NCBI RefSeq assembly: GCF_025751495.1
Contig: NZ_JAOWKZ010000004.1
Location: forward strand, 124,001-188,000
Length of the DNA stretch: 64,000 nt
Origin: Albidovulum litorale
GTDB lineage: Bacteria > Pseudomonadota > Alphaproteobacteria > Rhodobacterales > Rhodobacteraceae
Reading direction: 5' to 3'
How positions within the stretch are numbered: the first letter of the stretch is position 1; each line of letters opens with the position of its first letter. This document shows positions 1 to 64,000 of this stretch, in pieces. A program made the translations under genes and the position numbers. The notes under the pieces were generated by a model that saw only the letters and a list, made by a program, of their open reading frames with translations, was not told where the DNA came from and made no database searches.

Positions 1-29
1 AGGCGCTTATTGGGACAAGTACGTTTGAG

Positions 30-1448
30 ATGTTGAAGAAAGCCCTCATGCTCGTTTCGGGCAATGCCTTCGGGTCGGCGCTTCTTCTTTTGCGCAATCT
101 GATCGTCGCGCGCCTGATCAGCCCCGAAGACTACGGTATCGCCGCAACATTCGCGATTTCAATGTCGCTGGTCGAGATGCTGTCTTATCTCGGTCTGAAC
201 CAGATGATCGTTGTCGACAAGGATGGCGACGATGAACACATGCAGAATGCATTGCAGGGATTTCAGCTTCTGCGCGGGATATTTTCCAGCACGGTCCTGT
301 TCCTGATCGCCGTGCCCTATGCGCGATTTCTGGATATCGAACACGTCGCCTGGGCCTATCAAGTCATCGCATTGATTCCGCTGATCAGCGGGCTTCAGCA
401 TTACGATATGCACCGCCTGAAGCGGCATCTGAAGTTTGGACCATCTGTCATTGCGCAGGCCGTTCCGCCGTTGGTTTCGGTGCTCGCGCTCTGGCCGCTG
501 GCGCTGATCTTCGATGACTACAGGATCATGCTTGTGGCACTCCTGGTTCAGGCGGTCGCCTTGGTTGCATTGTCCCACCTGACTGCCGAACGGCGCTACC
601 GGCTTCAATTCGACATCGCGATCATGCGCAGCGCGACAAAGTTCGGCTGGCCGCTGCTTCTGAACGGTATCCTTCTTTTCGGCGTCTTCAACGGAGAAAG
701 ACTGATTGTTGGCCGGGAACTCGGGATGGGCCAGCTTGCAATCTTTTCCATGGCCATGACCCTTACCCTGACACCGACGCTGGTGCTGGCGGGGGCATGC
801 CAGTCGCTGTTTCTGCCGCAGCTTTCCGGGGCGCTCGACAAACCGGGATCATTCCGCTGGCTCGGTGTTGCCTCGATCGAGGCAGGGCTTGCCATCGGCC
901 TTCTTCTGATTTTGGGTGTTGTACTTTTAGGCGGGCCGCTGGTCCATCTGCTACTCGGGGACAAGTACCTGCCGATACTGAATATCCTTGTCCCGATTGC
1001 GGTCGTTCAGGCGATCCGCGTGATGAAATCGGGCAGTTCGACTGTGGCGCTTGCCAAGAAGATGTCCGGCAACTCGGCAGTTTCAAACCTGTTCCGCGTG
1101 ATCTCGTTGCCGGTGTCCTGGGTCGCGCTCATCCAGACCGGAGAGGTCATGATGGTGATTTACATCGCCATGGCAGCCGAGGTTTTGGGATACCTCGTTT
1201 CAGTCTATCTGGTCGTCAAGCGAACGGAACTGACCTTGTCACCGCTGATCGTCCCTTCTGTTGTGGCCGCCCTGACCTGCATTGCTGCACTTGTGAGCGA
1301 CTGGAACTATCCGCCAGAGCCTCATCTCGGCCCACATCTGCAGCACGGGTCGATGTGGCTGGTCGTTGCCTGCGGGCTTACCTCGCTGGCACTGATGTCC
1401 AATCTGCGCGGCTATCTGATACGTACCCTGCTTCGCCGCGAGCGGTAA
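30..1448 (+). CDS. Wzx-like polysaccharide flippase (oligosaccharide transporter)
   Basis: A 472-residue integral membrane protein with about twelve to fourteen hydrophobic segments spread over its whole length, and an N-terminal stretch (SGNAFGSALLLLRNLIVARL, then SPEDYGIAATFAI) typical of MATE/MVF-superfamily polysaccharide flippases. Such proteins move lipid-linked repeat units across the inner membrane. It lies at the edge of a locus with a priming transferase, glycosyltransferases, a Wzz and a Wza, which supports the role. The reading frame stays open to the left window edge and the ribosome-binding site is weak, so the true start could lie before position 30. Confidence 0.85.
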   Translation: MLKKALMLVSGNAFGSALLLLRNLIVARLISPEDYGIAATFAISMSLVEMLSYLGLNQMIVVDKDGDDEHMQNALQGFQLLRGIFSSTVLFLIAVPYARFLDIEHVAWAYQVIALIPLISGLQHYDMHRLKRHLKFGPSVIAQAVPPLVSVLALWPLALIFDDYRIMLVALLVQAVALVALSHLTAERRYRLQFDIAIMRSATKFGWPLLLNGILLFGVFNGERLIVGRELGMGQLAIFSMAMTLTLTPTLVLAGACQSLFLPQLSGALDKPGSFRWLGVASIEAGLAIGLLLILGVVLLGGPLVHLLLGDKYLPILNILVPIAVVQAIRVMKSGSSTVALAKKMSGNSAVSNLFRVISLPVSWVALIQTGEVMMVIYIAMAAEVLGYLVSVYLVVKRTELTLSPLIVPSVVAALTCIAALVSDWNYPPEPHLGPHLQHGSMWLVVACGLTSLALMSNLRGYLIRTLLRRER

Positions 1449-1466
1449 GCTCGCCGTAACACACGG

Positions 1467-2048
1467 CTAGTGGCCCGTGCCGGCTTCGGGAATCCGCCGC
1501 TGTCCGACGACTTTCGCCGGATTGCCTGCCACGATGGCAAAGGCCGGAACATCCCTACGCACCACTGCACCCGCGCCTACGATCGCGTATTCGCCGATAG
1601 TCACGCCTGCCAGAACGACTGCACCATAGCCTAGCCAGACGTCGCGGCCGATCGTGATGTCGGCCTCATCCATTGCCTGTTCGGTAACCGGGCTGCCGTC
1701 GTTATAGCGATAGGTCGCGGCTGTGATCATGACGGACGGCGCGATCAGGACATCCGCTTCGATCACGATGCGGCCCGTGCCGGGGCCGGCCCAGATGCTT
1801 GTATTGGCGCCGATAGTCACGCCGTGCCCAAGTGAGATGTTGCGGCCATTGGCGAAACTCGCCGTCGGGCTGATGCGTTGGGTTCCGGTACGCTTCGTCT
1901 GACGCAACTCCGCGACGTGGGAATAGTTATAGTAGTTCAGAACTTTCAGCCCATGCGCATAGGCCCGTGGATCGAGAACCGAGCGGATCAGGCGCAGGAA
2001 ACGCTGGAAACGGGTGGTCTTTGGCTTGGCGATCTTTCCACTCGTCAT
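1467..2048 (-). CDS. Hexapeptide-repeat acyltransferase (WcaF-like)
   Basis: A 193-residue left-handed beta-helix acyltransferase. The hexapeptide pattern (I-G-x-x-x pairs such as ITIGRDVWLGYGAVVLAGVTI) runs from about residue 70 to 175 and ends in the family hallmark AGNPAKVVG. These enzymes O-acetylate sugars using acetyl-CoA, and this one probably modifies a polysaccharide building block. I chose the ATG at 2048, preceded by GAAAGGACGAAA, over a longer non-ATG start. It converges on the flippase with an 18-base gap. The acyl group and acceptor sugar cannot be told from sequence. Confidence 0.8.
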   Translation of the reverse strand: MTSGKIAKPKTTRFQRFLRLIRSVLDPRAYAHGLKVLNYYNYSHVAELRQTKRTGTQRISPTASFANGRNISLGHGVTIGANTSIWAGPGTGRIVIEADVLIAPSVMITAATYRYNDGSPVTEQAMDEADITIGRDVWLGYGAVVLAGVTIGEYAIVGAGAVVRRDVPAFAIVAGNPAKVVGQRRIPEAGTGH

Positions 2049-2108
2049 TTTCGTCCTTTCTCGCGGCACTGCCTGAAAGGTAAACGGCTGTGTCGGGCGG
2101 TCAATGCA

Positions 2109-2750
2109 TCACCGCCTGAATACAGCCACAGCATAGACCCAGCCAACGACGAAACCACCGAGATGAGTTTCCCAAGCGAGTTGACCGTCGAGCGCCCACC
2201 AGAGCAAGAAGTTGATCACCAGTAGCAATAGCAGAACCTGCAATATCGGCCGAAGCGATAATCCGGAACGTCTGCGACGGATATAACCGTTTGCTACATA
2301 GGCACCGGCCAAACCGAAAAGAGCCCCGGACGCACCGATCATGGGGACATCCACAGGTCCGAGCAGGCCGAAACCCAGCGCACCGCCGAATTGCGATAGC
2401 GCATAGAGAAGAAGAAACCGCCGCGCGCCGTATCGTGCATAGAGATCCGGAGCGAGCGAAAGCAAGGCCATCAGGTTCATAGCCAGATGCAAGAAACCCG
2501 CATGCAGAAATCCGTAGGTCACGAACATCACAACAGCTTGGCCGCGATAGTTCGGCAGCCAGTCGTACAGCAGTCCTGCCCAAAAACCCCCGTACTGAAA
2601 GGCGTTCAACCGCGAATAGGGGCTCCACCACAGGCCAAGGTCCGCGCCGGTCAACAGCAGTTCGGGGATGACGATAAGCGCGGTCAGCATCCAGACGCCG
2701 GCAGGAATCCGAATGCCTGGACCTCTTGAATGCTGGGTCTTGTGACTCAT
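2109..2750 (-). CDS. Rhomboid-family intramembrane serine protease
   Basis: A 213-residue polytopic membrane protein. The catalytic pair of rhomboid proteases is visible: Ser141 in the GASG motif of one transmembrane helix and His196 in the last helix (ETHLGGF). The helix carrying HLAMN (His88, Asn92) supplies the oxyanion-side residues. It directly follows the exosortase gene (about 41 bases apart, same strand), so the two may be co-transcribed. Rhomboids beside exosortases are consistent with a role in processing sorted proteins, but the substrate here is unknown. That link is inference from neighbourhood only. Confidence 0.88.
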   Translation of the reverse strand: MSHKTQHSRGPGIRIPAGVWMLTALIVIPELLLTGADLGLWWSPYSRLNAFQYGGFWAGLLYDWLPNYRGQAVVMFVTYGFLHAGFLHLAMNLMALLSLAPDLYARYGARRFLLLYALSQFGGALGFGLLGPVDVPMIGASGALFGLAGAYVANGYIRRRRSGLSLRPILQVLLLLLVINFLLWWALDGQLAWETHLGGFVVGWVYAVAVFRR

Positions 2751-2791
2751 GTAACTGATCCCGGCTTAGACAAGGCCCGGGTCCCGCGCTA

Positions 2792-4390
2792 TCAGAAGGG
2801 CACGAAGCGGGGCAGGGTCGGCAGGCTTTCCCGCATGAAGCCGAGTAGACGTTCCTCAGCCTGGCTTTCGGTTTCATCCCCACCAATCGGCGTGACGAAG
2901 CGTACGAGCGCGCCATCGGTGCGGCCGAGGGTGAGGCTATCGGTCAGGACGCTGAGCTTGGCCCGCACATCATTAGACACCCGTTTGCCCCGGCCTTCAA
3001 ACCAGTAATAAACGATCTGCCGGGCCAGTCCCTTCTGGATGACCGCCCGCACGGCGGTAAAGCGGCCATATCCGGCCTCGGTCATATCCACCGGCACTTC
3101 CTCAAAGGAATAGACTTCCCAACCACCGGTTGGCAGGCAAACCTCGGGCGAATGGATGCCCTGCCCTTCTGTCTGCTTGGAGTAATAGGCGACAAACATG
3201 CTGACTAGGTCGTCGCCTGGCCGCTGATAGAAAGCGTTCAGGTAGTCGTCGGCTCCCAACACACCGGCGATCTCTGGTTCCAGCGCCACCGTATAACTTT
3301 GCCAATCGTCGATCTGGCGCGGGAAGAGTACCAAAGGGTCGCGCGCTGCAGGGGTGGCAGGCGGTGCGGGCAAAGTGTGCCATGCCAGCGAAGCTGCACC
3401 GGTCAAGAGCATGCCGAGCAGAAGACCCGTTGAATACCGTATCGCGAAGATGCGTGCGAATATTCCTCCGAACCCCTGGAAGTCGAGATCGATCGCATCT
3501 GCAAGCGGCATCGGATTGGGTGTCAAGCGTTGCAAGCCGATGGCCATCAGGAACAGGATTCCGATGCAGAGAATGAAGATGACCCAGCCCTCGAAGAAAT
3601 GCAGAAAACCTTCTGCCTGCTCGATCCCGTAACGGTCGACAAGAACCCCGATTACGCCAATGCGGAAGGAATTCATCAGCACCGTTAAGGGTGCCGCCGA
3701 GAGCAACAGCACGAGTTTGTGCCAGAGCGGACCACGGTAGAGGATCGCAAAAAGATATGAAAAGCTGAGGATCGGGAAAAGGTAACGTAAGCCCGAGCAG
3801 GCCTCGGCAACCTGAAGCTTGTACACGCCGAGGTCGATCACATTGCCTTCGAGATAGACCGCGACGCCCATCAGGCTCACGAACCAGACGCCGATGGCCG
3901 AAGACACCCATTGCAGGAAAATCGTGAGTTTCCAGTAGAGGATCTGCGGCAGCGGCAGCATGAAGACGAGATGAATTACCGGAAGCTGGTGCCGTCGGCC
4001 GCGATCCCAGCCAAAGACGGTCAGGACCACGCCGCCCACCCAGATAATCATCGCATAGGTGACGATATCCGGCACCCGCATCAGATTGCCGAGGGTCGCG
4101 ACTGCAAGACCGAGCGCGATCACCAGAACGCCCGGCCACCGAACCACGGGGCTTATCGTCGGCCTCGGCATCCGGCGCAATTCGCGCAAGAAAAGGTACA
4201 GGGAGACTAGCGGAATGAGCGGTCCGTGACTGTATTCCGCGGTCGACCAGGCATCGGCAAGCGAAACAAATCCGATCCAGAAGATCGGCACCGATACCGC
4301 GAGGAGCAGCACGAAAAGCGTGAATCCGATCGGGCTCACACTCAGACTGTCGGTCTCAAATGGCCGGTCCGGGCGGGTTGAATGTGTCAT
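2792..4390 (-). CDS. xrtD: VPLPA-CTERM-type exosortase fused to EpsI domain (XrtD-like)
   Basis: A 532-residue protein with an N-terminal exosortase of about eight transmembrane helices (residues 20-300) and a periplasmic EpsI domain from about residue 325 to the end. The exosortase catalytic set is visible: Cys198 in [10 protein letters not shown], Arg243 in MNSFRIG and His264 in GFLHFFEG. Exosortases are thought to cleave C-terminal PEP-CTERM-like signals and transfer the protein to a cell-surface anchor. The fused EpsI domain ([12 protein letters not shown] at about residue 425) is usual for the type found in Rhodobacteraceae. The likely substrate is the VPLPA-type protein at 13781-14440. 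The XrtD subtype is inferred from this partner and the fusion. Confidence 0.9.
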
Positions 4391-4535
4391 GTCCTGTCTC
4401 GGCTACAATAGCTTGCAACCTAAGCGAAATTTTCCGGCAACACGACTGGATTCGGAATTGAACCGGTCAACTTGGCGTCAGCCGGTCCCATAGTGAATAG
4501 AACGTCGACGACGCTCCGCAACCGTGCCTATTGAG

Positions 4536-5960
4536 TCACGGCCGGAAACTGAAGTTCCTGTCGAGGCTCAGGAACACCGAATTGGACGTCGCATCTGCGA
4601 CGTTGTCTTCGGTCTTGCGACGCCAAGTGACACCGCCAGTCATGTTCCAATCCTGCGTCAATGCCCGCGAATAGGCTGCACTCAATGTCGCACGGGTTCG
4701 GGTGGGGGTGCCGCTTAGGGCATCGGCGCTTTCGGTACGACCATAATTCATCGAAAAATTAAGGCTGGAGATCGCATCGATCTGGTAGCCATAGCCGACC
4801 GTGAGACGCGTATCGAGGATCTCTTCGTTAATGTTGTTGGTTGATACGTCCCGGTTGAGAGCAACGGTGATATTGCTCGATTTCAAAGTGTGGCCGTATG
4901 ACACCGCCGCATTATAATTGGTGTTGCCTTGCGGTGTTCGGGTCAAGCCAAGTGAGGCCGACAGGCTCCCGTTTGGAAGCTGAAGATCGCGTCCGAAGCG
5001 CAATGAGGTGCGTGTTCCGTTCTGGTTCAGTTTGGAATCAAGTGAGGCGAAGATCGATCCGCGCGGAAGAGTTTTTGACAGTTTCAAAGAACCGTTTGTG
5101 CCGCTGCGGGTGCTGCTTCCGCCGGTTGTGTCGGTATCGACTTCGGTCCATCCGATGCGCGCGTCAAGAACAAGGACGGGATTGATGTCTTGAGACAAAC
5201 CAACTGAATAGCTGACTGTTCGGCGTTCGGTTTGAACCGTGTCGTCTGCTTCATACTCCGAAAGGGCGACATCGAAATCGAGGGTTGTGACGGGAGACAG
5301 CTTGGCTGTTACGGCCGCGTTGATCCGGTCCGTCCTGGTGTCGAAAAGGCGCGGATTGGCAATGACGAGATTCGAGTAGTCCTGCTCAGCACGCGACAAG
5401 CCTATGCTGAATCCCAAAGGCGCGTTCAAGCCGGTCTCGTATCTGATCGCCGCGTTCCGGGTCGTCCTTGTCCCGCCGTCGGTATCAAGTTCGGGCGCGC
5501 CGGGATTGATCAGGCTGTTGATGGCGTTGAACGCTTCCTCTTCCTGCGCGACCTCAAATGGATCCAGGAATTCGCGATCAACGCTCCGGTAGTTGCCGGA
5601 CACCGTGAGCCGGCTGTTAGAATTTTCGATCCGGTATCTCAGGCGCAGATTGGGATCCTCAAATCCCGATATCGTTCGTCCGGGTATGTCGGCATAGCGG
5701 AATATGCCCGATCCGTTAAGCCGGAACTGCTGTGTTCCCGTGTCGCTACTGATACCGAATGTCAGCGTATTGTCGAATACTGTCGACGTACCGGCCGAAC
5801 CCGGGCGCAACTGGAAGTTATCGTCTACTGTCAGTCGTGAATTGACGCCGATATCCACCTCAAAACCACCGGCAGCGCCCCCTTGCTGAGAGAGCGCCGC
5901 GATTGGAAGAATGGTAGTCAGCGCCGCGATTGCCGCGATCTTGTTTCTGCTCGTGCCCAC
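4536..5960 (-). CDS. Outer-membrane beta-barrel protein of the exopolysaccharide locus
   Basis: A 474-residue protein with a signal peptide (cleavage near ALSQQ, residue 25) followed by many alternating amphipathic strands rich in Thr, Ser, Asn and Arg. It ends in aromatic-containing NFSFRP, as outer-membrane barrels often do. It lies 27 bases downstream of the Wza-like gene on the same strand. Outer-membrane barrel proteins are regular members of PEP-CTERM/exosortase exopolysaccharide loci, where they are suspected to help polymer export. I see no enzyme motif. The barrel call rests on composition and strand periodicity, not on a recognised family motif. Confidence 0.75.
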   Translation of the reverse strand: MGTSRNKIAAIAALTTILPIAALSQQGGAAGGFEVDIGVNSRLTVDDNFQLRPGSAGTSTVFDNTLTFGISSDTGTQQFRLNGSGIFRYADIPGRTISGFEDPNLRLRYRIENSNSRLTVSGNYRSVDREFLDPFEVAQEEEAFNAINSLINPGAPELDTDGGTRTTRNAAIRYETGLNAPLGFSIGLSRAEQDYSNLVIANPRLFDTRTDRINAAVTAKLSPVTTLDFDVALSEYEADDTVQTERRTVSYSVGLSQDINPVLVLDARIGWTEVDTDTTGGSSTRSGTNGSLKLSKTLPRGSIFASLDSKLNQNGTRTSLRFGRDLQLPNGSLSASLGLTRTPQGNTNYNAAVSYGHTLKSSNITVALNRDVSTNNINEEILDTRLTVGYGYQIDAISSLNFSMNYGRTESADALSGTPTRTRATLSAAYSRALTQDWNMTGGVTWRRKTEDNVADATSNSVFLSLDRNFSFRP

Positions 5961-5987
5961 CGTCTCTGCCTTCTTATCGTTCGAACG

Positions 5988-6623
5988 TCATTCGAATAGC
6001 CGTCGTTCCGGGATTACGATCACATCGCCTTCTCGAAGGACGATTACCGGCGACTTCGCCCCAGCCTGAACGGCTTTGTAGTTGTAGCGATAGACCGTCT
6101 CAGTTCCGGTTTTACGATCAGCTCGGCGCAACTGGATACGCTTTGTTGCCGCGAATTTTGTCATGCCGCCGCTTTCCGCCAGAAACTGCAACAAGGTTGT
6201 GCCTGTCTCGACATCCATCCGACCAGGCGCATTGACTTCGCCAACTGCATAAACCGCGATCGTACCGTAGGGTCGCACCTGCGATGCAGCTGCTTGCGCA
6301 GCTGCGTTGTTCACCGCGCTGGTGACGGGATTCAATTGACCGACAGTCAGGAACACCGTCGGAGGAGCAGCGAAGTTCGGCTCCAGGGCTGCTGCAATTG
6401 CACCTCGCATGCTGTCGAGGCTACGTCCGGACGCCTTGACGGTTCCGACAAGCGGAAGGCTGACCGTTCCATCCGGCAGGACGAGAAGGCTTCGGTTCAG
6501 GCTCGGGTCTTCAAGAACTTCCATCTGAAGTACGTCACCGGTCTGAATACGGTATCCGCTCTGCGCGAACGCAGCCGGAACCATTAGAACGGCCAAGACA
6601 AAGCCGAGCAGCATTCTGAACAT
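5988..6623 (-). CDS. Wza-like polysaccharide export protein
   Basis: A 211-residue exported protein. A signal peptide ending in AAFAQS is followed by the polysaccharide-export domain starting YRIQTGDVLQMEV (about residues 22-105), then a linker rich in Ala/Asn/Gln, and an SLBB-like domain (about 115-205) with GEVNAPGRMDVETG and a closing LREGDVIVIPERRLF. Proteins of this family form or line the outer-membrane channel for capsule or exopolysaccharide. No lipobox cysteine is seen, so it may be periplasmic rather than lipid-anchored. I chose the ATG at 6623 over TTG at 6635 because the signal peptide begins there. Confidence 0.88.
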   Translation of the reverse strand: MFRMLLGFVLAVLMVPAAFAQSGYRIQTGDVLQMEVLEDPSLNRSLLVLPDGTVSLPLVGTVKASGRSLDSMRGAIAAALEPNFAAPPTVFLTVGQLNPVTSAVNNAAAQAAASQVRPYGTIAVYAVGEVNAPGRMDVETGTTLLQFLAESGGMTKFAATKRIQLRRADRKTGTETVYRYNYKAVQAGAKSPVIVLREGDVIVIPERRLFE

Positions 6624-6671
6624 GTCGACACCCAATAATTCCCGATTCCATGCCAGCTTAAGACTGATGGG

Positions 6672-6700
6672 TTGTGAATCAAACTGTTAACTTGTGAATC
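6672..6700. repeat. Two direct copies of TTGTGAATC, 20-base period
   Basis: TTGTGAATC occurs at 6672-6680 and again at 6692-6700, exactly 20 bases apart, about two helical turns. They lie 50-75 bases upstream of the ATG of the export gene, in the gap behind the TPR lipoprotein gene. Spacing and position fit a binding site for a dimeric regulator controlling the export/barrel genes. No known regulator consensus is claimed. Confidence 0.45.
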
Positions 6701-6715
6701 GGGGGCACGCCGCCC

Positions 6716-6730
6716 TTTGAGTTGCTCAAA
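6716..6730. other. Small palindrome TTTGAG-TTG-CTCAAA downstream of the TPR gene
   Basis: A perfect 6-base inverted repeat with a 3-base loop lies between the TPR lipoprotein stop and the export gene. On the minus strand a run of T precedes it rather than follows, so it is not a classic intrinsic terminator for the TPR gene. It could be an attenuating hairpin or an operator half of the export promoter. Confidence 0.3.
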
Positions 6731-6759
6731 AAGTGCCTCTAGGGCAACAATGCTCTCTG

Positions 6760-9210
6760 TTAATTGCCCACTGTTATGCCGTTGGCTTCAAGCCTCTTGA
6801 TCTCCTCCCTCGCTTTGGCGGCAACGGGGTTCTTCTGATCCGGACCAATTAGGTCCACAGCGCGGCGGAACCGCCGAAGGGCATCGGATGCGCGACCCGT
6901 CGCTTCATAAACAACCGCCAAATGGTACTGAACAGTCGGGTCGTCGGGCAGGGCAGCAGCGGCCTTTTCTAGATCCCGCAGCGCTTCGTCATGATTGCCT
7001 CGGAGGTGGGCGATCCAGCCATAAGTGTCTTGATATGCAGGAACAGTACTATCACGCAGACGGCGGGCGATTACCTCGGCCCGCTGGATGTTGTCGGGGT
7101 CGGAATAGTGGTTCGACAATAGGCTGGCGAGGTTATTGGCGATGACCGGATTGGCGCTATTATCCTTGTACATCTCTTCATAGATCGCGATGGCCTCAGG
7201 GATATTCCCCTGTCTTTCCAGAAGCCCCGCTTTCGCCCACTTCAGGTCGCTGGAATCCGGTGCGATTTCAAGAGCTTCGCCAATCAAATCGGACGCTTCG
7301 GTAACACGCGTGTCATCTGCAGCGACGATGCGAATGAGGGCCAGCCAGGCCGGCATGAGCTGCTTATCCGCATCGAGCAGATCGCGCAGGATTGCTTCGG
7401 CCCCCTCGGAATCCCCAGTCAAGGTGCGTACTGAAGCATCGATAAACCGCAGGTTCCGGTTCTCCGGATCGCTTTCCAGAAGCTTGGCGGAATAGGCGCG
7501 TGCCTTGGCGTTGTCGCCATTGTCGAGATGGGCCCGCAGGATCGCCACCCGCGCGGGCAGCCCGCCGGTTCCGTCCTCCACCAGTTTTTCCAGATATGCG
7601 ACCGCCTTGTCCGTATTATCCTGGCCGGCGAGTATAGACGTTTGAATGTTCTGCGCTGCCAAATGAGCCTCGCGCGGTTCAAGCGACATCAGCGCGTTTA
7701 CGACAGCGGTCGCGCGCGGCCAGTCCTGAACACGCAGGTAGACCTCGCCCAAGGCAATGAGCAGGTTGGTATTGCCCGGCGACAGGCGCAAAGCGTCGAT
7801 CAGAACGCTCTCGGCCGGAAGCAGTTTGCCTTCGTTGGCCAGAAATTGCGCGTATCGCAGCGATTCGTCTGGCCCACGGTTGGCCACCTCAACGGCCCGG
7901 GAAAGGCTTTCACGCACCAGTTCCCGGTTCCCATCGCGTTCATAGGCCTGCGCCATCAGCGTGAGGACGGCCGCATCGCGCGGGTTCTCGTCGACGGCCT
8001 TGCGGAGAATCGCGATCGCCTCCCCGACCGCATCGTCAAGGATCAACCACCCGGCCTTGAGCTTCAGCGCTTCGATATCACCGGCGTCTTCGGTCAGAAC
8101 ATCTTCGACCAGCGCGCGCGCGCCTACCGGGTTGCCGGTGATGAGCAGCATCTTCGCCAGACCGATCTTGGTGCGTCGTGTTTCGACGGAGGGGGATGCG
8201 TTCACGAGCAATTCCTGCATATTCGCAATTGCTTCGTCCCGGCGTCCGAGATCGAAGATGAACGCCGCATGCGTCGCGCGATATGCGGGGGCCGCATTGT
8301 CGCCCGCGATGATCTTTTCAAGCTCTTCGACTGCCGCCTCTTGTCCACGCTGTTCTGCAAGGAACTGGACGAGGTTCAGGACACGCTCCTGATCGGGGTC
8401 GGCAGGATCGATACGGCTGCGCAAGAATTCTTCGGCTTGGTCCAGCTCATTGCGTGAGGAAAACCAGCGCACGAGCGTGGTCGCCATTTCAGGCGCGTCC
8501 GGGAAACGTTCGACGAGGCCGCGCAACTCAGCTTCCACCCCGGCATCGTCGCCAACCGCCGCCAGTGCCTGCAGGCGCTGTGCCCTGAGCGGCCGGTCAT
8601 CCGGCGCGACTTCAAGGGCGAGGTCGATTTCCTCCAAAGCATCGTGATAATCCTGTGCCCGCATCAGGTCATCGATGACGACCCGCCGCAAAAGCAGGTT
8701 GTCCGGTATCGTTTTGCGCAGATCCCGGGCTTCGGCCGCCGCCTTGATCAATATCGTGATGTTGTTGTCGACAATTGCACGCCCGTAATCTGCCGCAATC
8801 CGGATTGCCGTCAACTCAACGTCGCCGGGCACCTTTTCCAGCGCTTTCCCGGAGAAACGCGCTGCCGTTTCCCAGTCATTGCCTTCGGCCGCGATTTCGG
8901 CGAGGGCGCGGGCTGCGTCCATATCCTCGGGGTGCTGTTCGATGAGCCGAAGGTACTGCGCAAACGCCTGGCGCAGATTTCCACGGTTGCGTTCGACCTC
9001 GGCATAGGTGCGACGCGCTTCTGCATGATTGCCGTTTAGGTCAAAAACATTGCGGAACTCGACCAGCGCGCGGTCGACATCGCCGGCCTGAAGATAGGCA
9101 AGGCCCGATTGGTAGTGCTTTTCCGCGCGTTCTTCGGAGGAATCGCAGGCCGCCAGGACCGTAAGTCCGGCAGTCAGGGTTAGAACGGCAATTGCCTTGG
9201 AAAGACCCAT
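6760..9210 (-). CDS. PrsT-like TPR-repeat lipoprotein of exosortase loci
   Basis: An 816-residue lipoprotein. The signal peptide ends in a lipobox (TVLAAC, Cys at about residue 21), and the rest is nearly all tetratricopeptide repeats, for example YLQAGDVDRALVEFRNVFDL near the N-terminus and further units to about residue 800. Very long TPR lipoproteins (PEP-CTERM system TPR-repeat lipoprotein, PrsT) are markers of exosortase exopolysaccharide loci, probably as assembly scaffolds for the export machine. Start: the ATG at 9210 has AAGG eight bases upstream and gives a proper signal peptide; the longer frame adds an unlikely leader. It precedes the export gene on the same strand with a 136-base gap. 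Confidence 0.88.
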   Translation of the reverse strand: MGLSKAIAVLTLTAGLTVLAACDSSEERAEKHYQSGLAYLQAGDVDRALVEFRNVFDLNGNHAEARRTYAEVERNRGNLRQAFAQYLRLIEQHPEDMDAARALAEIAAEGNDWETAARFSGKALEKVPGDVELTAIRIAADYGRAIVDNNITILIKAAAEARDLRKTIPDNLLLRRVVIDDLMRAQDYHDALEEIDLALEVAPDDRPLRAQRLQALAAVGDDAGVEAELRGLVERFPDAPEMATTLVRWFSSRNELDQAEEFLRSRIDPADPDQERVLNLVQFLAEQRGQEAAVEELEKIIAGDNAAPAYRATHAAFIFDLGRRDEAIANMQELLVNASPSVETRRTKIGLAKMLLITGNPVGARALVEDVLTEDAGDIEALKLKAGWLILDDAVGEAIAILRKAVDENPRDAAVLTLMAQAYERDGNRELVRESLSRAVEVANRGPDESLRYAQFLANEGKLLPAESVLIDALRLSPGNTNLLIALGEVYLRVQDWPRATAVVNALMSLEPREAHLAAQNIQTSILAGQDNTDKAVAYLEKLVEDGTGGLPARVAILRAHLDNGDNAKARAYSAKLLESDPENRNLRFIDASVRTLTGDSEGAEAILRDLLDADKQLMPAWLALIRIVAADDTRVTEASDLIGEALEIAPDSSDLKWAKAGLLERQGNIPEAIAIYEEMYKDNSANPVIANNLASLLSNHYSDPDNIQRAEVIARRLRDSTVPAYQDTYGWIAHLRGNHDEALRDLEKAAAALPDDPTVQYHLAVVYEATGRASDALRRFRRAVDLIGPDQKNPVAAKAREEIKRLEANGITVGN

Positions 9211-9269
9211 TCGGAGACCTTGTTGCATGATTTCATGGCATGACGTCACAAACGCGTGAAACGGTCAAA

Positions 9270-9959
9270 TCAATAACCCGTTCCCCTTATTACCACGCGG
9301 ACGGTCGCAAGAAGCAGTTTGATATCGGTCATGAGTGAAAGTTCCTGATAGTATGCCGTGTCAAATGCCACGCGCTGGGAAAACTCGCTTTCATTGCGAA
9401 CGGATACCTGCCACGGCCCGGTGATGCCGGGCCGGAGAGAATAATATGCCGTTCCGGAATAAAGCGACCGCTGGCTGGGCATCATCGGGCGTGGCCCGAC
9501 TAGAGACATATCGCCGACCAGCACATTCCAGAGCTGGGGCAATTCATCCATTGAGGTCTTGCGCAGCAACCTGCCAATCCGGGTGATGCGGGGGTCCGAT
9601 TTGAGCTTTTGAGTGGAGTTCCATTCAAGCCGGGCCTCGGCATTTTTTGACAGGTACTCCTCCAGCATTCGATCGGCATCCGGAACCATCGTGCGAAGTT
9701 TCAGCATCCGGAAGGTTCGTCCGCCGCGTCCGACACGTTCGTTCCAGTAGAAGGGTGAAGAACCGTCTAGGGCTACGGCCACGGACAGTATGAACACCAC
9801 GGGCAGCACGACCATGCCGGATAGAAGCACCGCGAGAACGTCGAGGGCGCGCTTAAAAACGTTGCGGTACAGACCAGATTGCCGTCGAATATTCACAGAG
9901 CCCGCCGATGCGCTCGACATCCCGATTTGATCAGAAAGGTCATTAATCTGAAGCGTCAT
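9270..9959 (-). CDS. Priming sugar transferase (polyprenyl glycosylphosphotransferase)
   Basis: A 229-residue bacterial sugar transferase. One N-terminal transmembrane helix (about residues 40-65) is followed by the catalytic domain with [10 protein letters not shown], the [20 protein letters not shown] block and GPRP, then RPGITGPWQ. Enzymes of this WbaP/PssY-like family start repeat-unit synthesis by moving a sugar-1-phosphate onto undecaprenyl phosphate at the inner membrane. It lacks the extra N-terminal helices and CoA-like domain of WbaP, so it is the short form. The ATG at 9959 was chosen over 10004. It sits 59 bases upstream of the TPR lipoprotein gene and is likely in the same transcript. 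Confidence 0.92.
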
Positions 9960-10422
9960 GTGTGCGATCACACCGAATAGGCACCAATGCGCGGCCGTAT
10001 ACAACCGCCCGAACGTTTACTACCACGATTCCTGCCCCCCTAGGTAAGGGCGCATAAGTCTTAGCATCTTTGAATCGGGCACGGAATCAACAATTAGGAA
10101 ACCAGGGCAGATTCGCGGCGCGGGGCCACCAGATTGGGCTTTAGCCCGGGTGTTGCGTATCGTGGCTGGCGGAACCGTTTCCGTACCGTGTACAGTGTGG
10201 GTTAGTATTATGATTGTGCGCTGCGATGGCGGGGTTGACGCAGATCTGGAAGACATCGAATCAAACTGCGTATACTGGGTGAAGTCAGGTCTGGATGAGT
10301 CAGCGCCATTAAGTCGCCGAACTTGTATGATCCCTGCTTTCTGGTCTACCCGTCGGCGGTGGACACCGTGGCCGGATCTGCCCATGGTTCGAGCACACGG
10401 TATTGAGTGAGTTGGATTGCGG
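9960..10422. promoter_or_regulatory. Divergent promoter region between sugar transferase and ATPase genes
   Basis: A 463-base gap with no convincing gene, separating leftward and rightward polysaccharide transcripts, so it must hold promoters for both. It contains a perfect small hairpin GGGCT-TT-AGCCC at 10136-10147 and a possible extended -10 (TATACT) near 10271-10276, about 150 bases before the ATPase start. No good -35 partner is seen. I find no sigma-54 type promoter here. Confidence 0.4.
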
Positions 10423-11307
10423 ATGAACAAGGTCGTGGAGACCGATACGAACGACAGCGTTGGCTTTTACATGGAATTCTATGGGTTCCGGGAACGCCCG
10501 TTCACGCTTGTTCCGGATCCGGACTTCCTGTTCTGGTCGGCTCAGCATCGTCGTGCCTATTCCGTGCTCGAATTCGGAATTCTGAGCCGTGCGCCCATCA
10601 CGCTCGTTACAGGCGGTGTCGGCTGCGGCAAGACGACGCTGTTGCGTGAACTCCTGCGCCAGTTCGGATCGCGAGTGACCGTCGGCCTGATCTCGAACGC
10701 TCAGGGCGGTCGGGGCGAATTGATCCAGTGGGTACTGAACTCGCTTGGCGTTCCGTTCGACGCTGGGGCAGGTTATGTGCCGTTGTTCCAGAAGCTTCAG
10801 GATTATCTGATCGAGGAATACGCCGCTGGCCGGCGTGTCGTTCTGATCTTTGATGAAGCCCAGAACCTCTCCGCCGAAAGCCTTGAAGAACTCCGGATGC
10901 TGACCAATATCAATTCGGGAAAAGACGAAGTGATCCAACTGGTTCTGGTCGGTCAACCCGAGTTGCGGGACATGGTGTTGCACCCGTCCCTGCGGCAGCT
11001 TGCCCAGAGAATTGCGGCGAGCTTTCACCTCTTGCCGCTCGACGAGCAATCGGTGATCGAACTTATTTCATACCGGCTAAAGGCAGCCGGTGGCAGCGGC
11101 GAGGAGATAACGCCCCAAGCTGCGCGGATGATATACAAGGTGACCCATGGCGTGCCCCGTCTGGTCAACCAGCTTTGCGACATGGCATTGCTCTATGGGT
11201 GGAGCATGGACAACCCTCATGTCGACGGTTCGGTGGTACAATCGGTAATCGACGACGGTGTGTTCTTTGCGGCGCAGATCGCGGCGGAGGAAGAGAAGCA
11301 TAAATGA
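10423..11307 (+). CDS. ExeA/XrtA-associated-type AAA ATPase
   Basis: A 294-residue AAA+ ATPase. Walker A is GGVGCGKTT (Lys70) and Walker B is VVLIFDEAQ (Asp145-Glu146), followed by a GQPELRDMV sensor-like segment. The opening MEFYGFRERPFTLVPDPDF is the signature of the ExeA-like ATPase that accompanies Wzz and BY-kinase genes in exosortase loci. It overlaps the Wzz gene by four bases (ATGA), so the two are translationally coupled. The exact role, perhaps powering or gating polymer assembly, is unknown. ATG 10423 and ATG 10471 are both possible starts; the family N-terminus favours the latter. Confidence 0.88.
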   Translation: MNKVVETDTNDSVGFYMEFYGFRERPFTLVPDPDFLFWSAQHRRAYSVLEFGILSRAPITLVTGGVGCGKTTLLRELLRQFGSRVTVGLISNAQGGRGELIQWVLNSLGVPFDAGAGYVPLFQKLQDYLIEEYAAGRRVVLIFDEAQNLSAESLEELRMLTNINSGKDEVIQLVLVGQPELRDMVLHPSLRQLAQRIAASFHLLPLDEQSVIELISYRLKAAGGSGEEITPQAARMIYKVTHGVPRLVNQLCDMALLYGWSMDNPHVDGSVVQSVIDDGVFFAAQIAAEEEKHK

Positions 11308-12836
11308 ATCTGGATCTGTCATTCTATTTCGCGGTCTTCCTGAGGCGGCTGCATTATTTCATCATCATTTTCGCACTCGTCTCGGCGGCTTCGATCGCCG
11401 CCGCTTTTCTGCTGCCTGCGGTCTATTCAGCCAATTCCATCCTTTTGGTCGAGGCGTCATCGATTCCGGGTGCGCTCTCTGCGCCAACGGTGCAGGCGCA
11501 GGCTTTGGAAAAGCTGCAGACAATCGAAAAATACCTCATGACCCGGACCAATCTCTTGAGGATCGCACAGGATCTTAAAGTGTTCCCGGATATGGATAAA
11601 ATGTCGCCCGACGATATCGTTCAGTCGATGCGCAGCTCTACCCAGATCAACAAGAACGCCGGCCGTGGCCAAGCAACAATTATGGGCATCGCCTTCGAGG
11701 CCGAAACCGCCGAAGCTGCTGCGGGTGTCGTCAATGAATATGTCACGCTTATCCTTCAGGCTGATCTTGAGCTGCGAACCGGCAATGCCGAGGATACGGT
11801 CGAATTTTTTCGGCAGGAAGTTGCCAGACTGTCAGGGGAACTGGACATTCAGAGCGCAAAAATCCTCGATTTCCAGAACAAGAATTCTGATGCGTTGCCA
11901 AACACGCTGAACTATCGGCTCAATCAGCAGCAGATCCTGCAAACGCGCCTTGCGAACGCCGAGCGTAACATTGCTTCCCTGAAGGATCAGAAGGCGCGGA
12001 TGGTCGCGATCTTCGAGTCGACCGGTCAGATCAGCGGGGCCTCTGCCAACCAGACGCCCGAGCAGCGGCAACTCGACCAGCTCCGAACCCAGTTGAATGG
12101 CATGTTGGCGGTCTTTACCGAAACCAACCCCAAGGTCGTTTTGATCAAGCAGCAGATCGCCCAGCTTGAAGAAGTCGTTAAATCGCAACTGCCGTCCGAC
12201 CCGTCCGGCAATCCAGCCGCGACGCTGCTGGATGTCCAACTTGCCGATCTGGATACGCAGATCGAGATTCTGGAAGAAGAGCGGGTCAATTTGATCGCTG
12301 AGTTGGAATCGCTCAAAGGCTCAATCGATCGGACACCGGCGAACCAAATTGCGTTGGATGCGTTGCAACGCGACTACAGCAACATACAGCAGCAATACAA
12401 CTCGGCTGTAGGCAAACTGGCTGCGGCTTCCGCGGGCGAACAAATCGAGGTCAGATCAAAGGGTGAGCGTATTTCTGTGGTTGAACCCGCCACCGTGCCC
12501 GCAAAACCCTCGCGCCCAAATCGAGTAATGATCGCGGGCGGTGGTGTCGCGGCTGGTGCGTTTCTCGGTGCTGCCTTTATTGTATTGATCGAGGTTTTGA
12601 ACCGTGCGGTCAGGCGGCCCACTGATCTGGTCCGGACGTTTGGCATCATGCCGATCGCGACAATTCCTTATATGCGCACGCCAGGTGAAACGATGATGCG
12701 GCGGACCGCATTTGCCGCAATCCTGCTTGTCGCGGTCGTGGGCATCCCGGCCATGGTCTATGCGGTGCACGTTTACTATGCACCGCTCGATAGCATCGTC
12801 GGGAAGCTTGCCGCAAAGATCGGCGTTCGGTTGTGA
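11304..12836 (+). CDS. Wzz-like polysaccharide chain-length/co-polymerase protein
   Basis: A 510-residue inner-membrane protein with a transmembrane helix at about residues 15-38, a long periplasmic coiled-coil region (about 140-390), and a second helix near 410-430 preceded by the Pro-rich segment VPAKPSRPNR that marks Wzz/GumC-type proteins. A third hydrophobic helix lies near the C-terminus (about 470-490), which is not usual for the basic family layout. It sets polymer length with the adjacent tyrosine kinase and the Wza. It starts inside the ATPase gene (ATGA overlap) and ends 30 bases before the kinase gene. Confidence 0.88.
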   Translation: MNLDLSFYFAVFLRRLHYFIIIFALVSAASIAAAFLLPAVYSANSILLVEASSIPGALSAPTVQAQALEKLQTIEKYLMTRTNLLRIAQDLKVFPDMDKMSPDDIVQSMRSSTQINKNAGRGQATIMGIAFEAETAEAAAGVVNEYVTLILQADLELRTGNAEDTVEFFRQEVARLSGELDIQSAKILDFQNKNSDALPNTLNYRLNQQQILQTRLANAERNIASLKDQKARMVAIFESTGQISGASANQTPEQRQLDQLRTQLNGMLAVFTETNPKVVLIKQQIAQLEEVVKSQLPSDPSGNPAATLLDVQLADLDTQIEILEEERVNLIAELESLKGSIDRTPANQIALDALQRDYSNIQQQYNSAVGKLAAASAGEQIEVRSKGERISVVEPATVPAKPSRPNRVMIAGGGVAAGAFLGAAFIVLIEVLNRAVRRPTDLVRTFGIMPIATIPYMRTPGETMMRRTAFAAILLVAVVGIPAMVYAVHVYYAPLDSIVGKLAAKIGVRL

Positions 12837-12866
12837 TCTGTTTTAAGGGCGAGGATTACGCGTAGT

Positions 12867-13688
12867 ATGGAAAAACTCGAAGCTGCACTGGCCAAAGCCC
12901 GAGAGATGCGCAAGAGTACCCTCGGTACGCCCAGGGTCGACCGTGAACCGGTTTCGCCGAAGGTTATGGCGGCGGGTGACTGGTTGAGTTTGCCGGAATT
13001 CAAGCTGACGCCGGCGCGTCTGCAACGAAACAGGATCACCGCAATTTTAGGGGGCAAGGACGCAACCCCCTATGACATGCTCCGTTCGCGTACGATCCGT
13101 CTGATGCGCGAGAAGGAATGGAGCCGTCTCGCCGTGACGTCGCCCGGGCCTGCCTGCGGCAAAACAACCGTAGCCCTCAATCTTGCACTCAGCCTGTCCC
13201 GGCAAAAAGACCTTCGTGTCATGCTATTTGACCTCGATCTGCGGAGGCCAGCACTGCACAAGGTGGCCGGCCTGACGCCTAAGCATTCGTTCCACGAGGT
13301 TCTGGATGGCAGGATTGCCTTCGAAGACCAGGCCGTGCGGATTGGAGAGAACCTGATTCTGGCAATGAACGCGACAGCGTGCCGGAATCCCTCTGAGCTG
13401 TTGCAGGCGAGCGGGACGGGCGAGGTATTGGATGAGATCGAGCGGCGGTGGCAGCCGGACGTGATGCTGTTTGACATGTCTCCGATGCTTGCCAGCGACG
13501 ACAATGTCGGGTTCCTTGGGAACGTGGACTGCGCCCTTCTGATCGTGGCGGCAGAACGGACTACCCTTCCAAACATCGATGTCTGCGAGAAGGAACTCGC
13601 ACAGTTAACGAATGTTCTGGGTATCGTACTCAACAAGTGTCGCTATGCCGACAAACTCGTCGGATACAGCTACGATTCCTACTCATAG
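12867..13688 (+). CDS. CpsD/Wzc-C-like BY-kinase
   Basis: A 273-residue cytoplasmic P-loop kinase. Walker A is SPGPACGKTT (Lys99), the BY-kinase Walker A-prime is VMLFDLDLRRP (about 118-128), and Walker B is VMLFDMSP. The last 16 residues hold a small tyrosine cluster (four Tyr in YADKLVGYSYDSYS), the usual autophosphorylation tail. BY-kinases phosphorylate themselves and control polymerisation through the Wzz partner encoded just upstream. In this locus it would work with the separate Wzz at 11304-12836, as in CapA/CapB systems. It ends next to a strong hairpin serving the convergent gene. Confidence 0.9.
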   Translation: MEKLEAALAKAREMRKSTLGTPRVDREPVSPKVMAAGDWLSLPEFKLTPARLQRNRITAILGGKDATPYDMLRSRTIRLMREKEWSRLAVTSPGPACGKTTVALNLALSLSRQKDLRVMLFDLDLRRPALHKVAGLTPKHSFHEVLDGRIAFEDQAVRIGENLILAMNATACRNPSELLQASGTGEVLDEIERRWQPDVMLFDMSPMLASDDNVGFLGNVDCALLIVAAERTTLPNIDVCEKELAQLTNVLGIVLNKCRYADKLVGYSYDSYS

Positions 13689-13719
13689 TCCCGGGAGCGT
13701 TAACAAGCGCTATCGGATT

Positions 13720-13749
13720 AAAACGAAAAGGCCGGGCATTGCCCGGCCT
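13720..13749 (-). terminator. Intrinsic terminator of the VPLPA-CTERM gene
   Basis: Read on the minus strand, a near-perfect hairpin with arms AGGCCGGGCA and TGCCCGGCCT is followed by TTTTCGTTTT. It lies 31 bases past the stop of the VPLPA-CTERM gene and in the gap to the convergent BY-kinase gene. The T-rich tail exists only on the minus strand, so it should act mainly there. Confidence 0.75.
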
Positions 13750-13780
13750 GTCCAACTCCACCGAAGCGAGTGAAGCGAAT

Positions 13781-14440
13781 TCAGGCTGCCTTGCGCCGAC
13801 GCCGAACCGCAGCCAGCCCACCGAGACCGCCAAGAAGCATGAACCCTGCGGCCGGTAGCGGAATCGGCGCCACAAAGCTGATACCCGCCAGTGCGCCGTC
13901 GGCAAAGCCGAGGTTGTCGTTGCTGCTGAGGACGGTGAAGAAGATTTCTGTCACTGCGATCGCAGCGAAAGACGCGCCGACGAAACCCGCTGCGCCGGAA
14001 CCGGCAATATCACTCGCGTAGAGCGAAATGATCGGATGACCGCCGTTGATGGAGGCAATGCCAATTTCCTGAGACGAACCGTCTCTCGCTTGGAAAAGAT
14101 CCAGGAAATAGATCGCATCGACCAACACTGGCGCGCTGAACGTCACACGGATCCACTCGAAGTTGTTGGTGCTCACAGTTGTGATTTCGTCATCACGCAT
14201 TCCGACGCCGTAACCGTCGGTTTCGAAAGACAAGCCCGTCCCGGAAGGCGTAGAATTTCCGTCAAACGATTGCGAGTTATTCAGATAACCGCTGGCATCC
14301 ATAGTCCAGGTGACCGTTCCGTTAAGAATAGAACCGGACGTGCCTGTGCTGGCATCCGTAAAGTCAATAACATTCGCGCTCGCTGTGGAAGCGCCGGCCA
14401 TAAAGACCAATCCTGCAAGAGCGCTAAAGCACCAATTCAT
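13781..14440 (-). CDS. VPLPA-CTERM sorting-domain protein (probable exosortase substrate)
   Basis: A 219-residue secreted protein. The signal peptide (MNWCFSALAGLVFMAGASTASA) starts at ATG 14440, which has GGAAGGAAATTCGAA before it. The last 28 residues form a sorting tail: the motif PIPLPAA (192-198), a short hydrophobic helix (199-212, Gly/Leu-rich) and a basic cluster RRRRK. This is the VPLPA variant recognised by the exosortase type at 2792-4390. The body (about 25-185) is rich in Asp, Thr, Ser, Gly and strand-like, with no enzyme motif; it may be a surface adhesin-like domain. It is the only protein in the window with such a tail. Confidence 0.9.
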   Translation of the reverse strand: MNWCFSALAGLVFMAGASTASANVIDFTDASTGTSGSILNGTVTWTMDASGYLNNSQSFDGNSTPSGTGLSFETDGYGVGMRDDEITTVSTNNFEWIRVTFSAPVLVDAIYFLDLFQARDGSSQEIGIASINGGHPIISLYASDIAGSGAAGFVGASFAAIAVTEIFFTVLSSNDNLGFADGALAGISFVAPIPLPAAGFMLLGGLGGLAAVRRRRKAA

Positions 14441-14802
14441 TTCGAATTTCCTTCCACCCATGTGTCGCCGGTCAGCGGCACGTGATATCCCACGTATTTT
14501 GTACCACATTCTGAACGATTTGTAACACCGAAATGCCATAATTGAGCTTCTTTTCGGAATACAGGGAGTGTCTTCAGCTTTAGGTTGAGTAAACTTTCGA
14601 ATCAGAAACTTAGCCTAAGAATTTGTGCCCACTGTTTCCGATTTGGGAACGGCGCGTTTCGCCGGACGGGAAACAGTTCTCCGATGCTGCGGAAATCGTT
14701 TCTGCGGAACGGACGGTGAAGCCTTTGTCGGCTGTCTCGCGAACGGCCTCTGCTTGGCGAAAGGCTCGGTGGGCTGGACAAAACTGCATCACTACGCGAA
14801 TC
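14441..14802. other. Non-coding gap with nested inverted repeat
   Basis: A 362-base gap between the divergent VPLPA-CTERM and glycosyltransferase genes. It holds an inverted repeat with arms ACTGTTTCC (14631-14639) and GGAAACAGT (14669-14677), inside which sits a smaller GGCG-CGTTT-CGCC hairpin (14651-14663). This could be a leader structure of the glycosyltransferase transcript. Promoters for both genes are expected here, but no consensus pair stands out. Confidence 0.4.
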
Positions 14803-15696
14803 GTGGCGTATCGGAACGGAAAGGTCACACGCCTGAAATTCGCGGTCATCATTCCACACTACAACGACATGACGCGCCTCAGGCGGTGTCTGGGTGCTCT
14901 CATGCTCGACGCAACCAGCGGTGTTGATGTGGTCGTCGTCGATAACGGCACTCCAGAACCGCTCGACAACATAAAAGCAGACTTTCCGTTCGTGCGTTTT
15001 GTCACCGAGGATACGAAGGGTGCCGCCTCTGCACGCAATCGCGGTGTTCGCGAAACAGACGCTGAAGCGTTCGCCTTTCTGGATGCCGATTGTATTCCCG
15101 CACCCGGTTGGCTTGCCGCCGCTGAGTCAGCTGCCGACAAATCAGACATTGTCGGCGGAGGAATCGACGTCTTCGACGAAACTCCACCGCCGCGTACCGG
15201 GGCACAGGCCTTTGAGACAGTGTTCGCCTTCAACTATCGGTATTACGCTGAAAAGAAGGGTTTTTCCGTTACCGCCAATCTGGTCACCTCTCGACGCGTC
15301 TTCGAGGCAGTGGGGCCATTCATCGACGGCGTGTCTGAAGATGAGGAATGGTGTTGGAGAGCGCGTCGGAAAGGATTCCAGCTGGCTTTGGATGAGGACA
15401 TGCGCGTTTCACACCCGACACGCTCGGACTGGGCCGCGTTGGAACGCAAATGGCGTCGTCTGACGCGCGAAATGTTTGAACTGCACCTCACGCGAAACGG
15501 TCTTGGTGCCAGATTTATATGGGGGCTAAGGGCGCTGGCGATGCCAGCTAGTGCGCTTGCCCACCTTCCACGCCTGGTCTTCAGTTCCAAACTCGCCTCA
15601 CCCGGTGAAAGGCTCCGCGGCGCGATGACGCTCATCCGACTACGAATGAAGAGGGCGGTATGGATGCTGAGACAGGCATTCGGCGGAACGATCTGA
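14803..15696 (+). CDS. Family 2 glycosyltransferase
   Basis: A GT-A fold glycosyltransferase of about 297 residues. The N-terminal strand FAVIIPHYND is followed by VVVDNGTPEPL, the substrate-binding AASARNRG segment and the DxD-like motif FLDADCIP, and later DEEWCWRARRKG, typical of GT2 enzymes using a nucleotide sugar. It probably adds a sugar to the repeat unit. The start is unclear: GTG 14803 is in frame, but the family N-terminus would begin at CTG 14833, which has GGAAAGG eight bases upstream. An ATG lies only far upstream (14623) and gives a leader unlike the family. Confidence 0.85.
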   Translation: MAYRNGKVTRLKFAVIIPHYNDMTRLRRCLGALMLDATSGVDVVVVDNGTPEPLDNIKADFPFVRFVTEDTKGAASARNRGVRETDAEAFAFLDADCIPAPGWLAAAESAADKSDIVGGGIDVFDETPPPRTGAQAFETVFAFNYRYYAEKKGFSVTANLVTSRRVFEAVGPFIDGVSEDEEWCWRARRKGFQLALDEDMRVSHPTRSDWAALERKWRRLTREMFELHLTRNGLGARFIWGLRALAMPASALAHLPRLVFSSKLASPGERLRGAMTLIRLRMKRAVWMLRQAFGGTI

Positions 15697-15738
15697 ATTC
15701 ATCCTCCGCCCGGCTGCGTCCGGGCGGAGTATGAATTC
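15695..15738. terminator. Long bidirectional hairpin between convergent genes
   Basis: The two arms GAATTCAT / ATGAATTC enclose a second pair CTCCGCCCGG / CCGGGCGGAG with a 6-base loop; only one base on each side is unpaired. It begins inside the stop codon of the glycosyltransferase and lies 11 bases before the stop of the beta-helix gene. It lacks a T-tract on either strand, so it may terminate both transcripts only with help or serve to stabilise 3' ends. Confidence 0.6.
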
Positions 15739-15749
15739 GGGTGCGCGCT

Positions 15750-17687
15750 TCAGAAGTTTTCGTAGGCACCCGCGTCGGGAGCTTTGCCTTTCGGGCGCGC
15801 CGTTCCGACGATATCATCTGCCGGGGCATAACTGGAGAGACCGGCATCGACGCCTAGGGCCGTCGATTTGAGTGTGAAATCCTGCGTAGCAAAGGATACG
15901 AATTCGTTGGTCGCATTGCTCACGACCACATTGTTTGTACCCAGGATGTTACGGCTGGGATCCGACGAAACGTGATAGTTGGTTGCAAGGTTGTTGGCGA
16001 TGGTCACATTGCTAGGGGGAGTACCGTTTTTGTGATTCGAGATTTTGATCCATGGGCGGTTACCGGCGATGCCGTCGGGATGGACGACCGTGTTGTTGGC
16101 AATCACTGAGTTCACGGCTCCTGCAACGGTAAGGCCATGGTAGTTGGACACGGCGATAACATTGTTGCGGATGACCGTGCCATCATACATCCCATCAAAC
16201 ATACCGATGCCTTGCAATTTGCACCTGATCGGGCTCGTTGCCGCGGACACCCACTCGAAGATCTTGTTGTCCTCAATCGTCAGGTTCTTGATCGTGCCTG
16301 TTCCTGGGCCGTTTGCACCAATCGAAAAAGCCTGGAAGCCATCCGAGTGGTTGCCGTCGATCTTGACACAGTTCTGGACCTTGTTGCGTCGCACGATGGA
16401 GTTGTCGCCGTTCGACCGCATCCCATCGCCCGCGAATCCGTCGACTATATTTTGCTCCATCAGTGAATTCGACGCACCAGCGAAGATCCCGTGGTAGATG
16501 CCTGTCACGCGGTTGCGCGCAATCGTGACACGATCACCCGCAATCAGCATACCGTTGCGTTTGTTGTTGTCCCAATCGGTCGCGGTCCATTGCAGATAAT
16601 TACCGGCCGATGACACTGATCGGATATCGAGGTCCATAAAGGCGAGGTCTGAAGAGTCGGAATAACTTCTGATCATCGCACCCGTTCCGGCATTCGACGA
16701 TGTTGCCCAGACCTTGAGCCCCTGAATGACGAAATTTCTTGAATCGCGGATCATGATCGAACTGACATGGGCGACTTCTCCCGGTGCGGGTGCGATCACG
16801 ACCGGGCTGGTAAACTTCTGTCCGGTGATCGACAGGCGACCGTGATAGCCGGCCATCAGGAAAATCCGGTCACCCGCCTGCAACTGGCCGGACGAGAAAA
16901 CATCCGAAACCGACGCCCAAGTCTGAGATGGCGTAGTTGTTCCACCGCTTGTTGTGCCGCTCGTGGTCGTCGTCGGTCCGCCCGAAGTGGTTGTGGTTCC
17001 TCCTGTCGTTGTGGTCGTGCCGGAAGTTGTTGTAGTGCCACCGGTGGTCGTCGAACCAGTTGTAGTCGTCGAATCGCTGGTTGTGGTCGAACCACCTTCG
17101 GTGTCCGCGGAGGTTCCCGCCGTCGTCGTTCCTTCAGATGCGCCGCCTGTCGAAGTCGTGCCTGACGATGACGTCCCCTCAGATCCGCCTTCGGTTGTGG
17201 TGCTGCCAGAAGAGGTGGTTTCACTCGACCCGGAACCGCCTGACGTCCCCCCGTCGGATACCTCACTGCCGCCCGTGTCCGCAGTGTCGGTCTGGGTCGA
17301 ACCGCTCGTTTTCCCTTTGCCTCTCGATCCCTTAATATCCTTGGGGGCGCTGACCCACTTGGCACCTTTGGTGATCGTCGCACCATCGGTTGAAGCAGTC
17401 GAAAGGAACTTGCTCTCGGTTGCGTCGCTACCACCGGCAGTGTCGTCTGCAGAGGTTTCATCCGACTGCTTTTCAGTCTCGAATCCACCAATAAAAGTTC
17501 CCGGCGCAACTTCCTCTTCTTCGGAAGGTGCAGTGGTTTCGAGCGATTGAAGCGTGACAACTGAAAGCGCCGTGCCGGTTACGGGTCCGGCTGCCAGTGG
17601 CCGGACGTAAAAGTCGGCCGAATATGCGGCGGAACTCCACAATGCTGCTGTCACCCCCATGATGACCGGCGAGCAAAAACGTTTCAT
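15750..17687 (-). CDS. Secreted right-handed beta-helix protein with Ser/Thr/Gly linker
   Basis: A 645-residue exported protein. Signal peptide 1-24 (ending SAAYSA), a short N-terminal region, a low-complexity linker of Ser, Thr and Gly (about 127-256), then a parallel beta-helix domain from about 270 to 640 with repeated strands of the type NVVVSN and VIRNNVIAVSNYHG, ending in DAGAYE. Such domains occur in polysaccharide lyases, epimerases and surface adhesins; I cannot pick out catalytic residues. It has no VPLPA tail. It sits in the exopolysaccharide locus, so a role on the polymer is likely but inferred. The ATG at 17687 has AAGGGA seven bases before it. Confidence 0.82.
   Translation of the reverse strand: MKRFCSPVIMGVTAALWSSAAYSADFYVRPLAAGPVTGTALSVVTLQSLETTAPSEEEEVAPGTFIGGFETEKQSDETSADDTAGGSDATESKFLSTASTDGATITKGAKWVSAPKDIKGSRGKGKTSGSTQTDTADTGGSEVSDGGTSGGSGSSETTSSGSTTTEGGSEGTSSSGTTSTGGASEGTTTAGTSADTEGGSTTTSDSTTTTGSTTTGGTTTTSGTTTTTGGTTTTSGGPTTTTSGTTSGGTTTPSQTWASVSDVFSSGQLQAGDRIFLMAGYHGRLSITGQKFTSPVVIAPAPGEVAHVSSIMIRDSRNFVIQGLKVWATSSNAGTGAMIRSYSDSSDLAFMDLDIRSVSSAGNYLQWTATDWDNNKRNGMLIAGDRVTIARNRVTGIYHGIFAGASNSLMEQNIVDGFAGDGMRSNGDNSIVRRNKVQNCVKIDGNHSDGFQAFSIGANGPGTGTIKNLTIEDNKIFEWVSAATSPIRCKLQGIGMFDGMYDGTVIRNNVIAVSNYHGLTVAGAVNSVIANNTVVHPDGIAGNRPWIKISNHKNGTPPSNVTIANNLATNYHVSSDPSRNILGTNNVVVSNATNEFVSFATQDFTLKSTALGVDAGLSSYAPADDIVGTARPKGKAPDAGAYENF
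16920..17309 (-). repeat. Low-complexity Ser/Thr/Gly coding repeat
   Basis: Within the beta-helix gene, about 130 codons encode almost only Ser, Thr and Gly, first as Gly/Ser/Glu-rich text (GGSEG, SSSGTTS) and then as runs of TTT separated by GG or SG. It is a flexible and possibly O-glycosylated tether between the N-terminal region and the beta-helix. The near-repeats in DNA make length change by slippage plausible. Confidence 0.8.
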
Positions 17688-18078
17688 CTTTCTGTCCCTT
17701 CGTTGCGCGAGAGGCGCGCGCCAGCGTGAGTGTATCCCCAGCACGAACAATGCGTCGCAACGTGGCAAAGATTGGGCGCAAATGTAGTCTCGATGTGACC
17801 GCAATCGCGAATTCGGCGCTTATTGTGCACTATACGTTAAGTAAACGGGCGTATTTCCGCCGATTTGACCGCATTCGCGGTGGTTCATCTGGAAACAGTC
17901 GGCCCGAACGCCCGTTTGCCGCGTTCTTAACCAAGGCAGGATTAGACCGTGTATGGGTCCAGCTTTGCGGCGGTCCCGTTCGAAGAAGCTTACGCAACAT
18001 GCCCGGCGCGGGTCTCGACACTCTGTGTAGGACAGAGGCCATGATGGTTCTTAAGCAGCGGGCGACAGGATGAAAGAT
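17688..18078. promoter_or_regulatory. Divergent intergenic region with distant inverted repeat
   Basis: A 391-base gap between the leftward beta-helix gene and the rightward spike-base gene; it must hold both promoters. A 10-base inverted repeat (AAACGGGCGT at 17843-17852, ACGCCCGTTT at 17908-17917) flanks 55 bases and could fold as one long stem-loop. No gene is supported here, and no full CtrA-type site (TTAA-N7-TTAA) was found. Confidence 0.35.
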
Positions 18079-18339
18079 ATGGACAAGTTCTCAGACTATC
18101 CCACAAGTCTCACCGCCCCTGCGCGGGATGGTGCGACGGTGACACCCGACGACGTGAACGACCTGACGATTCTGCCGCGCGCTCTTTACGTGGGTCAGGC
18201 CGGAAATCTCTCCGTCCGGCTTGCAGGAGGGCAGGCAGTGCTGTTCCAGAATGTTCCGGCCGGGACCCTGCTGCCGGTGCGTGCAAGCGGGATCAATGCG
18301 GTGGGCACCACGGCCGCAGGGATCGTGGCGCTTTGGTAG
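18079..18339 (+). CDS. Spike base protein, RCAP_Rcc01079 (GhsA)-like
   Basis: A small 86-residue protein that matches the layout of the gene-transfer-agent/phage spike base family: an N-terminal YPTSLTAPARDGATVTPDD, then LTILPRALYVGQAGNLSVRL, a Gly/Val-rich strand region with VLFQNVPAGTLLPVRASG, and the closing GTTAAGIVALW. In Rhodobacter capsulatus the homologous GhsA forms the base of head spikes that help gene-transfer-agent particles bind capsule. No signal peptide. ATG 18079 is favoured over 18070 because AGGA lies eight bases upstream of it. It converges on the large esterase/lectin-like gene with a shared terminator. Identity is by pattern memory, not by a search. Confidence 0.72.
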   Translation: MDKFSDYPTSLTAPARDGATVTPDDVNDLTILPRALYVGQAGNLSVRLAGGQAVLFQNVPAGTLLPVRASGINAVGTTAAGIVALW

Positions 18340-18385
18340 GCTGATGCTATCGTCCGGTTTGCACCGGGCGCAGGTCCGAAGCATA

Positions 18386-18423
18386 AAAACGGCGCGCTTG
18401 CCATAATGGCCGCGCGCCGTTTT
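18386..18423. terminator. Bidirectional intrinsic terminator
   Basis: A 12-base perfect stem (AAAACGGCGCGC with GCGCGCCGTTTT) around a 14-base loop, carrying A-runs on the left and T-runs on the right, so that it ends in U-tracts in both directions. It sits between the convergent spike-base and esterase/lectin-like genes. Confidence 0.85.
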
Positions 18424-18442
18424 CAGTTCTTATGATCCCCTT

Positions 18443-20683
18443 TCAGGTGGCGTTTGCGCCCAGTTTCCAACTGTCCGCGTTGGCCGAACTTGCCGGGCCG
18501 GTGATCGATTTGTACGGCGTTCCGGCGGGGGCCAACCCGTTGGGTATCGTGCTGAACCAGGTCCTGAGATACTCGATCTGGCCCACGAATTGCGGGGCCC
18601 CAGAATTCCGCGCCAGATAGCTCAACGACCGGTTACTTTGGAACAGTCCATTACCGCTCGCTGTAAACGGCACGGTCGCCACCAGTTGTCCGTCGATCGC
18701 CACCCGAAAGGCTTTCTCCACCTGATTGGCCGAACAGACGATGTCATACCAGACACCAGATGAAAGAGCCGTCGGGACCGTCACGGCATTCAGGGTCCTC
18801 AGGCCGGTACCATCCTCAACCGTAACCCTCAGCGCCCCGGTATTCATCAATTCGACATCGAACCCGGTACTCGACTGCGCGAAGAGGATGGCGGTCGAAC
18901 CGGGCAGGGCGTCAAAGCGAATTCGCGCCGCATGAGTGATCGCACTCGTTCCGGCGGGAACGTTGGCGGGATCGAGAAAGTAGGGACCCGTGGCAGAAGT
19001 CAGGAAGCTCGGCGCACCGACGGGAAGCGTGTTCGCCAGAACACCGGGATCGGCAAGCGGACGCACGGGTATGCCGTTCAGACCTGTGCCCCCGATGTTG
19101 ACGATTGGCAGGTTCTTCCAGGTCTCGGCGATATAATCGTCCGGATAGGCGATCATGCCGCTGGCGCCGCCTTCGCCGTATTGGATCGAATCGACATAGG
19201 TGAAGGGCCCGCTATTAGGCATGATACGGACCTTCCCATTGATGATCTGGGTTGTCGCTGCAGGCGTTCCGTTGATCTGGAAGCCCATGACTTCGGTCCA
19301 GTGCGGTTGTGTTGTCCCGAGGGCAGGCTCATTCCGTGCCCGGCGCGTCGTGGTGATAGGGCCTGCAGAGGACCAGACCTCTACCCAGGCCCCCGAAGGG
19401 TCCCAGAGACATTGATCAAACTCCGGAACCGGCCAGTTGGTCAGACCTGCCGACTGAAGGATTGCCAGCGCCGTCAGCCGTGCCCATGCCTGCAAGCCGT
19501 CAGCCGTATCGCCCGACGGGTGGGAGAAGTCAGCCCATCCGCCCGCACCGTCGCTAAAGCCGTTCACGTAGTTAGTAGGCTCCAGTCCTAAAGGCAGGAA
19601 CATCGTCGCATCTGGCAGGGCCAGCATGGCCCGCCAGCTGACCCGTGCGGCTTGCTTGTTGACAAGGTTGAATTGCAGCCCACCGCCTAAGTAATGCGTT
19701 GCGTCCTGCAGGTCGGCGTCGATGTCGAAACGGTGCGGACCATAGGGAACCCAGCGGGTATGGGAATAGTCGTAGAGCTCCCCGAACCAGTGATCGGCAT
19801 GATAGCTGCCGCTTGCGCCATGGGTGATGGTCGCCGGAAAGGTGACGGGCGAACCATCCATCCGCCTGCCCGAAAACAGCGGAAACAGGGCCTCTCCGTA
19901 GTCTGAGCCCAGGCTGCCAGGGGCCGCGAACCATGACATGGCGGCCAGCCCGACCTTCTGCCCGTCGGCCGTCGCAAAGTCATGCAAGGCCCGGTCGTTT
20001 GCCCATTCGCGGCCCGGGTCGGAATCGTTGACAAGCCCGCGCGGGTCCGAACTGGGAACCGTGTGGAAGATCACAGCGAATTTTTCGCCCGGCCGCGCTT
20101 CGATGAGCGTTGCGGCCATGGCGGCCGCGCCTGCGGTCAGGGGCTGGGAATCGGTGATGAAATGGCGCACGGGCCCGTCCGAAGCGCCATGGAATATCTG
20201 GACCGCGTCGGGGTCCGAAACGGCGGGCGGCATGGTGTTGTCGTGAAACGCGGACAAGATACGGTCCGGTTCCGACTGCCCCCAGATTGCGATGACATGA
20301 CCGACGCCAAACCGCATGGCGCCCTGCGCTGTCACGCCCGGCTGTGCCTTCAATCTGACCTCTGGCCGGTACCAGGTGTTCGCGCGCGGCACCGCCAGCA
20401 GGCCGCTCCAGTGACCGGCCCCGTCGACAGCTGACATGTCGGTCCAGGCCGTTGTTTCTGCACCGCCGTCGTCAAGTGATATTGCCCGCGCCTCGACTGT
20501 TTGGCCCGGCGTGCCGGTGCCCGAAAGCGGTACATCCGCGACCGCGAGGCCAATACCCGCGCCGCTGTCGAAGATCGTGCGGTCCCGGCTGAAGGCGGCC
20601 AGCGTGACGTTGACCGGTTGGGGGGCTGGTCCGGATGTGCCAGGTCGGCTGCCACGAAAAGAGAGCGAGGAAAGTGATATCAT
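18443..20683 (-). CDS. Large non-secreted SASA-like esterase plus LamG-like lectin protein (possible spike/fibre)
   Basis: A 746-residue protein without a signal peptide. An N-terminal strand-rich region leads to an SGNH/SASA-type esterase segment with the block IAIWGQSEPDR (Ser137) and a late DFSHPSGDTADG that could supply Asp/His. The C-terminal 150 residues look like a LamG/concanavalin-type jelly roll (AARIRFDALPGS, then GVWYDIVCSANQ). Together this resembles a phage or gene-transfer-agent fibre that binds and trims acetylated surface sugars, perhaps a counterpart of R. capsulatus GhsB. Lack of export signal fits a particle protein. ATG 20683 was chosen; a longer frame to 20767 is possible. 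Function is inference. Confidence 0.6.
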   Translation of the reverse strand: MISLSSLSFRGSRPGTSGPAPQPVNVTLAAFSRDRTIFDSGAGIGLAVADVPLSGTGTPGQTVEARAISLDDGGAETTAWTDMSAVDGAGHWSGLLAVPRANTWYRPEVRLKAQPGVTAQGAMRFGVGHVIAIWGQSEPDRILSAFHDNTMPPAVSDPDAVQIFHGASDGPVRHFITDSQPLTAGAAAMAATLIEARPGEKFAVIFHTVPSSDPRGLVNDSDPGREWANDRALHDFATADGQKVGLAAMSWFAAPGSLGSDYGEALFPLFSGRRMDGSPVTFPATITHGASGSYHADHWFGELYDYSHTRWVPYGPHRFDIDADLQDATHYLGGGLQFNLVNKQAARVSWRAMLALPDATMFLPLGLEPTNYVNGFSDGAGGWADFSHPSGDTADGLQAWARLTALAILQSAGLTNWPVPEFDQCLWDPSGAWVEVWSSAGPITTTRRARNEPALGTTQPHWTEVMGFQINGTPAATTQIINGKVRIMPNSGPFTYVDSIQYGEGGASGMIAYPDDYIAETWKNLPIVNIGGTGLNGIPVRPLADPGVLANTLPVGAPSFLTSATGPYFLDPANVPAGTSAITHAARIRFDALPGSTAILFAQSSTGFDVELMNTGALRVTVEDGTGLRTLNAVTVPTALSSGVWYDIVCSANQVEKAFRVAIDGQLVATVPFTASGNGLFQSNRSLSYLARNSGAPQFVGQIEYLRTWFSTIPNGLAPAGTPYKSITGPASSANADSWKLGANAT

Positions 20684-20908
20684 TCTGAGTTCCCGTCTTG
20701 CGGGACGGCGCACCGGCCGGACAGAGAGGTCCCGGATATCGATGGCGCTCGTCCGGTTGGTCGTCACCGACCGGGAACGCTCCGCCCCTGTACCCGGCGG
20801 ATCGCCAGGTCCGGTGGCGACGCATCGCCGCGCTGGATAACATTTAGGATACGGGCGTTGCGTGACCGGTTGTCGTGGCGTTCGCCACAGCAGGGATTGG
20901 TTATTTGT

Positions 20909-21613
20909 TCAGATCCGGCAAGACAGGCCCAAAGAACCTGCGACCATCCGTGCAAGCGGCCGACTGTATAACTCAGCCTCAACCTTGGGGTCGGGATGAA
21001 GCCCGTCGGGAAGGCTCTGGCTGGTAAGATAGCGGCCAGTCCACCTTGAGGTTCCGTCGAAGTAACTCACGCTTTCCTCGTCGGCCAGGTCAGCGAGCGC
21101 GGTGTAATAGGTTTCCAACTGGGGGCGCTTCAGTTTTTGGATACCGCGAACCGGGTTGGTGGCGAGAAGTATGATCGAGATGCCGGGATTCGCCTTGCGC
21201 AGCCACGAGATCATATGGCGGTGATTCGTCAGGCTCTCAGAAAGGGCAATGCCGTCCAGAAGGTCTGCGTCATTAATTGCGTATTCGATCAGCACAACGT
21301 CGAAACCATTAACTCGGGCTGCGGTGATCGCCTGCAATCCTTGCGACGAGTTCGCTCCGGTCAGACCCGTTACAGTTGCCGAGACACCGTTAGGGCTACA
21401 GTCGGTCAATCGGTCGCCAAGCTGAGTGGTCCAGAGGGCGCGACGGGTCAGGCTGGTTCCGTGCGCGCCGATCCGGATAGACCTAGTCTCATGCGCAGGA
21501 AAGCCGACAACTATGATCCGGTCATTGCGCTCGACGGACTTTGCCGGTTCGAACTGCATAGCCGCGGCGCTGGCCACGAGCAGGCACGCAGCGAGAGCGA
21601 ACCGGATTGCCAA
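20909..21613 (-). CDS. Secreted SGNH/GDSL-family hydrolase
   Basis: A 234-residue exported protein with signal peptide to about residue 19. SGNH blocks are visible: AHGTSLT (Ser54, in a GTS variant of the usual GDS), Gly87 in GLTGANSSQG, Asn114 in EYAINDADL, and Asp203/His206 in PDGLHPDP. These enzymes hydrolyse esters, including O-acetyl groups on sugars. It starts with TTG just three bases after the stop of the hexapeptide acyltransferase, so the two are coupled. An acetylase next to a likely deacetylase suggests tuning of polymer acetylation, which is inference. Confidence 0.82.
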   Translation of the reverse strand: MAIRFALAACLLVASAAAMQFEPAKSVERNDRIIVVGFPAHETRSIRIGAHGTSLTRRALWTTQLGDRLTDCSPNGVSATVTGLTGANSSQGLQAITAARVNGFDVVLIEYAINDADLLDGIALSESLTNHRHMISWLRKANPGISIILLATNPVRGIQKLKRPQLETYYTALADLADEESVSYFDGTSRWTGRYLTSQSLPDGLHPDPKVEAELYSRPLARMVAGSLGLSCRI

Positions 21614-21616
21614 TGA

Positions 21617-22201
21617 TTAGGCGAGCCCGCGTTCGGCAAGCGCGCTTTCGGTCGCGTCGGCCGCAGCGAAGCGCCCGTAATGCCCGACGTCAATCCCGGT
21701 CCGGATGACGCGGGCCGGATTTCCTGCAACCACCGATCCGGCAGGCACCGACTTGGTGACCACCGAACCGGCCCCGATGACGCAATTGTCGCCGATTTCG
21801 ATCCCGGGCAGGATCAGGCTGCGTCCGCCGATGAAACAGTTGGAGCCAATCCTGGTGTGAAGATAGAGACCACGTGTCCTGTCGTGGGTCAGAATACGGG
21901 CCTCGAATGCGACATAGGAATGCGGCCCGACATGTACGCCGATTGGGAACGTCCGATCGAATTTGGTCGAAAGCGAAAACTGTGCAGTGGGGTGGATGTC
22001 CATTCCCCAGACCCTGCGCAGGATCATACGTTTCAGATTGACCAGCAGGTTTCTTACGCCCGAAAGCCGGTTCAGGCCGCGGCGACGGGCTTTGAATTGG
22101 GGATTGGTCGCACTGGTGAGGACAGTGTCGCGAGACGGGCGACAAAACGAAGTCGTGGGTGCGAATGTTGCCGGAACGGCGGTTGCGGGGTCGAGAAGCA
22201 T
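21617..22201 (-). CDS. Hexapeptide acyltransferase (colanic-acid acetyltransferase-like)
   Basis: A 194-residue protein. After an N-terminal extension of about 60 residues comes the left-handed beta-helix region (about 75-170), with [50 protein letters not shown] and the terminal AGNPARVI motif. Members O-acetylate sugars of exopolysaccharides. The ATG at 22201 has GAGGAG upstream at a good distance. It heads a two-gene unit with the SGNH hydrolase. The unusual N-terminal extension may take part in trimer or membrane contacts; no known domain is recognised in it. Confidence 0.83.
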
Positions 22202-22360
22202 GGGATTCTCCTCTTTGGGAAGGTGCCGGGGGCGGGCCAGCTAAGTCCTGTTTAGAAAACGTCAATAAAGTTAACGAAATGCAAATGCGGTTGGTGAGGG
22301 GTCTAGCGGCTGCCGAAACAGAATCGCATCGCGTGCCCATTCGGTGTAAGGGGTGGTCAA

Positions 22361-23356
22361 ATGTTTGACCTTGCTCAGAAGTTGCACATCCGGGGCGTGA
22401 TGCAGGACGAAATGACGAGTGCGAAAAGTGACCTGACTGTGATTGTCGTCAGCTACAATACATGTGCGCTGACGCTCGCCGCCCTGCGCACCCTTTTCGC
22501 GCAAACGCAGGACACGCCGTTCAAGGTTGTCGTATTCGACAATGCCTCTTCTGATGGTTCAGCTGATGCCATCGCGGAAGACTTTCCCGAGGTCGAGCTT
22601 ATCCGAAGCGAAGAGAATGTCGGCTTCGCGCGCGCGAACAATATCGTGGCAGCCGCCGCCGAAACCGAATGGCTTTTGCTCCTAAACCCCGATACCGAGG
22701 TTCACGATCGGGCCATCGACAAGCTCATGGCCTTCGCCCGAGCCCATCCGGATGCCGGGATCTATGGCGGTCGCACGGTCTTTCCGGACGGTTCACTCAA
22801 CATTGCCTCCTGCTGGATGCGGATGACACCATGGAGCGTCTTTTGCATGGCATTCGGGTTGACCGCGTTGGCGCCCAGATCCGAATTCTTCAATCCCGAG
22901 GCGATGGGCGGTTGGCAGCGGGATACGGTGCGCGAGGTCGACATCGTCGTCGGGTGCCTATTCCTGATCCGCCGTGAGCTCTGGAACCGGTTAGGCGGGT
23001 TCGATCTGCGGTACTTCATGTATGGCGAGGAAAGCGATCTGTGCCTGCGGGCGGCACGCATCGGTTGCCGGCCGGTGATCACACCGGACGCCGAAATCAT
23101 GCACATCGTCGGCGCAGCATCAAAAACGCTGGGCAGAAAACTTGTCCTTCTCGCCAAGGCCCGTTCGACCCTGATCCGCGACCATTGGGCACCTGCCTGG
23201 GTGCCCTTTGGCATGGCAATGATGTGGTCATGGGCAGCGATCCGCGCCGCGGCGTTCCAATGCCTCGCGCTGGCAGGAGGGGAAAAGGTTCGGGCGAAGG
23301 CTGCGGCCTGGTCCGAAACCTGGCACGCGCGTCATGACTGGTTGAAAGGCTACTGA
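22361..23356 (+). CDS. Family 2 glycosyltransferase (rhamnosyltransferase-like)
   Basis: A 331-residue GT2 enzyme. The N-terminal strand LTVIVVSYNTCALTLAAL, the FDNASSDGSADAI loop, RANNIVAAAAETEWLLLLNPDTEV (the DxD-like site) and GGFDLRYFMYGEESDLCLRA are the classic motifs of rhamnosyltransferase-type glycosyltransferases. It likely extends the lipid-linked repeat unit at the inner membrane. ATG 22361 has AAGGGG seven bases upstream; a second start, at MTSAKSDL, is also plausible. The sugar donated cannot be told from sequence. Confidence 0.9.
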   Translation: MFDLAQKLHIRGVMQDEMTSAKSDLTVIVVSYNTCALTLAALRTLFAQTQDTPFKVVVFDNASSDGSADAIAEDFPEVELIRSEENVGFARANNIVAAAAETEWLLLLNPDTEVHDRAIDKLMAFARAHPDAGIYGGRTVFPDGSLNIASCWMRMTPWSVFCMAFGLTALAPRSEFFNPEAMGGWQRDTVREVDIVVGCLFLIRRELWNRLGGFDLRYFMYGEESDLCLRAARIGCRPVITPDAEIMHIVGAASKTLGRKLVLLAKARSTLIRDHWAPAWVPFGMAMMWSWAAIRAAAFQCLALAGGEKVRAKAAAWSETWHARHDWLKGY

Positions 23357-23477
23357 TGTTCGCGAGTCCGTGATGAAATGGCGGGCAGGAATGGTATAGT
23401 GGCCGAAAGCCACGCAGAACCGCCGCACGCGCGATACGTCCGGCGAGTCTTGGGAGAGGTTCGACATCTACACCCGT

Positions 23478-24959
23478 GTGATCCATAGGCAGAGCGCTCA
23501 GTCTGACGGCGCGATTGCCGTTCCGCCGGATGACGGGCGGGGCGCCATCGTCGTTTTCCTATTTGTCATTGCGCTGGTGATCCCGGTTGAATTCCGGGTC
23601 GGAACGTTGGCCCTTTCCCTTCCGCGTCTGATACTATTGATTACGATCATACCAACGACGATCGGCCTGTTCACTGGTCGGTTTGGCAGGATATATCTCG
23701 TCGATATTCTCTTCGCCCTTCACGGTTTCTGGGTTTTGCTGAGCATTGCCCTGAACAATCCGGTGCGCGTTGTCGAAGCCGCCGGTATCTATAATATCGA
23801 GTTTTTTGGCGCCTATGTGCTCGCGCGGGCCTGTATACGAACACCACAGGCATTCTACAGATTGATCCGTGCCGTACTCGTGTTCACGGTCCTTTCATTG
23901 CCGCTGGCAATCTTCGAATCCCTGACGGATGAGTCACTCGTGCTGAGCCTCATCGAAAAAATCCCGGGTGTAGACACGGTGAAACAGCTCTCCATGCCGC
24001 CGCGTTTGGGGCTTCACCGTTCGCAAGTCTCGTTCCAGCATCCAATACATTACGGTCTGTTCTGCACAGCAGTCCTGGCTTTGACATGGATTGGAATGAA
24101 GGGTGTCCTGACCAACACCCTGCGCTACCTTGCGGTCGCTGCCGTCGGCGCCGCTGTTTTTTTGTCCCTGTCGAGTGGTGCATTGCTGGCCGCACTCATG
24201 CAGGGTGGATTGATTGTCTGGAATTATGTGTTTCGTAGAGTGTCCCGGCGCTGGCTGTTGCTCGCCGGGATATTCGCGTTTGGTTATGTTTTAGTCGACC
24301 TTCTATCGAACAGGACACCGATCCGCGTTTTTATGAGTTACGCGACCTTCTCGGCCCATAACGCCTTTTGGCGTGGGATCATCTTTGAGTGGGGCCTGAA
24401 GAACGTCTGGGACAATCCAATTTTCGGGCTTGGATTGCGGAATTGGATCAGACCAAGTTTCATGCGTTCGGGCAGCATCGACAATTACTGGCTTGTTATG
24501 GCAGTAAAATTTGGCATTCCGGGCTTTGCAATGGTGGCCGGTGGGTATCTCGATGCGATGATCAGGGTCGGACGTCGAAAGCTCACGCCCGGATCATTCA
24601 TTTCCAATCTGCGTCTCGGCTGGATGTTTATGTGCATCGGTTTGGCATTCGCATTGGCCACGGTTCACATCTGGGGCCCGCTGCATTCGTTCGTGTTTTT
24701 CCTAGTGGGATCCGGCATGTGGATAGTCAGCGCCACTGATGTGGCGGTCACCGACGGCGCGACGACTGCGAACACGATTACGCGAGACAACCTTACGTGG
24801 TCCAGATCTCATCCCGAGCGTGGTAGAGATCGGGATGAAGTGGGATTCGCGAGAAAAACTGAGCGCGAAAAGTTGGAAGACGAAACGCGTTTGGCGCGAT
24901 ATACGCGGTTTGCTGGTGCTCAATCCGAAATTGACAGGCGGCGAAAAGACGGTAACTGA
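23478..24959 (+). CDS. O-antigen ligase/polymerase-like membrane protein (Wzy family)
   Basis: A 493-residue protein with about ten to twelve hydrophobic helices and a large loop in the second half, resembling Wzy/WaaL O-antigen polymerase or ligase families. Segment HRSQVSFQHPIHYGLF and later NPIFGLGLRNWIRP correspond to the conserved periplasmic loop region. It probably joins repeat units into the long polymer at the periplasmic face. The last 70 residues are strongly charged and non-membrane, an unusual tail. The GTG start at 23478 lacks a well-placed ribosome-binding site, so the true start is uncertain. Confidence 0.78.
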   Translation: MIHRQSAQSDGAIAVPPDDGRGAIVVFLFVIALVIPVEFRVGTLALSLPRLILLITIIPTTIGLFTGRFGRIYLVDILFALHGFWVLLSIALNNPVRVVEAAGIYNIEFFGAYVLARACIRTPQAFYRLIRAVLVFTVLSLPLAIFESLTDESLVLSLIEKIPGVDTVKQLSMPPRLGLHRSQVSFQHPIHYGLFCTAVLALTWIGMKGVLTNTLRYLAVAAVGAAVFLSLSSGALLAALMQGGLIVWNYVFRRVSRRWLLLAGIFAFGYVLVDLLSNRTPIRVFMSYATFSAHNAFWRGIIFEWGLKNVWDNPIFGLGLRNWIRPSFMRSGSIDNYWLVMAVKFGIPGFAMVAGGYLDAMIRVGRRKLTPGSFISNLRLGWMFMCIGLAFALATVHIWGPLHSFVFFLVGSGMWIVSATDVAVTDGATTANTITRDNLTWSRSHPERGRDRDEVGFARKTEREKLEDETRLARYTRFAGAQSEIDRRRKDGN

Positions 24960-24974
24960 GGCAACGGAGATCGG

Positions 24975-25136
24975 ATGGCGGATATGGAGGCCGATCGGTA
25001 TTCACCATCCGGTGTTCTTACGATAGACGTCCTTCCATATTACTATGCGCATCGCCGGAAATCTGAGCCAGCAACCGGATTGCGCAAAACGCAGTTATCC
25101 GTGGTGATACAGTGTATCGAGTTGATGATTTTGTGA
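24975..25136 (+). CDS. Possible small ORF ahead of the GT4 gene
   Basis: A 53-residue frame starting ATG 24975 with ACGGAG six bases upstream and ending 14 bases before the ATG of the next glycosyltransferase. It reads MADMEADRYSPSG and later DVLPYYYAHRRK. I recognise no family. It may be a small coupling ORF, or the displaced N-terminus of the next gene if a frameshift occurred. Low confidence that it is a separate protein. Confidence 0.25.
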   Translation: MADMEADRYSPSGVLTIDVLPYYYAHRRKSEPATGLRKTQLSVVIQCIELMIL

Positions 25137-25150
25137 CGGGCGCGCGCCGG

Positions 25151-26311
25151 ATGCATGTGGACCTATCCCAAGGACCGGCCATCAGGGCCTTGATGGAGAT
25201 GCCCGGCAACCTTGTCGGTGTTGGGATGACCTGCCGGTCGCTGTTGCTGGGGGCAGCGAATGCCGGGACGCCGGTCGATCTCTTCACCTCTTATATCGAC
25301 GGAGAGAAACCGGCCGGTCTGTACATCCATTCTGTTTTGCCGGACTTTCTGAAGATCTTGCCGTACAGCATTTCTCGCCACCTGACCTCATCGCGGTTGC
25401 GACGGAAGTTCCTGGAAGCAATCGGAGACGACGAGATTGCCTATCTCTGGCCATCGACCGCGCTGAGTGTTTATGAGGCTCTTGCCGCAAGGGGTGTCAC
25501 TATCGTCTCCGAGATGGTCAATACCCGTATGGCTGTCGCCAAGCCTTTGTTGGATTCAGCATATGAAGGGCTTGGTCTTGAGCCCGCGCACGGCATCACC
25601 GCTGCCAGGATCGACGAACAGAACGCCCGGCACGGATTGTCTACGGCGATTATTGCACCTAGCCCGGCAGTCGAGAGTTCATTTGTAGACTCTGCCTATG
25701 CGCCGAGGATTGTCCCGACCAGTTATGGAACTTGGGTGCCCAAAGTCCTGAAGCCGCGGCCAGAGCGCTTCGGTGGCGCACCGGTGGTTTTTCTCTTTGT
25801 GGGTCGTCTTTGTGTCCGCAAGGGTGCGCATTTTCTGCTCGAGGCTTGGCGCAATGCGCCGAAAGGTGCGGTTCTGCGGATCGTGGGAGAGATTGAACCG
25901 GCGATGCGGAAGCTTTTCGCCGATGTGCTCGACGCGCCGAATGTGTCCTGTGCCGGTTTCATGCACAACGTCGCGCTGGAATATGAGAGGGCGGATGTCG
26001 CGGTGCTTCCGTCACTCGAAGAAGGCGATCCGATCGCAACCTATGAAGCTGCGGCGCATGGCGTTCCGATCATCGCTTCCACTGCCGGCGGCGGCCGTAT
26101 CGCGTCAGAGACCGGGGCCATCAACATCGTCGATCACTTGGATGCTGAGTGCCTTCGCGACCGGATTTCAGAATTCGCCGCCTCCAGGGATCTGCGTCAG
26201 AACTGGGGCGCTGCCGCGCGCAATGCATCTCTTGCCTATGACTGGAACACGGTCGCGCCGAACAACATTCGGCGCCTCTACGATTTTCTGGATCAGCAAG
26301 CCGGCGACTGA
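25151..26311 (+). CDS. Family 4 glycosyltransferase
   Basis: A GT-B glycosyltransferase of about 386 residues. The donor-binding domain starts VVFLFVGRLCVRKGAHFLLEAW (about residue 205) and ends with the acidic motif LPSLEEGDPIATYEAAAHGVPIIAS, where Glu residues bind the nucleotide sugar. The N-terminal acceptor domain has EMPGNLVGVGMTCRSLLL. It likely adds a sugar to the repeat unit. GTG 25112, GTG 25133 and ATG 25151 are all in frame; none has a strong ribosome-binding site. It ends 15 bases before the convergent trhO gene and closes the exopolysaccharide locus. Confidence 0.85.
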   Translation: MHVDLSQGPAIRALMEMPGNLVGVGMTCRSLLLGAANAGTPVDLFTSYIDGEKPAGLYIHSVLPDFLKILPYSISRHLTSSRLRRKFLEAIGDDEIAYLWPSTALSVYEALAARGVTIVSEMVNTRMAVAKPLLDSAYEGLGLEPAHGITAARIDEQNARHGLSTAIIAPSPAVESSFVDSAYAPRIVPTSYGTWVPKVLKPRPERFGGAPVVFLFVGRLCVRKGAHFLLEAWRNAPKGAVLRIVGEIEPAMRKLFADVLDAPNVSCAGFMHNVALEYERADVAVLPSLEEGDPIATYEAAAHGVPIIASTAGGGRIASETGAINIVDHLDAECLRDRISEFAASRDLRQNWGAAARNASLAYDWNTVAPNNIRRLYDFLDQQAGD

Positions 26312-26326
26312 TGCGCCTGCAGGCGG

Positions 26327-27244
26327 CTAGTTTCTGCCGTGCCGGGCCCCGATGTGCAGGTCGCCCCGTTTTTCGGCCAGATCGACTTGACGTTGACGCT
26401 CGCGGAACCGTTCGCGCTGGGTATCGGAGTATTCATCGACACATGCCGGACAGCAAACCCCGTCCTCATAGTCGGGATGGGATAGGTCGGTGGGTGAGAG
26501 CGGTCTGCGGCAGGCATGGCAGAGACTATACTGACCTTGTCGAAGGCCGTGGCCGACACTGACACGTTGGTCGAAGACAAAGCATTCACCGTTCCACAGG
26601 CTCTGCGCGGCGGGCACATCTTCTAGGTATTTTAGGATGCCGCCCCTCAGGTGGTAGACCTCGCTGACGCCCTCGTTCAGAAGGAAGTTCGTCGACTTCT
26701 CGCAGCGAATGCCGCCGGTGCAAAACATTGCCACGCGCTTGTTGCCAAAGCGCTGGGCGTTTTCTCGCCACCACGCCGGAAACTCGCGAAAGCTCTTCGT
26801 GCCCGGATCAACGGCGCCGTCGAAGGTGCCGATGGCGACTTCATAATCATTGCGCGTGTCGATCACGACGACATCGTGGGCCGAAATCAGATCGTTCCAC
26901 TCCGACGGTTCGACATAATGCCCGGTCCCCACCATGGGATCGACATCGGGTACGCCCATCGTCACGATCTCGCGCTTCAGACGCACCTTCATGCGTCCGA
27001 ACGGCATCTCGGCCGCCGCGCTTTCCTTCCACTCGATCTCCGCACATCCCGGAAGCCCACGAATGTGGGAAAGAACAGTGTCTATTCCGGCCCGATCACC
27101 CGCAATCGTCCCGTTAATGCCCTCGCGCGCCAGCAACAGCGTGCCGCGCACTCCGTTGGCCTCACACGCAGCCAGCAATGGCCCACGCAAAGCGGTGGGG
27201 TCGGGGAAGACCGTGAACTTGTAGAGCGCGGCGACGGTAAACAT
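26327..27244 (-). CDS. trhO: tRNA uridine-34 hydroxylase (rhodanese-related)
   Basis: A 305-residue protein of the YceA/TrhO family: N-terminal acylphosphatase-like domain (about 1-95, with [16 protein letters not shown]) and a rhodanese domain (about 115-215) whose active-site loop reads [10 protein letters not shown] (Cys175). TrhO hydroxylates uridine 34 in the tRNA wobble position using oxygen, giving ho5U. The C-terminal tail has two CxxC-like pairs (CHAC, CCPAC) that could bind metal. The ATG at 27244 matches the family start [10 protein letters not shown]. It is convergent with the last glycosyltransferase. Confidence 0.92.
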
Positions 27245-27280
27245 GGCCGCGTGATACGGTGGCACGAAGAAACAGGCAAG

Positions 27281-27691
27281 TCAGCTGGAATGGGCCGCAG
27301 GTGCAGTCCCCGTGCTCGCGCGATCGGGCAATAGCGCCACGCGCCTGCCCAGATCAGTTTCCAGCCGCTCTGCGGAATAAAGTTGCGTCAGGACATCTGG
27401 CCAGAGCAGGTCGGGATTGTCGGCCAGAAATTCTTTAGCGCTGTCGGGGGAGGTCGCCATGCGCTCTGCGATCAGGCTGAGAAAGGCGAATGTGACCGTC
27501 GCGGAAAATTTCCCGGGCACACCGGCGCTGACTGCAAGCCGCCGGATCGCCGAGGCATAACGGTGGGCGGCGGCAAAGAATTCATCCTGCCGCAGCACTT
27601 CCCAGGCCGTCAGGACATGGTCGCGATGCGTGAACCGCGCGGCATCCAGTGTCCCTGCCTCAAGGGCAGCAAGGGTTTTGGCTGGGCTCAT
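27281..27691 (-). CDS. Conserved protein of unknown function, HxxH-type
   Basis: A 136-residue cytoplasmic alpha-helical protein with a histidine signature FTHRDHVLTAWEVLR near residue 20 and a later VTFAFLSLIAERM. I have seen similar small proteins labelled hypothetical; the HRDH pattern with a downstream Thr could be a metal or ligand site, but no function is known to me. Its start overlaps the stop of the ribbon-helix-helix-like gene upstream by four bases (ATGA), so the pair is translationally coupled. Confidence 0.7.
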   Translation of the reverse strand: MSPAKTLAALEAGTLDAARFTHRDHVLTAWEVLRQDEFFAAAHRYASAIRRLAVSAGVPGKFSATVTFAFLSLIAERMATSPDSAKEFLADNPDLLWPDVLTQLYSAERLETDLGRRVALLPDRASTGTAPAAHSS

Positions 27692-27936
27692 GCCGGATCC
27701 TCCGTCAGACGATGGCTGTCGGCCGCCGTCAGGTCCAGCTCATAGACCTCCTTCAGCCGAGCGATCTTCTGCAATGTTTCCTCCGAAAACGGCGCCTTGC
27801 CCTCGAAAGCATGCAGGGTCATGCCCTCGACCAGTTCCGCCACCGGCATCTCCAGATGCTCGGCCAGCCCCTTCATCACCTTGAGAAGCCGCTTTTCCAG
27901 TCTCAGGCCCGTCTGAACGCGTTCAACTTTCTTCAT
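27688..27936 (-). CDS. Small ribbon-helix-helix-like protein
   Basis: An 82-residue basic protein. After MKKVERVQTGLRLEKRLLKVM, helices and strand spacing resemble a ribbon-helix-helix DNA-binding fold (VQTGLRLEKRLLKVMKGLAE strand-helix, then MPVAELVEGMTLHAF). The C-terminal part (residues 50-82) adds one helix. It overlaps the next gene by four bases. Such an arrangement could be a regulator with its partner; no toxin-like features are seen. The ATG at 27936 (MKKVERVQ) was preferred over the GTG-type longer frame. Confidence 0.65.
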   Translation of the reverse strand: MKKVERVQTGLRLEKRLLKVMKGLAEHLEMPVAELVEGMTLHAFEGKAPFSEETLQKIARLKEVYELDLTAADSHRLTEDPA

Positions 27937-28034
27937 GCTCACATTTTGGTACCTTGGTACCATAATGTCAACCCGCCGGTTGACGCGCCCCGCGCCGCTG
28001 CTTACGCATCGGATCAGGCAAGAGCGGAGGCCCC

Positions 28035-28643
28035 ATGCGTGACACGAGCCATGCCCTGATCGTCATCGACGTGCAGAACGATTTCTGCCCGGGCGGCGCG
28101 CTTGCCGTCACCGAAGGCGATGCCATCATCCCTCGGATCAATGCGCTGATGGACGAATTCGCGGTGAAAGTCCTGACGCAGGACTGGCACCCGGCCGATC
28201 ACGCCTCTTTCGCGGCGAACCATAAGGGCGCGGCACCTTTCAGCCTGACCGAGATGCCGTACGGGCCGCAGGTCCTCTGGCCCACGCATTGCGTGCAGGG
28301 CACCGACGGCGCGGCCTTTCACAAGGATCTTCGCACCGATCCGGCCGACCTGATCATCCGCAAGGGCTTCCGCGCCGCCATCGACAGCTATTCGGCGTTT
28401 TTCGAGAACGACCACCAGACGCCCACGGGCCTTGAGGGCTATCTGAAGACGCGCGGCGTCACTGACCTGACGCTTGTCGGCCTCGCCACCGATTTCTGTG
28501 TCGCCTATTCGGCCATCGACGCGGCGAAGCTGGGCTTTGCCGTTACGGTCCTTGAAGGCGCCTGCCGGGCCATCGACCTTGACGGTTCGCTCGCCAAGGC
28601 GCGCGACGACATGCGTGCCGCCGGCGTGCGGCTGGAGGCATGA
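28035..28643 (+). CDS. pncA: Nicotinamidase
   Basis: A 202-residue isochorismatase-fold amidohydrolase that turns nicotinamide into nicotinate in NAD salvage. The catalytic triad is visible: Asp12 in IDVQNDFCPG, Lys110 in IIRKGFRAAID, and Cys155 in ATDFCVAYSA. The metal ligands lie in QDWHPADHASF and the His of WPTHCVQGT. It ends one base before the start of pncB, giving a two-gene NAD salvage operon. Confidence 0.95.
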   Translation: MRDTSHALIVIDVQNDFCPGGALAVTEGDAIIPRINALMDEFAVKVLTQDWHPADHASFAANHKGAAPFSLTEMPYGPQVLWPTHCVQGTDGAAFHKDLRTDPADLIIRKGFRAAIDSYSAFFENDHQTPTGLEGYLKTRGVTDLTLVGLATDFCVAYSAIDAAKLGFAVTVLEGACRAIDLDGSLAKARDDMRAAGVRLEA

Positions 28644-29936
28644 ATGGTGGATATCGCAACGCGCGTCTACAACCACAATTTCAAGATCGACCCGATCGTC
28701 CGGTCGCTGATCGACACCGATTTCTACAAGCTCTTGATGTGCCAGTCGGTGCTTCGCAACAAACCCGACACCATCGTCCGCTTCTCGTTGATCAACCGCA
28801 CCACCCGCATTCCGCTGGCCAACCTCATCGACGAAGGCGAGCTGCGCGAACAGCTCGACCACGTACGTTCGCTGTCGCTCTCGCGCGGTGAAAGCACCTG
28901 GCTGCGTGGCAATACCTTCTACGGCAAGCGGCAGATGTTCTCGCCCTCCTTCATGGAATGGTTCGAAAACCTCCGCCTCCCGCCGTACGAACTTGAACGC
29001 AAGGGCGACCAATACGAACTGACCTTTGAAGGCAAATGGCCCGAAGTAATGCTTTGGGAAATCCCCGCGCTTGCGATCCTGATGGAGCTTCGCTCCCGCG
29101 CGGTGCTGGCCACGATGGGCAAGTTTGAGCTTCAGGTCCTCTATGCCCGCGCCATGACCCGGCTTTGGGAAAAGATCGAAAGCCTGCGTCAGATCGACGG
29201 GCTGAGGATCGCCGATTTTGGCAGCCGCAGGCGTCACAGCTTCCTGTGGCAGGACTGGTGTGTGCAGGCGATGATCGAGGGGCTGGGCGACGCTTTCGTC
29301 GGTACCTCCAACTGCCGCATCGCCATGCGCCGCGATATCGAGGCGATCGGCACCAATGCCCATGAACTGCCCATGGTCTATTCCGCTTTGGCCGAAACCG
29401 ACGCGGAACTGGCCGAGGCACCCTACAAGGTCCTCGCCGACTGGCATGAGGAGCATTCGGGCAACCTGCGCATCATCCTGCCCGACACCTACGGCACCCA
29501 AGGCTTCCTGAAACGCGCGCCGGACTGGCTGGCAGGCTGGACTGGCATCCGCATCGACTCGGGCGACCCCGCGATCGGGGCGGAAACCGCGATCCGCTGG
29601 TGGAAGGAGAGGGGCGAGGACCCGACGCAGAAACTCGTCATCTTCTCCGACGGGCTCGATGTGGACAAGATCGCCGAATTGCACAGCCAGTTTGCGAGCC
29701 GGGTCAAGGTCTCCTTCGGCTGGGGCACTCTTCTGACCAACGATTTCCGGGGTTTCGTGAAGGACGACGCGCTCGCGCCGTTCAGTCTCGTCTGCAAGGC
29801 AGTGGCGGCGAATGGCCGTCCAACGGTGAAGCTTTCCGATAACCCAAACAAGGCAATGGGCCCGGCCGATCAGATCGAGCGCTACAAGCGGATCTTCGGT
29901 GTGGGTACGCAAAAGGAAATGGCCGTCATTGTCTGA
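28644..29936 (+). CDS. pncB: Nicotinate phosphoribosyltransferase
   Basis: A 430-residue type I nicotinate phosphoribosyltransferase that makes nicotinate mononucleotide from nicotinate and PRPP with ATP. Characteristic segments include LIDTDFYKLLMCQ at the N-terminus, the FGSRRRHSF loop (about 190), GTSNCRIAMRR, and the RIDSGDPAIGAE nucleotide-binding region (about 295-310). Usual family length is near 400-430. It begins right after the pncA stop, so the two are made from one transcript. Confidence 0.95.
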   Translation: MVDIATRVYNHNFKIDPIVRSLIDTDFYKLLMCQSVLRNKPDTIVRFSLINRTTRIPLANLIDEGELREQLDHVRSLSLSRGESTWLRGNTFYGKRQMFSPSFMEWFENLRLPPYELERKGDQYELTFEGKWPEVMLWEIPALAILMELRSRAVLATMGKFELQVLYARAMTRLWEKIESLRQIDGLRIADFGSRRRHSFLWQDWCVQAMIEGLGDAFVGTSNCRIAMRRDIEAIGTNAHELPMVYSALAETDAELAEAPYKVLADWHEEHSGNLRIILPDTYGTQGFLKRAPDWLAGWTGIRIDSGDPAIGAETAIRWWKERGEDPTQKLVIFSDGLDVDKIAELHSQFASRVKVSFGWGTLLTNDFRGFVKDDALAPFSLVCKAVAANGRPTVKLSDNPNKAMGPADQIERYKRIFGVGTQKEMAVIV

Positions 29937-30864
29937 CAAGGCACGAAAGGCGCCCGGCGTTGTGGCGTTGCCGAAGTCGCTTGCAACATGCCTGAGCGCC
30001 GCCATCTTACTTTTCGCAGTCTCACCCGCTGTGCCCGGTCAAGCAGCCGAACTCACACTGCGCGGCAGCTACGAATGGAGCGAGGAATCACCCGATTTCG
30101 GCGGCTTCTCCGGCCTCGCGATGATGCGCGACGGCAGCGCGTTCATGGCTGTGAGCGACAAGGGAACACTCTGGCATGCCTCGGTAGTTCGAGATGCGGG
30201 CGGGCAGATCAGCAACATTGCGAGCGATTGGCATGACCGGCTTCTCGATAACAAAGGCAGGCCGGTGGAGGGCTTTACCTCTGACGCCGAGGCGCTTGCC
30301 ATGGTGCGCGAAGGTGCCGTCTTTGTCGGCTTCGAAGGCTATGCCCGCATATCGGCCTTTTACCTGCCCGGCATGATGCCGAAACCGATGCACGAATGGG
30401 ACCGCTTTCGCGGCCTTTGGGGCAACGCGGGGATTGAGGGGCTGGCGATCATGCCCGATGGCGGATTGCTCGCGGTTCTGGAGCAACCGGCCCGACTGGG
30501 GGCTGGGTTCCCGACGCTCATTGGCAAAGGCAAAAACTGGCGGCCCGGGCCATCTTTGCCTGACAGCGACGGCTTTTCCGCTTCTGACGCAGCCTTTGGT
30601 CCGGATGGGCGGCTCTATCTTCTTGAGCGCCGCTTTGGCTACCTGACCGGTTACGAAACCCGCATCCGCCGGTTTCCCTACGCCAGTGGTGCGTTCGGCC
30701 CGGGCGAGGTTCTGTTACAGACGGCACGAGGCGAGCTTGACAACATGGAAGGGATCAGCATTTGGGCCGATCTCACCGGTGAAACCGTCATCAGTCTGAT
30801 TTCCGACGACAATTTCCTGCCGATCCAGAATACGATCATTGTCGAATACGATCTTGTTGAGTGA
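29929..30864 (+). CDS. Secreted esterase-like-activity-of-phytase family protein
   Basis: An exported protein of about 311 residues. A signal peptide ends near PGQAAELTL, and the body has beta-propeller-like blades, for example SGLAMMRDGSAFMAVSDKG and EGLAIMPDGGLLAVLEQ with DAAFGPDGRLYLLERRFG. This is the pattern of the family annotated as esterase-like activity of phytase. The substrate is unknown. TTG 29929 overlaps the end of pncB by eight bases, with AAAGGAAAT upstream; starts nearby cannot be excluded. Confidence 0.78.
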   Translation: MSDKARKAPGVVALPKSLATCLSAAILLFAVSPAVPGQAAELTLRGSYEWSEESPDFGGFSGLAMMRDGSAFMAVSDKGTLWHASVVRDAGGQISNIASDWHDRLLDNKGRPVEGFTSDAEALAMVREGAVFVGFEGYARISAFYLPGMMPKPMHEWDRFRGLWGNAGIEGLAIMPDGGLLAVLEQPARLGAGFPTLIGKGKNWRPGPSLPDSDGFSASDAAFGPDGRLYLLERRFGYLTGYETRIRRFPYASGAFGPGEVLLQTARGELDNMEGISIWADLTGETVISLISDDNFLPIQNTIIVEYDLVE

Positions 30865-30962
30865 GCAGCATTGTCGCCGGTTCGCGCATGGCGGATTGCG
30901 GTCCGGCCAGTTTGCTTTTGCCAAGTCCGGACACCTCCGCTAAGAACTGGCCATGATTTCGA

Positions 30963-30980
30963 GAGCCCCTAAAGGGGCTC
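30963..30980. other. Perfect palindrome ahead of the nucleotide-sugar dehydrogenase
   Basis: GAGCCCC and GGGGCTC pair perfectly around a TAAA loop. It lies 98 bases after the phytase-like gene and 75 bases before the preferred GTG start of the dehydrogenase. There is no T-tract, so it is more likely a leader hairpin or operator than an intrinsic terminator. Confidence 0.45.
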
Positions 30981-31054
30981 GGCGAGATGATTTGAACGCC
31001 GCGCGGCGATTTGCCGGGGCGGCGGGTGCAGCCGAAGCGAGCGCGGGGCCCTTT

Positions 31055-32368
31055 GTGAAGATTGCGGTATTTGGACTTGGTTACGTGGGCATCGTCTCGG
31101 CCGCGTGTTTGGCGCGGGATGGCCATCATGTCGTCGGTGTGGATCCCCAGCAAACCAAGGTCGATCTGGTCAATGGCGGCCATCCGCCGATTATTGAGAA
31201 GAATGTCGGTGAACTGGTTTCCGAGGCGGTGAAATCTGGCGCGCTGCGCGCCACTACGTCGGCCGCAGACGCAGTTGAATTCGCCGATCTGAGCCTTGTC
31301 TGCGTTGGTACGCCGTCCCGCAAGAACGGTTCCTTGGAAACCGGCGCGGTGGAGCGGGTCTGCGAAGAGATCGGCGCGGCGGTGGGGGCCAAGGGCCGCG
31401 ACCACCTTGTCGTGATCCGCTCCACCATCCTTCCCGGCACGATGCGGGGTGTGGTGATCCCGGCGCTGACGCGGGCGGCGGGCGCGGGGGCAAAGCACCT
31501 TAAGGTCGCGAACAACCCCGAATTCCTGCGCGAATCGACCGCTGTCTACGATTACGACAACCCGCCGAAGACGGTCGTCGGGTCGGACGATCCCGCCGTG
31601 GCCGACGCGGTCCTGTCGCTTTACGCCGACCTGCCGGGGCCGAAGATCGCGACCAAACTCGAAATCGGCGAGATGGTGAAATACGCCGACAACGCCTGGC
31701 ACGCGGTCAAAGTGTCCTTCGCGAATGAGATCGGGAACATCGCGCAGGCCGTGGGCGTCGACAGCTGGGATGTGATGGACATCTTCTGCCAGGACACCAA
31801 GCTGAATATCTCGCCCTATTACATGAGGCCGGGCTTTGCCTTTGGCGGGTCGTGCCTGCCCAAGGATGTGCGGGCGCTGACGTTCAAGGGCCGCGATCTG
31901 GACCTTGACCTGCCGCTGCTGAATTCGGTTCTGGCGACCAATGCGGAACAGGTAGAGCGCGCGATCGAGATGGTTGCCGACTATGGGTTGCGCAATATTT
32001 CCTTCATGGGGATCAGCTTCAAGGCAGGCACGGATGACCTGCGCGAAAGCCCCTTGGTGACGCTTGTGGAACGCCTGATCGGCAAGGGCTTCAACCTGAA
32101 GATCTATGACCGCAACGTGCATCTGTCGCGGCTTCTGGGGGCCAACCGCGCCTATATCGAAGGCGCGATCCCGCATATCGCCGAGATCCTGTCGGATGAC
32201 CTCGACGCGGTCCTTGGCCACGGCGATCTGGTGATCGTCGGCAACCCGGCGCCCGAGTTCAAGTTCATCGGGGCGAAGCTGCGCGCAGATCAGAAGGTGC
32301 TCGACCTCGCGCGCATCCCGGGCCTTGGGCCGGAGCTGGGGGAGCGGTATCGTGGCATCAACTGGTAA
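31055..32368 (+). CDS. GDP-mannose 6-dehydrogenase-like nucleotide-sugar dehydrogenase
   Basis: A 437-residue enzyme: N-terminal NAD-binding Rossmann domain (VKIAVFGLGYVGIVSAACLA), central helices, and a C-terminal sugar-binding domain. The active-site block GFAFGGSCLPKDVRAL (Cys near residue 260) is the AlgD form rather than the UDP-glucose dehydrogenase form, and the C-terminus YRGINW also resembles AlgD. It would oxidise GDP-mannose to GDP-mannuronate with two NAD. The GTG at 31055 is chosen because it opens the Rossmann strand; a longer frame to 30953 reads through a hairpin. The GT4 gene downstream overlaps it. Confidence 0.88.
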   Translation: MKIAVFGLGYVGIVSAACLARDGHHVVGVDPQQTKVDLVNGGHPPIIEKNVGELVSEAVKSGALRATTSAADAVEFADLSLVCVGTPSRKNGSLETGAVERVCEEIGAAVGAKGRDHLVVIRSTILPGTMRGVVIPALTRAAGAGAKHLKVANNPEFLRESTAVYDYDNPPKTVVGSDDPAVADAVLSLYADLPGPKIATKLEIGEMVKYADNAWHAVKVSFANEIGNIAQAVGVDSWDVMDIFCQDTKLNISPYYMRPGFAFGGSCLPKDVRALTFKGRDLDLDLPLLNSVLATNAEQVERAIEMVADYGLRNISFMGISFKAGTDDLRESPLVTLVERLIGKGFNLKIYDRNVHLSRLLGANRAYIEGAIPHIAEILSDDLDAVLGHGDLVIVGNPAPEFKFIGAKLRADQKVLDLARIPGLGPELGERYRGINW

Positions 32369-33566
32369 GGGCGCGGGCCGCCGCGTTCTCATCGTCGTTG
32401 AAAACCTGCCCGTCCCGTTCGACCGCCGGGTCTGGGCCGAGGCGACAACGCTGGCTGCGGCTGGCTATACCGTCTCGGTCATCTCGCCCACCGGCAAGGG
32501 GTTTGAGGCGGAATACGAATTCCTCGACGGCGTCCATGTCTATCGCCACAAGCTGCCGCCCGAGGGCAATTCGGCTGTCGGCTACCTGCGCGAATACGGC
32601 TCCGCCCTCTGGAACGAACTGCGGCTGGCGCTGAAGGTGAAGCGCGAACGGGGCGTTGACATCCTTCATGGCTGTAACCCGCCCGACCTGATCTTCCTGG
32701 TCGCCTGGGTGATGCGACTTTTCGGGGTGCGGTACCTCTTCGACCACCACGACATCTGCCCGGAGCTTTACGAGGTGAAGTTCGGCAAGCGCGGCATCCT
32801 CTGGCGCGCGATGGTGTTCTTTGAATGGCTGACCTTCAAGACCGCGCTCGTCTCCATCGCCACCAATGAAAGCTATGCCGAGATTGCCCGGCGGCGCGGC
32901 GGAATGGCGGCAGAGGATGTGTTCGTCGTCCGCTCCGGCCCCAAGATCGAAAAGCTGGAGGTGCGCCCGCCCAAGGCGGAGCTGAAGAAGGGTGCTCGTT
33001 TTCTCATCGGCTATGTCGGCGTGATCGGCCAGCAGGAGGGGTTGGACCTGCTGGTGGAGACCGCGCAGCACCTGACCGGACCGATGGGGCGCACGGACGT
33101 GCATTTCGGTATCGTCGGTGGCGGGCCCGCACTCGACGAGGTGCAGGCGGATGTGCGGGCGAAAGGGCTGGAAAGCTATTTCACCTTCACCGGCCGCGCG
33201 CCGGATGATCTGCTGCTCGACATGCTCAACACCGCCGATATCTGCGTGAACCCCGACCGGGTGACGCCGATGAACGACCTCAGCACCATGAACAAAATCA
33301 TGGAATACATGACGCTCGGCAAACCCATCGTTCAGTTTGAGTTGAAGGAGGGACGGGCCTCCGCCGCCGAGGCGTCGCTTTATGCGAAGCCGAACGATCC
33401 GAAGGACTTTGCCGAAAAAATAACCCAGCTGATGGACGACCCCGAAGCACGCGACCGCATGGGCCGGATCGGGCGCGAACGGATCGAGGCCAACCTCAGC
33501 TGGGCGCATTCGGTGCCGCACCTTTTAGCGGCCTATGACCGGGCTTTTGCCAAGATGGGGCGTTAG
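32352..33566 (+). CDS. Family 4 glycosyltransferase (GT-B)
   Basis: A 404-residue glycosyltransferase. The N-terminal domain opens RRVLIVVENLPVPFDRRV, contains FDHHDICPELYEVKFG, and the donor domain holds FLIGYVGVIGQQEGLDLL and NDLSTMNKIMEYMTLGKPIVQF, which corresponds to the nucleotide-sugar site. It starts at GTG 32352 with GGAG seven bases upstream, overlapping the dehydrogenase end by 17 bases, so the pair is coupled. A GT4 enzyme next to an AlgD-like dehydrogenase suggests addition of a uronic acid, which is inference. Confidence 0.87.
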   Translation: MASTGKGAGRRVLIVVENLPVPFDRRVWAEATTLAAAGYTVSVISPTGKGFEAEYEFLDGVHVYRHKLPPEGNSAVGYLREYGSALWNELRLALKVKRERGVDILHGCNPPDLIFLVAWVMRLFGVRYLFDHHDICPELYEVKFGKRGILWRAMVFFEWLTFKTALVSIATNESYAEIARRRGGMAAEDVFVVRSGPKIEKLEVRPPKAELKKGARFLIGYVGVIGQQEGLDLLVETAQHLTGPMGRTDVHFGIVGGGPALDEVQADVRAKGLESYFTFTGRAPDDLLLDMLNTADICVNPDRVTPMNDLSTMNKIMEYMTLGKPIVQFELKEGRASAAEASLYAKPNDPKDFAEKITQLMDDPEARDRMGRIGRERIEANLSWAHSVPHLLAAYDRAFAKMGR

Positions 33567-33583
33567 CCCGGAAGCCCCATTTT
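33555..33583 (+). terminator. Probable intrinsic terminator after GT4
   Basis: Arms ATGGGGC (33555-33561) and GCCCCAT (33574-33580) form a 7-base stem, with a short T-tail (TTT) after the right arm. The stem includes the stop codon of the glycosyltransferase. It separates this unit from the TetR operon. Confidence 0.5.
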
Positions 33584-33651
33584 GACGGACATGAGAAACA
33601 GTGCGGATCGGGTGATGTTCCGCTTGCGTCGGCATCGCCGAACCGCTAATC

Positions 33652-33663
33652 ATACGCTTGTAT
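33652..33663. promoter_or_regulatory. Candidate TetR operator
   Basis: ATAC-GCTT-GTAT inverted repeat, 17 bases before the TetR start codon. Its position fits self-repression by the adjacent regulator. Short arms and lack of comparison make this tentative. Confidence 0.3.
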
Positions 33664-33680
33664 AGTTTCTCGGAGCATCC

Positions 33681-34319
33681 ATGTCCGCGCCACGCCGCAG
33701 CTTCACGCGGGACGACCCCGAAACACGGCGCGCTGCGCTGATCGCGGCGGTGCTTGACCTCATGGCCGAAGATGGTCCGCAGGCGGCGACAGTGCGGGCA
33801 ATCGCCGATGCGGCAGGGCTTTCGCAAGGCATGATCCGGCACTACTTCTCGACGAAGGAAGAACTGATCAACGCGGCCTATCAGGCGCATATGGAGGCGC
33901 AGCTAACCGCGACGCGCGCGTCTCTACCCGCATGTGGCACCGCAATGGCGCGCCTTGCCCGCATCATTACGGTTTCGCTGACGCCGCCCGTCTCTGACCC
34001 GCGCACGCTCTCGCTCTGGGCGGCCTTCATCCACATGATCCGCCGCGACCCGGCCATGCGGGCGACGCACGAACGGAACTACCTGCGCTTTCGCGACCTG
34101 CTGGAATCGCTGATCGTTGCGGCCTGTGCCGATTCCGGACGGCCCGTCAGCAAAGTCGAGGCCCGGCGCCTCGCCATTGCCTGTAACGCGGTGCTCGATG
34201 GTCTCTGGCTGGAAGGCGGCGCGCTGCCCGAGGCGTTTGCCCCGCGCGAACTGGAGCAGATCGGGATGACCTCTGTCAGCGCGATCCTCGGCTTAACTCT
34301 GGAATGTGAGGCGACATGA
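33681..34319 (+). CDS. TetR/BetI-like transcriptional regulator
   Basis: A 212-residue repressor. The N-terminal helix-turn-helix (about residues 20-65) reads TVRAIADAAGLSQGMIRHYFSTKEELINAAYQ, the TetR signature. The C-terminal ligand domain resembles BetI-type regulators (LSLWAAFIHMIRRDP). Its stop overlaps the aminotransferase start by four bases, so it is co-transcribed with the putative arginine-degradation genes it may control. Effector unknown; an arginine-derived keto acid is an inference from neighbours. Confidence 0.9.
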   Translation: MSAPRRSFTRDDPETRRAALIAAVLDLMAEDGPQAATVRAIADAAGLSQGMIRHYFSTKEELINAAYQAHMEAQLTATRASLPACGTAMARLARIITVSLTPPVSDPRTLSLWAAFIHMIRRDPAMRATHERNYLRFRDLLESLIVAACADSGRPVSKVEARRLAIACNAVLDGLWLEGGALPEAFAPRELEQIGMTSVSAILGLTLECEAT

Positions 34320-35500
34320 ACTTTTCCCCGGTGCTTGACCGTCTGGCAAATCTCGGTGGCGCGAAGTGGGAGGTGCATTTCAATGCCCGCGCCCGCCGAT
34401 CCGCCGGGCAGGACATAATCGATCTCACAATCGGCAATCCCGATGTTTCAACCCCCAGCGATCTGATCGAAGCCGCCGCCGCAGCGATGCGGGCCGGGCG
34501 GACGGAGTATTCCAACGGACGCGGCGAAGACACACTGCGCAAGGCGCTCGCCCGGCGCTATTCCGAGCGGTCGGGACGAAAGGTGACGCCTGATCAGGTT
34601 CTGTGCTTTCCGGGCACGCAGACCGCGCTTTATGCCGTCATGATGGGGCTTGCCGGGCTGGGTACCGAAGTGCTGGTCGGCGACCCGATGTACGCGACCT
34701 ATGAAGGCGTCATTGCTGCCAGCGGTGCCACCGCCGTGCCGGTGCCGCTCCGCGCAGCGAACGGCTTTCGCATCGCGGTCGACGACATCGCCGCCCGCAT
34801 CACCGACCGGTCCCGTGTGATCCTTCTCAACACCCCGCACAATCCGACCGGCGCGGTACTGCGCGCCGAAGATATTGCCGCGATTGGGAAACTCGCAAAG
34901 GCCCATGATCTCTGGATCGTCTCGGACGAGGTCTATGAGGAGATGATCTTTGACGGCGCCACTTTTCTCTCGCCCTTCGATCAAGCCGAACTGGCGGACC
35001 GGACGGTCGTCGTCTCATCAATCTCAAAATCCCATGCCGCACCGGGCTTCCGCTCGGGTTGGTGCATCGGGTCCGAGGCGTTTTGCAACCGGCTTTTACC
35101 GCTCTCCGAGACGATGCTCTTCGGCAACCAGCCCTTTATCGCCGACATGACCGCGCAGGCCGTCTCAGCGCCGTCCGAAACCGCAAAGGGAATGCGCGCC
35201 CGCTTCGCACGGCGGGCGAATTACCTCGCCGACCAACTCGGGCGTAACACCGGCCTGCGGGTGCATCGGCCCGAGGCGGGCATGTTCGCGTTGATCGAGA
35301 TCGGTGCAACCGGGATGAACGACAACGACTATGCCTACAGTCTGCTCGACGCAGGTGTCGCAGTGATGCCCGGCACCGCCTTTGGTCCGACGCTTTCCGG
35401 CTGGGTGCGGCTCGCGCTCACGGTCGATGACGAAACATTCGCAAGAGCGGTGGAGAGGATCGTCGATCACGCGGCGCACAAGGGAAGGAAATCGGCATGA
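34316..35500 (+). CDS. aruH: Class I/II aminotransferase, probably arginine:pyruvate transaminase (AruH-like)
   Basis: A 394-residue PLP enzyme of fold type I. The PLP lysine is Lys238 in SSISKSHAAPGFRSGW; the NTPHNPTGAVL and DEVYEEM segments are the usual cofactor contacts. AruH transfers the arginine amino group to pyruvate to form 2-ketoarginine. This function is inferred from the next gene, a decarboxylase of the AruI type, since sequence alone only shows the aminotransferase family. It overlaps both neighbours by four bases (ATGA), so three genes form one tight operon. Confidence 0.72.
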   Translation: MNFSPVLDRLANLGGAKWEVHFNARARRSAGQDIIDLTIGNPDVSTPSDLIEAAAAAMRAGRTEYSNGRGEDTLRKALARRYSERSGRKVTPDQVLCFPGTQTALYAVMMGLAGLGTEVLVGDPMYATYEGVIAASGATAVPVPLRAANGFRIAVDDIAARITDRSRVILLNTPHNPTGAVLRAEDIAAIGKLAKAHDLWIVSDEVYEEMIFDGATFLSPFDQAELADRTVVVSSISKSHAAPGFRSGWCIGSEAFCNRLLPLSETMLFGNQPFIADMTAQAVSAPSETAKGMRARFARRANYLADQLGRNTGLRVHRPEAGMFALIEIGATGMNDNDYAYSLLDAGVAVMPGTAFGPTLSGWVRLALTVDDETFARAVERIVDHAAHKGRKSA

Positions 35501-37077
35501 CGACCGTCGGAGAGGCGCTCGTCAAGGCGCTGGAAGCACAGGGTGTTGATACCGTCTTTGGCATTCCGGGCGTGCATACGGTTGAACTTTACCGGGGGCT
35601 TGCGGGCTCGGGTATTCGCCATGTGACGCCGCGTCATGAACAGGGGGCGGGGTTCATGGCTGATGGTTACGCGCGGGTCAGTGGTCGCCCGGGCGTAGCT
35701 TTCGTCATTACCGGGCCGGGGCTCATGAACACGATCACGCCGATGGCGCAGGCCCGCGCCGACAGCATTCCGATGCTCGTCATCTCCGGCGTGAACCGGC
35801 GCGACACGCTAGGCAAAGGCCTGGGCCATCTTCACGAAATGCCCGATCAGCTTGGCGTTGCTTCGCTGGTGGCGTTGTCGGCCGAGCGGGTGATGACGGC
35901 CGAAGACCTTGCGCCGGTCCTCGATCGTGTTTGGAGCGGCTTCGCTGCCGAACGCCCCGGGCCGCGCCAGGTCGAAGTGCCGCTGGACGTGATGCCGCTT
36001 GACGGGTCGCCGATCACATCCTCGCCAGTTATCGAGTCCGTCCTTCCCCCGGCCGCTGACATTGCCCGCGCCGCCGCGGCGCTCGCCGACGCGACCGCTC
36101 CACTGATCCTTGCCGGCGGCGGCGCGCGCTTTGCCGATGCGGCGCTCAAGACGCTGGCCAACCGGATCGATGCGCCCGTCGTGCAGACTGTCAATGCGCG
36201 CGGTCTGATGCACGGCGATCCGCTTTCGGTTCCCGCCAGCCCCAGCCTGGAGGCTGTCCGCCGCCTGATCGAGCAGGCGGATGTTGTTCTGGCGGTCGGC
36301 ACGGAATTCGGCCCGACTGACTACGACATGTACGGAAGGGGCGGGGCGCCCTGGCCGAAACACCTTATCCGGATCGAGGTCGACCCGGAACAGATGGCGC
36401 GCCACCCGGTCGACCTGCCACTTCGTGGCCGATCTGGACCGGTTCTGGACGCGTTGCTGTCGCAGCTACCCGCAGCAGAAGTCCAAAAAAACGGGGCGAC
36501 CCGGGCGGAGGCGACGCGCAAGGCCGCCCGCGCCGAACTCGATCCTGCGATGACCGCCCAACTGGAAATACTCGAAGCGCTTCGCGATGCGGTTCCCGGG
36601 GCGATCATGGTCGGGGATTCGACGCAAGTCATCTATGCGGGGAACCTTTACTACGATCACGACCGCCCAGCTGGCTGGTTTAATGCCGCGACCGGCTACG
36701 GCGCGCTCGGCTTTTCCATCCCCGCAGCCATCGGTGCGGCTTTCGCCTGTCCTGACGTAGCCATTCTGTGTCTCTGCGGCGATGGCGGGGCGCAGTTTAC
36801 CCTGCCCGAACTGATGACGGCGGTCGACGAAAAGCTGCCGATCCGTTTCCTCGTCTGGAACAACCGCGCCTATGGCGAAATCGCCAGTTCTATGGAAGCG
36901 GCCGGTGTCGAGGTTGTGGGCTGTCATCCAACGCCGCCCGATTTCGAACACGTCGCCCGCGCCTGCGGCATGCCGTTCCGAAGGGTTGCCATGAAAACCG
37001 GGGCAGTTGTCGGCGCTTTGCTGGACCTACAACCCGCAGCAGGACCGGCGATGATTGAGATCACCATGCCGAACTGA
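35497..37077 (+). CDS. aruI: TPP-dependent 5-guanidino-2-oxopentanoate decarboxylase (AruI-like)
   Basis: A 526-residue thiamine-diphosphate enzyme of the acetolactate-synthase/IlvB fold. N-terminal PYR domain has FGIPGVHTVELYRG and the activating Glu in PRHEQGAGFMADGYAR; the C-terminal PP domain carries the TPP-magnesium motif beginning GDGGAQF and ending WNNRAYGEI. Small size and absence of the FAD region of true acetolactate synthase, plus the aminotransferase neighbour, point to 2-ketoarginine decarboxylase. The neighbouring TetR and aminotransferase overlap it. Acetolactate synthase or another keto-acid decarboxylase is a fallback. Confidence 0.72.
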   Translation: MTTVGEALVKALEAQGVDTVFGIPGVHTVELYRGLAGSGIRHVTPRHEQGAGFMADGYARVSGRPGVAFVITGPGLMNTITPMAQARADSIPMLVISGVNRRDTLGKGLGHLHEMPDQLGVASLVALSAERVMTAEDLAPVLDRVWSGFAAERPGPRQVEVPLDVMPLDGSPITSSPVIESVLPPAADIARAAAALADATAPLILAGGGARFADAALKTLANRIDAPVVQTVNARGLMHGDPLSVPASPSLEAVRRLIEQADVVLAVGTEFGPTDYDMYGRGGAPWPKHLIRIEVDPEQMARHPVDLPLRGRSGPVLDALLSQLPAAEVQKNGATRAEATRKAARAELDPAMTAQLEILEALRDAVPGAIMVGDSTQVIYAGNLYYDHDRPAGWFNAATGYGALGFSIPAAIGAAFACPDVAILCLCGDGGAQFTLPELMTAVDEKLPIRFLVWNNRAYGEIASSMEAAGVEVVGCHPTPPDFEHVARACGMPFRRVAMKTGAVVGALLDLQPAAGPAMIEITMPN

Positions 37078-37086
37078 CGACAGGGC

Positions 37087-37129
37087 GACGAATTTTCAAA
37101 ATTCGTCAGATTTTTCTTCAAGAAAAATC
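37087..37129. terminator. Two tandem perfect palindromes between convergent genes
   Basis: First GACGAATTTT-C-AAAATTCGTC (37087-37107), then GATTTTTCTT-C-AAGAAAAATC (37109-37129), one base apart. Both are perfect 10-base arms around a single C. They fill the 62-base gap between the convergent decarboxylase and LOG genes. T-rich inner arms support termination in either direction; similar paired hairpins may recur elsewhere in such genomes. Confidence 0.7.
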
Positions 37130-37139
37130 GTGCCCCAAA

Positions 37140-37961
37140 TCAACAGCCATGATCCCAGTCGCCGATGATCTTCACCGCCTCCTCGGCGGTTTCGACATAC
37201 TGGAAGAGATCGAGATCCTCGGCCGAAATCGTGCCAGCCTCGGCAAGCACCTCCCAATTGATGATCTTTTCCCAGAAAGCCCGGCCGAAAAGCAGGAACG
37301 GCACGCGACGCATGCGGCCGGTCTGGATCAGGGTCAGGCTTTCGAACATCTCGTCAAGCGTGCCGAACCCGCCCGGGAAGATGCAGACCGCCTTGGCCCG
37401 CATCAGGAAATGCATCTTTCGGATCGCGAAATAGTGGAAGTTGAAGCAGAGGTCGGGCGTCACATATTCGTTGGGTGCCTGCTCATGCGGCAGAACGATA
37501 TTCAGCCCGATGGAGCTGCCACCGGCATCCGCCGCCCCCCGGTTGCCCGCCTCCATGACACCCGGCCCGCCTCCGGTGACGATGACATCCTCGCGTCCGT
37601 AGCTTTCCATGCTGCGTTCGGTCATCAGCCGGGCGAACTTGCGCGCTTCATCGTAGAAAGATGAAAGCTCGGCGAGCGTCTTCGTCCGCGCCGTGTCTTT
37701 CTTGGCAGGCTCGGGAATGCGCGAGCCGCCGAACATCACGATGGTCGACTCGATCCCACGTTCATCGAGGATCATCTGCGGTTTCAGAAGCTCCAGCTGC
37801 AACCTCACGGGGCGCAGTTCCTCGCGGCACATGAAGTCGTCATCGGTGAAAGCCAGCCGATAGGCAGGCGCGCGGGTCTGCGGTGTGTCGGGAATGCGGT
37901 GAGTTGCCGCGACATCCTGTTGGCTGTCGCGGAACGGATGGTTGCGACCGTCGTCTTTCAT
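37140..37961 (-). CDS. LOG-family protein (TIGR00730 Rossmann fold)
   Basis: A 273-residue protein of the LOG/cytokinin-riboside-5-monophosphate phosphoribohydrolase-like family. The signature segments GGGPGVMEAGNRGA (about residue 130) and PGGFGTLDEMFES (about 205-217) are present; the latter holds the catalytic Arg/Glu region. The N-terminus to about residue 65 is an extension before the Rossmann part (STIVMFGGSRIPEP). The start at ATG 37961 has GAGGA six bases upstream; the frame continues upstream but without support. In bacteria the natural substrate is mostly unknown, likely AMP-like nucleotides. Confidence 0.88.
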   Translation of the reverse strand: MKDDGRNHPFRDSQQDVAATHRIPDTPQTRAPAYRLAFTDDDFMCREELRPVRLQLELLKPQMILDERGIESTIVMFGGSRIPEPAKKDTARTKTLAELSSFYDEARKFARLMTERSMESYGREDVIVTGGGPGVMEAGNRGAADAGGSSIGLNIVLPHEQAPNEYVTPDLCFNFHYFAIRKMHFLMRAKAVCIFPGGFGTLDEMFESLTLIQTGRMRRVPFLLFGRAFWEKIINWEVLAEAGTISAEDLDLFQYVETAEEAVKIIGDWDHGC

Positions 37962-38129
37962 GCGCGTCCTCTCGGGTCCTGTTCCGCCCAGACCTAGCCG
38001 GTTTGGCCTTGGCTTGCCAGCATGGCTGATCAGGATGGCGCAACTGTGACGCGCATGGTCGCATTGCCTATGCGTCACCCACGCCCTATAGGGCATCGTC
38101 ACGCGACGCCAGAATCCGGGGGAACGCCA

Positions 38130-38957
38130 ATGTCCAATGCCGCACTTGAGACCGCCATCGAAGCCGCCTGGGAGGCGCGCGAAACGATCACGCCAGCCAC
38201 GAAGGGCGAAACCCGCGAGGCGATCGAGGATACGCTGACCGCACTCGACAGCGGCAAGCTTCGCGTGGCCGAGCGGCAGGCGGACGGCAAATGGCATGTG
38301 AACCAATGGGCCAAGAAGGCGGTGCTCCTGTCCTTCCGCCTGACCGACATGCATGAGATTTCCGGCTCCAACGGTGGGTCGAACTGGTGGGACAAGGTCC
38401 CCTCCAAATGGCAGGGCTGGGGCGAGAACCAGTGGCGCGCGGCAGGCTTCCGTGCCGTACCCGGCTCCATCGTCCGCCGCTCGGCCTTCATCGGCAAGGG
38501 CGTGGTGCTGATGCCCTCCTTCGTCAATATCGGCGCCTATGTCGATGAGGGCTCCATGGTCGATGGCTGGGCCACGGTCGGCTCCTGCGCGCAGATCGGC
38601 AAGAACGTGCACCTCTCAGGCGGCGTCGGCATCGGCGGCGTGCTGGAACCGATGCAGGCCGGACCAACGATTATCGAGGACAACTGCTTCATCGGCGCTC
38701 GTTCCGAGGTCGTCGAAGGCTGCATCGTGCGCGAGGGCTCGGTCCTCGGCATGGGCGTCTTTATCGGCCAGTCGACGAAGATCGTCGACCGCGAGACCGG
38801 GGACGTGATGTATGGCGAAGTGCCGGCCGGTTCGGTCGTGGTTGCGGGCTCCATGCCCTCGAAAGGCGGCATCAGCCTCTACTGTGCGGTGATCGTGAAG
38901 AAGGTCGATGCGAAAACCCGCGCCAAGACCTCGATCAACGAGTTGTTGCGTGACTGA
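38130..38957 (+). CDS. dapD: Tetrahydrodipicolinate N-succinyltransferase
   Basis: A 275-residue enzyme of lysine/diaminopimelate synthesis that transfers succinate from succinyl-CoA to tetrahydrodipicolinate. An N-terminal helical domain is followed by left-handed beta-helix hexapeptides, including [31 protein letters not shown]. Length matches the family. The ATG at 38130 is preceded by GGGGGAACGCC. It overlaps the following small gene by eight bases. Confidence 0.95.
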
Positions 38958-39297
38958 TACCGACAAACAGGCCAAATCCAAGCGCCCGCAGCAGGTCTAT
39001 ACGCTCGTCGTCGAGGTTGGCCGCAAGACCGGCGACGGGCTGCCCAAGGGCGCGACCGGGGCAGCGCTGATGATCTATGCCAGTGGTGTAGACGAGGATG
39101 AGGCTGTGCGCGAGACGGTTGCGATCCTGAAACAGGCCGACATGGCGCCTCTCGACGTCACCGGATACGGCACGGCCGACGAACGCGTCGCACAGGGCCA
39201 TGAGATCGAGGATGACGAACGCGAACTGATGGACCGTGCCTTGGCCGAAAACTCGGTGATCGTCGCGCAGGTAACGCCGTTTTTCGACAAGGCCTGA
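38950..39297 (+). CDS. Conserved hypothetical protein
   Basis: A 115-residue acidic, cytoplasmic protein with an alpha/beta pattern: [18 protein letters not shown] at the N-terminus and a C-terminal [18 protein letters not shown] recognise no domain. Its GTG start (38950) lies within the end of dapD, so it is likely co-expressed with lysine synthesis and may be a small partner or stress protein. Function unknown. Confidence 0.7.
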
Positions 39298-39367
39298 GTG
39301 CGCCCCCCCTTGGCCTTTTGGCGTCACGCGCTCATATAGGGGGCGACACGGAATAACGGGGGCAGAC

Positions 39368-40276
39368 ATGCTCGAATTCGGCCAGAAGCAGAATACCGCA
39401 CCGGCGGGCGATCTGATCCGCGACGTTACCGAAGCGGAATTTATGAAAGAGGTGATCGAGGCGAGCGCTGAGGTCCCCGTCATCGTCGACTTCTGGGCAC
39501 CCTGGTGCGGCCCCTGCAAGACGCTTGGCCCCGCACTGGAAGCGGCGGTGACGGCCGCCAAGGGCAAGGTCCGCATGGCCAAGGTCAATGTGGACGAAAA
39601 CCAGATGATCGCGGCGCAGTTGCGCATCCAGTCGATCCCGACCGTCTATGCCTTCTGGCAGGGCAAGCCCGTGGATGGGTTTCAGGGCGCAGTGGCCGGG
39701 TCCGAGATAAAGGCCTTTGTCGACAAGCTTGCCGGTCTTGCCGGCGATGGCGGACTGGGCGAGGCGTTGGAGGCAGCCGAAGCGATGTTGGCCGATGGTG
39801 CCGCCGTCGATGCCGCAGAAACCTTTGCTGCCATTCTTGGTGAAGAGCCCGAGAATGCCGCCGCTTATGGCGGCCTGATCCGGGCGCATCTGGCGATGGG
39901 TAACGAGGATCAAGCCGACGGACTGATCAACTCAGCCCCCGCTCCTATTGCTCAATCTGCGGAAGTGGAAGCGGGCCGCGCCCAGCTTGCGCTTCTGAAA
40001 CAGGCGGCGAATGCGGGGCCGGTGGCCGAGCTTCTGGACCGCGTCCTGTCGCATCCCGACGACCATCAGGCCCGGTTCGACCTCGCGCAGGCGCTGCATG
40101 CGGCGGGCAAGGTCGAAGGCGCGGTCGAGGAATTGCTGGAACTCTTCCGCCGCGACCGCGACTGGAACGACGGTGCGGCGAAGGCCCAGCTCTTCACCAT
40201 CTTCGAGGCGCTGAAGCCCACCGATCCCATCGTCCTCAAAGGGCGGCGCAAGCTCTCGTCTATGATCTTTGCGTAA
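39368..40276 (+). CDS. Thioredoxin-TPR co-chaperone (YbbN/CnoX-like)
   Basis: A 302-residue protein: a thioredoxin domain (about 20-130) with the active site FWAPWCGPCKTLG (CGPC), followed by TPR-like helices (about 135-300) with EAAEAMLADGAAVDAAETF and ALHAAGKVEGAVEELLEL. YbbN/CnoX-type proteins act as redox holdases that hand proteins to GroEL. Unlike E. coli YbbN, whose site is altered, this copy keeps a full CGPC pair and may have real oxidoreductase activity. It lies 26 bases upstream of the LON-domain gene. Confidence 0.9.
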   Translation: MLEFGQKQNTAPAGDLIRDVTEAEFMKEVIEASAEVPVIVDFWAPWCGPCKTLGPALEAAVTAAKGKVRMAKVNVDENQMIAAQLRIQSIPTVYAFWQGKPVDGFQGAVAGSEIKAFVDKLAGLAGDGGLGEALEAAEAMLADGAAVDAAETFAAILGEEPENAAAYGGLIRAHLAMGNEDQADGLINSAPAPIAQSAEVEAGRAQLALLKQAANAGPVAELLDRVLSHPDDHQARFDLAQALHAAGKVEGAVEELLELFRRDRDWNDGAAKAQLFTIFEALKPTDPIVLKGRRKLSSMIFA

Positions 40277-40302
40277 TGCCCGTGACCCGTTAGGATCGGG
40301 CC

Positions 40303-40941
40303 ATGAAGCTGCACGGCGACCTGCCGGATAAGATCCCGCTTTTCCCCCTTCCGGGGGCCCTTCTCTTGCCGCGCGCGCGCCTTCCTTTGCAGATATTCGA
40401 GCCCCGCTATCTGGCGATGCTCGACGAGGTGCTGAAAACCTCGCATCGGCTTATCGGTATGATCCAGCCGCGCCCCGGCCCGCAAGGCCAGCCGAGACTT
40501 GCCGCGATTGGCTGCGCTGGTCGGGTGACGGCATTTTCCGAGACCGACGACGGCCGCTACATGATTACCCTGACCGGCATCTCCCGCTATCGGCTGAAGC
40601 GCGAGATTTCAGGCTTCGCGCCGTTTCTGTCGGGCGAGGTGGAGTGGAATGAGTTCAGTCGCGATCAGGGGCCGAGCGAGCACGATCCGGGTTTTGCCCG
40701 ACCGTCCTTCGTGGCGCTTCTCCGGCGCTACTTCGAGGCTGAGCAGCTTTCGACCGACTGGGATAGCCTGAAAGAGGCGGAGGATGAGCTTCTGATCAAC
40801 TCACTCGCGATGCTGTGCCCGTTTGAACCAGAGGACAAGCAGGCGCTGCTTGAAGCCCCGTCGCTCAGAGACCGCAGAGAGACCTTGGTCACGTTGATGG
40901 AATACGCCCTGCGGGGCGGTGGCGAGGAGATCGTGCAATGA
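40303..40941 (+). CDS. LON substrate-binding-domain protein
   Basis: A 212-residue protein consisting only of the N-terminal domain of Lon protease: [29 protein letters not shown], then [28 protein letters not shown], with no ATPase or protease part. Stand-alone domains like this are common but of unclear role, perhaps substrate recognition. It overlaps the Trm112 gene by four bases. Confidence 0.9.
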
Positions 40942-41123
40942 CTGATGAAAACAGGTTCGACCGGCGGATGCTGGAAGCATTGGTGTGCCCCCTGACGCAA
41001 TCACCGCTGAGCTATGACGCCGAGGCGCAGGAACTGATCTCTAAACCCGCCCGGCTCGCGTTTCCGATCCGGGGCGGTATTCCGATCATGCTGGTCAGCG
41101 AGGCGCGCCAGCTTGACGGCTGA
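40938..41123 (+). CDS. Trm112-family small protein
   Basis: A 61-residue protein with the family layout: [18 protein letters not shown], then [16 protein letters not shown]. Eukaryotic and archaeal Trm112 activates methyltransferases; the bacterial role is less clear. The canonical CxxC pair is not complete here, with only a single Cys in CPLTQSPL. It overlaps the LON-domain gene by four bases. Confidence 0.85.
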
Positions 41124-41216
41124 CGGCATAGGCCCATCAGCCGCCAGTTGGGCATTGCCCGCCGCAGCGACTCCATCACGCATGGACAATCGTGCAGCCC
41201 CGGGGATAGTTGGGCC

Positions 41217-42443
41217 ATGACCTATGACACGGATATCATCATCACCGGCGGCGGGCTGAACGGTCCTGCCTTGGGCCTCGCCCTGGCGCAGGCGGGGCTC
41301 TCCGTCACTGTGATCGACGCCCAGCCGGCCCGTGCCCGGGCGAGTGCGAATTTCGACGGGCGGGCCTATGCGCTTGCCATTGCGTCGAAACGGCTCCTGA
41401 CCGCGATCGGTGTCTGGAACCGCGTTGCGGGCGATGCCCAGCCGATGTTGCAAATCAAGACGACGGATGGGCGGCCGGGGGAAGGCCCGGCCCCGTTCTT
41501 CCTGCACTTTGAGGCGGGAGAGATCGAGGACGGCCCGATGGGCTTCATGGTCGAGGACCGGCACCTTTATGCGGCCTTTCTTGCCGCGATGGAGGCCGAG
41601 CCGAACCTGACCCACCTGTCCGCGACCACTGTTGTCGCGCAAGAAGCCGGAGCGGCGGGCATCAGCGTGACCTTGTCAGACGGGCGGACCCTCAACGGCC
41701 GCGTTCTTCTGGGCTGTGACGGGCGAAGCTCGGGCACCGCAGAGCGGGCTGGGATCACGCGGACCGGTTGGGGCTATGGCCAGACCGCGCTGGTCTGCGC
41801 CGTCGCGCATGACCGTCCGCATAACGGGATCGCGCATCAGTTTTTCATGCCCTCCGGGCCGCTGGCAATTCTGCCACTCAAGGGCAACCGTTCCTCCATC
41901 GTCTGGAGCGAGACCGAAGCGACGGCGCAGGCGATTGCCGCGCTGGGCGACGAGGAATTTCTGGAAGTGCTGCGCCCCCGGTTCGGCGATTTCCTCGGCA
42001 AGGTGGAACTGGCGGGCGGGCGTTTCACCTATCCACTGAACTTGACCCTCGCCAATTCCTACACAGCTGACCGCGTTGCGCTGGTCGGGGACGCGGCGCA
42101 TGGGGTGCATCCGATCGCAGGGCAGGGCTTGAACCTCGGCTTCCGCGATGTCGGAGCATTGGCGGAAGTTCTGGTCGACGCCCACAGACGCGGCGAGGAT
42201 ATCGGTGCGTCCGATGTATTGGACCGATACCAGACATGGCGACGCTTCGATTCGACCACGCTGGCCTTGGGCATGGATGGCGTGAACCGGCTCTTTTCCA
42301 ACGACAACCCGGTTCTGCGGGCGGCGCGGGATATCGGAATGGGAGTTGTCGGTGCCATGCCTGGCCTGCGCCGCGCCTTTATCCGGCAGGCCGCCGGGAT
42401 AGCGGGAAAACCACCGAAACTCTTGCGGGGACAGACGCTTTAG
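41217..42443 (+). CDS. UbiH/COQ6-family ubiquinone hydroxylase
   Basis: A 408-residue FAD monooxygenase of ubiquinone synthesis. The FAD dinucleotide motif IIITGGGLNGPALGLALAQAG opens the protein, the DG motif is LLGCDGRSSG (about 165) and the GD motif is VALVGDAAHGVHPIAGQGLNLG (about 285). Family members hydroxylate one of the ring positions of the ubiquinone precursor; which position cannot be told here. ATG 41217 gives a proper FAD-binding start; a longer frame to 41148 does not. Confidence 0.88.
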   Translation: MTYDTDIIITGGGLNGPALGLALAQAGLSVTVIDAQPARARASANFDGRAYALAIASKRLLTAIGVWNRVAGDAQPMLQIKTTDGRPGEGPAPFFLHFEAGEIEDGPMGFMVEDRHLYAAFLAAMEAEPNLTHLSATTVVAQEAGAAGISVTLSDGRTLNGRVLLGCDGRSSGTAERAGITRTGWGYGQTALVCAVAHDRPHNGIAHQFFMPSGPLAILPLKGNRSSIVWSETEATAQAIAALGDEEFLEVLRPRFGDFLGKVELAGGRFTYPLNLTLANSYTADRVALVGDAAHGVHPIAGQGLNLGFRDVGALAEVLVDAHRRGEDIGASDVLDRYQTWRRFDSTTLALGMDGVNRLFSNDNPVLRAARDIGMGVVGAMPGLRRAFIRQAAGIAGKPPKLLRGQTL

Positions 42444-42553
42444 AACGGAAAAGGATGGTCCCGAACCCTGCACCCAGCGAACTCATGCGCATCGGTATAC
42501 GACAGCGTTTCGGCGTTATGGCATAACAAGCGGCAAGGCCCTAGATAGGCAGA

Positions 42554-43168
42554 ATGATGAAACAGCTTCGCCATATCCTCGCCCCGCTGGCGCTTGTCCT
42601 GAGTGTCAGCCCGGCCCTTGCCGAAAAACTCCCGCTCAGCGCGATTTCGGCCTATTTCAATGGCTTGAAGACGGCTGAAACCGACTTCCAGCAAATCAAT
42701 TCGGATGGCTCGACTGCTGCGGGCCGCCTGATCATCTACCGCCCCGGCCGGATGCGGTTCGAATACGGTCCACCCGAACGGACGCTGGTTCTGGCTTCCG
42801 GGGGGCAAGTGGCCATTTTCGACACGAAGTCGAACCAGCCGCCGGAACAGTATCCGCTGAAGAAAACGCCGCTGAACCTGATCCTTGAGCAGCGCGTCGA
42901 TCTGGCGCGGGCGAAGATGGTGGTGGGGCATGGCGAGGCGAACGGCCTGACGATCGTTACCGCGCAGGACCCGGAACACCCCGAACTCGGCACGATCCAG
43001 ATGGCGTTCTCGTCCAATCCCGTGGCGTTGCGGCAATGGATCGTGACCGACGAGACCGGAAGCCAGACGACGGTGAAACTTGGCGCCATGAAAACCGGCG
43101 AAAGTTACCCGTCGTCGCTGTTCTCCATCAATTCCGAAATCCAGCGGAACAAACCGCGCCGGAACTGA
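42554..43168 (+). CDS. LolA-family outer-membrane lipoprotein carrier
   Basis: A 204-residue exported protein. Signal peptide ends SPALAEKLP, then a LolA-like beta-barrel: SAISAYFNGLKTAETDFQQI and GRLIIYRPGRMRFEYGPPERTLVLASG. LolA carries lipoproteins across the periplasm from LolCDE to the outer membrane. Similarity is moderate, so it could be a LolA-like paralogue rather than LolA itself. Confidence 0.82.
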   Translation: MMKQLRHILAPLALVLSVSPALAEKLPLSAISAYFNGLKTAETDFQQINSDGSTAAGRLIIYRPGRMRFEYGPPERTLVLASGGQVAIFDTKSNQPPEQYPLKKTPLNLILEQRVDLARAKMVVGHGEANGLTIVTAQDPEHPELGTIQMAFSSNPVALRQWIVTDETGSQTTVKLGAMKTGESYPSSLFSINSEIQRNKPRRN

Positions 43169-43257
43169 CGAGGCGTTATCTGGATCTCAGTTGGTTTCCC
43201 ACGACAGGAACGTGACCGGCGAGGATCGCGTTCCCGTTCCCGTCGGAAGTGCGGATA

Positions 43258-43839
43258 TCAGAGCTTTCCGCAGGCGATCAGCTGGCGCTGATACGTCTCA
43301 GCCCGCTGCCCGACTTCGGCCGCAACGCGCAAGAGCCAGGCCTTCTGCATATGGCTGCCTCTTGCATAGCCGGTCTGGCCTTCATGATAGGCCAGATACT
43401 GGCTGGTTGCGTCCCATTTCGAAATGCCGAGCTTCTGTTCAGACTGATCCATGTACCAGCCCATGAAATCCGTCGCGTCGGTGATCTTGTTGCGCCGGGC
43501 GCTGTGGCTGCGTGTTGCTCGCTGATAGTCCTCCCAGGTCCCATCAAGCGCTTGGCTATAGCCATAGGCCGAGCTTTGCCGCCCCATCGGGATGACGCCA
43601 AGCGCGAACTTATGCGGCGTCTTGGCGTTACTGATGAATTTGCTTTCCTGATAGATCGTGGCCATCTGCACATGGACCGGCACGCCCCACCGCCTCTCGG
43701 CCTTTTGCATCGCCGAAAGATATCGCGGACGCTGGTCGAGAATGGAGCAGGCGTTGTCCAGATTGCGTGGCGCGGAATTGTTACCACCGCCGCAGGACAC
43801 CAACAGCAACAGGACTCCCATCCGGAGAAATCTGCTCAT
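43258..43839 (-). CDS. Lytic transglycosylase-like lipoprotein (SLT domain)
   Basis: A 193-residue lipoprotein. The lipobox LLVSC (Cys16) is followed by a short linker and an SLT domain, with catalytic Glu65 in MATIYQESKFIS and later GYSQALDGTWEDY. It would cleave peptidoglycan, making 1,6-anhydro ends. It converges on the LolA-like gene with about 90 bases between. The lipobox is short of the usual consensus but usable. Confidence 0.85.
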   Translation of the reverse strand: MSRFLRMGVLLLLVSCGGGNNSAPRNLDNACSILDQRPRYLSAMQKAERRWGVPVHVQMATIYQESKFISNAKTPHKFALGVIPMGRQSSAYGYSQALDGTWEDYQRATRSHSARRNKITDATDFMGWYMDQSEQKLGISKWDATSQYLAYHEGQTGYARGSHMQKAWLLRVAAEVGQRAETYQRQLIACGKL

Positions 43840-44019
43840 ACCGCCTCGCTCGATCTTGTTTTGATTAAGTTTACGAGTATTTGGCGGCGATGGAAATCAC
43901 AAAGCGCCGATCAGAATCACTGTGCCCTCAGCGTCCACAGACTGTTTCCGTGATTCGCAGTGCAGAACATGGACCTTTTCCACAGGACGCGTTAATTTAT
44001 CACCGGGGGCGAGTGCGTT

Positions 44020-44346
44020 ATGTTGAAGACATGTGCAAAATATCATCTGGGACAAGTGGTGCGGCATCGCAAGCACCCATTCCGTGGTGTTGTCTTTGAC
44101 GTCGATGCAATGTTCTCGAATACCGACGAGTGGTACGCCGCGATCCCTGAGGACAGCAGGCCCGCGAAAGAGCAGCCCTTCTACCATCTTCTGGCCGAGA
44201 ATGACGAAAGCTACTACGTCGCCTATGTCTCGGAACAGAACCTTGTTGCGGACTATTCCGGTGAACCGGTGGGCCATCCCGATCTGCATGATCTTTTCGG
44301 TGATTTCGAAGACGGCCGCTATCCGCTGCACTTCAACCTGAACTGA
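44020..44346 (+). CDS. hspQ: Heat shock protein HspQ (YccV-like)
   Basis: A 108-residue protein of the HspQ/hemimethylated-DNA-binding family. It reads YHLGQVVRHRKHPFRGVVFDVD, then YHLLAENDESYYVAYVSEQNL, with a C-terminal HPDLHDLFGDFEDGRYPL. HspQ is a heat-inducible specificity factor that aids Lon in E. coli; acting on DNA is an older label. Its start has GGGGGCGAG upstream at a normal distance. It faces the gamma-glutamyltransferase gene with a 4-base gap. Confidence 0.88.
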   Translation: MLKTCAKYHLGQVVRHRKHPFRGVVFDVDAMFSNTDEWYAAIPEDSRPAKEQPFYHLLAENDESYYVAYVSEQNLVADYSGEPVGHPDLHDLFGDFEDGRYPLHFNLN

Positions 44347-44350
44347 GACA

Positions 44351-45931
44351 TCAGTAGCCGAGCGCGCATCCGTCCTTGCGCGGGTCAGAGGCGCCGATCA
44401 GAATCCCGCGTTCTGCGTCAATCATGATCGCCTGACCACCGCCGAGCGGTTTGTCCCGAATTGCGACCCGATGCCCCTTGGTTTCAAGTTCTCGTAGGGT
44501 CGTGTCGGAATAGCCGCGTTCCAGCCGCAATACCCCCTCCGTTGCAAAGCTTCGCGGCGCATCCAGCGTTTCCTGCAGATCCATTCCATAGTCCAGAAGG
44601 TTGCTCACGACGCGGGCATGGCCGCTCGGTTGATAGGCGCCCCCCATCACCCCGAAGGGCATGATCACCTTGCCTTCACGCGCCAGCATTGCCGGAATGA
44701 TCGTGTGCAGCGGTCTCTTGCCTGGACCAACCTCGTTCGGGTGCCCCGCTTTGAGGTTGAAATCTGCTCCCCGGTTGTGAAAGAGAATGCCGAATTTCGG
44801 CGAGGCGATGCCCGACCCGAAACTCCAGTAAGTCGAATATATCAGCGACACCGCCATCCGGTCGCGGTCGACGACCGTCAGATAGACCGTGTCGCGGTGG
44901 ACGGTCTCGGCCGCTTTTGGCGGAGTGTCCATGGCGCGATCAGGATCGATCAATCGTGCAAGACGGGCGGCCGTATCATCCGACATCATATGGTCAAGCC
45001 GCGTGACAAAATCCGGATCGGCAATGAACCGGTCGCGCGCATCATAGGCCAGCTTGGCCGCCTCGGCCTCAAGATGCGCCCGCTCCGCACCATTTGGGTC
45101 GAGGCCCGACAGATCGAACCGCGACAGGATGTTCAGCATCAAGATTGCCGTTGCCCCCTGTCCGTTCGGCGCGTGCTCGATCAATTCATGGCCCCGGTAG
45201 TGGCCGGTGATCGGATCGGACCAGACAGAGGAGGTCGCGGCAAAATCCTCATGCCGTTGGGTGCCGCCGAGCGCCTGAAGTGCGGCAATCATGTCGTCTG
45301 CCACCTCACCTTCGTAGAACGCCGCACGTCCTGCCTTCGCGATGCGTCTTAAAACCTCTGCCTGCCCGGGTGAGCGGAAGATGTCACCCGTACGCAGGGG
45401 AAGACTGTTTTTCAGGTAGAACCCTTGGGCGGCACCGGCCAGACGCGAGCCCTCCGCGGCCCAGTCGAAAGCGACGCGCGGCGCGACTGGAATACCTTCT
45501 TCAGCATAGCGGATCGCGGGAGCGAGCAGATCGGCCAGCCCAAGACGCCCCCATTCCTCCGACAACCGGCAAAAGGCATCGATGGCGCCTGGGATCGTAA
45601 CAGAATGCACACTCTCGGTGCCAACGTGCGCCAAACCTTCTGTTCTGAGCCTGTCGGCCGTCAGGCCGGTTGGCGACCTGCCGGACCCATTCAGGGCATG
45701 GATACGGTCAGTGCCGGCAGGTTTGACCAGAACGAAGCAATCGCCGCCGATGCCGCAGCTTTGTGGTTCGGCAATGCCAAGAAGAACGGCCCCGGCGATA
45801 GCCGCATCAACGGCGTTGCCACCTGCCTGAAGGATATCGAGCGCGACTTTAGCGGCCAATGGATGGGACGTCGCGCAAAGCGCGTTCGTGGCCATGACAG
45901 GGGACCGTCCGGGAAGTTGAAAATCGCGCAT
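44351..45931 (-). CDS. Gamma-glutamyltransferase-family protein
   Basis: A 526-residue Ntn-hydrolase. The gamma-glutamyltransferase large-subunit part has GGNAVDAAIAGAVLLG and the PQSCGIGGDCFVLV region; autocleavage would free the small subunit starting at a Thr near 348 (HRDTVYLTVVDR). No signal peptide is seen, unlike classic periplasmic GGT, so it is closer to YwrD-type cytoplasmic members. The ATG at 45931 was chosen over a longer frame to 46000 for lack of support upstream. Confidence 0.85.
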   Translation of the reverse strand: MRDFQLPGRSPVMATNALCATSHPLAAKVALDILQAGGNAVDAAIAGAVLLGIAEPQSCGIGGDCFVLVKPAGTDRIHALNGSGRSPTGLTADRLRTEGLAHVGTESVHSVTIPGAIDAFCRLSEEWGRLGLADLLAPAIRYAEEGIPVAPRVAFDWAAEGSRLAGAAQGFYLKNSLPLRTGDIFRSPGQAEVLRRIAKAGRAAFYEGEVADDMIAALQALGGTQRHEDFAATSSVWSDPITGHYRGHELIEHAPNGQGATAILMLNILSRFDLSGLDPNGAERAHLEAEAAKLAYDARDRFIADPDFVTRLDHMMSDDTAARLARLIDPDRAMDTPPKAAETVHRDTVYLTVVDRDRMAVSLIYSTYWSFGSGIASPKFGILFHNRGADFNLKAGHPNEVGPGKRPLHTIIPAMLAREGKVIMPFGVMGGAYQPSGHARVVSNLLDYGMDLQETLDAPRSFATEGVLRLERGYSDTTLRELETKGHRVAIRDKPLGGGQAIMIDAERGILIGASDPRKDGCALGY

Positions 45932-46454
45932 CTGCACCTCCGCAATCGGGGGCAGGCTAGGTTGCTTCAGGAGGGAAGGAAAGACCTCGACGCCGCGCAA
46001 TGGGTGGGGGCTGTTGAACGCGGCGCCGAGGGAAGCCTTAAGCAGCTACAGGGTCATACTCCCCATACTTTCCGGCCGAGTTGGGGAGGCTTTGCGGCAT
46101 ATTTGCGGCGGCGAGGAATTGACCGTACATGTTGATTTTCGAGAGTAAAATTTATACTAAATAATTGATTTATAATGAGATATTGTTCAGCGCGGAATTT
46201 CGAGAAATTTTGGAAAGAACCTTAATCCGAAAGAATCTGGACGGTTTGGCGCTGTAATTCCAGCGTTGAGCAGTTCAAGACGCTAGTCGATTCTGGTTCG
46301 AATCGTGCCGAAAGCGGCGACAGTTCAATTGGAGCGTAAACCGCGCTTCTTGTGAAAACCATCTAACCAGCATCCGCGACTAGTATCTGCTCAAGGTCTC
46401 GGCGAGTTCGCACTTGCAATGGCCGCGCCGGTGCAACTCGCACTTTTACGGTAG
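45932..46454. other. Intergenic gap with AT-rich island
   Basis: 523 bases with no gene. The stretch about 46136-46230 is strongly AT-rich compared with its surroundings and contains several TATA-like motifs on both strands (such as TTTATAATG). It may be the promoter zone of the gamma-glutamyltransferase gene, or a short foreign insert. A tRNA-like T-loop motif at about 46294-46302 does not fold into a tRNA. Confidence 0.4.
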
Positions 46455-46967
46455 TCAGAAATCCGGACCGCCCGCATCCCCGATCGGAATGCGAAATGTC
46501 AGCACATTTCGGTTGCCATTCCGCTCGTATCCTAGATCGGTAGAAAGCGCGCGGATCAACGCCCAGCCCCAGCCACCCTCAGGCAGCCGCGCGACATCAC
46601 GTGTAACCGGCGGAAGGCCGCCGTTCGGGGGGGCGCAACCGGGCAATGGCCGGCCGAAATCCTCGATCCGGCAGGTAAGCGCCCCGACCATCAGAGTAAC
46701 ACTGAGATCGATCAGGCCCGGGGACTGATCCGCATAACCATGTTCGACGATGTTGTTCAGGGCTTCTGCAAGTGTCAGTTCAAGCGTTCCGGAAACGTTT
46801 TCATTAATCTGACGGGTAAATCGGGCAACGGCGTAGCGCAGCGCGATGCGTACCACCTCCGGCTCTGCCCGGAAGACTAGATGAAACCGGCATTCTCGAC
46901 CGTTCCTGACGGCAGCCGCACCGGGCTTCAAGGCTGCATCCATCCCGCCTGAAAGGTCATTGAGCAT
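46455..46967 (-). CDS. RsbW-like anti-sigma/histidine kinase-type ATPase
   Basis: A 170-residue HATPase_c protein. The N-box reads LTLAEALNNIVEHGYAD and the G-boxes lie in RIEDFGRPLPGCAPP and PEGGWGWALIRALS, the pattern of RsbW/SpoIIAB serine kinases. These bind and inhibit a sigma factor or phosphorylate a STAS partner. The start overlaps the STAS gene stop by 11 bases with a Shine-Dalgarno-like AGGAAATCGGGA before ATG 46967. No sigma factor or phosphatase is visible nearby. Confidence 0.85.
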   Translation of the reverse strand: MLNDLSGGMDAALKPGAAAVRNGRECRFHLVFRAEPEVVRIALRYAVARFTRQINENVSGTLELTLAEALNNIVEHGYADQSPGLIDLSVTLMVGALTCRIEDFGRPLPGCAPPNGGLPPVTRDVARLPEGGWGWALIRALSTDLGYERNGNRNVLTFRIPIGDAGGPDF

Positions 46968-47295
46968 TCCCGATTTCCTGAGCCGGTGCGTTTTCGTGAA
47001 TTGCAAAGACGCTATCCATGCGGGTCAGGCGAAAAACCTTGCCGACATTCGCCGTCAGGGCGGCCAGCTCCAGCTTGCGGGTCGGGGCGAGAAACTTCAT
47101 GACGGATACGATGGCACCAAGTCCGGAGCTATCCACGAAATCCACCCGGCCGAGATCGAGGATCACGGTTCCCGTCCGGTCTACGGTCAGCTCACGCATC
47201 CGGTCCTTGAACTGAATGGCAACAGCGGCGTCGATACGGTCTTCATTTACGCGCACGACCAGGGCGCCATCGACGGGGTCTGAGGTCAAATCCAC
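46957..47295 (-). CDS. STAS-domain anti-sigma factor antagonist
   Basis: A 112-residue RsbV/SpoIIAA-like protein. The conserved segment around the phosphorylated Ser is RVDFVDSSGLGAIVSVMKFL, with DSSGLG giving the Ser. It would free a sigma factor from the RsbW-like partner encoded right behind it. GTG 47295 has GGAGG eight bases upstream and is preferred to TTG 47313. The partner gene overlaps its stop. Confidence 0.87.
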   Translation of the reverse strand: MDLTSDPVDGALVVRVNEDRIDAAVAIQFKDRMRELTVDRTGTVILDLGRVDFVDSSGLGAIVSVMKFLAPTRKLELAALTANVGKVFRLTRMDSVFAIHENAPAQEIGNAQ

Positions 47296-47387
47296 GTCCT
47301 GTTCCTCCTTCAACTCATCGGAAGGCTAGACGGCAATCGTTACTATTCGGTATGCCGGTGGCGGATACCGAATTGGAAGGGGCTGCC

Positions 47388-48566
47388 ATGCAAGATGTCG
47401 TAATCGCCGGTGCCGCGCGTACAGCCATGGGCGGATTTCAGGGGGCCTTCGCCTCTCTGACGGCGTCTGAACTCGGCGGCGCTGCAATTGCGGCAGCTTT
47501 GTCCGACGCGGGTGCCAGCCCGGCACAGATCGAAGAAGTCTTGATGGGTTGCGTCCTGCCCGCCGGGCAGGGTCAGGCCCCGGCACGTCAGGCCGGCTTC
47601 AGTGCCGGACTGGATGACTCCGTGCCTGCAACGACACTCAACAAGATGTGCGGCTCGGGCATGAAGGCTACGATGATCGCGTATGATCAGATCGCGCTTG
47701 GGCAAACCGGTATCATGGTCGCCGGTGGAATGGAAAGCATGACCAACGCGCCTTATCTCTTGCCGAAGATGCGTGGCGGCGCCCGTCTGGGGCATGGACA
47801 GGTCATCGACCACATGTTTCTTGATGGCCTCGAGGACGCCTATGACAAGGGCCGCCTCATGGGCACCTTTGCCGAGGATTGCGCCTCGGCCTTTCAGTTC
47901 ACACGAAAGGCGCAGGACGACTATGCGCTCGCCTCCTTGTCCCGCGCGCTCGATGCGCAAAAGGCGGGTGCATTCGCAGGCGAAATCGCGCCCGTCACTG
48001 TGACGACCCGCAAGGGAGAGGCCATCGTCGATGCCGATGAACAACCCGCGACCGCACGGCCCGAGAAGATCCCGACCCTGAAACCGGCCTTCCGCAAGGA
48101 CGGCACGGTCACGGCAGCCAACTCCTCGTCCATCTCGGATGGCGCGGCGGCGCTGGTACTTGCGTCACGGGAAGCAGCGGACGCGGCGGGACTGAAGGTC
48201 CGCGCCCGTATCCTTGGCCATGCCTCGCATGCCCACGCACCTGCCGAGTTCCCAACCGCACCGGTTCCTGCGGCGAAGAAGTTGCTCGCCAGGCTTGGCT
48301 GGACCCCGAAGGACGTGGATCTGTGGGAAGTGAACGAGGCCTTCGCCGTCGTTCCCATGGCGTTCATGCATGAAATGGGTCTTCCGCATGACATCGTGAA
48401 CGTCAATGGCGGCGCCTGCGCGCTGGGCCACCCGATCGGCGCGTCCGGTGCCCGGATCATGGTCACGCTGCTGAATGCGCTGGAAAAGCGTGGCCTGAAA
48501 CGCGGGGTCGCCGCGATTTGCATTGGTGGCGGAGAGGGCACCGCCATCGCCATTGAACGCCCATGA
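47388..48566 (+). CDS. Acetyl-CoA acetyltransferase (thiolase)
   Basis: A 392-residue thiolase. The catalytic residues are at canonical places: Cys88 in NKMCGSGMKA, His348 in GHPIGASGAR and Cys378 in AICIGGGEGT. Biosynthetic thiolases of this size join two acetyl-CoA to acetoacetyl-CoA, as in PHB synthesis; breakdown is also possible. ATG 47388 has GAAGGGG at five bases. It overlaps the aminotransferase gene by four bases. Confidence 0.92.
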   Translation: MQDVVIAGAARTAMGGFQGAFASLTASELGGAAIAAALSDAGASPAQIEEVLMGCVLPAGQGQAPARQAGFSAGLDDSVPATTLNKMCGSGMKATMIAYDQIALGQTGIMVAGGMESMTNAPYLLPKMRGGARLGHGQVIDHMFLDGLEDAYDKGRLMGTFAEDCASAFQFTRKAQDDYALASLSRALDAQKAGAFAGEIAPVTVTTRKGEAIVDADEQPATARPEKIPTLKPAFRKDGTVTAANSSSISDGAAALVLASREAADAAGLKVRARILGHASHAHAPAEFPTAPVPAAKKLLARLGWTPKDVDLWEVNEAFAVVPMAFMHEMGLPHDIVNVNGGACALGHPIGASGARIMVTLLNALEKRGLKRGVAAICIGGGEGTAIAIERP

Positions 48567-49669
48567 CCGGCCCGCGTTACACCCCGCTTGTCGCGGGTCT
48601 TCCGGCGACGGTTCCGTTCGTCGGCCCCGAAACGCAGGAGCGGGCACGGGGCCGCCCGTTTGCCGCGCGCCTAGGCGCGAATGAAAATACGTTCGGACCC
48701 TCGCCGAAGGCGATCGAGGCCATGGCATCGGCTGCGCGCGACGTCTGGATGTATGGCGACCCGGAAAACCACGATCTGAAGGCGGCGCTCGCCGCTCATC
48801 ATGGGGTTGCCCCGGCGAACATCATCGTCGGTGAGGGGATCGACGGATTGCTCGGTTATCTGGTGCGGATGCTGGTCGGTCACGGCGATACGGTAGTTAC
48901 CTCGGACGGGGCTTATCCGACATTCAATTTCCACGTCTCTGGGTTTGGCGGCACCTTGGTTAAGGTGCCCTATAACGGCAACCATGAAGACACCGGGGCG
49001 CTGATCGAGGCTGCCACGCGAAGCGGCGCGAAACTGATCTATCTGGCCAATCCGGACAACCCGATGGGATCGTGGCACGGGGCCCGGGTCATCAGGCGGA
49101 TGATCGACGCCGTGCCAGACCGAACGCTGCTGATCCTCGACGAGGCCTATATTGAGCTTGCACCCGAGGATATCTCGCCGGCAATTGAGCCGGACGACCC
49201 GCGCGTGGTCCGTATGCGCACCTTCTCCAAGGGTTATGGCATGGCGGGTGCACGGGTGGGGTACGCAATCGGGGCGCCGGCCCTGATCACCGCCTTTAAC
49301 AAGATACGCAATCATTTCGGCATGTGCCGGATCAGCCAGGTGGGTGCCCTCGCGGCCCTCTCGGATCAGGCGTGGCTGGCTGAGATCAGGGCGCGGGTGG
49401 AAATGGCACGAACGGAACTACGCCGCATTGCGACCGCGAACGGCCTGACGCCGCTAGCCTCCGCCACGAATTTCGTGACGATGGATTGCGGGCGCGACGG
49501 TGACTTTGCGCGATCCGTTCTGGCGGAACTGATCTCGCGCGATATCTTTGTCCGAATGCCCTTCGTGGCGCCCCATGACCGCTGCATTCGCGTCAGTTGC
49601 AGCGGCGCCGAGGATCTGGCGCGGTTTGCAGCGGCCCTTCCTGAGGCGCTTGGTGCCGCGAGGGGCTGA
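48563..49669 (+). CDS. HisC-like PLP aminotransferase
   Basis: A 368-residue aminotransferase of the histidinol-phosphate type. PLP lysine is Lys223 in RTFSKGYGMAG; LANPDNPMGSWHG and LDEAYIEL are cofactor contacts. It may act on histidinol phosphate or an aromatic amino acid; neighbours give no decision. It overlaps the thiolase by four bases, so the two are co-expressed. Confidence 0.85.
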   Translation: MTGPRYTPLVAGLPATVPFVGPETQERARGRPFAARLGANENTFGPSPKAIEAMASAARDVWMYGDPENHDLKAALAAHHGVAPANIIVGEGIDGLLGYLVRMLVGHGDTVVTSDGAYPTFNFHVSGFGGTLVKVPYNGNHEDTGALIEAATRSGAKLIYLANPDNPMGSWHGARVIRRMIDAVPDRTLLILDEAYIELAPEDISPAIEPDDPRVVRMRTFSKGYGMAGARVGYAIGAPALITAFNKIRNHFGMCRISQVGALAALSDQAWLAEIRARVEMARTELRRIATANGLTPLASATNFVTMDCGRDGDFARSVLAELISRDIFVRMPFVAPHDRCIRVSCSGAEDLARFAAALPEALGAARG

Positions 49670-49769
49670 ATGGGAAGCCCTTGCCTTGCCAGTTGTAATG
49701 CTTTCGGGCTAGATCGCGCAGACCTGCGGCGGCCCCGCGCCGCCACCCAGACAAAGGCACGTACAGCCT

Positions 49770-51539
49770 GTGACCCGCAGCACGCCCAAATCCGCAGCCG
49801 CAAATGCATATACGTCGCATCGGCTTTTCGTGCGGCTTTGGCATGGCTACCTGTCGCGTCACAAATGGGTAATGGCGCTGGCCTTTGTTTTCATGGTGCT
49901 GGAAGGATCCACGCTCGCGGCGCTTTCGTGGTCGTTGAAACCTCTTTTTGACCGGGTTTTTGTAGGCGGCGAAGGTGATCTGATCTGGCTCGTCGGCGGG
50001 TTCATCCTTGCTCTGTTTCTGATCCGTGCGACGACGCTCATCATCAATCGGTCGCTGCTGACACGAGTTGCGCAAAAGACGTCGACAGCGATGCAGGTCG
50101 ATCTTTTGGCTCATGTCCTGACGCTCGATGGTCCTTTCTTTCAGATCAATCCGCCCGGCGCCTTGATCGAAAGGGTGCAGGGTGATACGGCGGCGGTGCA
50201 AAGCGTCTGGTCTGTTCTGATCACGGGGGTCGGGCGCGATCTGGTGGCGCTTGTATCGCTATTCGGTGTTGCGGTCGCAATCGACCCGCGCTGGACCGTG
50301 ACGGCGCTTGTTGGCGCGCCGCTCCTCATCCTGCCGACGCTTGCGGTGCAGCGGTATATCCGGCGCAAGACCGATCATGTACGAACCCAGGCGGGACAGC
50401 GGGCAACGCGGCTGGATGAGGTCTTTCACGGCATCGCCGCGGTCAAGCTGAACCGGATGGAGGACTATCAGATCTCGCGTTTTCGCGACATCGTCGGCCG
50501 GATAGTCCGGGCCGAGGTCAAGACAGCTGCCAGCCGCGCCGCGATCCCGGCGCTAATCGACATCGTCACAGGGCTTGGTTTTTTTGGCGTCCTGCTGCTA
50601 GCGGGCGGTGAAATCACGTCGGGCGAACGCACCGTCGGCGAGTTCATGTCGTTCTTTACTGCGATGGCGCTTGCGTTTCAGCCGCTGCGTCGTCTGGGTG
50701 ACATGGCGGGAACCTGGCAGGTTGCGGCGGCCAGTCTCACGCGGCTGTACCGGTTGTTCGATACCAGACCGGCCATCCGCCATACCCTGGCCGCCCGACC
50801 TGCGGACCCGACCAAAACGGGGATCGCCTTTGCTGACGTGCATCTGTCCTATGGTGATCATCCGGTTCTGAACGGCCTGAGCTTTGTCGCGGAGCCGGGC
50901 AAGACGACTGCGCTTGTTGGCCCGTCCGGCGCGGGAAAATCGACGGTGTTCAATCTGCTCACGCGGATGGTCGACCCGTCATCCGGCAAGATCACGGTCG
51001 GCGGCGAACCCATTGACGAGCTTGATCTGGGCGAGTTGCGTGACCTTTTCTCGGTAGTTTCGCAAGAGGCAGTGCTATTCGACGAGACCATTCGCGAAAA
51101 TGTTCTTCTCGGTCGCACCGATCTATCGGAAACGGCATTGGCCACGGCGCTCGAAACCGCTCATGTCACCGAGTTCGTGAAAGCCCTGCCGGGCGGGCTC
51201 GACACACATGCCGGTCCGCGTGGCTCGGCGTTGTCGGGTGGGCAGCGGCAACGCGTATCCATTGCGCGGGCAGTTCTGCGAAATGCGCCCATACTGCTCT
51301 TGGATGAGGCGACGTCGGCCTTGGACGCGGTATCCGAAGCACTGGTACAGGAAGCGCTGGAGCGGCTGAGCAAGGGGCGCACAACGCTGGTGATCGCGCA
51401 CCGCCTTGCGACCGTGCGCGATGCTGACAAGATCGTTGTGATGGATCGTGGTCGCGTGGTCGAGGAAGGGACCCACACGACGCTGGTTGCCGGGAACGGG
51501 CTTTACGCCAGCCTCTGCCGCCTGCAGTTTTCCGAATAA
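49770..51539 (+). CDS. MsbA-like ABC exporter
   Basis: A 589-residue half-transporter with six transmembrane helices (about 25-325) and an ATPase domain (about 350-580). Walker A is GPSGAGKST, the signature is LSGGQRQRVS and Walker B is ILLLDEATSALD. MsbA-like proteins flip lipids or export drugs; the substrate is not fixed here. The start codon is GTG 49770. The YgfZ-like gene follows after 26 bases. Confidence 0.9.
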   Translation: MTRSTPKSAAANAYTSHRLFVRLWHGYLSRHKWVMALAFVFMVLEGSTLAALSWSLKPLFDRVFVGGEGDLIWLVGGFILALFLIRATTLIINRSLLTRVAQKTSTAMQVDLLAHVLTLDGPFFQINPPGALIERVQGDTAAVQSVWSVLITGVGRDLVALVSLFGVAVAIDPRWTVTALVGAPLLILPTLAVQRYIRRKTDHVRTQAGQRATRLDEVFHGIAAVKLNRMEDYQISRFRDIVGRIVRAEVKTAASRAAIPALIDIVTGLGFFGVLLLAGGEITSGERTVGEFMSFFTAMALAFQPLRRLGDMAGTWQVAAASLTRLYRLFDTRPAIRHTLAARPADPTKTGIAFADVHLSYGDHPVLNGLSFVAEPGKTTALVGPSGAGKSTVFNLLTRMVDPSSGKITVGGEPIDELDLGELRDLFSVVSQEAVLFDETIRENVLLGRTDLSETALATALETAHVTEFVKALPGGLDTHAGPRGSALSGGQRQRVSIARAVLRNAPILLLDEATSALDAVSEALVQEALERLSKGRTTLVIAHRLATVRDADKIVVMDRGRVVEEGTHTTLVAGNGLYASLCRLQFSE

Positions 51540-51565
51540 CCGTGCCAGCGAGGAGAGTCACCGGG

Positions 51566-52330
51566 ATGATCGGGGAAAACGCGCCGGACCGCAGGGTGAT
51601 TGCCATTTCCGGCGCAGACCGGGAAAGCTTCCTGCAGGGCCTCGTCACCAACGATGTCCGGCGGCTGTCGTCGGGTTTGGTCTATGCCGCACTGCTGACC
51701 GCGCAGGGCAAGTATCTGGCTGATTTCTTTTTGGTCCCCGATGGGGAGCGCATCCTGATCGATATCCATGCCGATCTGGCTGAGGGTCTGATCCGACGGT
51801 TGGGAATGTACCGCTTGCGCGCGGATGTGAGTATTTCCGTGACAGAGCTTCACGTCACGCGGGGTCTCGGACCGGTGCCCGACGGTGCTTTTGCCGATCC
51901 CCGGCATCCGGACCTCGGCTGGCGGCTTTACAGCGAGACGCCGGGGACATCTCCTGAGATCGACTGGGATGCGATCCGTGTAGCTCACTGCATACCTGAA
52001 ACCGGGATCGAACTGATCCCTGAAGACACCTATATCCTTGAGGCAGGCTTCGACCAACTGAACGGAGTCGACTTCCGCAAGGGTTGCTATGTCGGGCAGG
52101 AGGTGACCGCCCGGATGAAGCACAAGGCCGAACTGCGGAAGCGGTTCCTTACCGTTCGGATTGATGGAAATGCCGAGCCGGGCACGGCCATCACGCTAGG
52201 CGATGGACGTTCAATTGGCATGGTCTTTACCGGCTCCGGCGATCGGGCGATCGCTTACCTCCGTATCGATCGGGCAGATGGACCCCTTGCTGCTGGCGAT
52301 GCAACAATTACGGTGCCGAAACAGGATTAG
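51566..52330 (+). CDS. Folate-binding YgfZ/GcvT-like protein
   Basis: A 254-residue protein of the YgfZ family, which aids iron-sulfur cluster enzymes with folate. The hallmark KGCYVGQE (Lys172, Cys174) is present. The N-terminal GcvT-like part has SGADRESFLQGLVTNDV. ATG 51566 was chosen; GTG 51542 is another option. It lies between the exporter and the acyltransferase gene. Confidence 0.88.
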   Translation: MIGENAPDRRVIAISGADRESFLQGLVTNDVRRLSSGLVYAALLTAQGKYLADFFLVPDGERILIDIHADLAEGLIRRLGMYRLRADVSISVTELHVTRGLGPVPDGAFADPRHPDLGWRLYSETPGTSPEIDWDAIRVAHCIPETGIELIPEDTYILEAGFDQLNGVDFRKGCYVGQEVTARMKHKAELRKRFLTVRIDGNAEPGTAITLGDGRSIGMVFTGSGDRAIAYLRIDRADGPLAAGDATITVPKQD

Positions 52331-52333
52331 GTC

Positions 52334-53386
52334 TTGCACCGGATTTGTGTGGTTGACGCACAAGGAGTGACGCGCGATGGTCCTCGCTTGTCGCAGCAAG
52401 CTGGAAATCGCGTGTTCGGTCCCGGAATATTACGAGTCGTTCTGGCGTCTCTGGTTGTTCTTTCTCACACTTCGGGCATCAAGCTCGGAGGGGTTGCCGT
52501 GATCGCCTTCTTCATACTGAGCGGCTATTGGGTTACCCGGCAATACGATCTGAAATACCGCCTCGAGACCTCACCTCTGCGGACATTCTACCTGTCGCGT
52601 TTCTTACGCCTCTATCCTGCCTATGTCGTAGCGCTGGTTCTCGCCTTTGCGGTGCGAAAGGGATTTGGTCTCCCCTACGATCCGGACTGGCCGCAAGCCC
52701 TACCGCTGTTGGGGGTGGCCACGCATTCGCACGATCTTTTAGGGGTATCGTGGTCGCTTGACCTGGAAATGCAGTTCTACCTGATCGCCCCCCTAGCCTT
52801 TCCTTTGCTCAAGCGTGGCGCATTCATCTTGTGCCTGATCGCGTTGTTCACTTGGATCGGCTTTCAAATTAAGGAAGCCACCGGCCTCGCGACCGTCTTC
52901 ATCTACATCGCGTCTTTTGGGCTCGGCGCGCTTATTCATGCGTGGAACCTGACCTTCAGCGGATATCACGCTGCAATCGGGATCGTGGTGGCACTACTGA
53001 TCCTGATAGCCTTCAAGATCGGTTTTCCTGGCGCTCCGGAGATCGCCGCCGAGGCGCGCTTCGGCGTGGAAGGGGCGGGACCGACGCTTTTTGTCGGTCT
53101 GATGTTGGTTCCGCTTGTCGGCTGGGCGGTTCGGTTGCCGTCGGGCAGGTTCGATCGCTATGCGGGCGATTTTTCCTACAGCCTCTATCTCGTTCACTAT
53201 CCTTTCTTCTTTGTCATACGGAAGATGGCGGGTGGTGAGATCGGCGATATCGGAAAACTGGCAATGATCGCCGGAGCCTTCGCATTTGCGGCGCTGTTCT
53301 TCCTTGTCGTAGACCGGTCGGCTGAAAAATGGCGGGCCAGTTACATCCGTGGACTGCGACGCAGGGCAGAAGCCAAGCAAGCATAA
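52334..53386 (+). CDS. OafA-like acyltransferase 3 family protein (possible 5' frameshift)
   Basis: A 350-residue membrane acyltransferase with about ten helices; the family segments VVLSHTSGIK and FFILSGYWVTRQYDLKYR are at the N-terminus, and later PTLFVGLMLVPLVGW and GDFSYSLYLVHYPFFFV. It would O-acylate a surface sugar. The start is odd: TTG 52334 has no ribosome-binding site, while ATG 52377 has AAGGAG at a good distance but in another frame, ending at 52502. Its SKLEIA text resembles the start expected of this family, so a two-base or one-base shift near 52411 is possible. Confidence 0.72.
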   Translation: MHRICVVDAQGVTRDGPRLSQQAGNRVFGPGILRVVLASLVVLSHTSGIKLGGVAVIAFFILSGYWVTRQYDLKYRLETSPLRTFYLSRFLRLYPAYVVALVLAFAVRKGFGLPYDPDWPQALPLLGVATHSHDLLGVSWSLDLEMQFYLIAPLAFPLLKRGAFILCLIALFTWIGFQIKEATGLATVFIYIASFGLGALIHAWNLTFSGYHAAIGIVVALLILIAFKIGFPGAPEIAAEARFGVEGAGPTLFVGLMLVPLVGWAVRLPSGRFDRYAGDFSYSLYLVHYPFFFVIRKMAGGEIGDIGKLAMIAGAFAFAALFFLVVDRSAEKWRASYIRGLRRRAEAKQA

Positions 53387-53388
53387 GG

Positions 53389-53415
53389 AAACCGCCGACA
53401 GGTGGCCGGCGGTTT
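53389..53415. terminator. Hairpin between convergent acyltransferase and efp
   Basis: Arms AAACCGCCG and CGGCGGTTT form a 9-base stem with a 9-base loop. It is followed by short T- or A-rich text on either strand and probably ends both transcripts. Confidence 0.6.
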
Positions 53416-53436
53416 AACAATCAGAGGCTGCCCGGA

Positions 53437-54000
53437 TCAGGCGCGCTCGGAATATTCCATGAATTCGGTGTGGACGATGATGTCCTCGTCCTGGCCGATG
53501 AAGGGCGGCACCATGATGCGCACGCCATTGTCGAGGATCGCAGGCTTGTAGCTGTTAGCGGCCGTCTGGCCCTTCACCACCGGCTCGGTCTCCACGACCT
53601 TGCAGACCACCTTCTGCGGCAGCTGCATCGACAGCGCCTCTTCGCCATAATACTCGATCGTCGCGACCATCCCGTCCTGCAGGAAGGGGCGGCGGTCGCC
53701 GAGGAGGTCGGCGGGCAGTTCGATCTGCTCGAAGGTCTCGTTATCCATGAAAACCAGCATGCCGTCGTTTTCATAGAGGAACTGCTGGTCCTTCTGGTCC
53801 AGCCGCACGCGCTCCACCTTGTCCTCGGACCGGAAGCGCTCGTTCAGCTTGCGGCCATCGCGCAGGTTTTTCAGTTCCACCTGGGCAAACGCGCCGCCCT
53901 TGCCGGGCTTGACGTGGTTGACTTTCACGGCGGCCCAGAGGCCCCCGTCATGCTCCAGCACATTGCCGGGGCGGATTTCATTGCCGTTGATCTTGGGCAT
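53437..54000 (-). CDS. efp: Elongation factor P
   Basis: A 187-residue translation factor. Lys34 in [10 protein letters not shown] is the tip residue that carries the rescue modification in some species; the OB domains follow, with [20 protein letters not shown] helps ribosomes through polyproline. ATG 54000 matches the family start MPKINGNEI. No modification enzyme (EpmA/EpmB or EarP) is seen nearby. Confidence 0.96.
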
Positions 54001-54218
54001 CGGACCGAACCTTATCGGAAGGTTGAAAGGAATTGGGCGGCACCTATATATGCCGGGCAGGTTTGTGGCAAGCCAACTAGATAAAGTGTGCCCTTTGCCG
54101 AAGCTATGCGCTATAAGCATGGCTGTTATTCGAAAAGGGGAATACCGAATCGACGGCGTTTTGCCATAGACAGCAGGACGCCGGAAAACGCAAGAGCAAT
54201 AAGAACGGAAACTGGAAG

Positions 54219-54539
54219 ATGCGCGATTTCGTGGACGGCACCGCATTCAACTACGAGCAAGGCCAGAGGTCGCGTAAGCTTTTCGCGGCTGTGGTCCTCG
54301 CGGCGCTGGATGATGCGATTGCCGACGACAAGAAGTATGGCAACGGGCCGGAACAGATCGCCCGTTGGGCGCGGTCGCGTGATGGCCGCGAAGTGTTGTC
54401 CTGTGCCGGGATCGACCCCAACGAGCGGGTTGTGAAAGGTCTGATGGAATTTGTAGGCAAGGGTGTACGCACCTCGGTCGCGCTGTCGCGCGAGGAAAGT
54501 GAACGCCGCCACGCTGCCGAAGAGGCCGAAGCGGCCTGA
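54219..54539 (+). CDS. Small conserved hypothetical protein (DUF6280-like)
   Basis: A 106-residue, mostly helical protein: [20 protein letters not shown], then [13 protein letters not shown], ending in an Ala/Glu-rich tail. I believe it is a Rhodobacteraceae family (DUF6280), by pattern only. Function unknown. It is followed by a strong intrinsic terminator, so it is a monocistronic gene. Confidence 0.65.
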
Positions 54540-54565
54540 TCAGTTTATCGCCGCGATGAATTTAG

Positions 54566-54597
54566 ACGCGCCCTTGAGAAAGGGCGCGTTTGTTTTT
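54566..54597 (+). terminator. Strong intrinsic terminator
   Basis: ACGCGCCCTT and AAGGGCGCGT pair perfectly around a GAGA tetraloop and are followed by TTGTTTTT. It lies 26 bases after the DUF6280-like gene. Confidence 0.9.
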
Positions 54598-54634
54598 GGG
54601 ATAGGTAGATGTGGCCGGTTTCTGACCACGCCGG

Positions 54635-55627
54635 TCAACGGGCGTTGCGGCTTTCCAATGCGCGGTTGACCTCACGCCGGACCAGCATCCGGATATTGCG
54701 GGTCATCCGTTCACCCATCGGGCCCTTGAATTCCTGCCGGATGATCTCTGTGATCAGGTCGCGCAACGCATCGGCATCAAGACCCTCCACGCCGGCAATC
54801 TCGTCACCAATACCGGGTGCTGCCGTACCAACCTCGGCTGTCTCCCCCGATTCGGCACTCCGCTCCGGCGCGTCCGCCCGGTCCCAGGGTGCCGTGTCCG
54901 TCACCATGTCCTGCGCCGTCAGATTCAGCCGCCGACGGATGCGCCGCCCCGTGGTGCCAACCGCCGCCGACCGCTCAACTGACTGCGGCAACGGACTGGG
55001 ATCAGAGATGTTCTCGCCTTCCACAAATGCCACGGTATACGTCGGCTCCGCTCTGGTCTCATCCAGATCGCCGGCGATGGGCTCATGATGCTCGGCGTCA
55101 ACGGTTTCAGAGGTTTCTACTGGTGCAGACATTTCGCCCGAAACTTCGTCGTCCTGTTCATCTTCCGACACAGATTCCCGCTCGGCATCTTCGACTGCAT
55201 GTTTCGACTGAGGGGCGTGCTCACTACGGTCGGTATCGTCCCCGATATCGACCTCGAATCCGTCCTCGAATGCGCGTTCCAACTCATCATCCGAGGCGCC
55301 CGCCCGCGCATGTGCGACTTCGCTGCCATCAGGCTCGAAATCATCGCCGATCCCGGCAACGGCGGCTTCAAGTTCGGCAATCGTGTCTTCCAGCGTGACG
55401 CCGCTGCGTCCTTCTGCGGCCACCTCAGGCGCCGAGACACCGCGGTCAATCCGCTGGGCCGAGGTCAGGATCAGCTTGTTGTCGGATTGCGAGTCAACCG
55501 CCTTGGCCTCGATCGAATCGAGTCCGGTGGCGTTCGGGCGGCCGACTTCGCGCTTGTCTTCGGAAATCAGGCGCCGGATCGACGAAAGCACATCCTGAAT
55601 TTCCAAATTTGCCAACGGTTCTGACAT
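54635..55627 (-). CDS. PopZ-like/DUF2497 polar organizer protein
   Basis: A 330-residue protein of PopZ architecture. A conserved N-terminal helix (LEIQDVLSSIRRLISEDKR) is followed by a long acidic, Glu/Asp-rich, unstructured middle (about 70-260) and a C-terminal helical part (ADALRDLITEIIRQEFKG, then MLVRREVNRAL). PopZ forms polar condensates that anchor chromosome and signalling proteins in alphaproteobacteria. Sequence outside the N-helix is diverged from Caulobacter PopZ. It follows tolC on the same strand; valS often lies further along in this neighbourhood. Confidence 0.72.
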   Translation of the reverse strand: MSEPLANLEIQDVLSSIRRLISEDKREVGRPNATGLDSIEAKAVDSQSDNKLILTSAQRIDRGVSAPEVAAEGRSGVTLEDTIAELEAAVAGIGDDFEPDGSEVAHARAGASDDELERAFEDGFEVDIGDDTDRSEHAPQSKHAVEDAERESVSEDEQDDEVSGEMSAPVETSETVDAEHHEPIAGDLDETRAEPTYTVAFVEGENISDPSPLPQSVERSAAVGTTGRRIRRRLNLTAQDMVTDTAPWDRADAPERSAESGETAEVGTAAPGIGDEIAGVEGLDADALRDLITEIIRQEFKGPMGERMTRNIRMLVRREVNRALESRNAR

Positions 55628-55697
55628 GTTGTTTCCTTATCGCCCCCGAACGCAACTTTAGGCCTGTCGGCCCGCTCGGACAACCGTTGTCATGCCA

Positions 55698-57056
55698 TCA
55701 GTTCTTCCCGATTGCTTTCAGGACGCGATCCAGGCTCTCGCCCTGCACCGAGGTAGCCGGTGCGGATTTGACCGCGTTGTAATAGGCTTCGGGGTCGTAG
55801 ATCGGCACGCTCAGGTTCAAATATTCTGCCGTCAGAAGACCCATAGAAGACAAAAGCGAATAAATCGCTACCTGTAGATTTGCCTCGGCCGTGATCCGGT
55901 TGGACCGGGCATCGAGAAGCGCTTGTTCGGCATCCAGAACGTCGAGCGTCGTGCGCGCGCCCAGCTTGGCCTCTTCGCGCACGCCATCATAGGCTATGGT
56001 CGCTGCGGCGATCTGCCGCTCGGTGGCCGTGATCTGCGCACGGGCGACTTCGATATCGGCCCAGCTGCTGCCGACATTCTGCGTGACGATCACGCTGGTC
56101 TGCAAAAGTGCCGATCGCGCGGCGTCGCGGTTGGCAATCGCCTTCCGGTGAACAGCCGACAGCGCGCCGCCCGAATAAATCGTCTGCCGCATCTCGATGC
56201 CGATGGATGACGTATTCGCCGAGTTCTCGTTCAGGTTCACCCCTGCCGTTCCGTTGATCACTGGCAGACGCTGGGCTACCGCGAAGGCGACACTCAGATC
56301 CGCGCCGGCGGCCTGATGCTGGGCCTGCCGGATTGCCGGATGAGACCGCTGCGCAATCGAGCGCGCATCGTCCAAAACCCGTGGCAGGGCAGGCGGTGTC
56401 GGAGCGGTGGCAAGGGCCGTCGGATATTGACCCGTGGTGGCTTTGTACGCTTCACGCGCCGCGGCAAGCTGACCCTCTGCCGCTGCAAGCGAGGCCCGCG
56501 CCGCCGCCAGCCGTGCCTCTGCCTGCGCGACATCGGTGCGCGTCACCTCGCCCACGTCGAACTGATCTTGCGTAGCCCGAAGCGTCTCATCAAGGACGCG
56601 GACCGAGTTTTGGTTGATGGCGACGTTCTCCATCGCGCTGCGGACGCCGAAGTAAGATGAGACAGCAGAGAGAAGTACGTCCTGCTCGACATTGACGAGG
56701 GCTTGACGCGTTGCGAGCACAGCCTCTTTTGCGATGTCGATGTTGATCTTCGAGCGGCCAAAATCGGTAACCAGAACACGGCCCTGAATGGCGAGCGTCG
56801 AGGAAACGCCCGGGTTCTGTGGGGAATCGACATGCGATGCACTTGCCACCCATTCGAGAACCGGGCGCAAAGCCGCAACCGCTGAGGCGACATCTTCGTC
56901 CGCGGCGCGCAGGACCGCGCGGTTCTGTTCGATCAGGTTGGAGTTCTTGTAGGCCGAAACCAGCGCATCAGCCAGTGTCTCGGATCGGGCCGGGCCGGAA
57001 AGTCCGAATGCGCATATGCACGCAACGATCAGCGCCCTGGATGCCGGAAGTCTCAT
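55698..57056 (-). CDS. tolC: TolC-family outer-membrane efflux protein
   Basis: A 452-residue exported protein with signal peptide ending PARSETLAD and two long repeats of alternating helices (for example TRTDVAQAEARLAAARASLAAAEGQLAAAREAY and LGARTTLDVLDAEQALLDA). TolC trimers form the outer-membrane channel for type I secretion and drug efflux. It lies 58 bases downstream of the pcm-like gene on the same strand. Confidence 0.92.
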   Translation of the reverse strand: MRLPASRALIVACICAFGLSGPARSETLADALVSAYKNSNLIEQNRAVLRAADEDVASAVAALRPVLEWVASASHVDSPQNPGVSSTLAIQGRVLVTDFGRSKINIDIAKEAVLATRQALVNVEQDVLLSAVSSYFGVRSAMENVAINQNSVRVLDETLRATQDQFDVGEVTRTDVAQAEARLAAARASLAAAEGQLAAAREAYKATTGQYPTALATAPTPPALPRVLDDARSIAQRSHPAIRQAQHQAAGADLSVAFAVAQRLPVINGTAGVNLNENSANTSSIGIEMRQTIYSGGALSAVHRKAIANRDAARSALLQTSVIVTQNVGSSWADIEVARAQITATERQIAAATIAYDGVREEAKLGARTTLDVLDAEQALLDARSNRITAEANLQVAIYSLLSSMGLLTAEYLNLSVPIYDPEAYYNAVKSAPATSVQGESLDRVLKAIGKN

Positions 57057-57114
57057 CTTGTTTCATCTTTCGGTTCGTTTCCCGAATCCGTCGAGGAGGC
57101 CAGGTCGGGTCGGG

Positions 57115-57768
57115 TCACAAGGTGAATGCGCGTTCGGTTTCAAAGCCCGGAAGGACCGGGGCGGAGGCGTTGAAGGCAAAGCGCCAGGTGACGCGGCCTT
57201 CGTTCTTGTGGCCGATCCGGCACAGCCCGAGCACCCCGTCCATGAAGATGCAGGCAATGCGGCCGCCTTCCTTCAGCTGATCAAGAATTGCCGCAGGTAC
57301 GGTCTCTGCCGCGCCCTGAATGGTGATGGCGTCGTAGGGGCCGTGCTTTGCCGATCCGGCGGCAAGTGGCCCGGTGATCACCGCGGCATTATCTGCACCG
57401 ACGTCAGCGAGACGCTGCTCGGCCTGCTGGGCAAGTCCGGTATCTTCCTCTACCGCAACGACGGCCTCGGCCATATGCGCGATCACCGCAGCCGAATAGC
57501 CAAGCCCGCAACCGATATCGAGAACCAGATCATCCGATTGGATATCGAGCGCGTCGAGCATCTTCGCCAGCGTGCGCGGTTCAAGCATCACCCGGCCGCC
57601 GCCGAGTTCGATATTGTTTCCGACATAAGCCGCCTCGCGCAGTGTGGAGGGCACGAATGTCTCGCGCGGCACCGTCAGCATCGCCTCGATAATCGGGAAT
57701 TTGGTTACGTCATTGGGGCGCACCTGAGTGTCCACCATCATCGTTCGACGTGCAGCGAAATCGGCCAT
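57115..57768 (-). CDS. Protein-L-isoaspartate O-methyltransferase family protein
   Basis: A 217-residue SAM methyltransferase. Motif I is [18 protein letters not shown], and [14 protein letters not shown] is the family N-terminus. The repair enzyme methylates isoaspartate, but members next to tolC in alphaproteobacteria are often diverged, so the substrate may differ. It heads the pcm-tolC unit. Confidence 0.85.
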
Positions 57769-57986
57769 CTACTGAACTCTTCGGTCTGGTATGTGACTGG
57801 CCTGTCTTGCCACAGAACGAGAGGGGGGGCAACGGGGCAGGACGCCGCGCAGTGACGTGGGGCAAGGATATGCAGAACTGAAGTTCTGTGTACTGTCATG
57901 TGGGTTCCCCCGAGCGCTCACCGCGCATCAAACCGGGTGTTCTGGCGAACCGAAAATGACCGGCGAGGGGCGATTCTGATCGGATA

Positions 57987-58796
57987 TCAGAGTAATCCTT
58001 CCGCGCGAAAGCTCATCTCCCGCGCTTTTCCGATGATGAGGTGATCGTGCAGCGCGATCCCCATGATTCCGGCCGCATCCTGGATCTGTCCGGTGACGGA
58101 GATGTCCTGCTCTGACGGAGTCGGATCGCCCGACGGGTGGTTGTGAACAAGGATCAGGGCGGTGGCGTTCAGCTCCAGCGCTCGCTTGATGACTTCGCGC
58201 GGATAGACGGGGACGTGATCGACGGTGCCGCGGGCCTGTTCCTCATCGGCGATCAGCACGTTCTTGCGGTCGAGGAAGAGAATGCGGAACTGCTCGGTCT
58301 CGCGATGCGCCATCGAGGTGCGGCAATAGTCGAGAAGCTCGTCCCACGACGACAGCACCGCCCGGTTCATCACCTTCGCCCGCGCCAGTCGGTGCGCGGC
58401 GGCCTCCACGATCTTGAGTTCCTGCACGACGGCATCGCCCACCCCTTCGACCTCGGACAGCCGGTGCGGTGGGGCGGAGAGGACCCGATTGAAATCGCCG
58501 AACCGGTCCAGCAGCCTCCGGGCCAGTGGTTTTACATCCTGCTGGAGAATGGCACGGAATAGGACGAGTTCGAGAAGCTCGTAATCGGGCAGGGCCTGGG
58601 CACCGGCCTCTATGAAGCGGGCGCGCAGGCGTCGCCTGTGGTCTTTGATGTAAGAGGGCAGTCGCCCTTGCGGCAATGGTAATTCAGGCGCCTCGTCGCC
58701 CGGGAAGAGCGGCAACGGGGCTTCATGAAAGGCACGACTCGGGCACATTGGTCGAGCGTCGCGCGGCATGGTGAAAGAAGAGTTAACGGCTGTCAT
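57987..58796 (-). CDS. radC: RadC-like JAMM-domain protein
   Basis: A 269-residue protein. An N-terminal helix-hairpin-helix (about 80-125) is followed by a JAB/MPN domain with the metal motif HNHPSGDPTPSEQD (about residue 217). RadC was named for DNA repair, but its role is debated. The start overlaps a small hairpin after dnaJ. ATG 58796 may be preceded by other starts; the N-terminus is not conserved. Confidence 0.9.
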   Translation of the reverse strand: MTAVNSSFTMPRDARPMCPSRAFHEAPLPLFPGDEAPELPLPQGRLPSYIKDHRRRLRARFIEAGAQALPDYELLELVLFRAILQQDVKPLARRLLDRFGDFNRVLSAPPHRLSEVEGVGDAVVQELKIVEAAAHRLARAKVMNRAVLSSWDELLDYCRTSMAHRETEQFRILFLDRKNVLIADEEQARGTVDHVPVYPREVIKRALELNATALILVHNHPSGDPTPSEQDISVTGQIQDAAGIMGIALHDHLIIGKAREMSFRAEGLL

Positions 58797-58819
58797 AAGG
58801 TGGGTTTAAAACCACCTTA
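58796..58819. terminator. Small hairpin at the dnaJ/radC junction
   Basis: TAAGGTGG and CCACCTTA pair around an 8-base A/T loop, covering the dnaJ stop codon and touching the radC start. There is no strong T-tract, so termination of dnaJ is uncertain. Confidence 0.3.
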
Positions 58820-59962
58820 CCCTTTCATTCCGTCCCAGAAATTCTTCACCTTGGAGAAGAAGGATGACCCTTCAGGGTTGTTGTCCTTGCTGAGCTGTTC
58901 GAACTCGCGCAGCAATTCCTTTTGCCTGCCGGTCAGGTTCACCGGCGTTTCCACCGCGACCTCGATCAGCATGTCGCCGGTGCCGCCGCCGCGAAGCGCG
59001 GGCATGCCCTTGCCACGCAGCCGCATCTGCTTACCGGTCTGGGTGCCAGCCGGAACCTTGACCTTCGACCGCCCGCCATCGATCGTCGGCACCTCGACAT
59101 CGCCGCCAAGGGCTGCCGCCGTCATCGACACCGGCACCCGGCAATAGAGGTTCACGCCATCCCGCTGGAAGAGCGCGTGTTCGCGGACCTCGATGAAGAT
59201 GTAAAGGTCGCCCGACGGCCCGCCGCGCATCCCCGCCTCGCCCTCACCGGCGAGGCGAATACGGGTGCCGGTTTCGACGCCTGCCGGGATATTGACCGAA
59301 AGCTGACGCTCCTTTTCCGTGCGCCCCGCGCCGTGACAGGTCTTGCAGGGGTTCTTGATCGTCTGGCCCAGACCGCCGCAGGTCGGGCAGGTGCGTTCGA
59401 CCGTGAAGAAACCCTGCTGGGCGCGGACTTTGCCCATGCCGGAACAGGTCGGACAGGTCTGCGGTTCCGCGCCACCCTCTGCCCCGGTGCCGTTGCAGGA
59501 CCCGCAGGCGACCGAGGTCGGCACGGTGATCGACTTCTGGACGCCCTTATACGCCTCTTCCAGCGTCACCCGCATGTTGTAGCGCAGGTCGGAACCGCGT
59601 TGAGCGCGCTGCCGTCCACCGCCGCCGCGTCCGCCCATGAAGTCGCCGAAGAGATCCTCAAACACGTCCGAGAACGCGCTGGCAAAATCGCCCTGCTGGC
59701 CATAACCATGACCGCCGCCACCGCGGGGGCCGCCGCCTTCGAAAGCCGCGTGGCCGAAGCGGTCATAGGCTGCCTTACGGGTGTCGTCCTTCAGGACGTC
59801 ATAGGCCTCGTTCACTTCCTTGAACTGGGCCTCGGATTCGGGTTTGTCCTTGTTGCGGTCGGGGTGCAGTTCCTTGGCCTTCGTGCGATAGGCCTTCTTG
59901 ATCTCGTCGGCGGATGCACCGCGCGCGACGCCCAGAACCTCGTAATAATCGCGTTTCGCCAT
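58817..59962 (-). CDS. dnaJ: Chaperone DnaJ
   Basis: A 381-residue Hsp40. The J domain carries the HPD motif in [10 protein letters not shown], then a Gly-rich linker, a zinc-finger domain with four CxxCxGxG repeats ([32 protein letters not shown]) and the C-terminal substrate domain. ATG 59962 ([12 protein letters not shown]) is the conserved start. It follows dnaK by 73 bases. Confidence 0.98.
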
Positions 59963-60035
59963 TCTTCGCCCTTTCGGGGAACGCGCGGACCGGCCCGACG
60001 GCAAGGGTCAGGCCGATCCTATGGTTCCGGTCGCG

Positions 60036-61952
<1,917 letters not shown>

Positions 61953-62060
61953 ATGTATACCTTTCCTTCGGCGATTAAGTGGCGCCAGATCCGATTGCGG
62001 CCTCTGGCCCCGATCCCAAGATTTCGGCCGGGTATGGCACCCTGACCGGCTTCGCAGGGT

Positions 62061-62089
62061 ATATAAGGAGGGGCATGGGGCGCTGCAAG
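62061..62089 (-). promoter_or_regulatory. RpoH-type heat-shock promoter of dnaK
   Basis: On the minus strand, CTTG (62086-62089) is followed after 18 bases by CTTATAT (62061-62067). This fits the alphaproteobacterial RpoH pattern (CTTG at -35, CYTATNT at -10). It is about 109 bases from the dnaK start codon. A sigma-70 reading (TTGCAG-N17-TATATA) overlaps the same bases. Confidence 0.7.
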
Positions 62090-62121
62090 CGCTCTGGCAG
62101 TAGGAAAAACAGGGAAAATTT

Positions 62122-62766
62122 GTGGAAAACCGATCCGCGCAATCAAAGCGTGCCGACGCGCCCGTGCCGACCGCTGTCATCAACGGCGCAACCCTGTTTT
62201 CTGGGTTGCTCGACGGGGCAGACCAGGCGCGGATTATTGACGATATCCGCCGGGTGGTCACGGCTGCGCCGCTTTTTTCGCCACTGACGCCTTGGGGCAA
62301 GCCGATGTCGGTCAGAATGACGTCGGCGGGAAAGTATGGCTGGTTTTCCGACCGCAAGGGCTATCGTTACACAGACCGGCATCCGCAAGGCGGCACATGG
62401 CCCCCGATCCCGGCCAGCGTGCTGGATATATGGGGTCGCCTCGTCGGGTCGGAACGGACGCCGGATTGCTGTCTGGTGAACTTCTACACCGACGGCGCAC
62501 GGATGGGCCTGCATCAGGATCGGGACGAGGCGGACTTTCGCTGGCCGGTCCTGTCGGTCAGCCTTGGTGACGACGCGCGGTTCCGGATCGGCACCACGAC
62601 GCGCGGAGGCCCGACCGAAAGCGTCCGGCTGCGTTCGGGCGACGTTCTGCAGCTGGGTGGAGAGGCGCGGCTTGCCTACCACGGTATAGACCGGATCATG
62701 CCAGGCACATCATCGCTTCTGCCAAAGGGTGGACGGATCAATCTGACCATGAGGGTTGTCGACTAA
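62122..62766 (+). CDS. alkB: AlkB-like 2-oxoglutarate/Fe(II) dioxygenase
   Basis: A 214-residue DNA/RNA dealkylation enzyme. Iron ligands are His131 and Asp133 in [11 protein letters not shown] and His187 in YHGIDRI; Arg205 and Arg211 near the end bind 2-oxoglutarate. [17 protein letters not shown] is a hallmark of the family. GTG 62122 has AGGGAAAA upstream. It is convergent with, and overlaps by four bases, the ABC permease gene. Confidence 0.95.
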
Positions 62767-63584
62767 CGCCCGGCCGTCCAACTAAGCGACGCATTTCGAC
62801 GGGTATAGAACTCGCCCATCAGGCCCAGGATAAGAAGCGCGAGCGTTATATAAAGCGGATAGGTAAGCGACGTTTTCTGCGGGTAATAGTTGATGAACGC
62901 GTAACCGCGCGCTTGGTCGATGATATGAAAGAGCGGATTCCAGTCGAACATCTTCAACATCGCATAGCTCAACGTGTTCGCGACGAACATCTTGCCCGAG
63001 GCAAACATGTTGACGCGCATATAAAGCGTACGCGCCAGCTTGACGAAGTCCGGCCACCACGGCCGCATGGCCATTACCACCATCCCCACTGCGACACCAT
63101 TTAGCCAGGAAAGAAGCAAAATGCCCAGGCAGGACACGGGATCGTCAATTTGTATTGGGCCGAAGGCTATATGATAGACGCCGAGTATTACCGTGACCGA
63201 CAAGACCTGGATGTAGAGTGATGCCAGGGCAGAAGAACAGATCGCCACTGCCGTGTTCATCGGCGCGTGCAGCATCATCGCCGAGGTCGGCCCGTCAGCA
63301 GACAGGACAGCCCCCATCGCCTTAGTATTGGCCATGAACAGGAAGATGCCCGACATAAGGTAGACGACAAAATCCCCCCGGATCGCATTGCCACGCATCC
63401 CCAGGAAATTGAACATAACATAGAAGACCGCGATGAGCAGAACGGTCTGAAAAATGTTCATTATCAGCCCGACCATCGCGTGACGGTGGGATCGACGGAC
63501 GGACTGGACGGTACTGTGATAAATCAGTTCAAGAACCAAGAGCGCCGAGTTAAACCCCGATTTCTGTGTCTCGACCCTGAACAT
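62763..63584 (-). CDS. ABC-2 type capsule polysaccharide export permease (KpsM-like)
   Basis: A 273-residue membrane protein with about six helices, resembling KpsM/RkpT permeases: AMVGLIMNIFQTVLLIAVFYV, then MSGIFLFMANTKAMG. It would export capsule with an ATPase that is not in the window. Presence of a KpsM-like permease 37 kb from the Wzx/Wzy locus suggests a second polysaccharide exporter. The role of this copy is uncertain. Confidence 0.85.
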   Translation of the reverse strand: MFRVETQKSGFNSALLVLELIYHSTVQSVRRSHRHAMVGLIMNIFQTVLLIAVFYVMFNFLGMRGNAIRGDFVVYLMSGIFLFMANTKAMGAVLSADGPTSAMMLHAPMNTAVAICSSALASLYIQVLSVTVILGVYHIAFGPIQIDDPVSCLGILLLSWLNGVAVGMVVMAMRPWWPDFVKLARTLYMRVNMFASGKMFVANTLSYAMLKMFDWNPLFHIIDQARGYAFINYYPQKTSLTYPLYITLALLILGLMGEFYTRRNASLSWTAGR

Positions 63585-63712
63585 CTCTCGCGTCGTTTCC
63601 GCTTGTGGTACGTTGCCTCAAGGTTTTTCGCACAGGAATCTTGCCGTTCCTTTAGCGCGCGATCATAAGGTTAACCGCATTTGCGATCAACTGAGCGTAT
63701 CGGGAGAAACCG

Positions 63713-64000
63713 TTGGATCATGAACACCTCACCCGCGTGATGCGCCGTCTGGCGCTCGAAGCAGGCGACCGGATCATGGCGATCTACAATGCCGAGGACT
63801 TCGAGGTGCGCTCCAAGTCGGATGCAAGCCCTGTGACCGAAGCCGACGAGGTCGCCGACGCACTGATTTCTGAAGGGTTGGCCGAGGCATTCCCCTCCGT
63901 TGCGATCGTGACCGAAGAGCAGGCGACGAGCCACGGGCAGGCGGTTTCTACCTTTCTCATCGTCGATCCACTCGACGGAACCAAGGAATTCATCCAGCGG
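63713..64000 (+). CDS. cysQ: CysQ-like 3'(2'),5'-bisphosphate nucleotidase (partial)
   Basis: The first 96 residues of an inositol-monophosphatase-fold enzyme, cut by the right edge of the window. VTEADEVADALI and the metal/phosphate motif DPLDGTKEFI are visible. CysQ removes PAP formed in sulfate assimilation. The TTG at 63713 is preceded by GGGAGAAA at four bases. It is transcribed away from the permease gene. Confidence 0.9.
   Translation, partial: MDHEHLTRVMRRLALEAGDRIMAIYNAEDFEVRSKSDASPVTEADEVADALISEGLAEAFPSVAIVTEEQATSHGQAVSTFLIVDPLDGTKEFIQR

Follow-up and report, generated by a model that had tools for sequence, protein, structure and literature searches.

Gene transfer agents (GTAs) are tame virus-like particles that swap DNA between bacteria. 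The closest described counterpart of the locus analyzed here is the head spike of RcGTA, the GTA of Rhodobacter capsulatus, with its base GhsA and its fibre GhsB (Rcc01079 and Rcc01080, respectively). The first residues of the RcGTA fibre (IALGLGLGL) occupy hydrophobic pockets in the base pentamer (PMC7296036), and the capsule genes beside the spike genes make the spike receptor (PMC10218006). CtrA half-sites have been reported in the RcGTA late promoters, those of the spike genes included, and two of the three also carry putative GafA sites (PMC9638019). The RcGTA tailspike TspA resembles the pair described below in being a polysaccharide-active GTA accessory protein that is encoded off the main cluster and regulated by GafA, but it is a tail-attached trimer that degrades biofilm, and its gene lies by lysS and not in an exopolysaccharide (EPS) locus (PMC13420450).

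We analyzed a window of 64,000 nucleotides from Albidovulum litorale (the whole stretch of DNA to which the coordinates in Table 1 refer), in which genes for an 86-residue spike base and a 746-residue protein lie within an XrtD (VPLPA-type exosortase) EPS locus. The locus shares with RcGTA the family and fold of the spike base, a putative fibre with a hydrophobic, docking-like N-terminus and a lectin-type part, adjacent surface polysaccharide genes, and a GTA cluster elsewhere in the genome. It differs from RcGTA in that the fibre gene is convergent and may have its own promoter, in that the surrounding genes form an XrtD EPS cluster, and in the putative fibre itself, which is longer than GhsB (746 versus 325 residues), contains putative esterase and laminin-G (LamG) parts, and has no detected relation to GhsB. 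We consider it likely that the pair forms the head spike of an RcGTA-type GTA made by this strain, with the fibre binding the local EPS.

Results

A head spike base gene in an exopolysaccharide locus

An earlier, sequence-only reading of this region had placed the 86-residue protein in the Rcc01079/GhsA spike base family, and the profile, sequence, and structure comparisons all agree. The last codon of the open reading frame ends at 18,336, and the stop codon extends to 18,339 on the forward strand. The protein aligns with positions 1–85 of the 85 in the NF048002 profile, at 110.7 bits against a curated cut-off of 28 (E = 3e-32). It also matches PHROG 12296 (E = 5e-23), a family that includes phage homologs, and the RcGTA spike base itself (Rcc01079, PDB 6tb9; E = 2e-9). 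At the level of sequence, this similarity is far above chance. From an alignment of 46 relatives, AlphaFold produced a model with a pLDDT of 91.6, for which the best Foldseek match is 6tb9 (TM 0.80/0.82, E = 3e-6), and the predicted structure has the same small jellyroll fold as that RcGTA protein. The other best match is the spike base of phage Carin1 (PDB 8cjz), which has the same fold and detectable sequence similarity, but belongs to a phage capsid and is only 26% identical to the window protein; Foldseek gave no significant match to the model beyond the RcGTA and Carin1 spike bases. Where RcGTA has Glu12, which binds a cation shared with the capsid, the window protein has Thr12. That position is variable in the family (Glu in 7 of 46), so Glu12 does not define it. 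A whole-genome search found the spike base in single copy. Judged by its sequence and predicted structure, the gene encodes a genuine spike base and adds a member to an already known family.

The neighbors of the pair are EPS genes (Table 1), and the locus also encodes a VPLPA-CTERM protein. On the reverse strand, positions 15,750–17,804 encode a 684-residue protein that combines a choice-of-anchor Q domain with a long low-complexity linker of Ser, Thr, and Gly; most loci that have this fibre keep the protein beside the spike base.

Table 1. Coordinates of features in the 64,000-nucleotide window
Feature	Position	Strand	Basis or remark
VPLPA-CTERM-specific exosortase XrtD	2795..4339	-	TIGR04152, 662 bits vs 400
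Polyprenyl sugar-phosphate transferase (priming enzyme)	9270..10004	-	TIGR03022/03025
PEP-CTERM-type ATPase, chain-length determinant, and tyrosine kinase genes	10417..13688	+	TIGR03015, TIGR03007, TIGR03018
GT2 glycosyltransferase	14623..15696	+	PF00535
Spike-base promoter element CGAACG-N16-TTAAC-N11-TAG	17902..17946	+	Motif upstream of spike bases
Head spike base protein, GhsA/Rcc01079 family, 86 aa	18079..18339	+	NF048002, PDB 6tb9, fold
Putative head spike fibre, 746 aa	18443..20683	-	Spike-base linkage, docking-like N-terminus, LamG lectin
Laminin-G/ConA lectin domain of fibre	18557..18961	-	PF13385, Foldseek
Putative SGNH-like esterase part (GQS135–137, D385-x-x-H388-P389)	19499..20308	-	Invariant in 24/24 relatives; no profile or fold match
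Putative base-docking peptide MISLSSLSFRGS	20648..20683	-	Pattern of spike-adjacent proteins, kept in orthologs, RcGTA precedent (PMC7296036)
Possible own promoter of fibre gene, GCAACG-N11-TG	20828..20861	-	At ~−180 in most orthologs
GDSL-type hydrolase of EPS locus	20909..21613	-	PF13472
Hexapeptide O-acetyltransferase	21617..22201	-	PF14602/PF00132; tracks this fibre type
GT2 glycosyltransferase	22361..23356	+	PF00535
Wzy-type O-antigen ligase/polymerase	23478..24959	+	PF04932
GT4 glycosyltransferase	25112..26311	+	PF13692

A putative fibre linked to the spike base

The spike base and fibre genes are convergent, with ~100 bp between their stop codons. The fibre family occurs at 24 named bacterial loci, two of which end less than 100 bp from the fibre, leaving 22 that are assessable. 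A spike base lies in the same stretch in 21 of these 22, convergent at 65–213 bp in 19, convergent at 3.4 kb in one, and co-directional in one; the fibre–base linkage is near-obligate. The co-directional, operon-like arrangement is seen at locus L202, and also at L095. The closest relative of the fibre is that of Defluviimonas aestuarii (88%). The family has no match in phage records, and one partial relative was found in viral contigs. At L197 (Actibacterium ureilyticum, 7932–10157), the fibre has the docking-like start MISIGLAIGAG and no spike base lies within the 8 kb flanks. Frame changes interrupt the fibre gene at L071 (9986–12480; a Frigidibacter genome, matching L199 in genus and locus), through either assembly error or decay.

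In other genera, the gene directly 3′ of the spike base encodes a protein that starts MIGFSLGLN, MLGLSLGLR, MLGLDIGLG, MIGVGIGVG, or the like. An alternating docking-type start of this kind was found in 25 of 79 such 3′ neighbors versus 115 of 1732 other genes (p = 1e-10). For a looser docking pattern, the counts were 32 of 79 versus 198 of 1732. The 746-residue protein starts MISLSSLSF, which fits only the loose pattern, its S-S breaking the strict alternation of GhsB, and its orthologs start MISLSSLSV, MISLSALTL-like, MLSLSALSI, or MIYLSSLGL. The strict motif M(hx)3h was dropped as the sole docking test, having missed many fibres, including that of the window. The protein has no signal peptide, which is compatible with its start being a spike-docking peptide, and no other large docking-type partner adjoins the window spike base.

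The sequence-only reading had also given the 746-residue protein an esterase/lectin plan. The lectin is confirmed: residues 575–709 match PF13385 (Laminin_G_3) at 47.4 bits against a cut-off of 27.6 (E = 3e-12), and Foldseek returned pentraxin and LNS domain matches for the C-terminal end. In distant relatives, the lectin end retains 24–36% identity and the middle 48–71%, as expected of a fast-changing receptor-binding part. The esterase, on the other hand, remains putative and is indicated only by residues GQS135–137 and D385-x-x-H388-P389, which are invariant in 24 of 24 relatives; these positions are a signature of SGNH hydrolases, with the Ser of block I and the Asp-x-x-His of block V as candidate catalytic residues. 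Pfam and PDB profile searches gave no significant match to the fibre middle, and its hhalign comparison with a SASA fibre was not significant. Structural comparison with the RcGTA spike, which the sequence-only reading had proposed for both proteins, showed the base to be GhsA-like with RcGTA as its best match; no relation of the fibre to GhsB was detected. The AlphaFold model of the fibre has a pLDDT of 49, is usable only at the LamG end and in one N-terminal beta domain, and is poor in the esterase part.

SASA or GDSL carbohydrate-esterase matches were also found in 3 of 10 other spike-adjacent proteins with docking-like starts (the GDSL match being below the curated cut-off), which suggests that esterase-armed spikes may recur. 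Phage tailspikes with SGNH/SASA-type deacetylase domains, such as G7C gp63.1, are tail proteins of lytic phages. They would work alike if the window fibre is a deacetylase, the likeness being one of function.

Linkage of spike and exopolysaccharide genes across Rhodobacteraceae

The sample comprised ±10 kb around 81 spike bases (the window and L038–L117), from nearly as many genera, and 40 control regions, most of them drawn from these genomes as well; genes were called in both sets with the same simple codon-usage caller. At least one core EPS family lies within 10 kb in 57 of 81 spike loci versus 5 of 40 controls (p = 9e-10), and at least three core EPS families were found in 38 of 81 versus 1 of 40 (p = 9e-8). 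Given these counts, the spike–EPS linkage known from R. capsulatus extends family-wide as a tendency, one that we did not find reported for many different EPS loci in the open-licence literature. The proposal that this strain co-locates its attachment gear with its surface-sugar genes thus finds a conserved counterpart across the family, and the capsule genes that the sequence-only reading had placed beside the R. capsulatus spike genes are indeed adjacent and make the receptor (PMC10218006).

The fibre and ACETYLTRANSFERASE go together: an acetyltransferase ortholog, defined by at least 60% identity to the hexapeptide acetyltransferase of the window, is present in 6 of 8 spike loci with this fibre versus 0 of 73 others (p = 9e-8). 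It accompanies the fibre even in genomes whose EPS locus is to a large extent non-orthologous (L195, L197, and L198), and it is missing from 6 of 23 named fibre loci. Shared cluster ancestry explains part of the association. In functional terms, the simplest interpretation would be a fibre that recognizes, and perhaps removes, the acetyl group added by this acetyltransferase. The tracking of one acetyltransferase by the fibre type indirectly favors the earlier suggestion that ligand and receptor could evolve together.

The alternative that is hardest to exclude by sequence accepts the base as part of the GTA head but ascribes its position solely to EPS loci being recombination hot spots that gather accessory genes, with a fibre that ignores the local polysaccharide. 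In its favor, a core EPS marker is missing from the 10 kb on either side in 24 of 81 spike loci, and spike bases adjoin many unrelated EPS clusters. We nevertheless think it unlikely, given that the spike receptor of R. capsulatus is made by the capsule genes next door (PMC10218006), that the fibre type of the window tracks a single acetyltransferase (6 of 8 versus 0 of 73), and that the fibre carries a terminal lectin domain.

Promoter elements of the spike base and fibre genes

A conserved element, CagCGnnCGctGg-n2-TaaG-n5-gTTAAccc, lies upstream of spike bases and is followed ~10 bp on by a TAG-type −10 box. Trained on half of the loci, the motif was found in 30 of 41 held-out spike promoters versus 6 of 302 control promoters. 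The window promoter, which lies 177 bp upstream of the spike base gene, matches moderately well and is outscored by four other sites in the 64 kb; when the window and eight relatives were removed from training, control DNA reached its score at a rate of ~0.002 per 200 bp. Its parts are a CGNNCG palindrome that is a candidate GafA site, a TTAAC at −35 that fits a CtrA half-site, and a candidate −10 box. The spaced pattern CGAACG-N16-TTAAC-N11-TAG, drawn up with knowledge of the window site, has one perfect match in the 4-Mb genome, namely the window site.

A spike-type motif also lies ~445 bp before terL in the strain's own GTA cluster and in several others. The main GTA promoters (L037 and L158–L176), ~400–530 bp before terL, share TTGAC-n4-CGaaCGcTC-n5-TAtA, and this element, conserved between −35 and −10, may be a regulator site, possibly for GafA. 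The spacer motif TTGAC-n4-CGaaCGCTC was rejected as a regulator site shared with the spike bases, since it transferred weakly to spike promoters and the thresholds were not significant. GCAACA words enriched upstream of spike bases were dropped because their positions were inconsistent.

The spike-base promoter motif is absent upstream of the fibre gene, for which a separate promoter is possible (Table 1). In the region upstream of the fibre start (20,683–20,870, reverse strand) and its orthologs, a CCGGACGAGCG block lies ~70 bp upstream of 10 of 24 fibre genes, and TCCCGCAAGACGGGA, a small hairpin, immediately precedes the start in 7 of 24.

A convergent gene that may have its own promoter, lacks the spike-base motif, is set among EPS genes and an acetyltransferase, and encodes a protein with no detected relation to GhsB could specify a host EPS-modifying esterase, leaving only the 86-residue protein as a GTA part. 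We consider this improbable. The 746-residue protein has no signal peptide, its hydrophobic docking-like N-terminus is conserved, a spike base is near in 21 of 22 loci (including the operon-like L202, and also L095), and the base has no other large docking-type partner beside it.

GTA machinery elsewhere in the genome

The sequence-only reading had called for a search of the rest of the genome for a GTA capsid cluster, and one was found on contig C3, where a complete-looking RcGTA-like cluster encodes the terminase, portal, prohead protease, HK97-type capsid, tail tube, DUF2460 protein, hub, and megatron. A search of the genome with the capsid family PF03864 gave no match, this being the wrong capsid family. 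The genome also contains a 379-residue open frame with DUF6456, which is probably GafA, because its length is near the 382 residues of R. capsulatus GafA and because the same family also gives a match in Caulobacter, home of the GafA-like proteins GafYZ. Among 297 Rhodobacteraceae genomes, the spike base was found in 110 and PF13547 (GTA_TIM) in 264; PF13547 is present in 106 of the 110 spike-base genomes versus 158 of the 187 others (Fisher p = 0.002).

The GTA megatron domain PF13547 occurs twice in the genome, on contigs C3 and C8. The second gene (C8, ~38,622–39,518; L034) lies beside holin- and endolysin-like genes, in what is probably a prophage with GTA-like tail genes. That the spike pair is left from, or still serves, a prophage instead of a GTA is nonetheless highly improbable, for although phages encode homologous spike bases and the C8 cluster is prophage-like, no phage structural genes were found beside the pair (the local prophage remnant envisaged in the sequence-only reading was not seen), the fibre is scarce in phages, the position in EPS loci is conserved over many genera, and the promoter element is common to spike bases and GTA clusters.

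Discussion

We favor the reading of the pair as the head spike of a GTA, which builds on the established identity and fold of the base, the GTA cluster, the near-obligate fibre–base linkage, the linkage to EPS genes, and the conservation of the promoter. By analogy with R. capsulatus, base pentamers would occupy the capsid vertices, and the 746-residue protein would dock in each pentamer via its hydrophobic N-terminus, MISLSSLSF. The docked fibre would project the putative esterase part and the LamG lectin domain. The base would be expressed from the CGNNCG/TTAAC promoter, of the kind expected of CtrA/GafA late genes, and would be co-induced with the GTA cluster. The fibre would then bind, and possibly O-deacetylate, the EPS specified by the surrounding genes, whereby the particle would grip and cross the surface coat of related cells ahead of DNA injection by the tail. 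Holding the fibre and sugar genes together would keep ligand and receptor matched on locus exchange.

What is new here is the convergent layout, the large putative esterase–lectin fibre with a possibly separate promoter, the XrtD locus, and the acetyltransferase association, which make the pair a variant of the RcGTA head spike. The survey extends an observation from a single species, R. capsulatus, to a family-wide pattern, a shared promoter element, and a specific fibre–acetyltransferase pairing. As a tentative and still doubtful extension, fibre and surface-sugar genes might constitute an exchangeable ligand–receptor cassette across Rhodobacteraceae, here with a deacetylase–lectin matched to an O-acetyltransferase, for kin recognition by GTAs. 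If so, GTA particles would preferentially grip kin of the same sugar type. The pattern bears on the question of why bacteria retain GTAs: if the protein that makes first contact is inherited with the genes for the coat it grips, a kin filter would be built into the particles, and their recipient range would be predictable from one locus.
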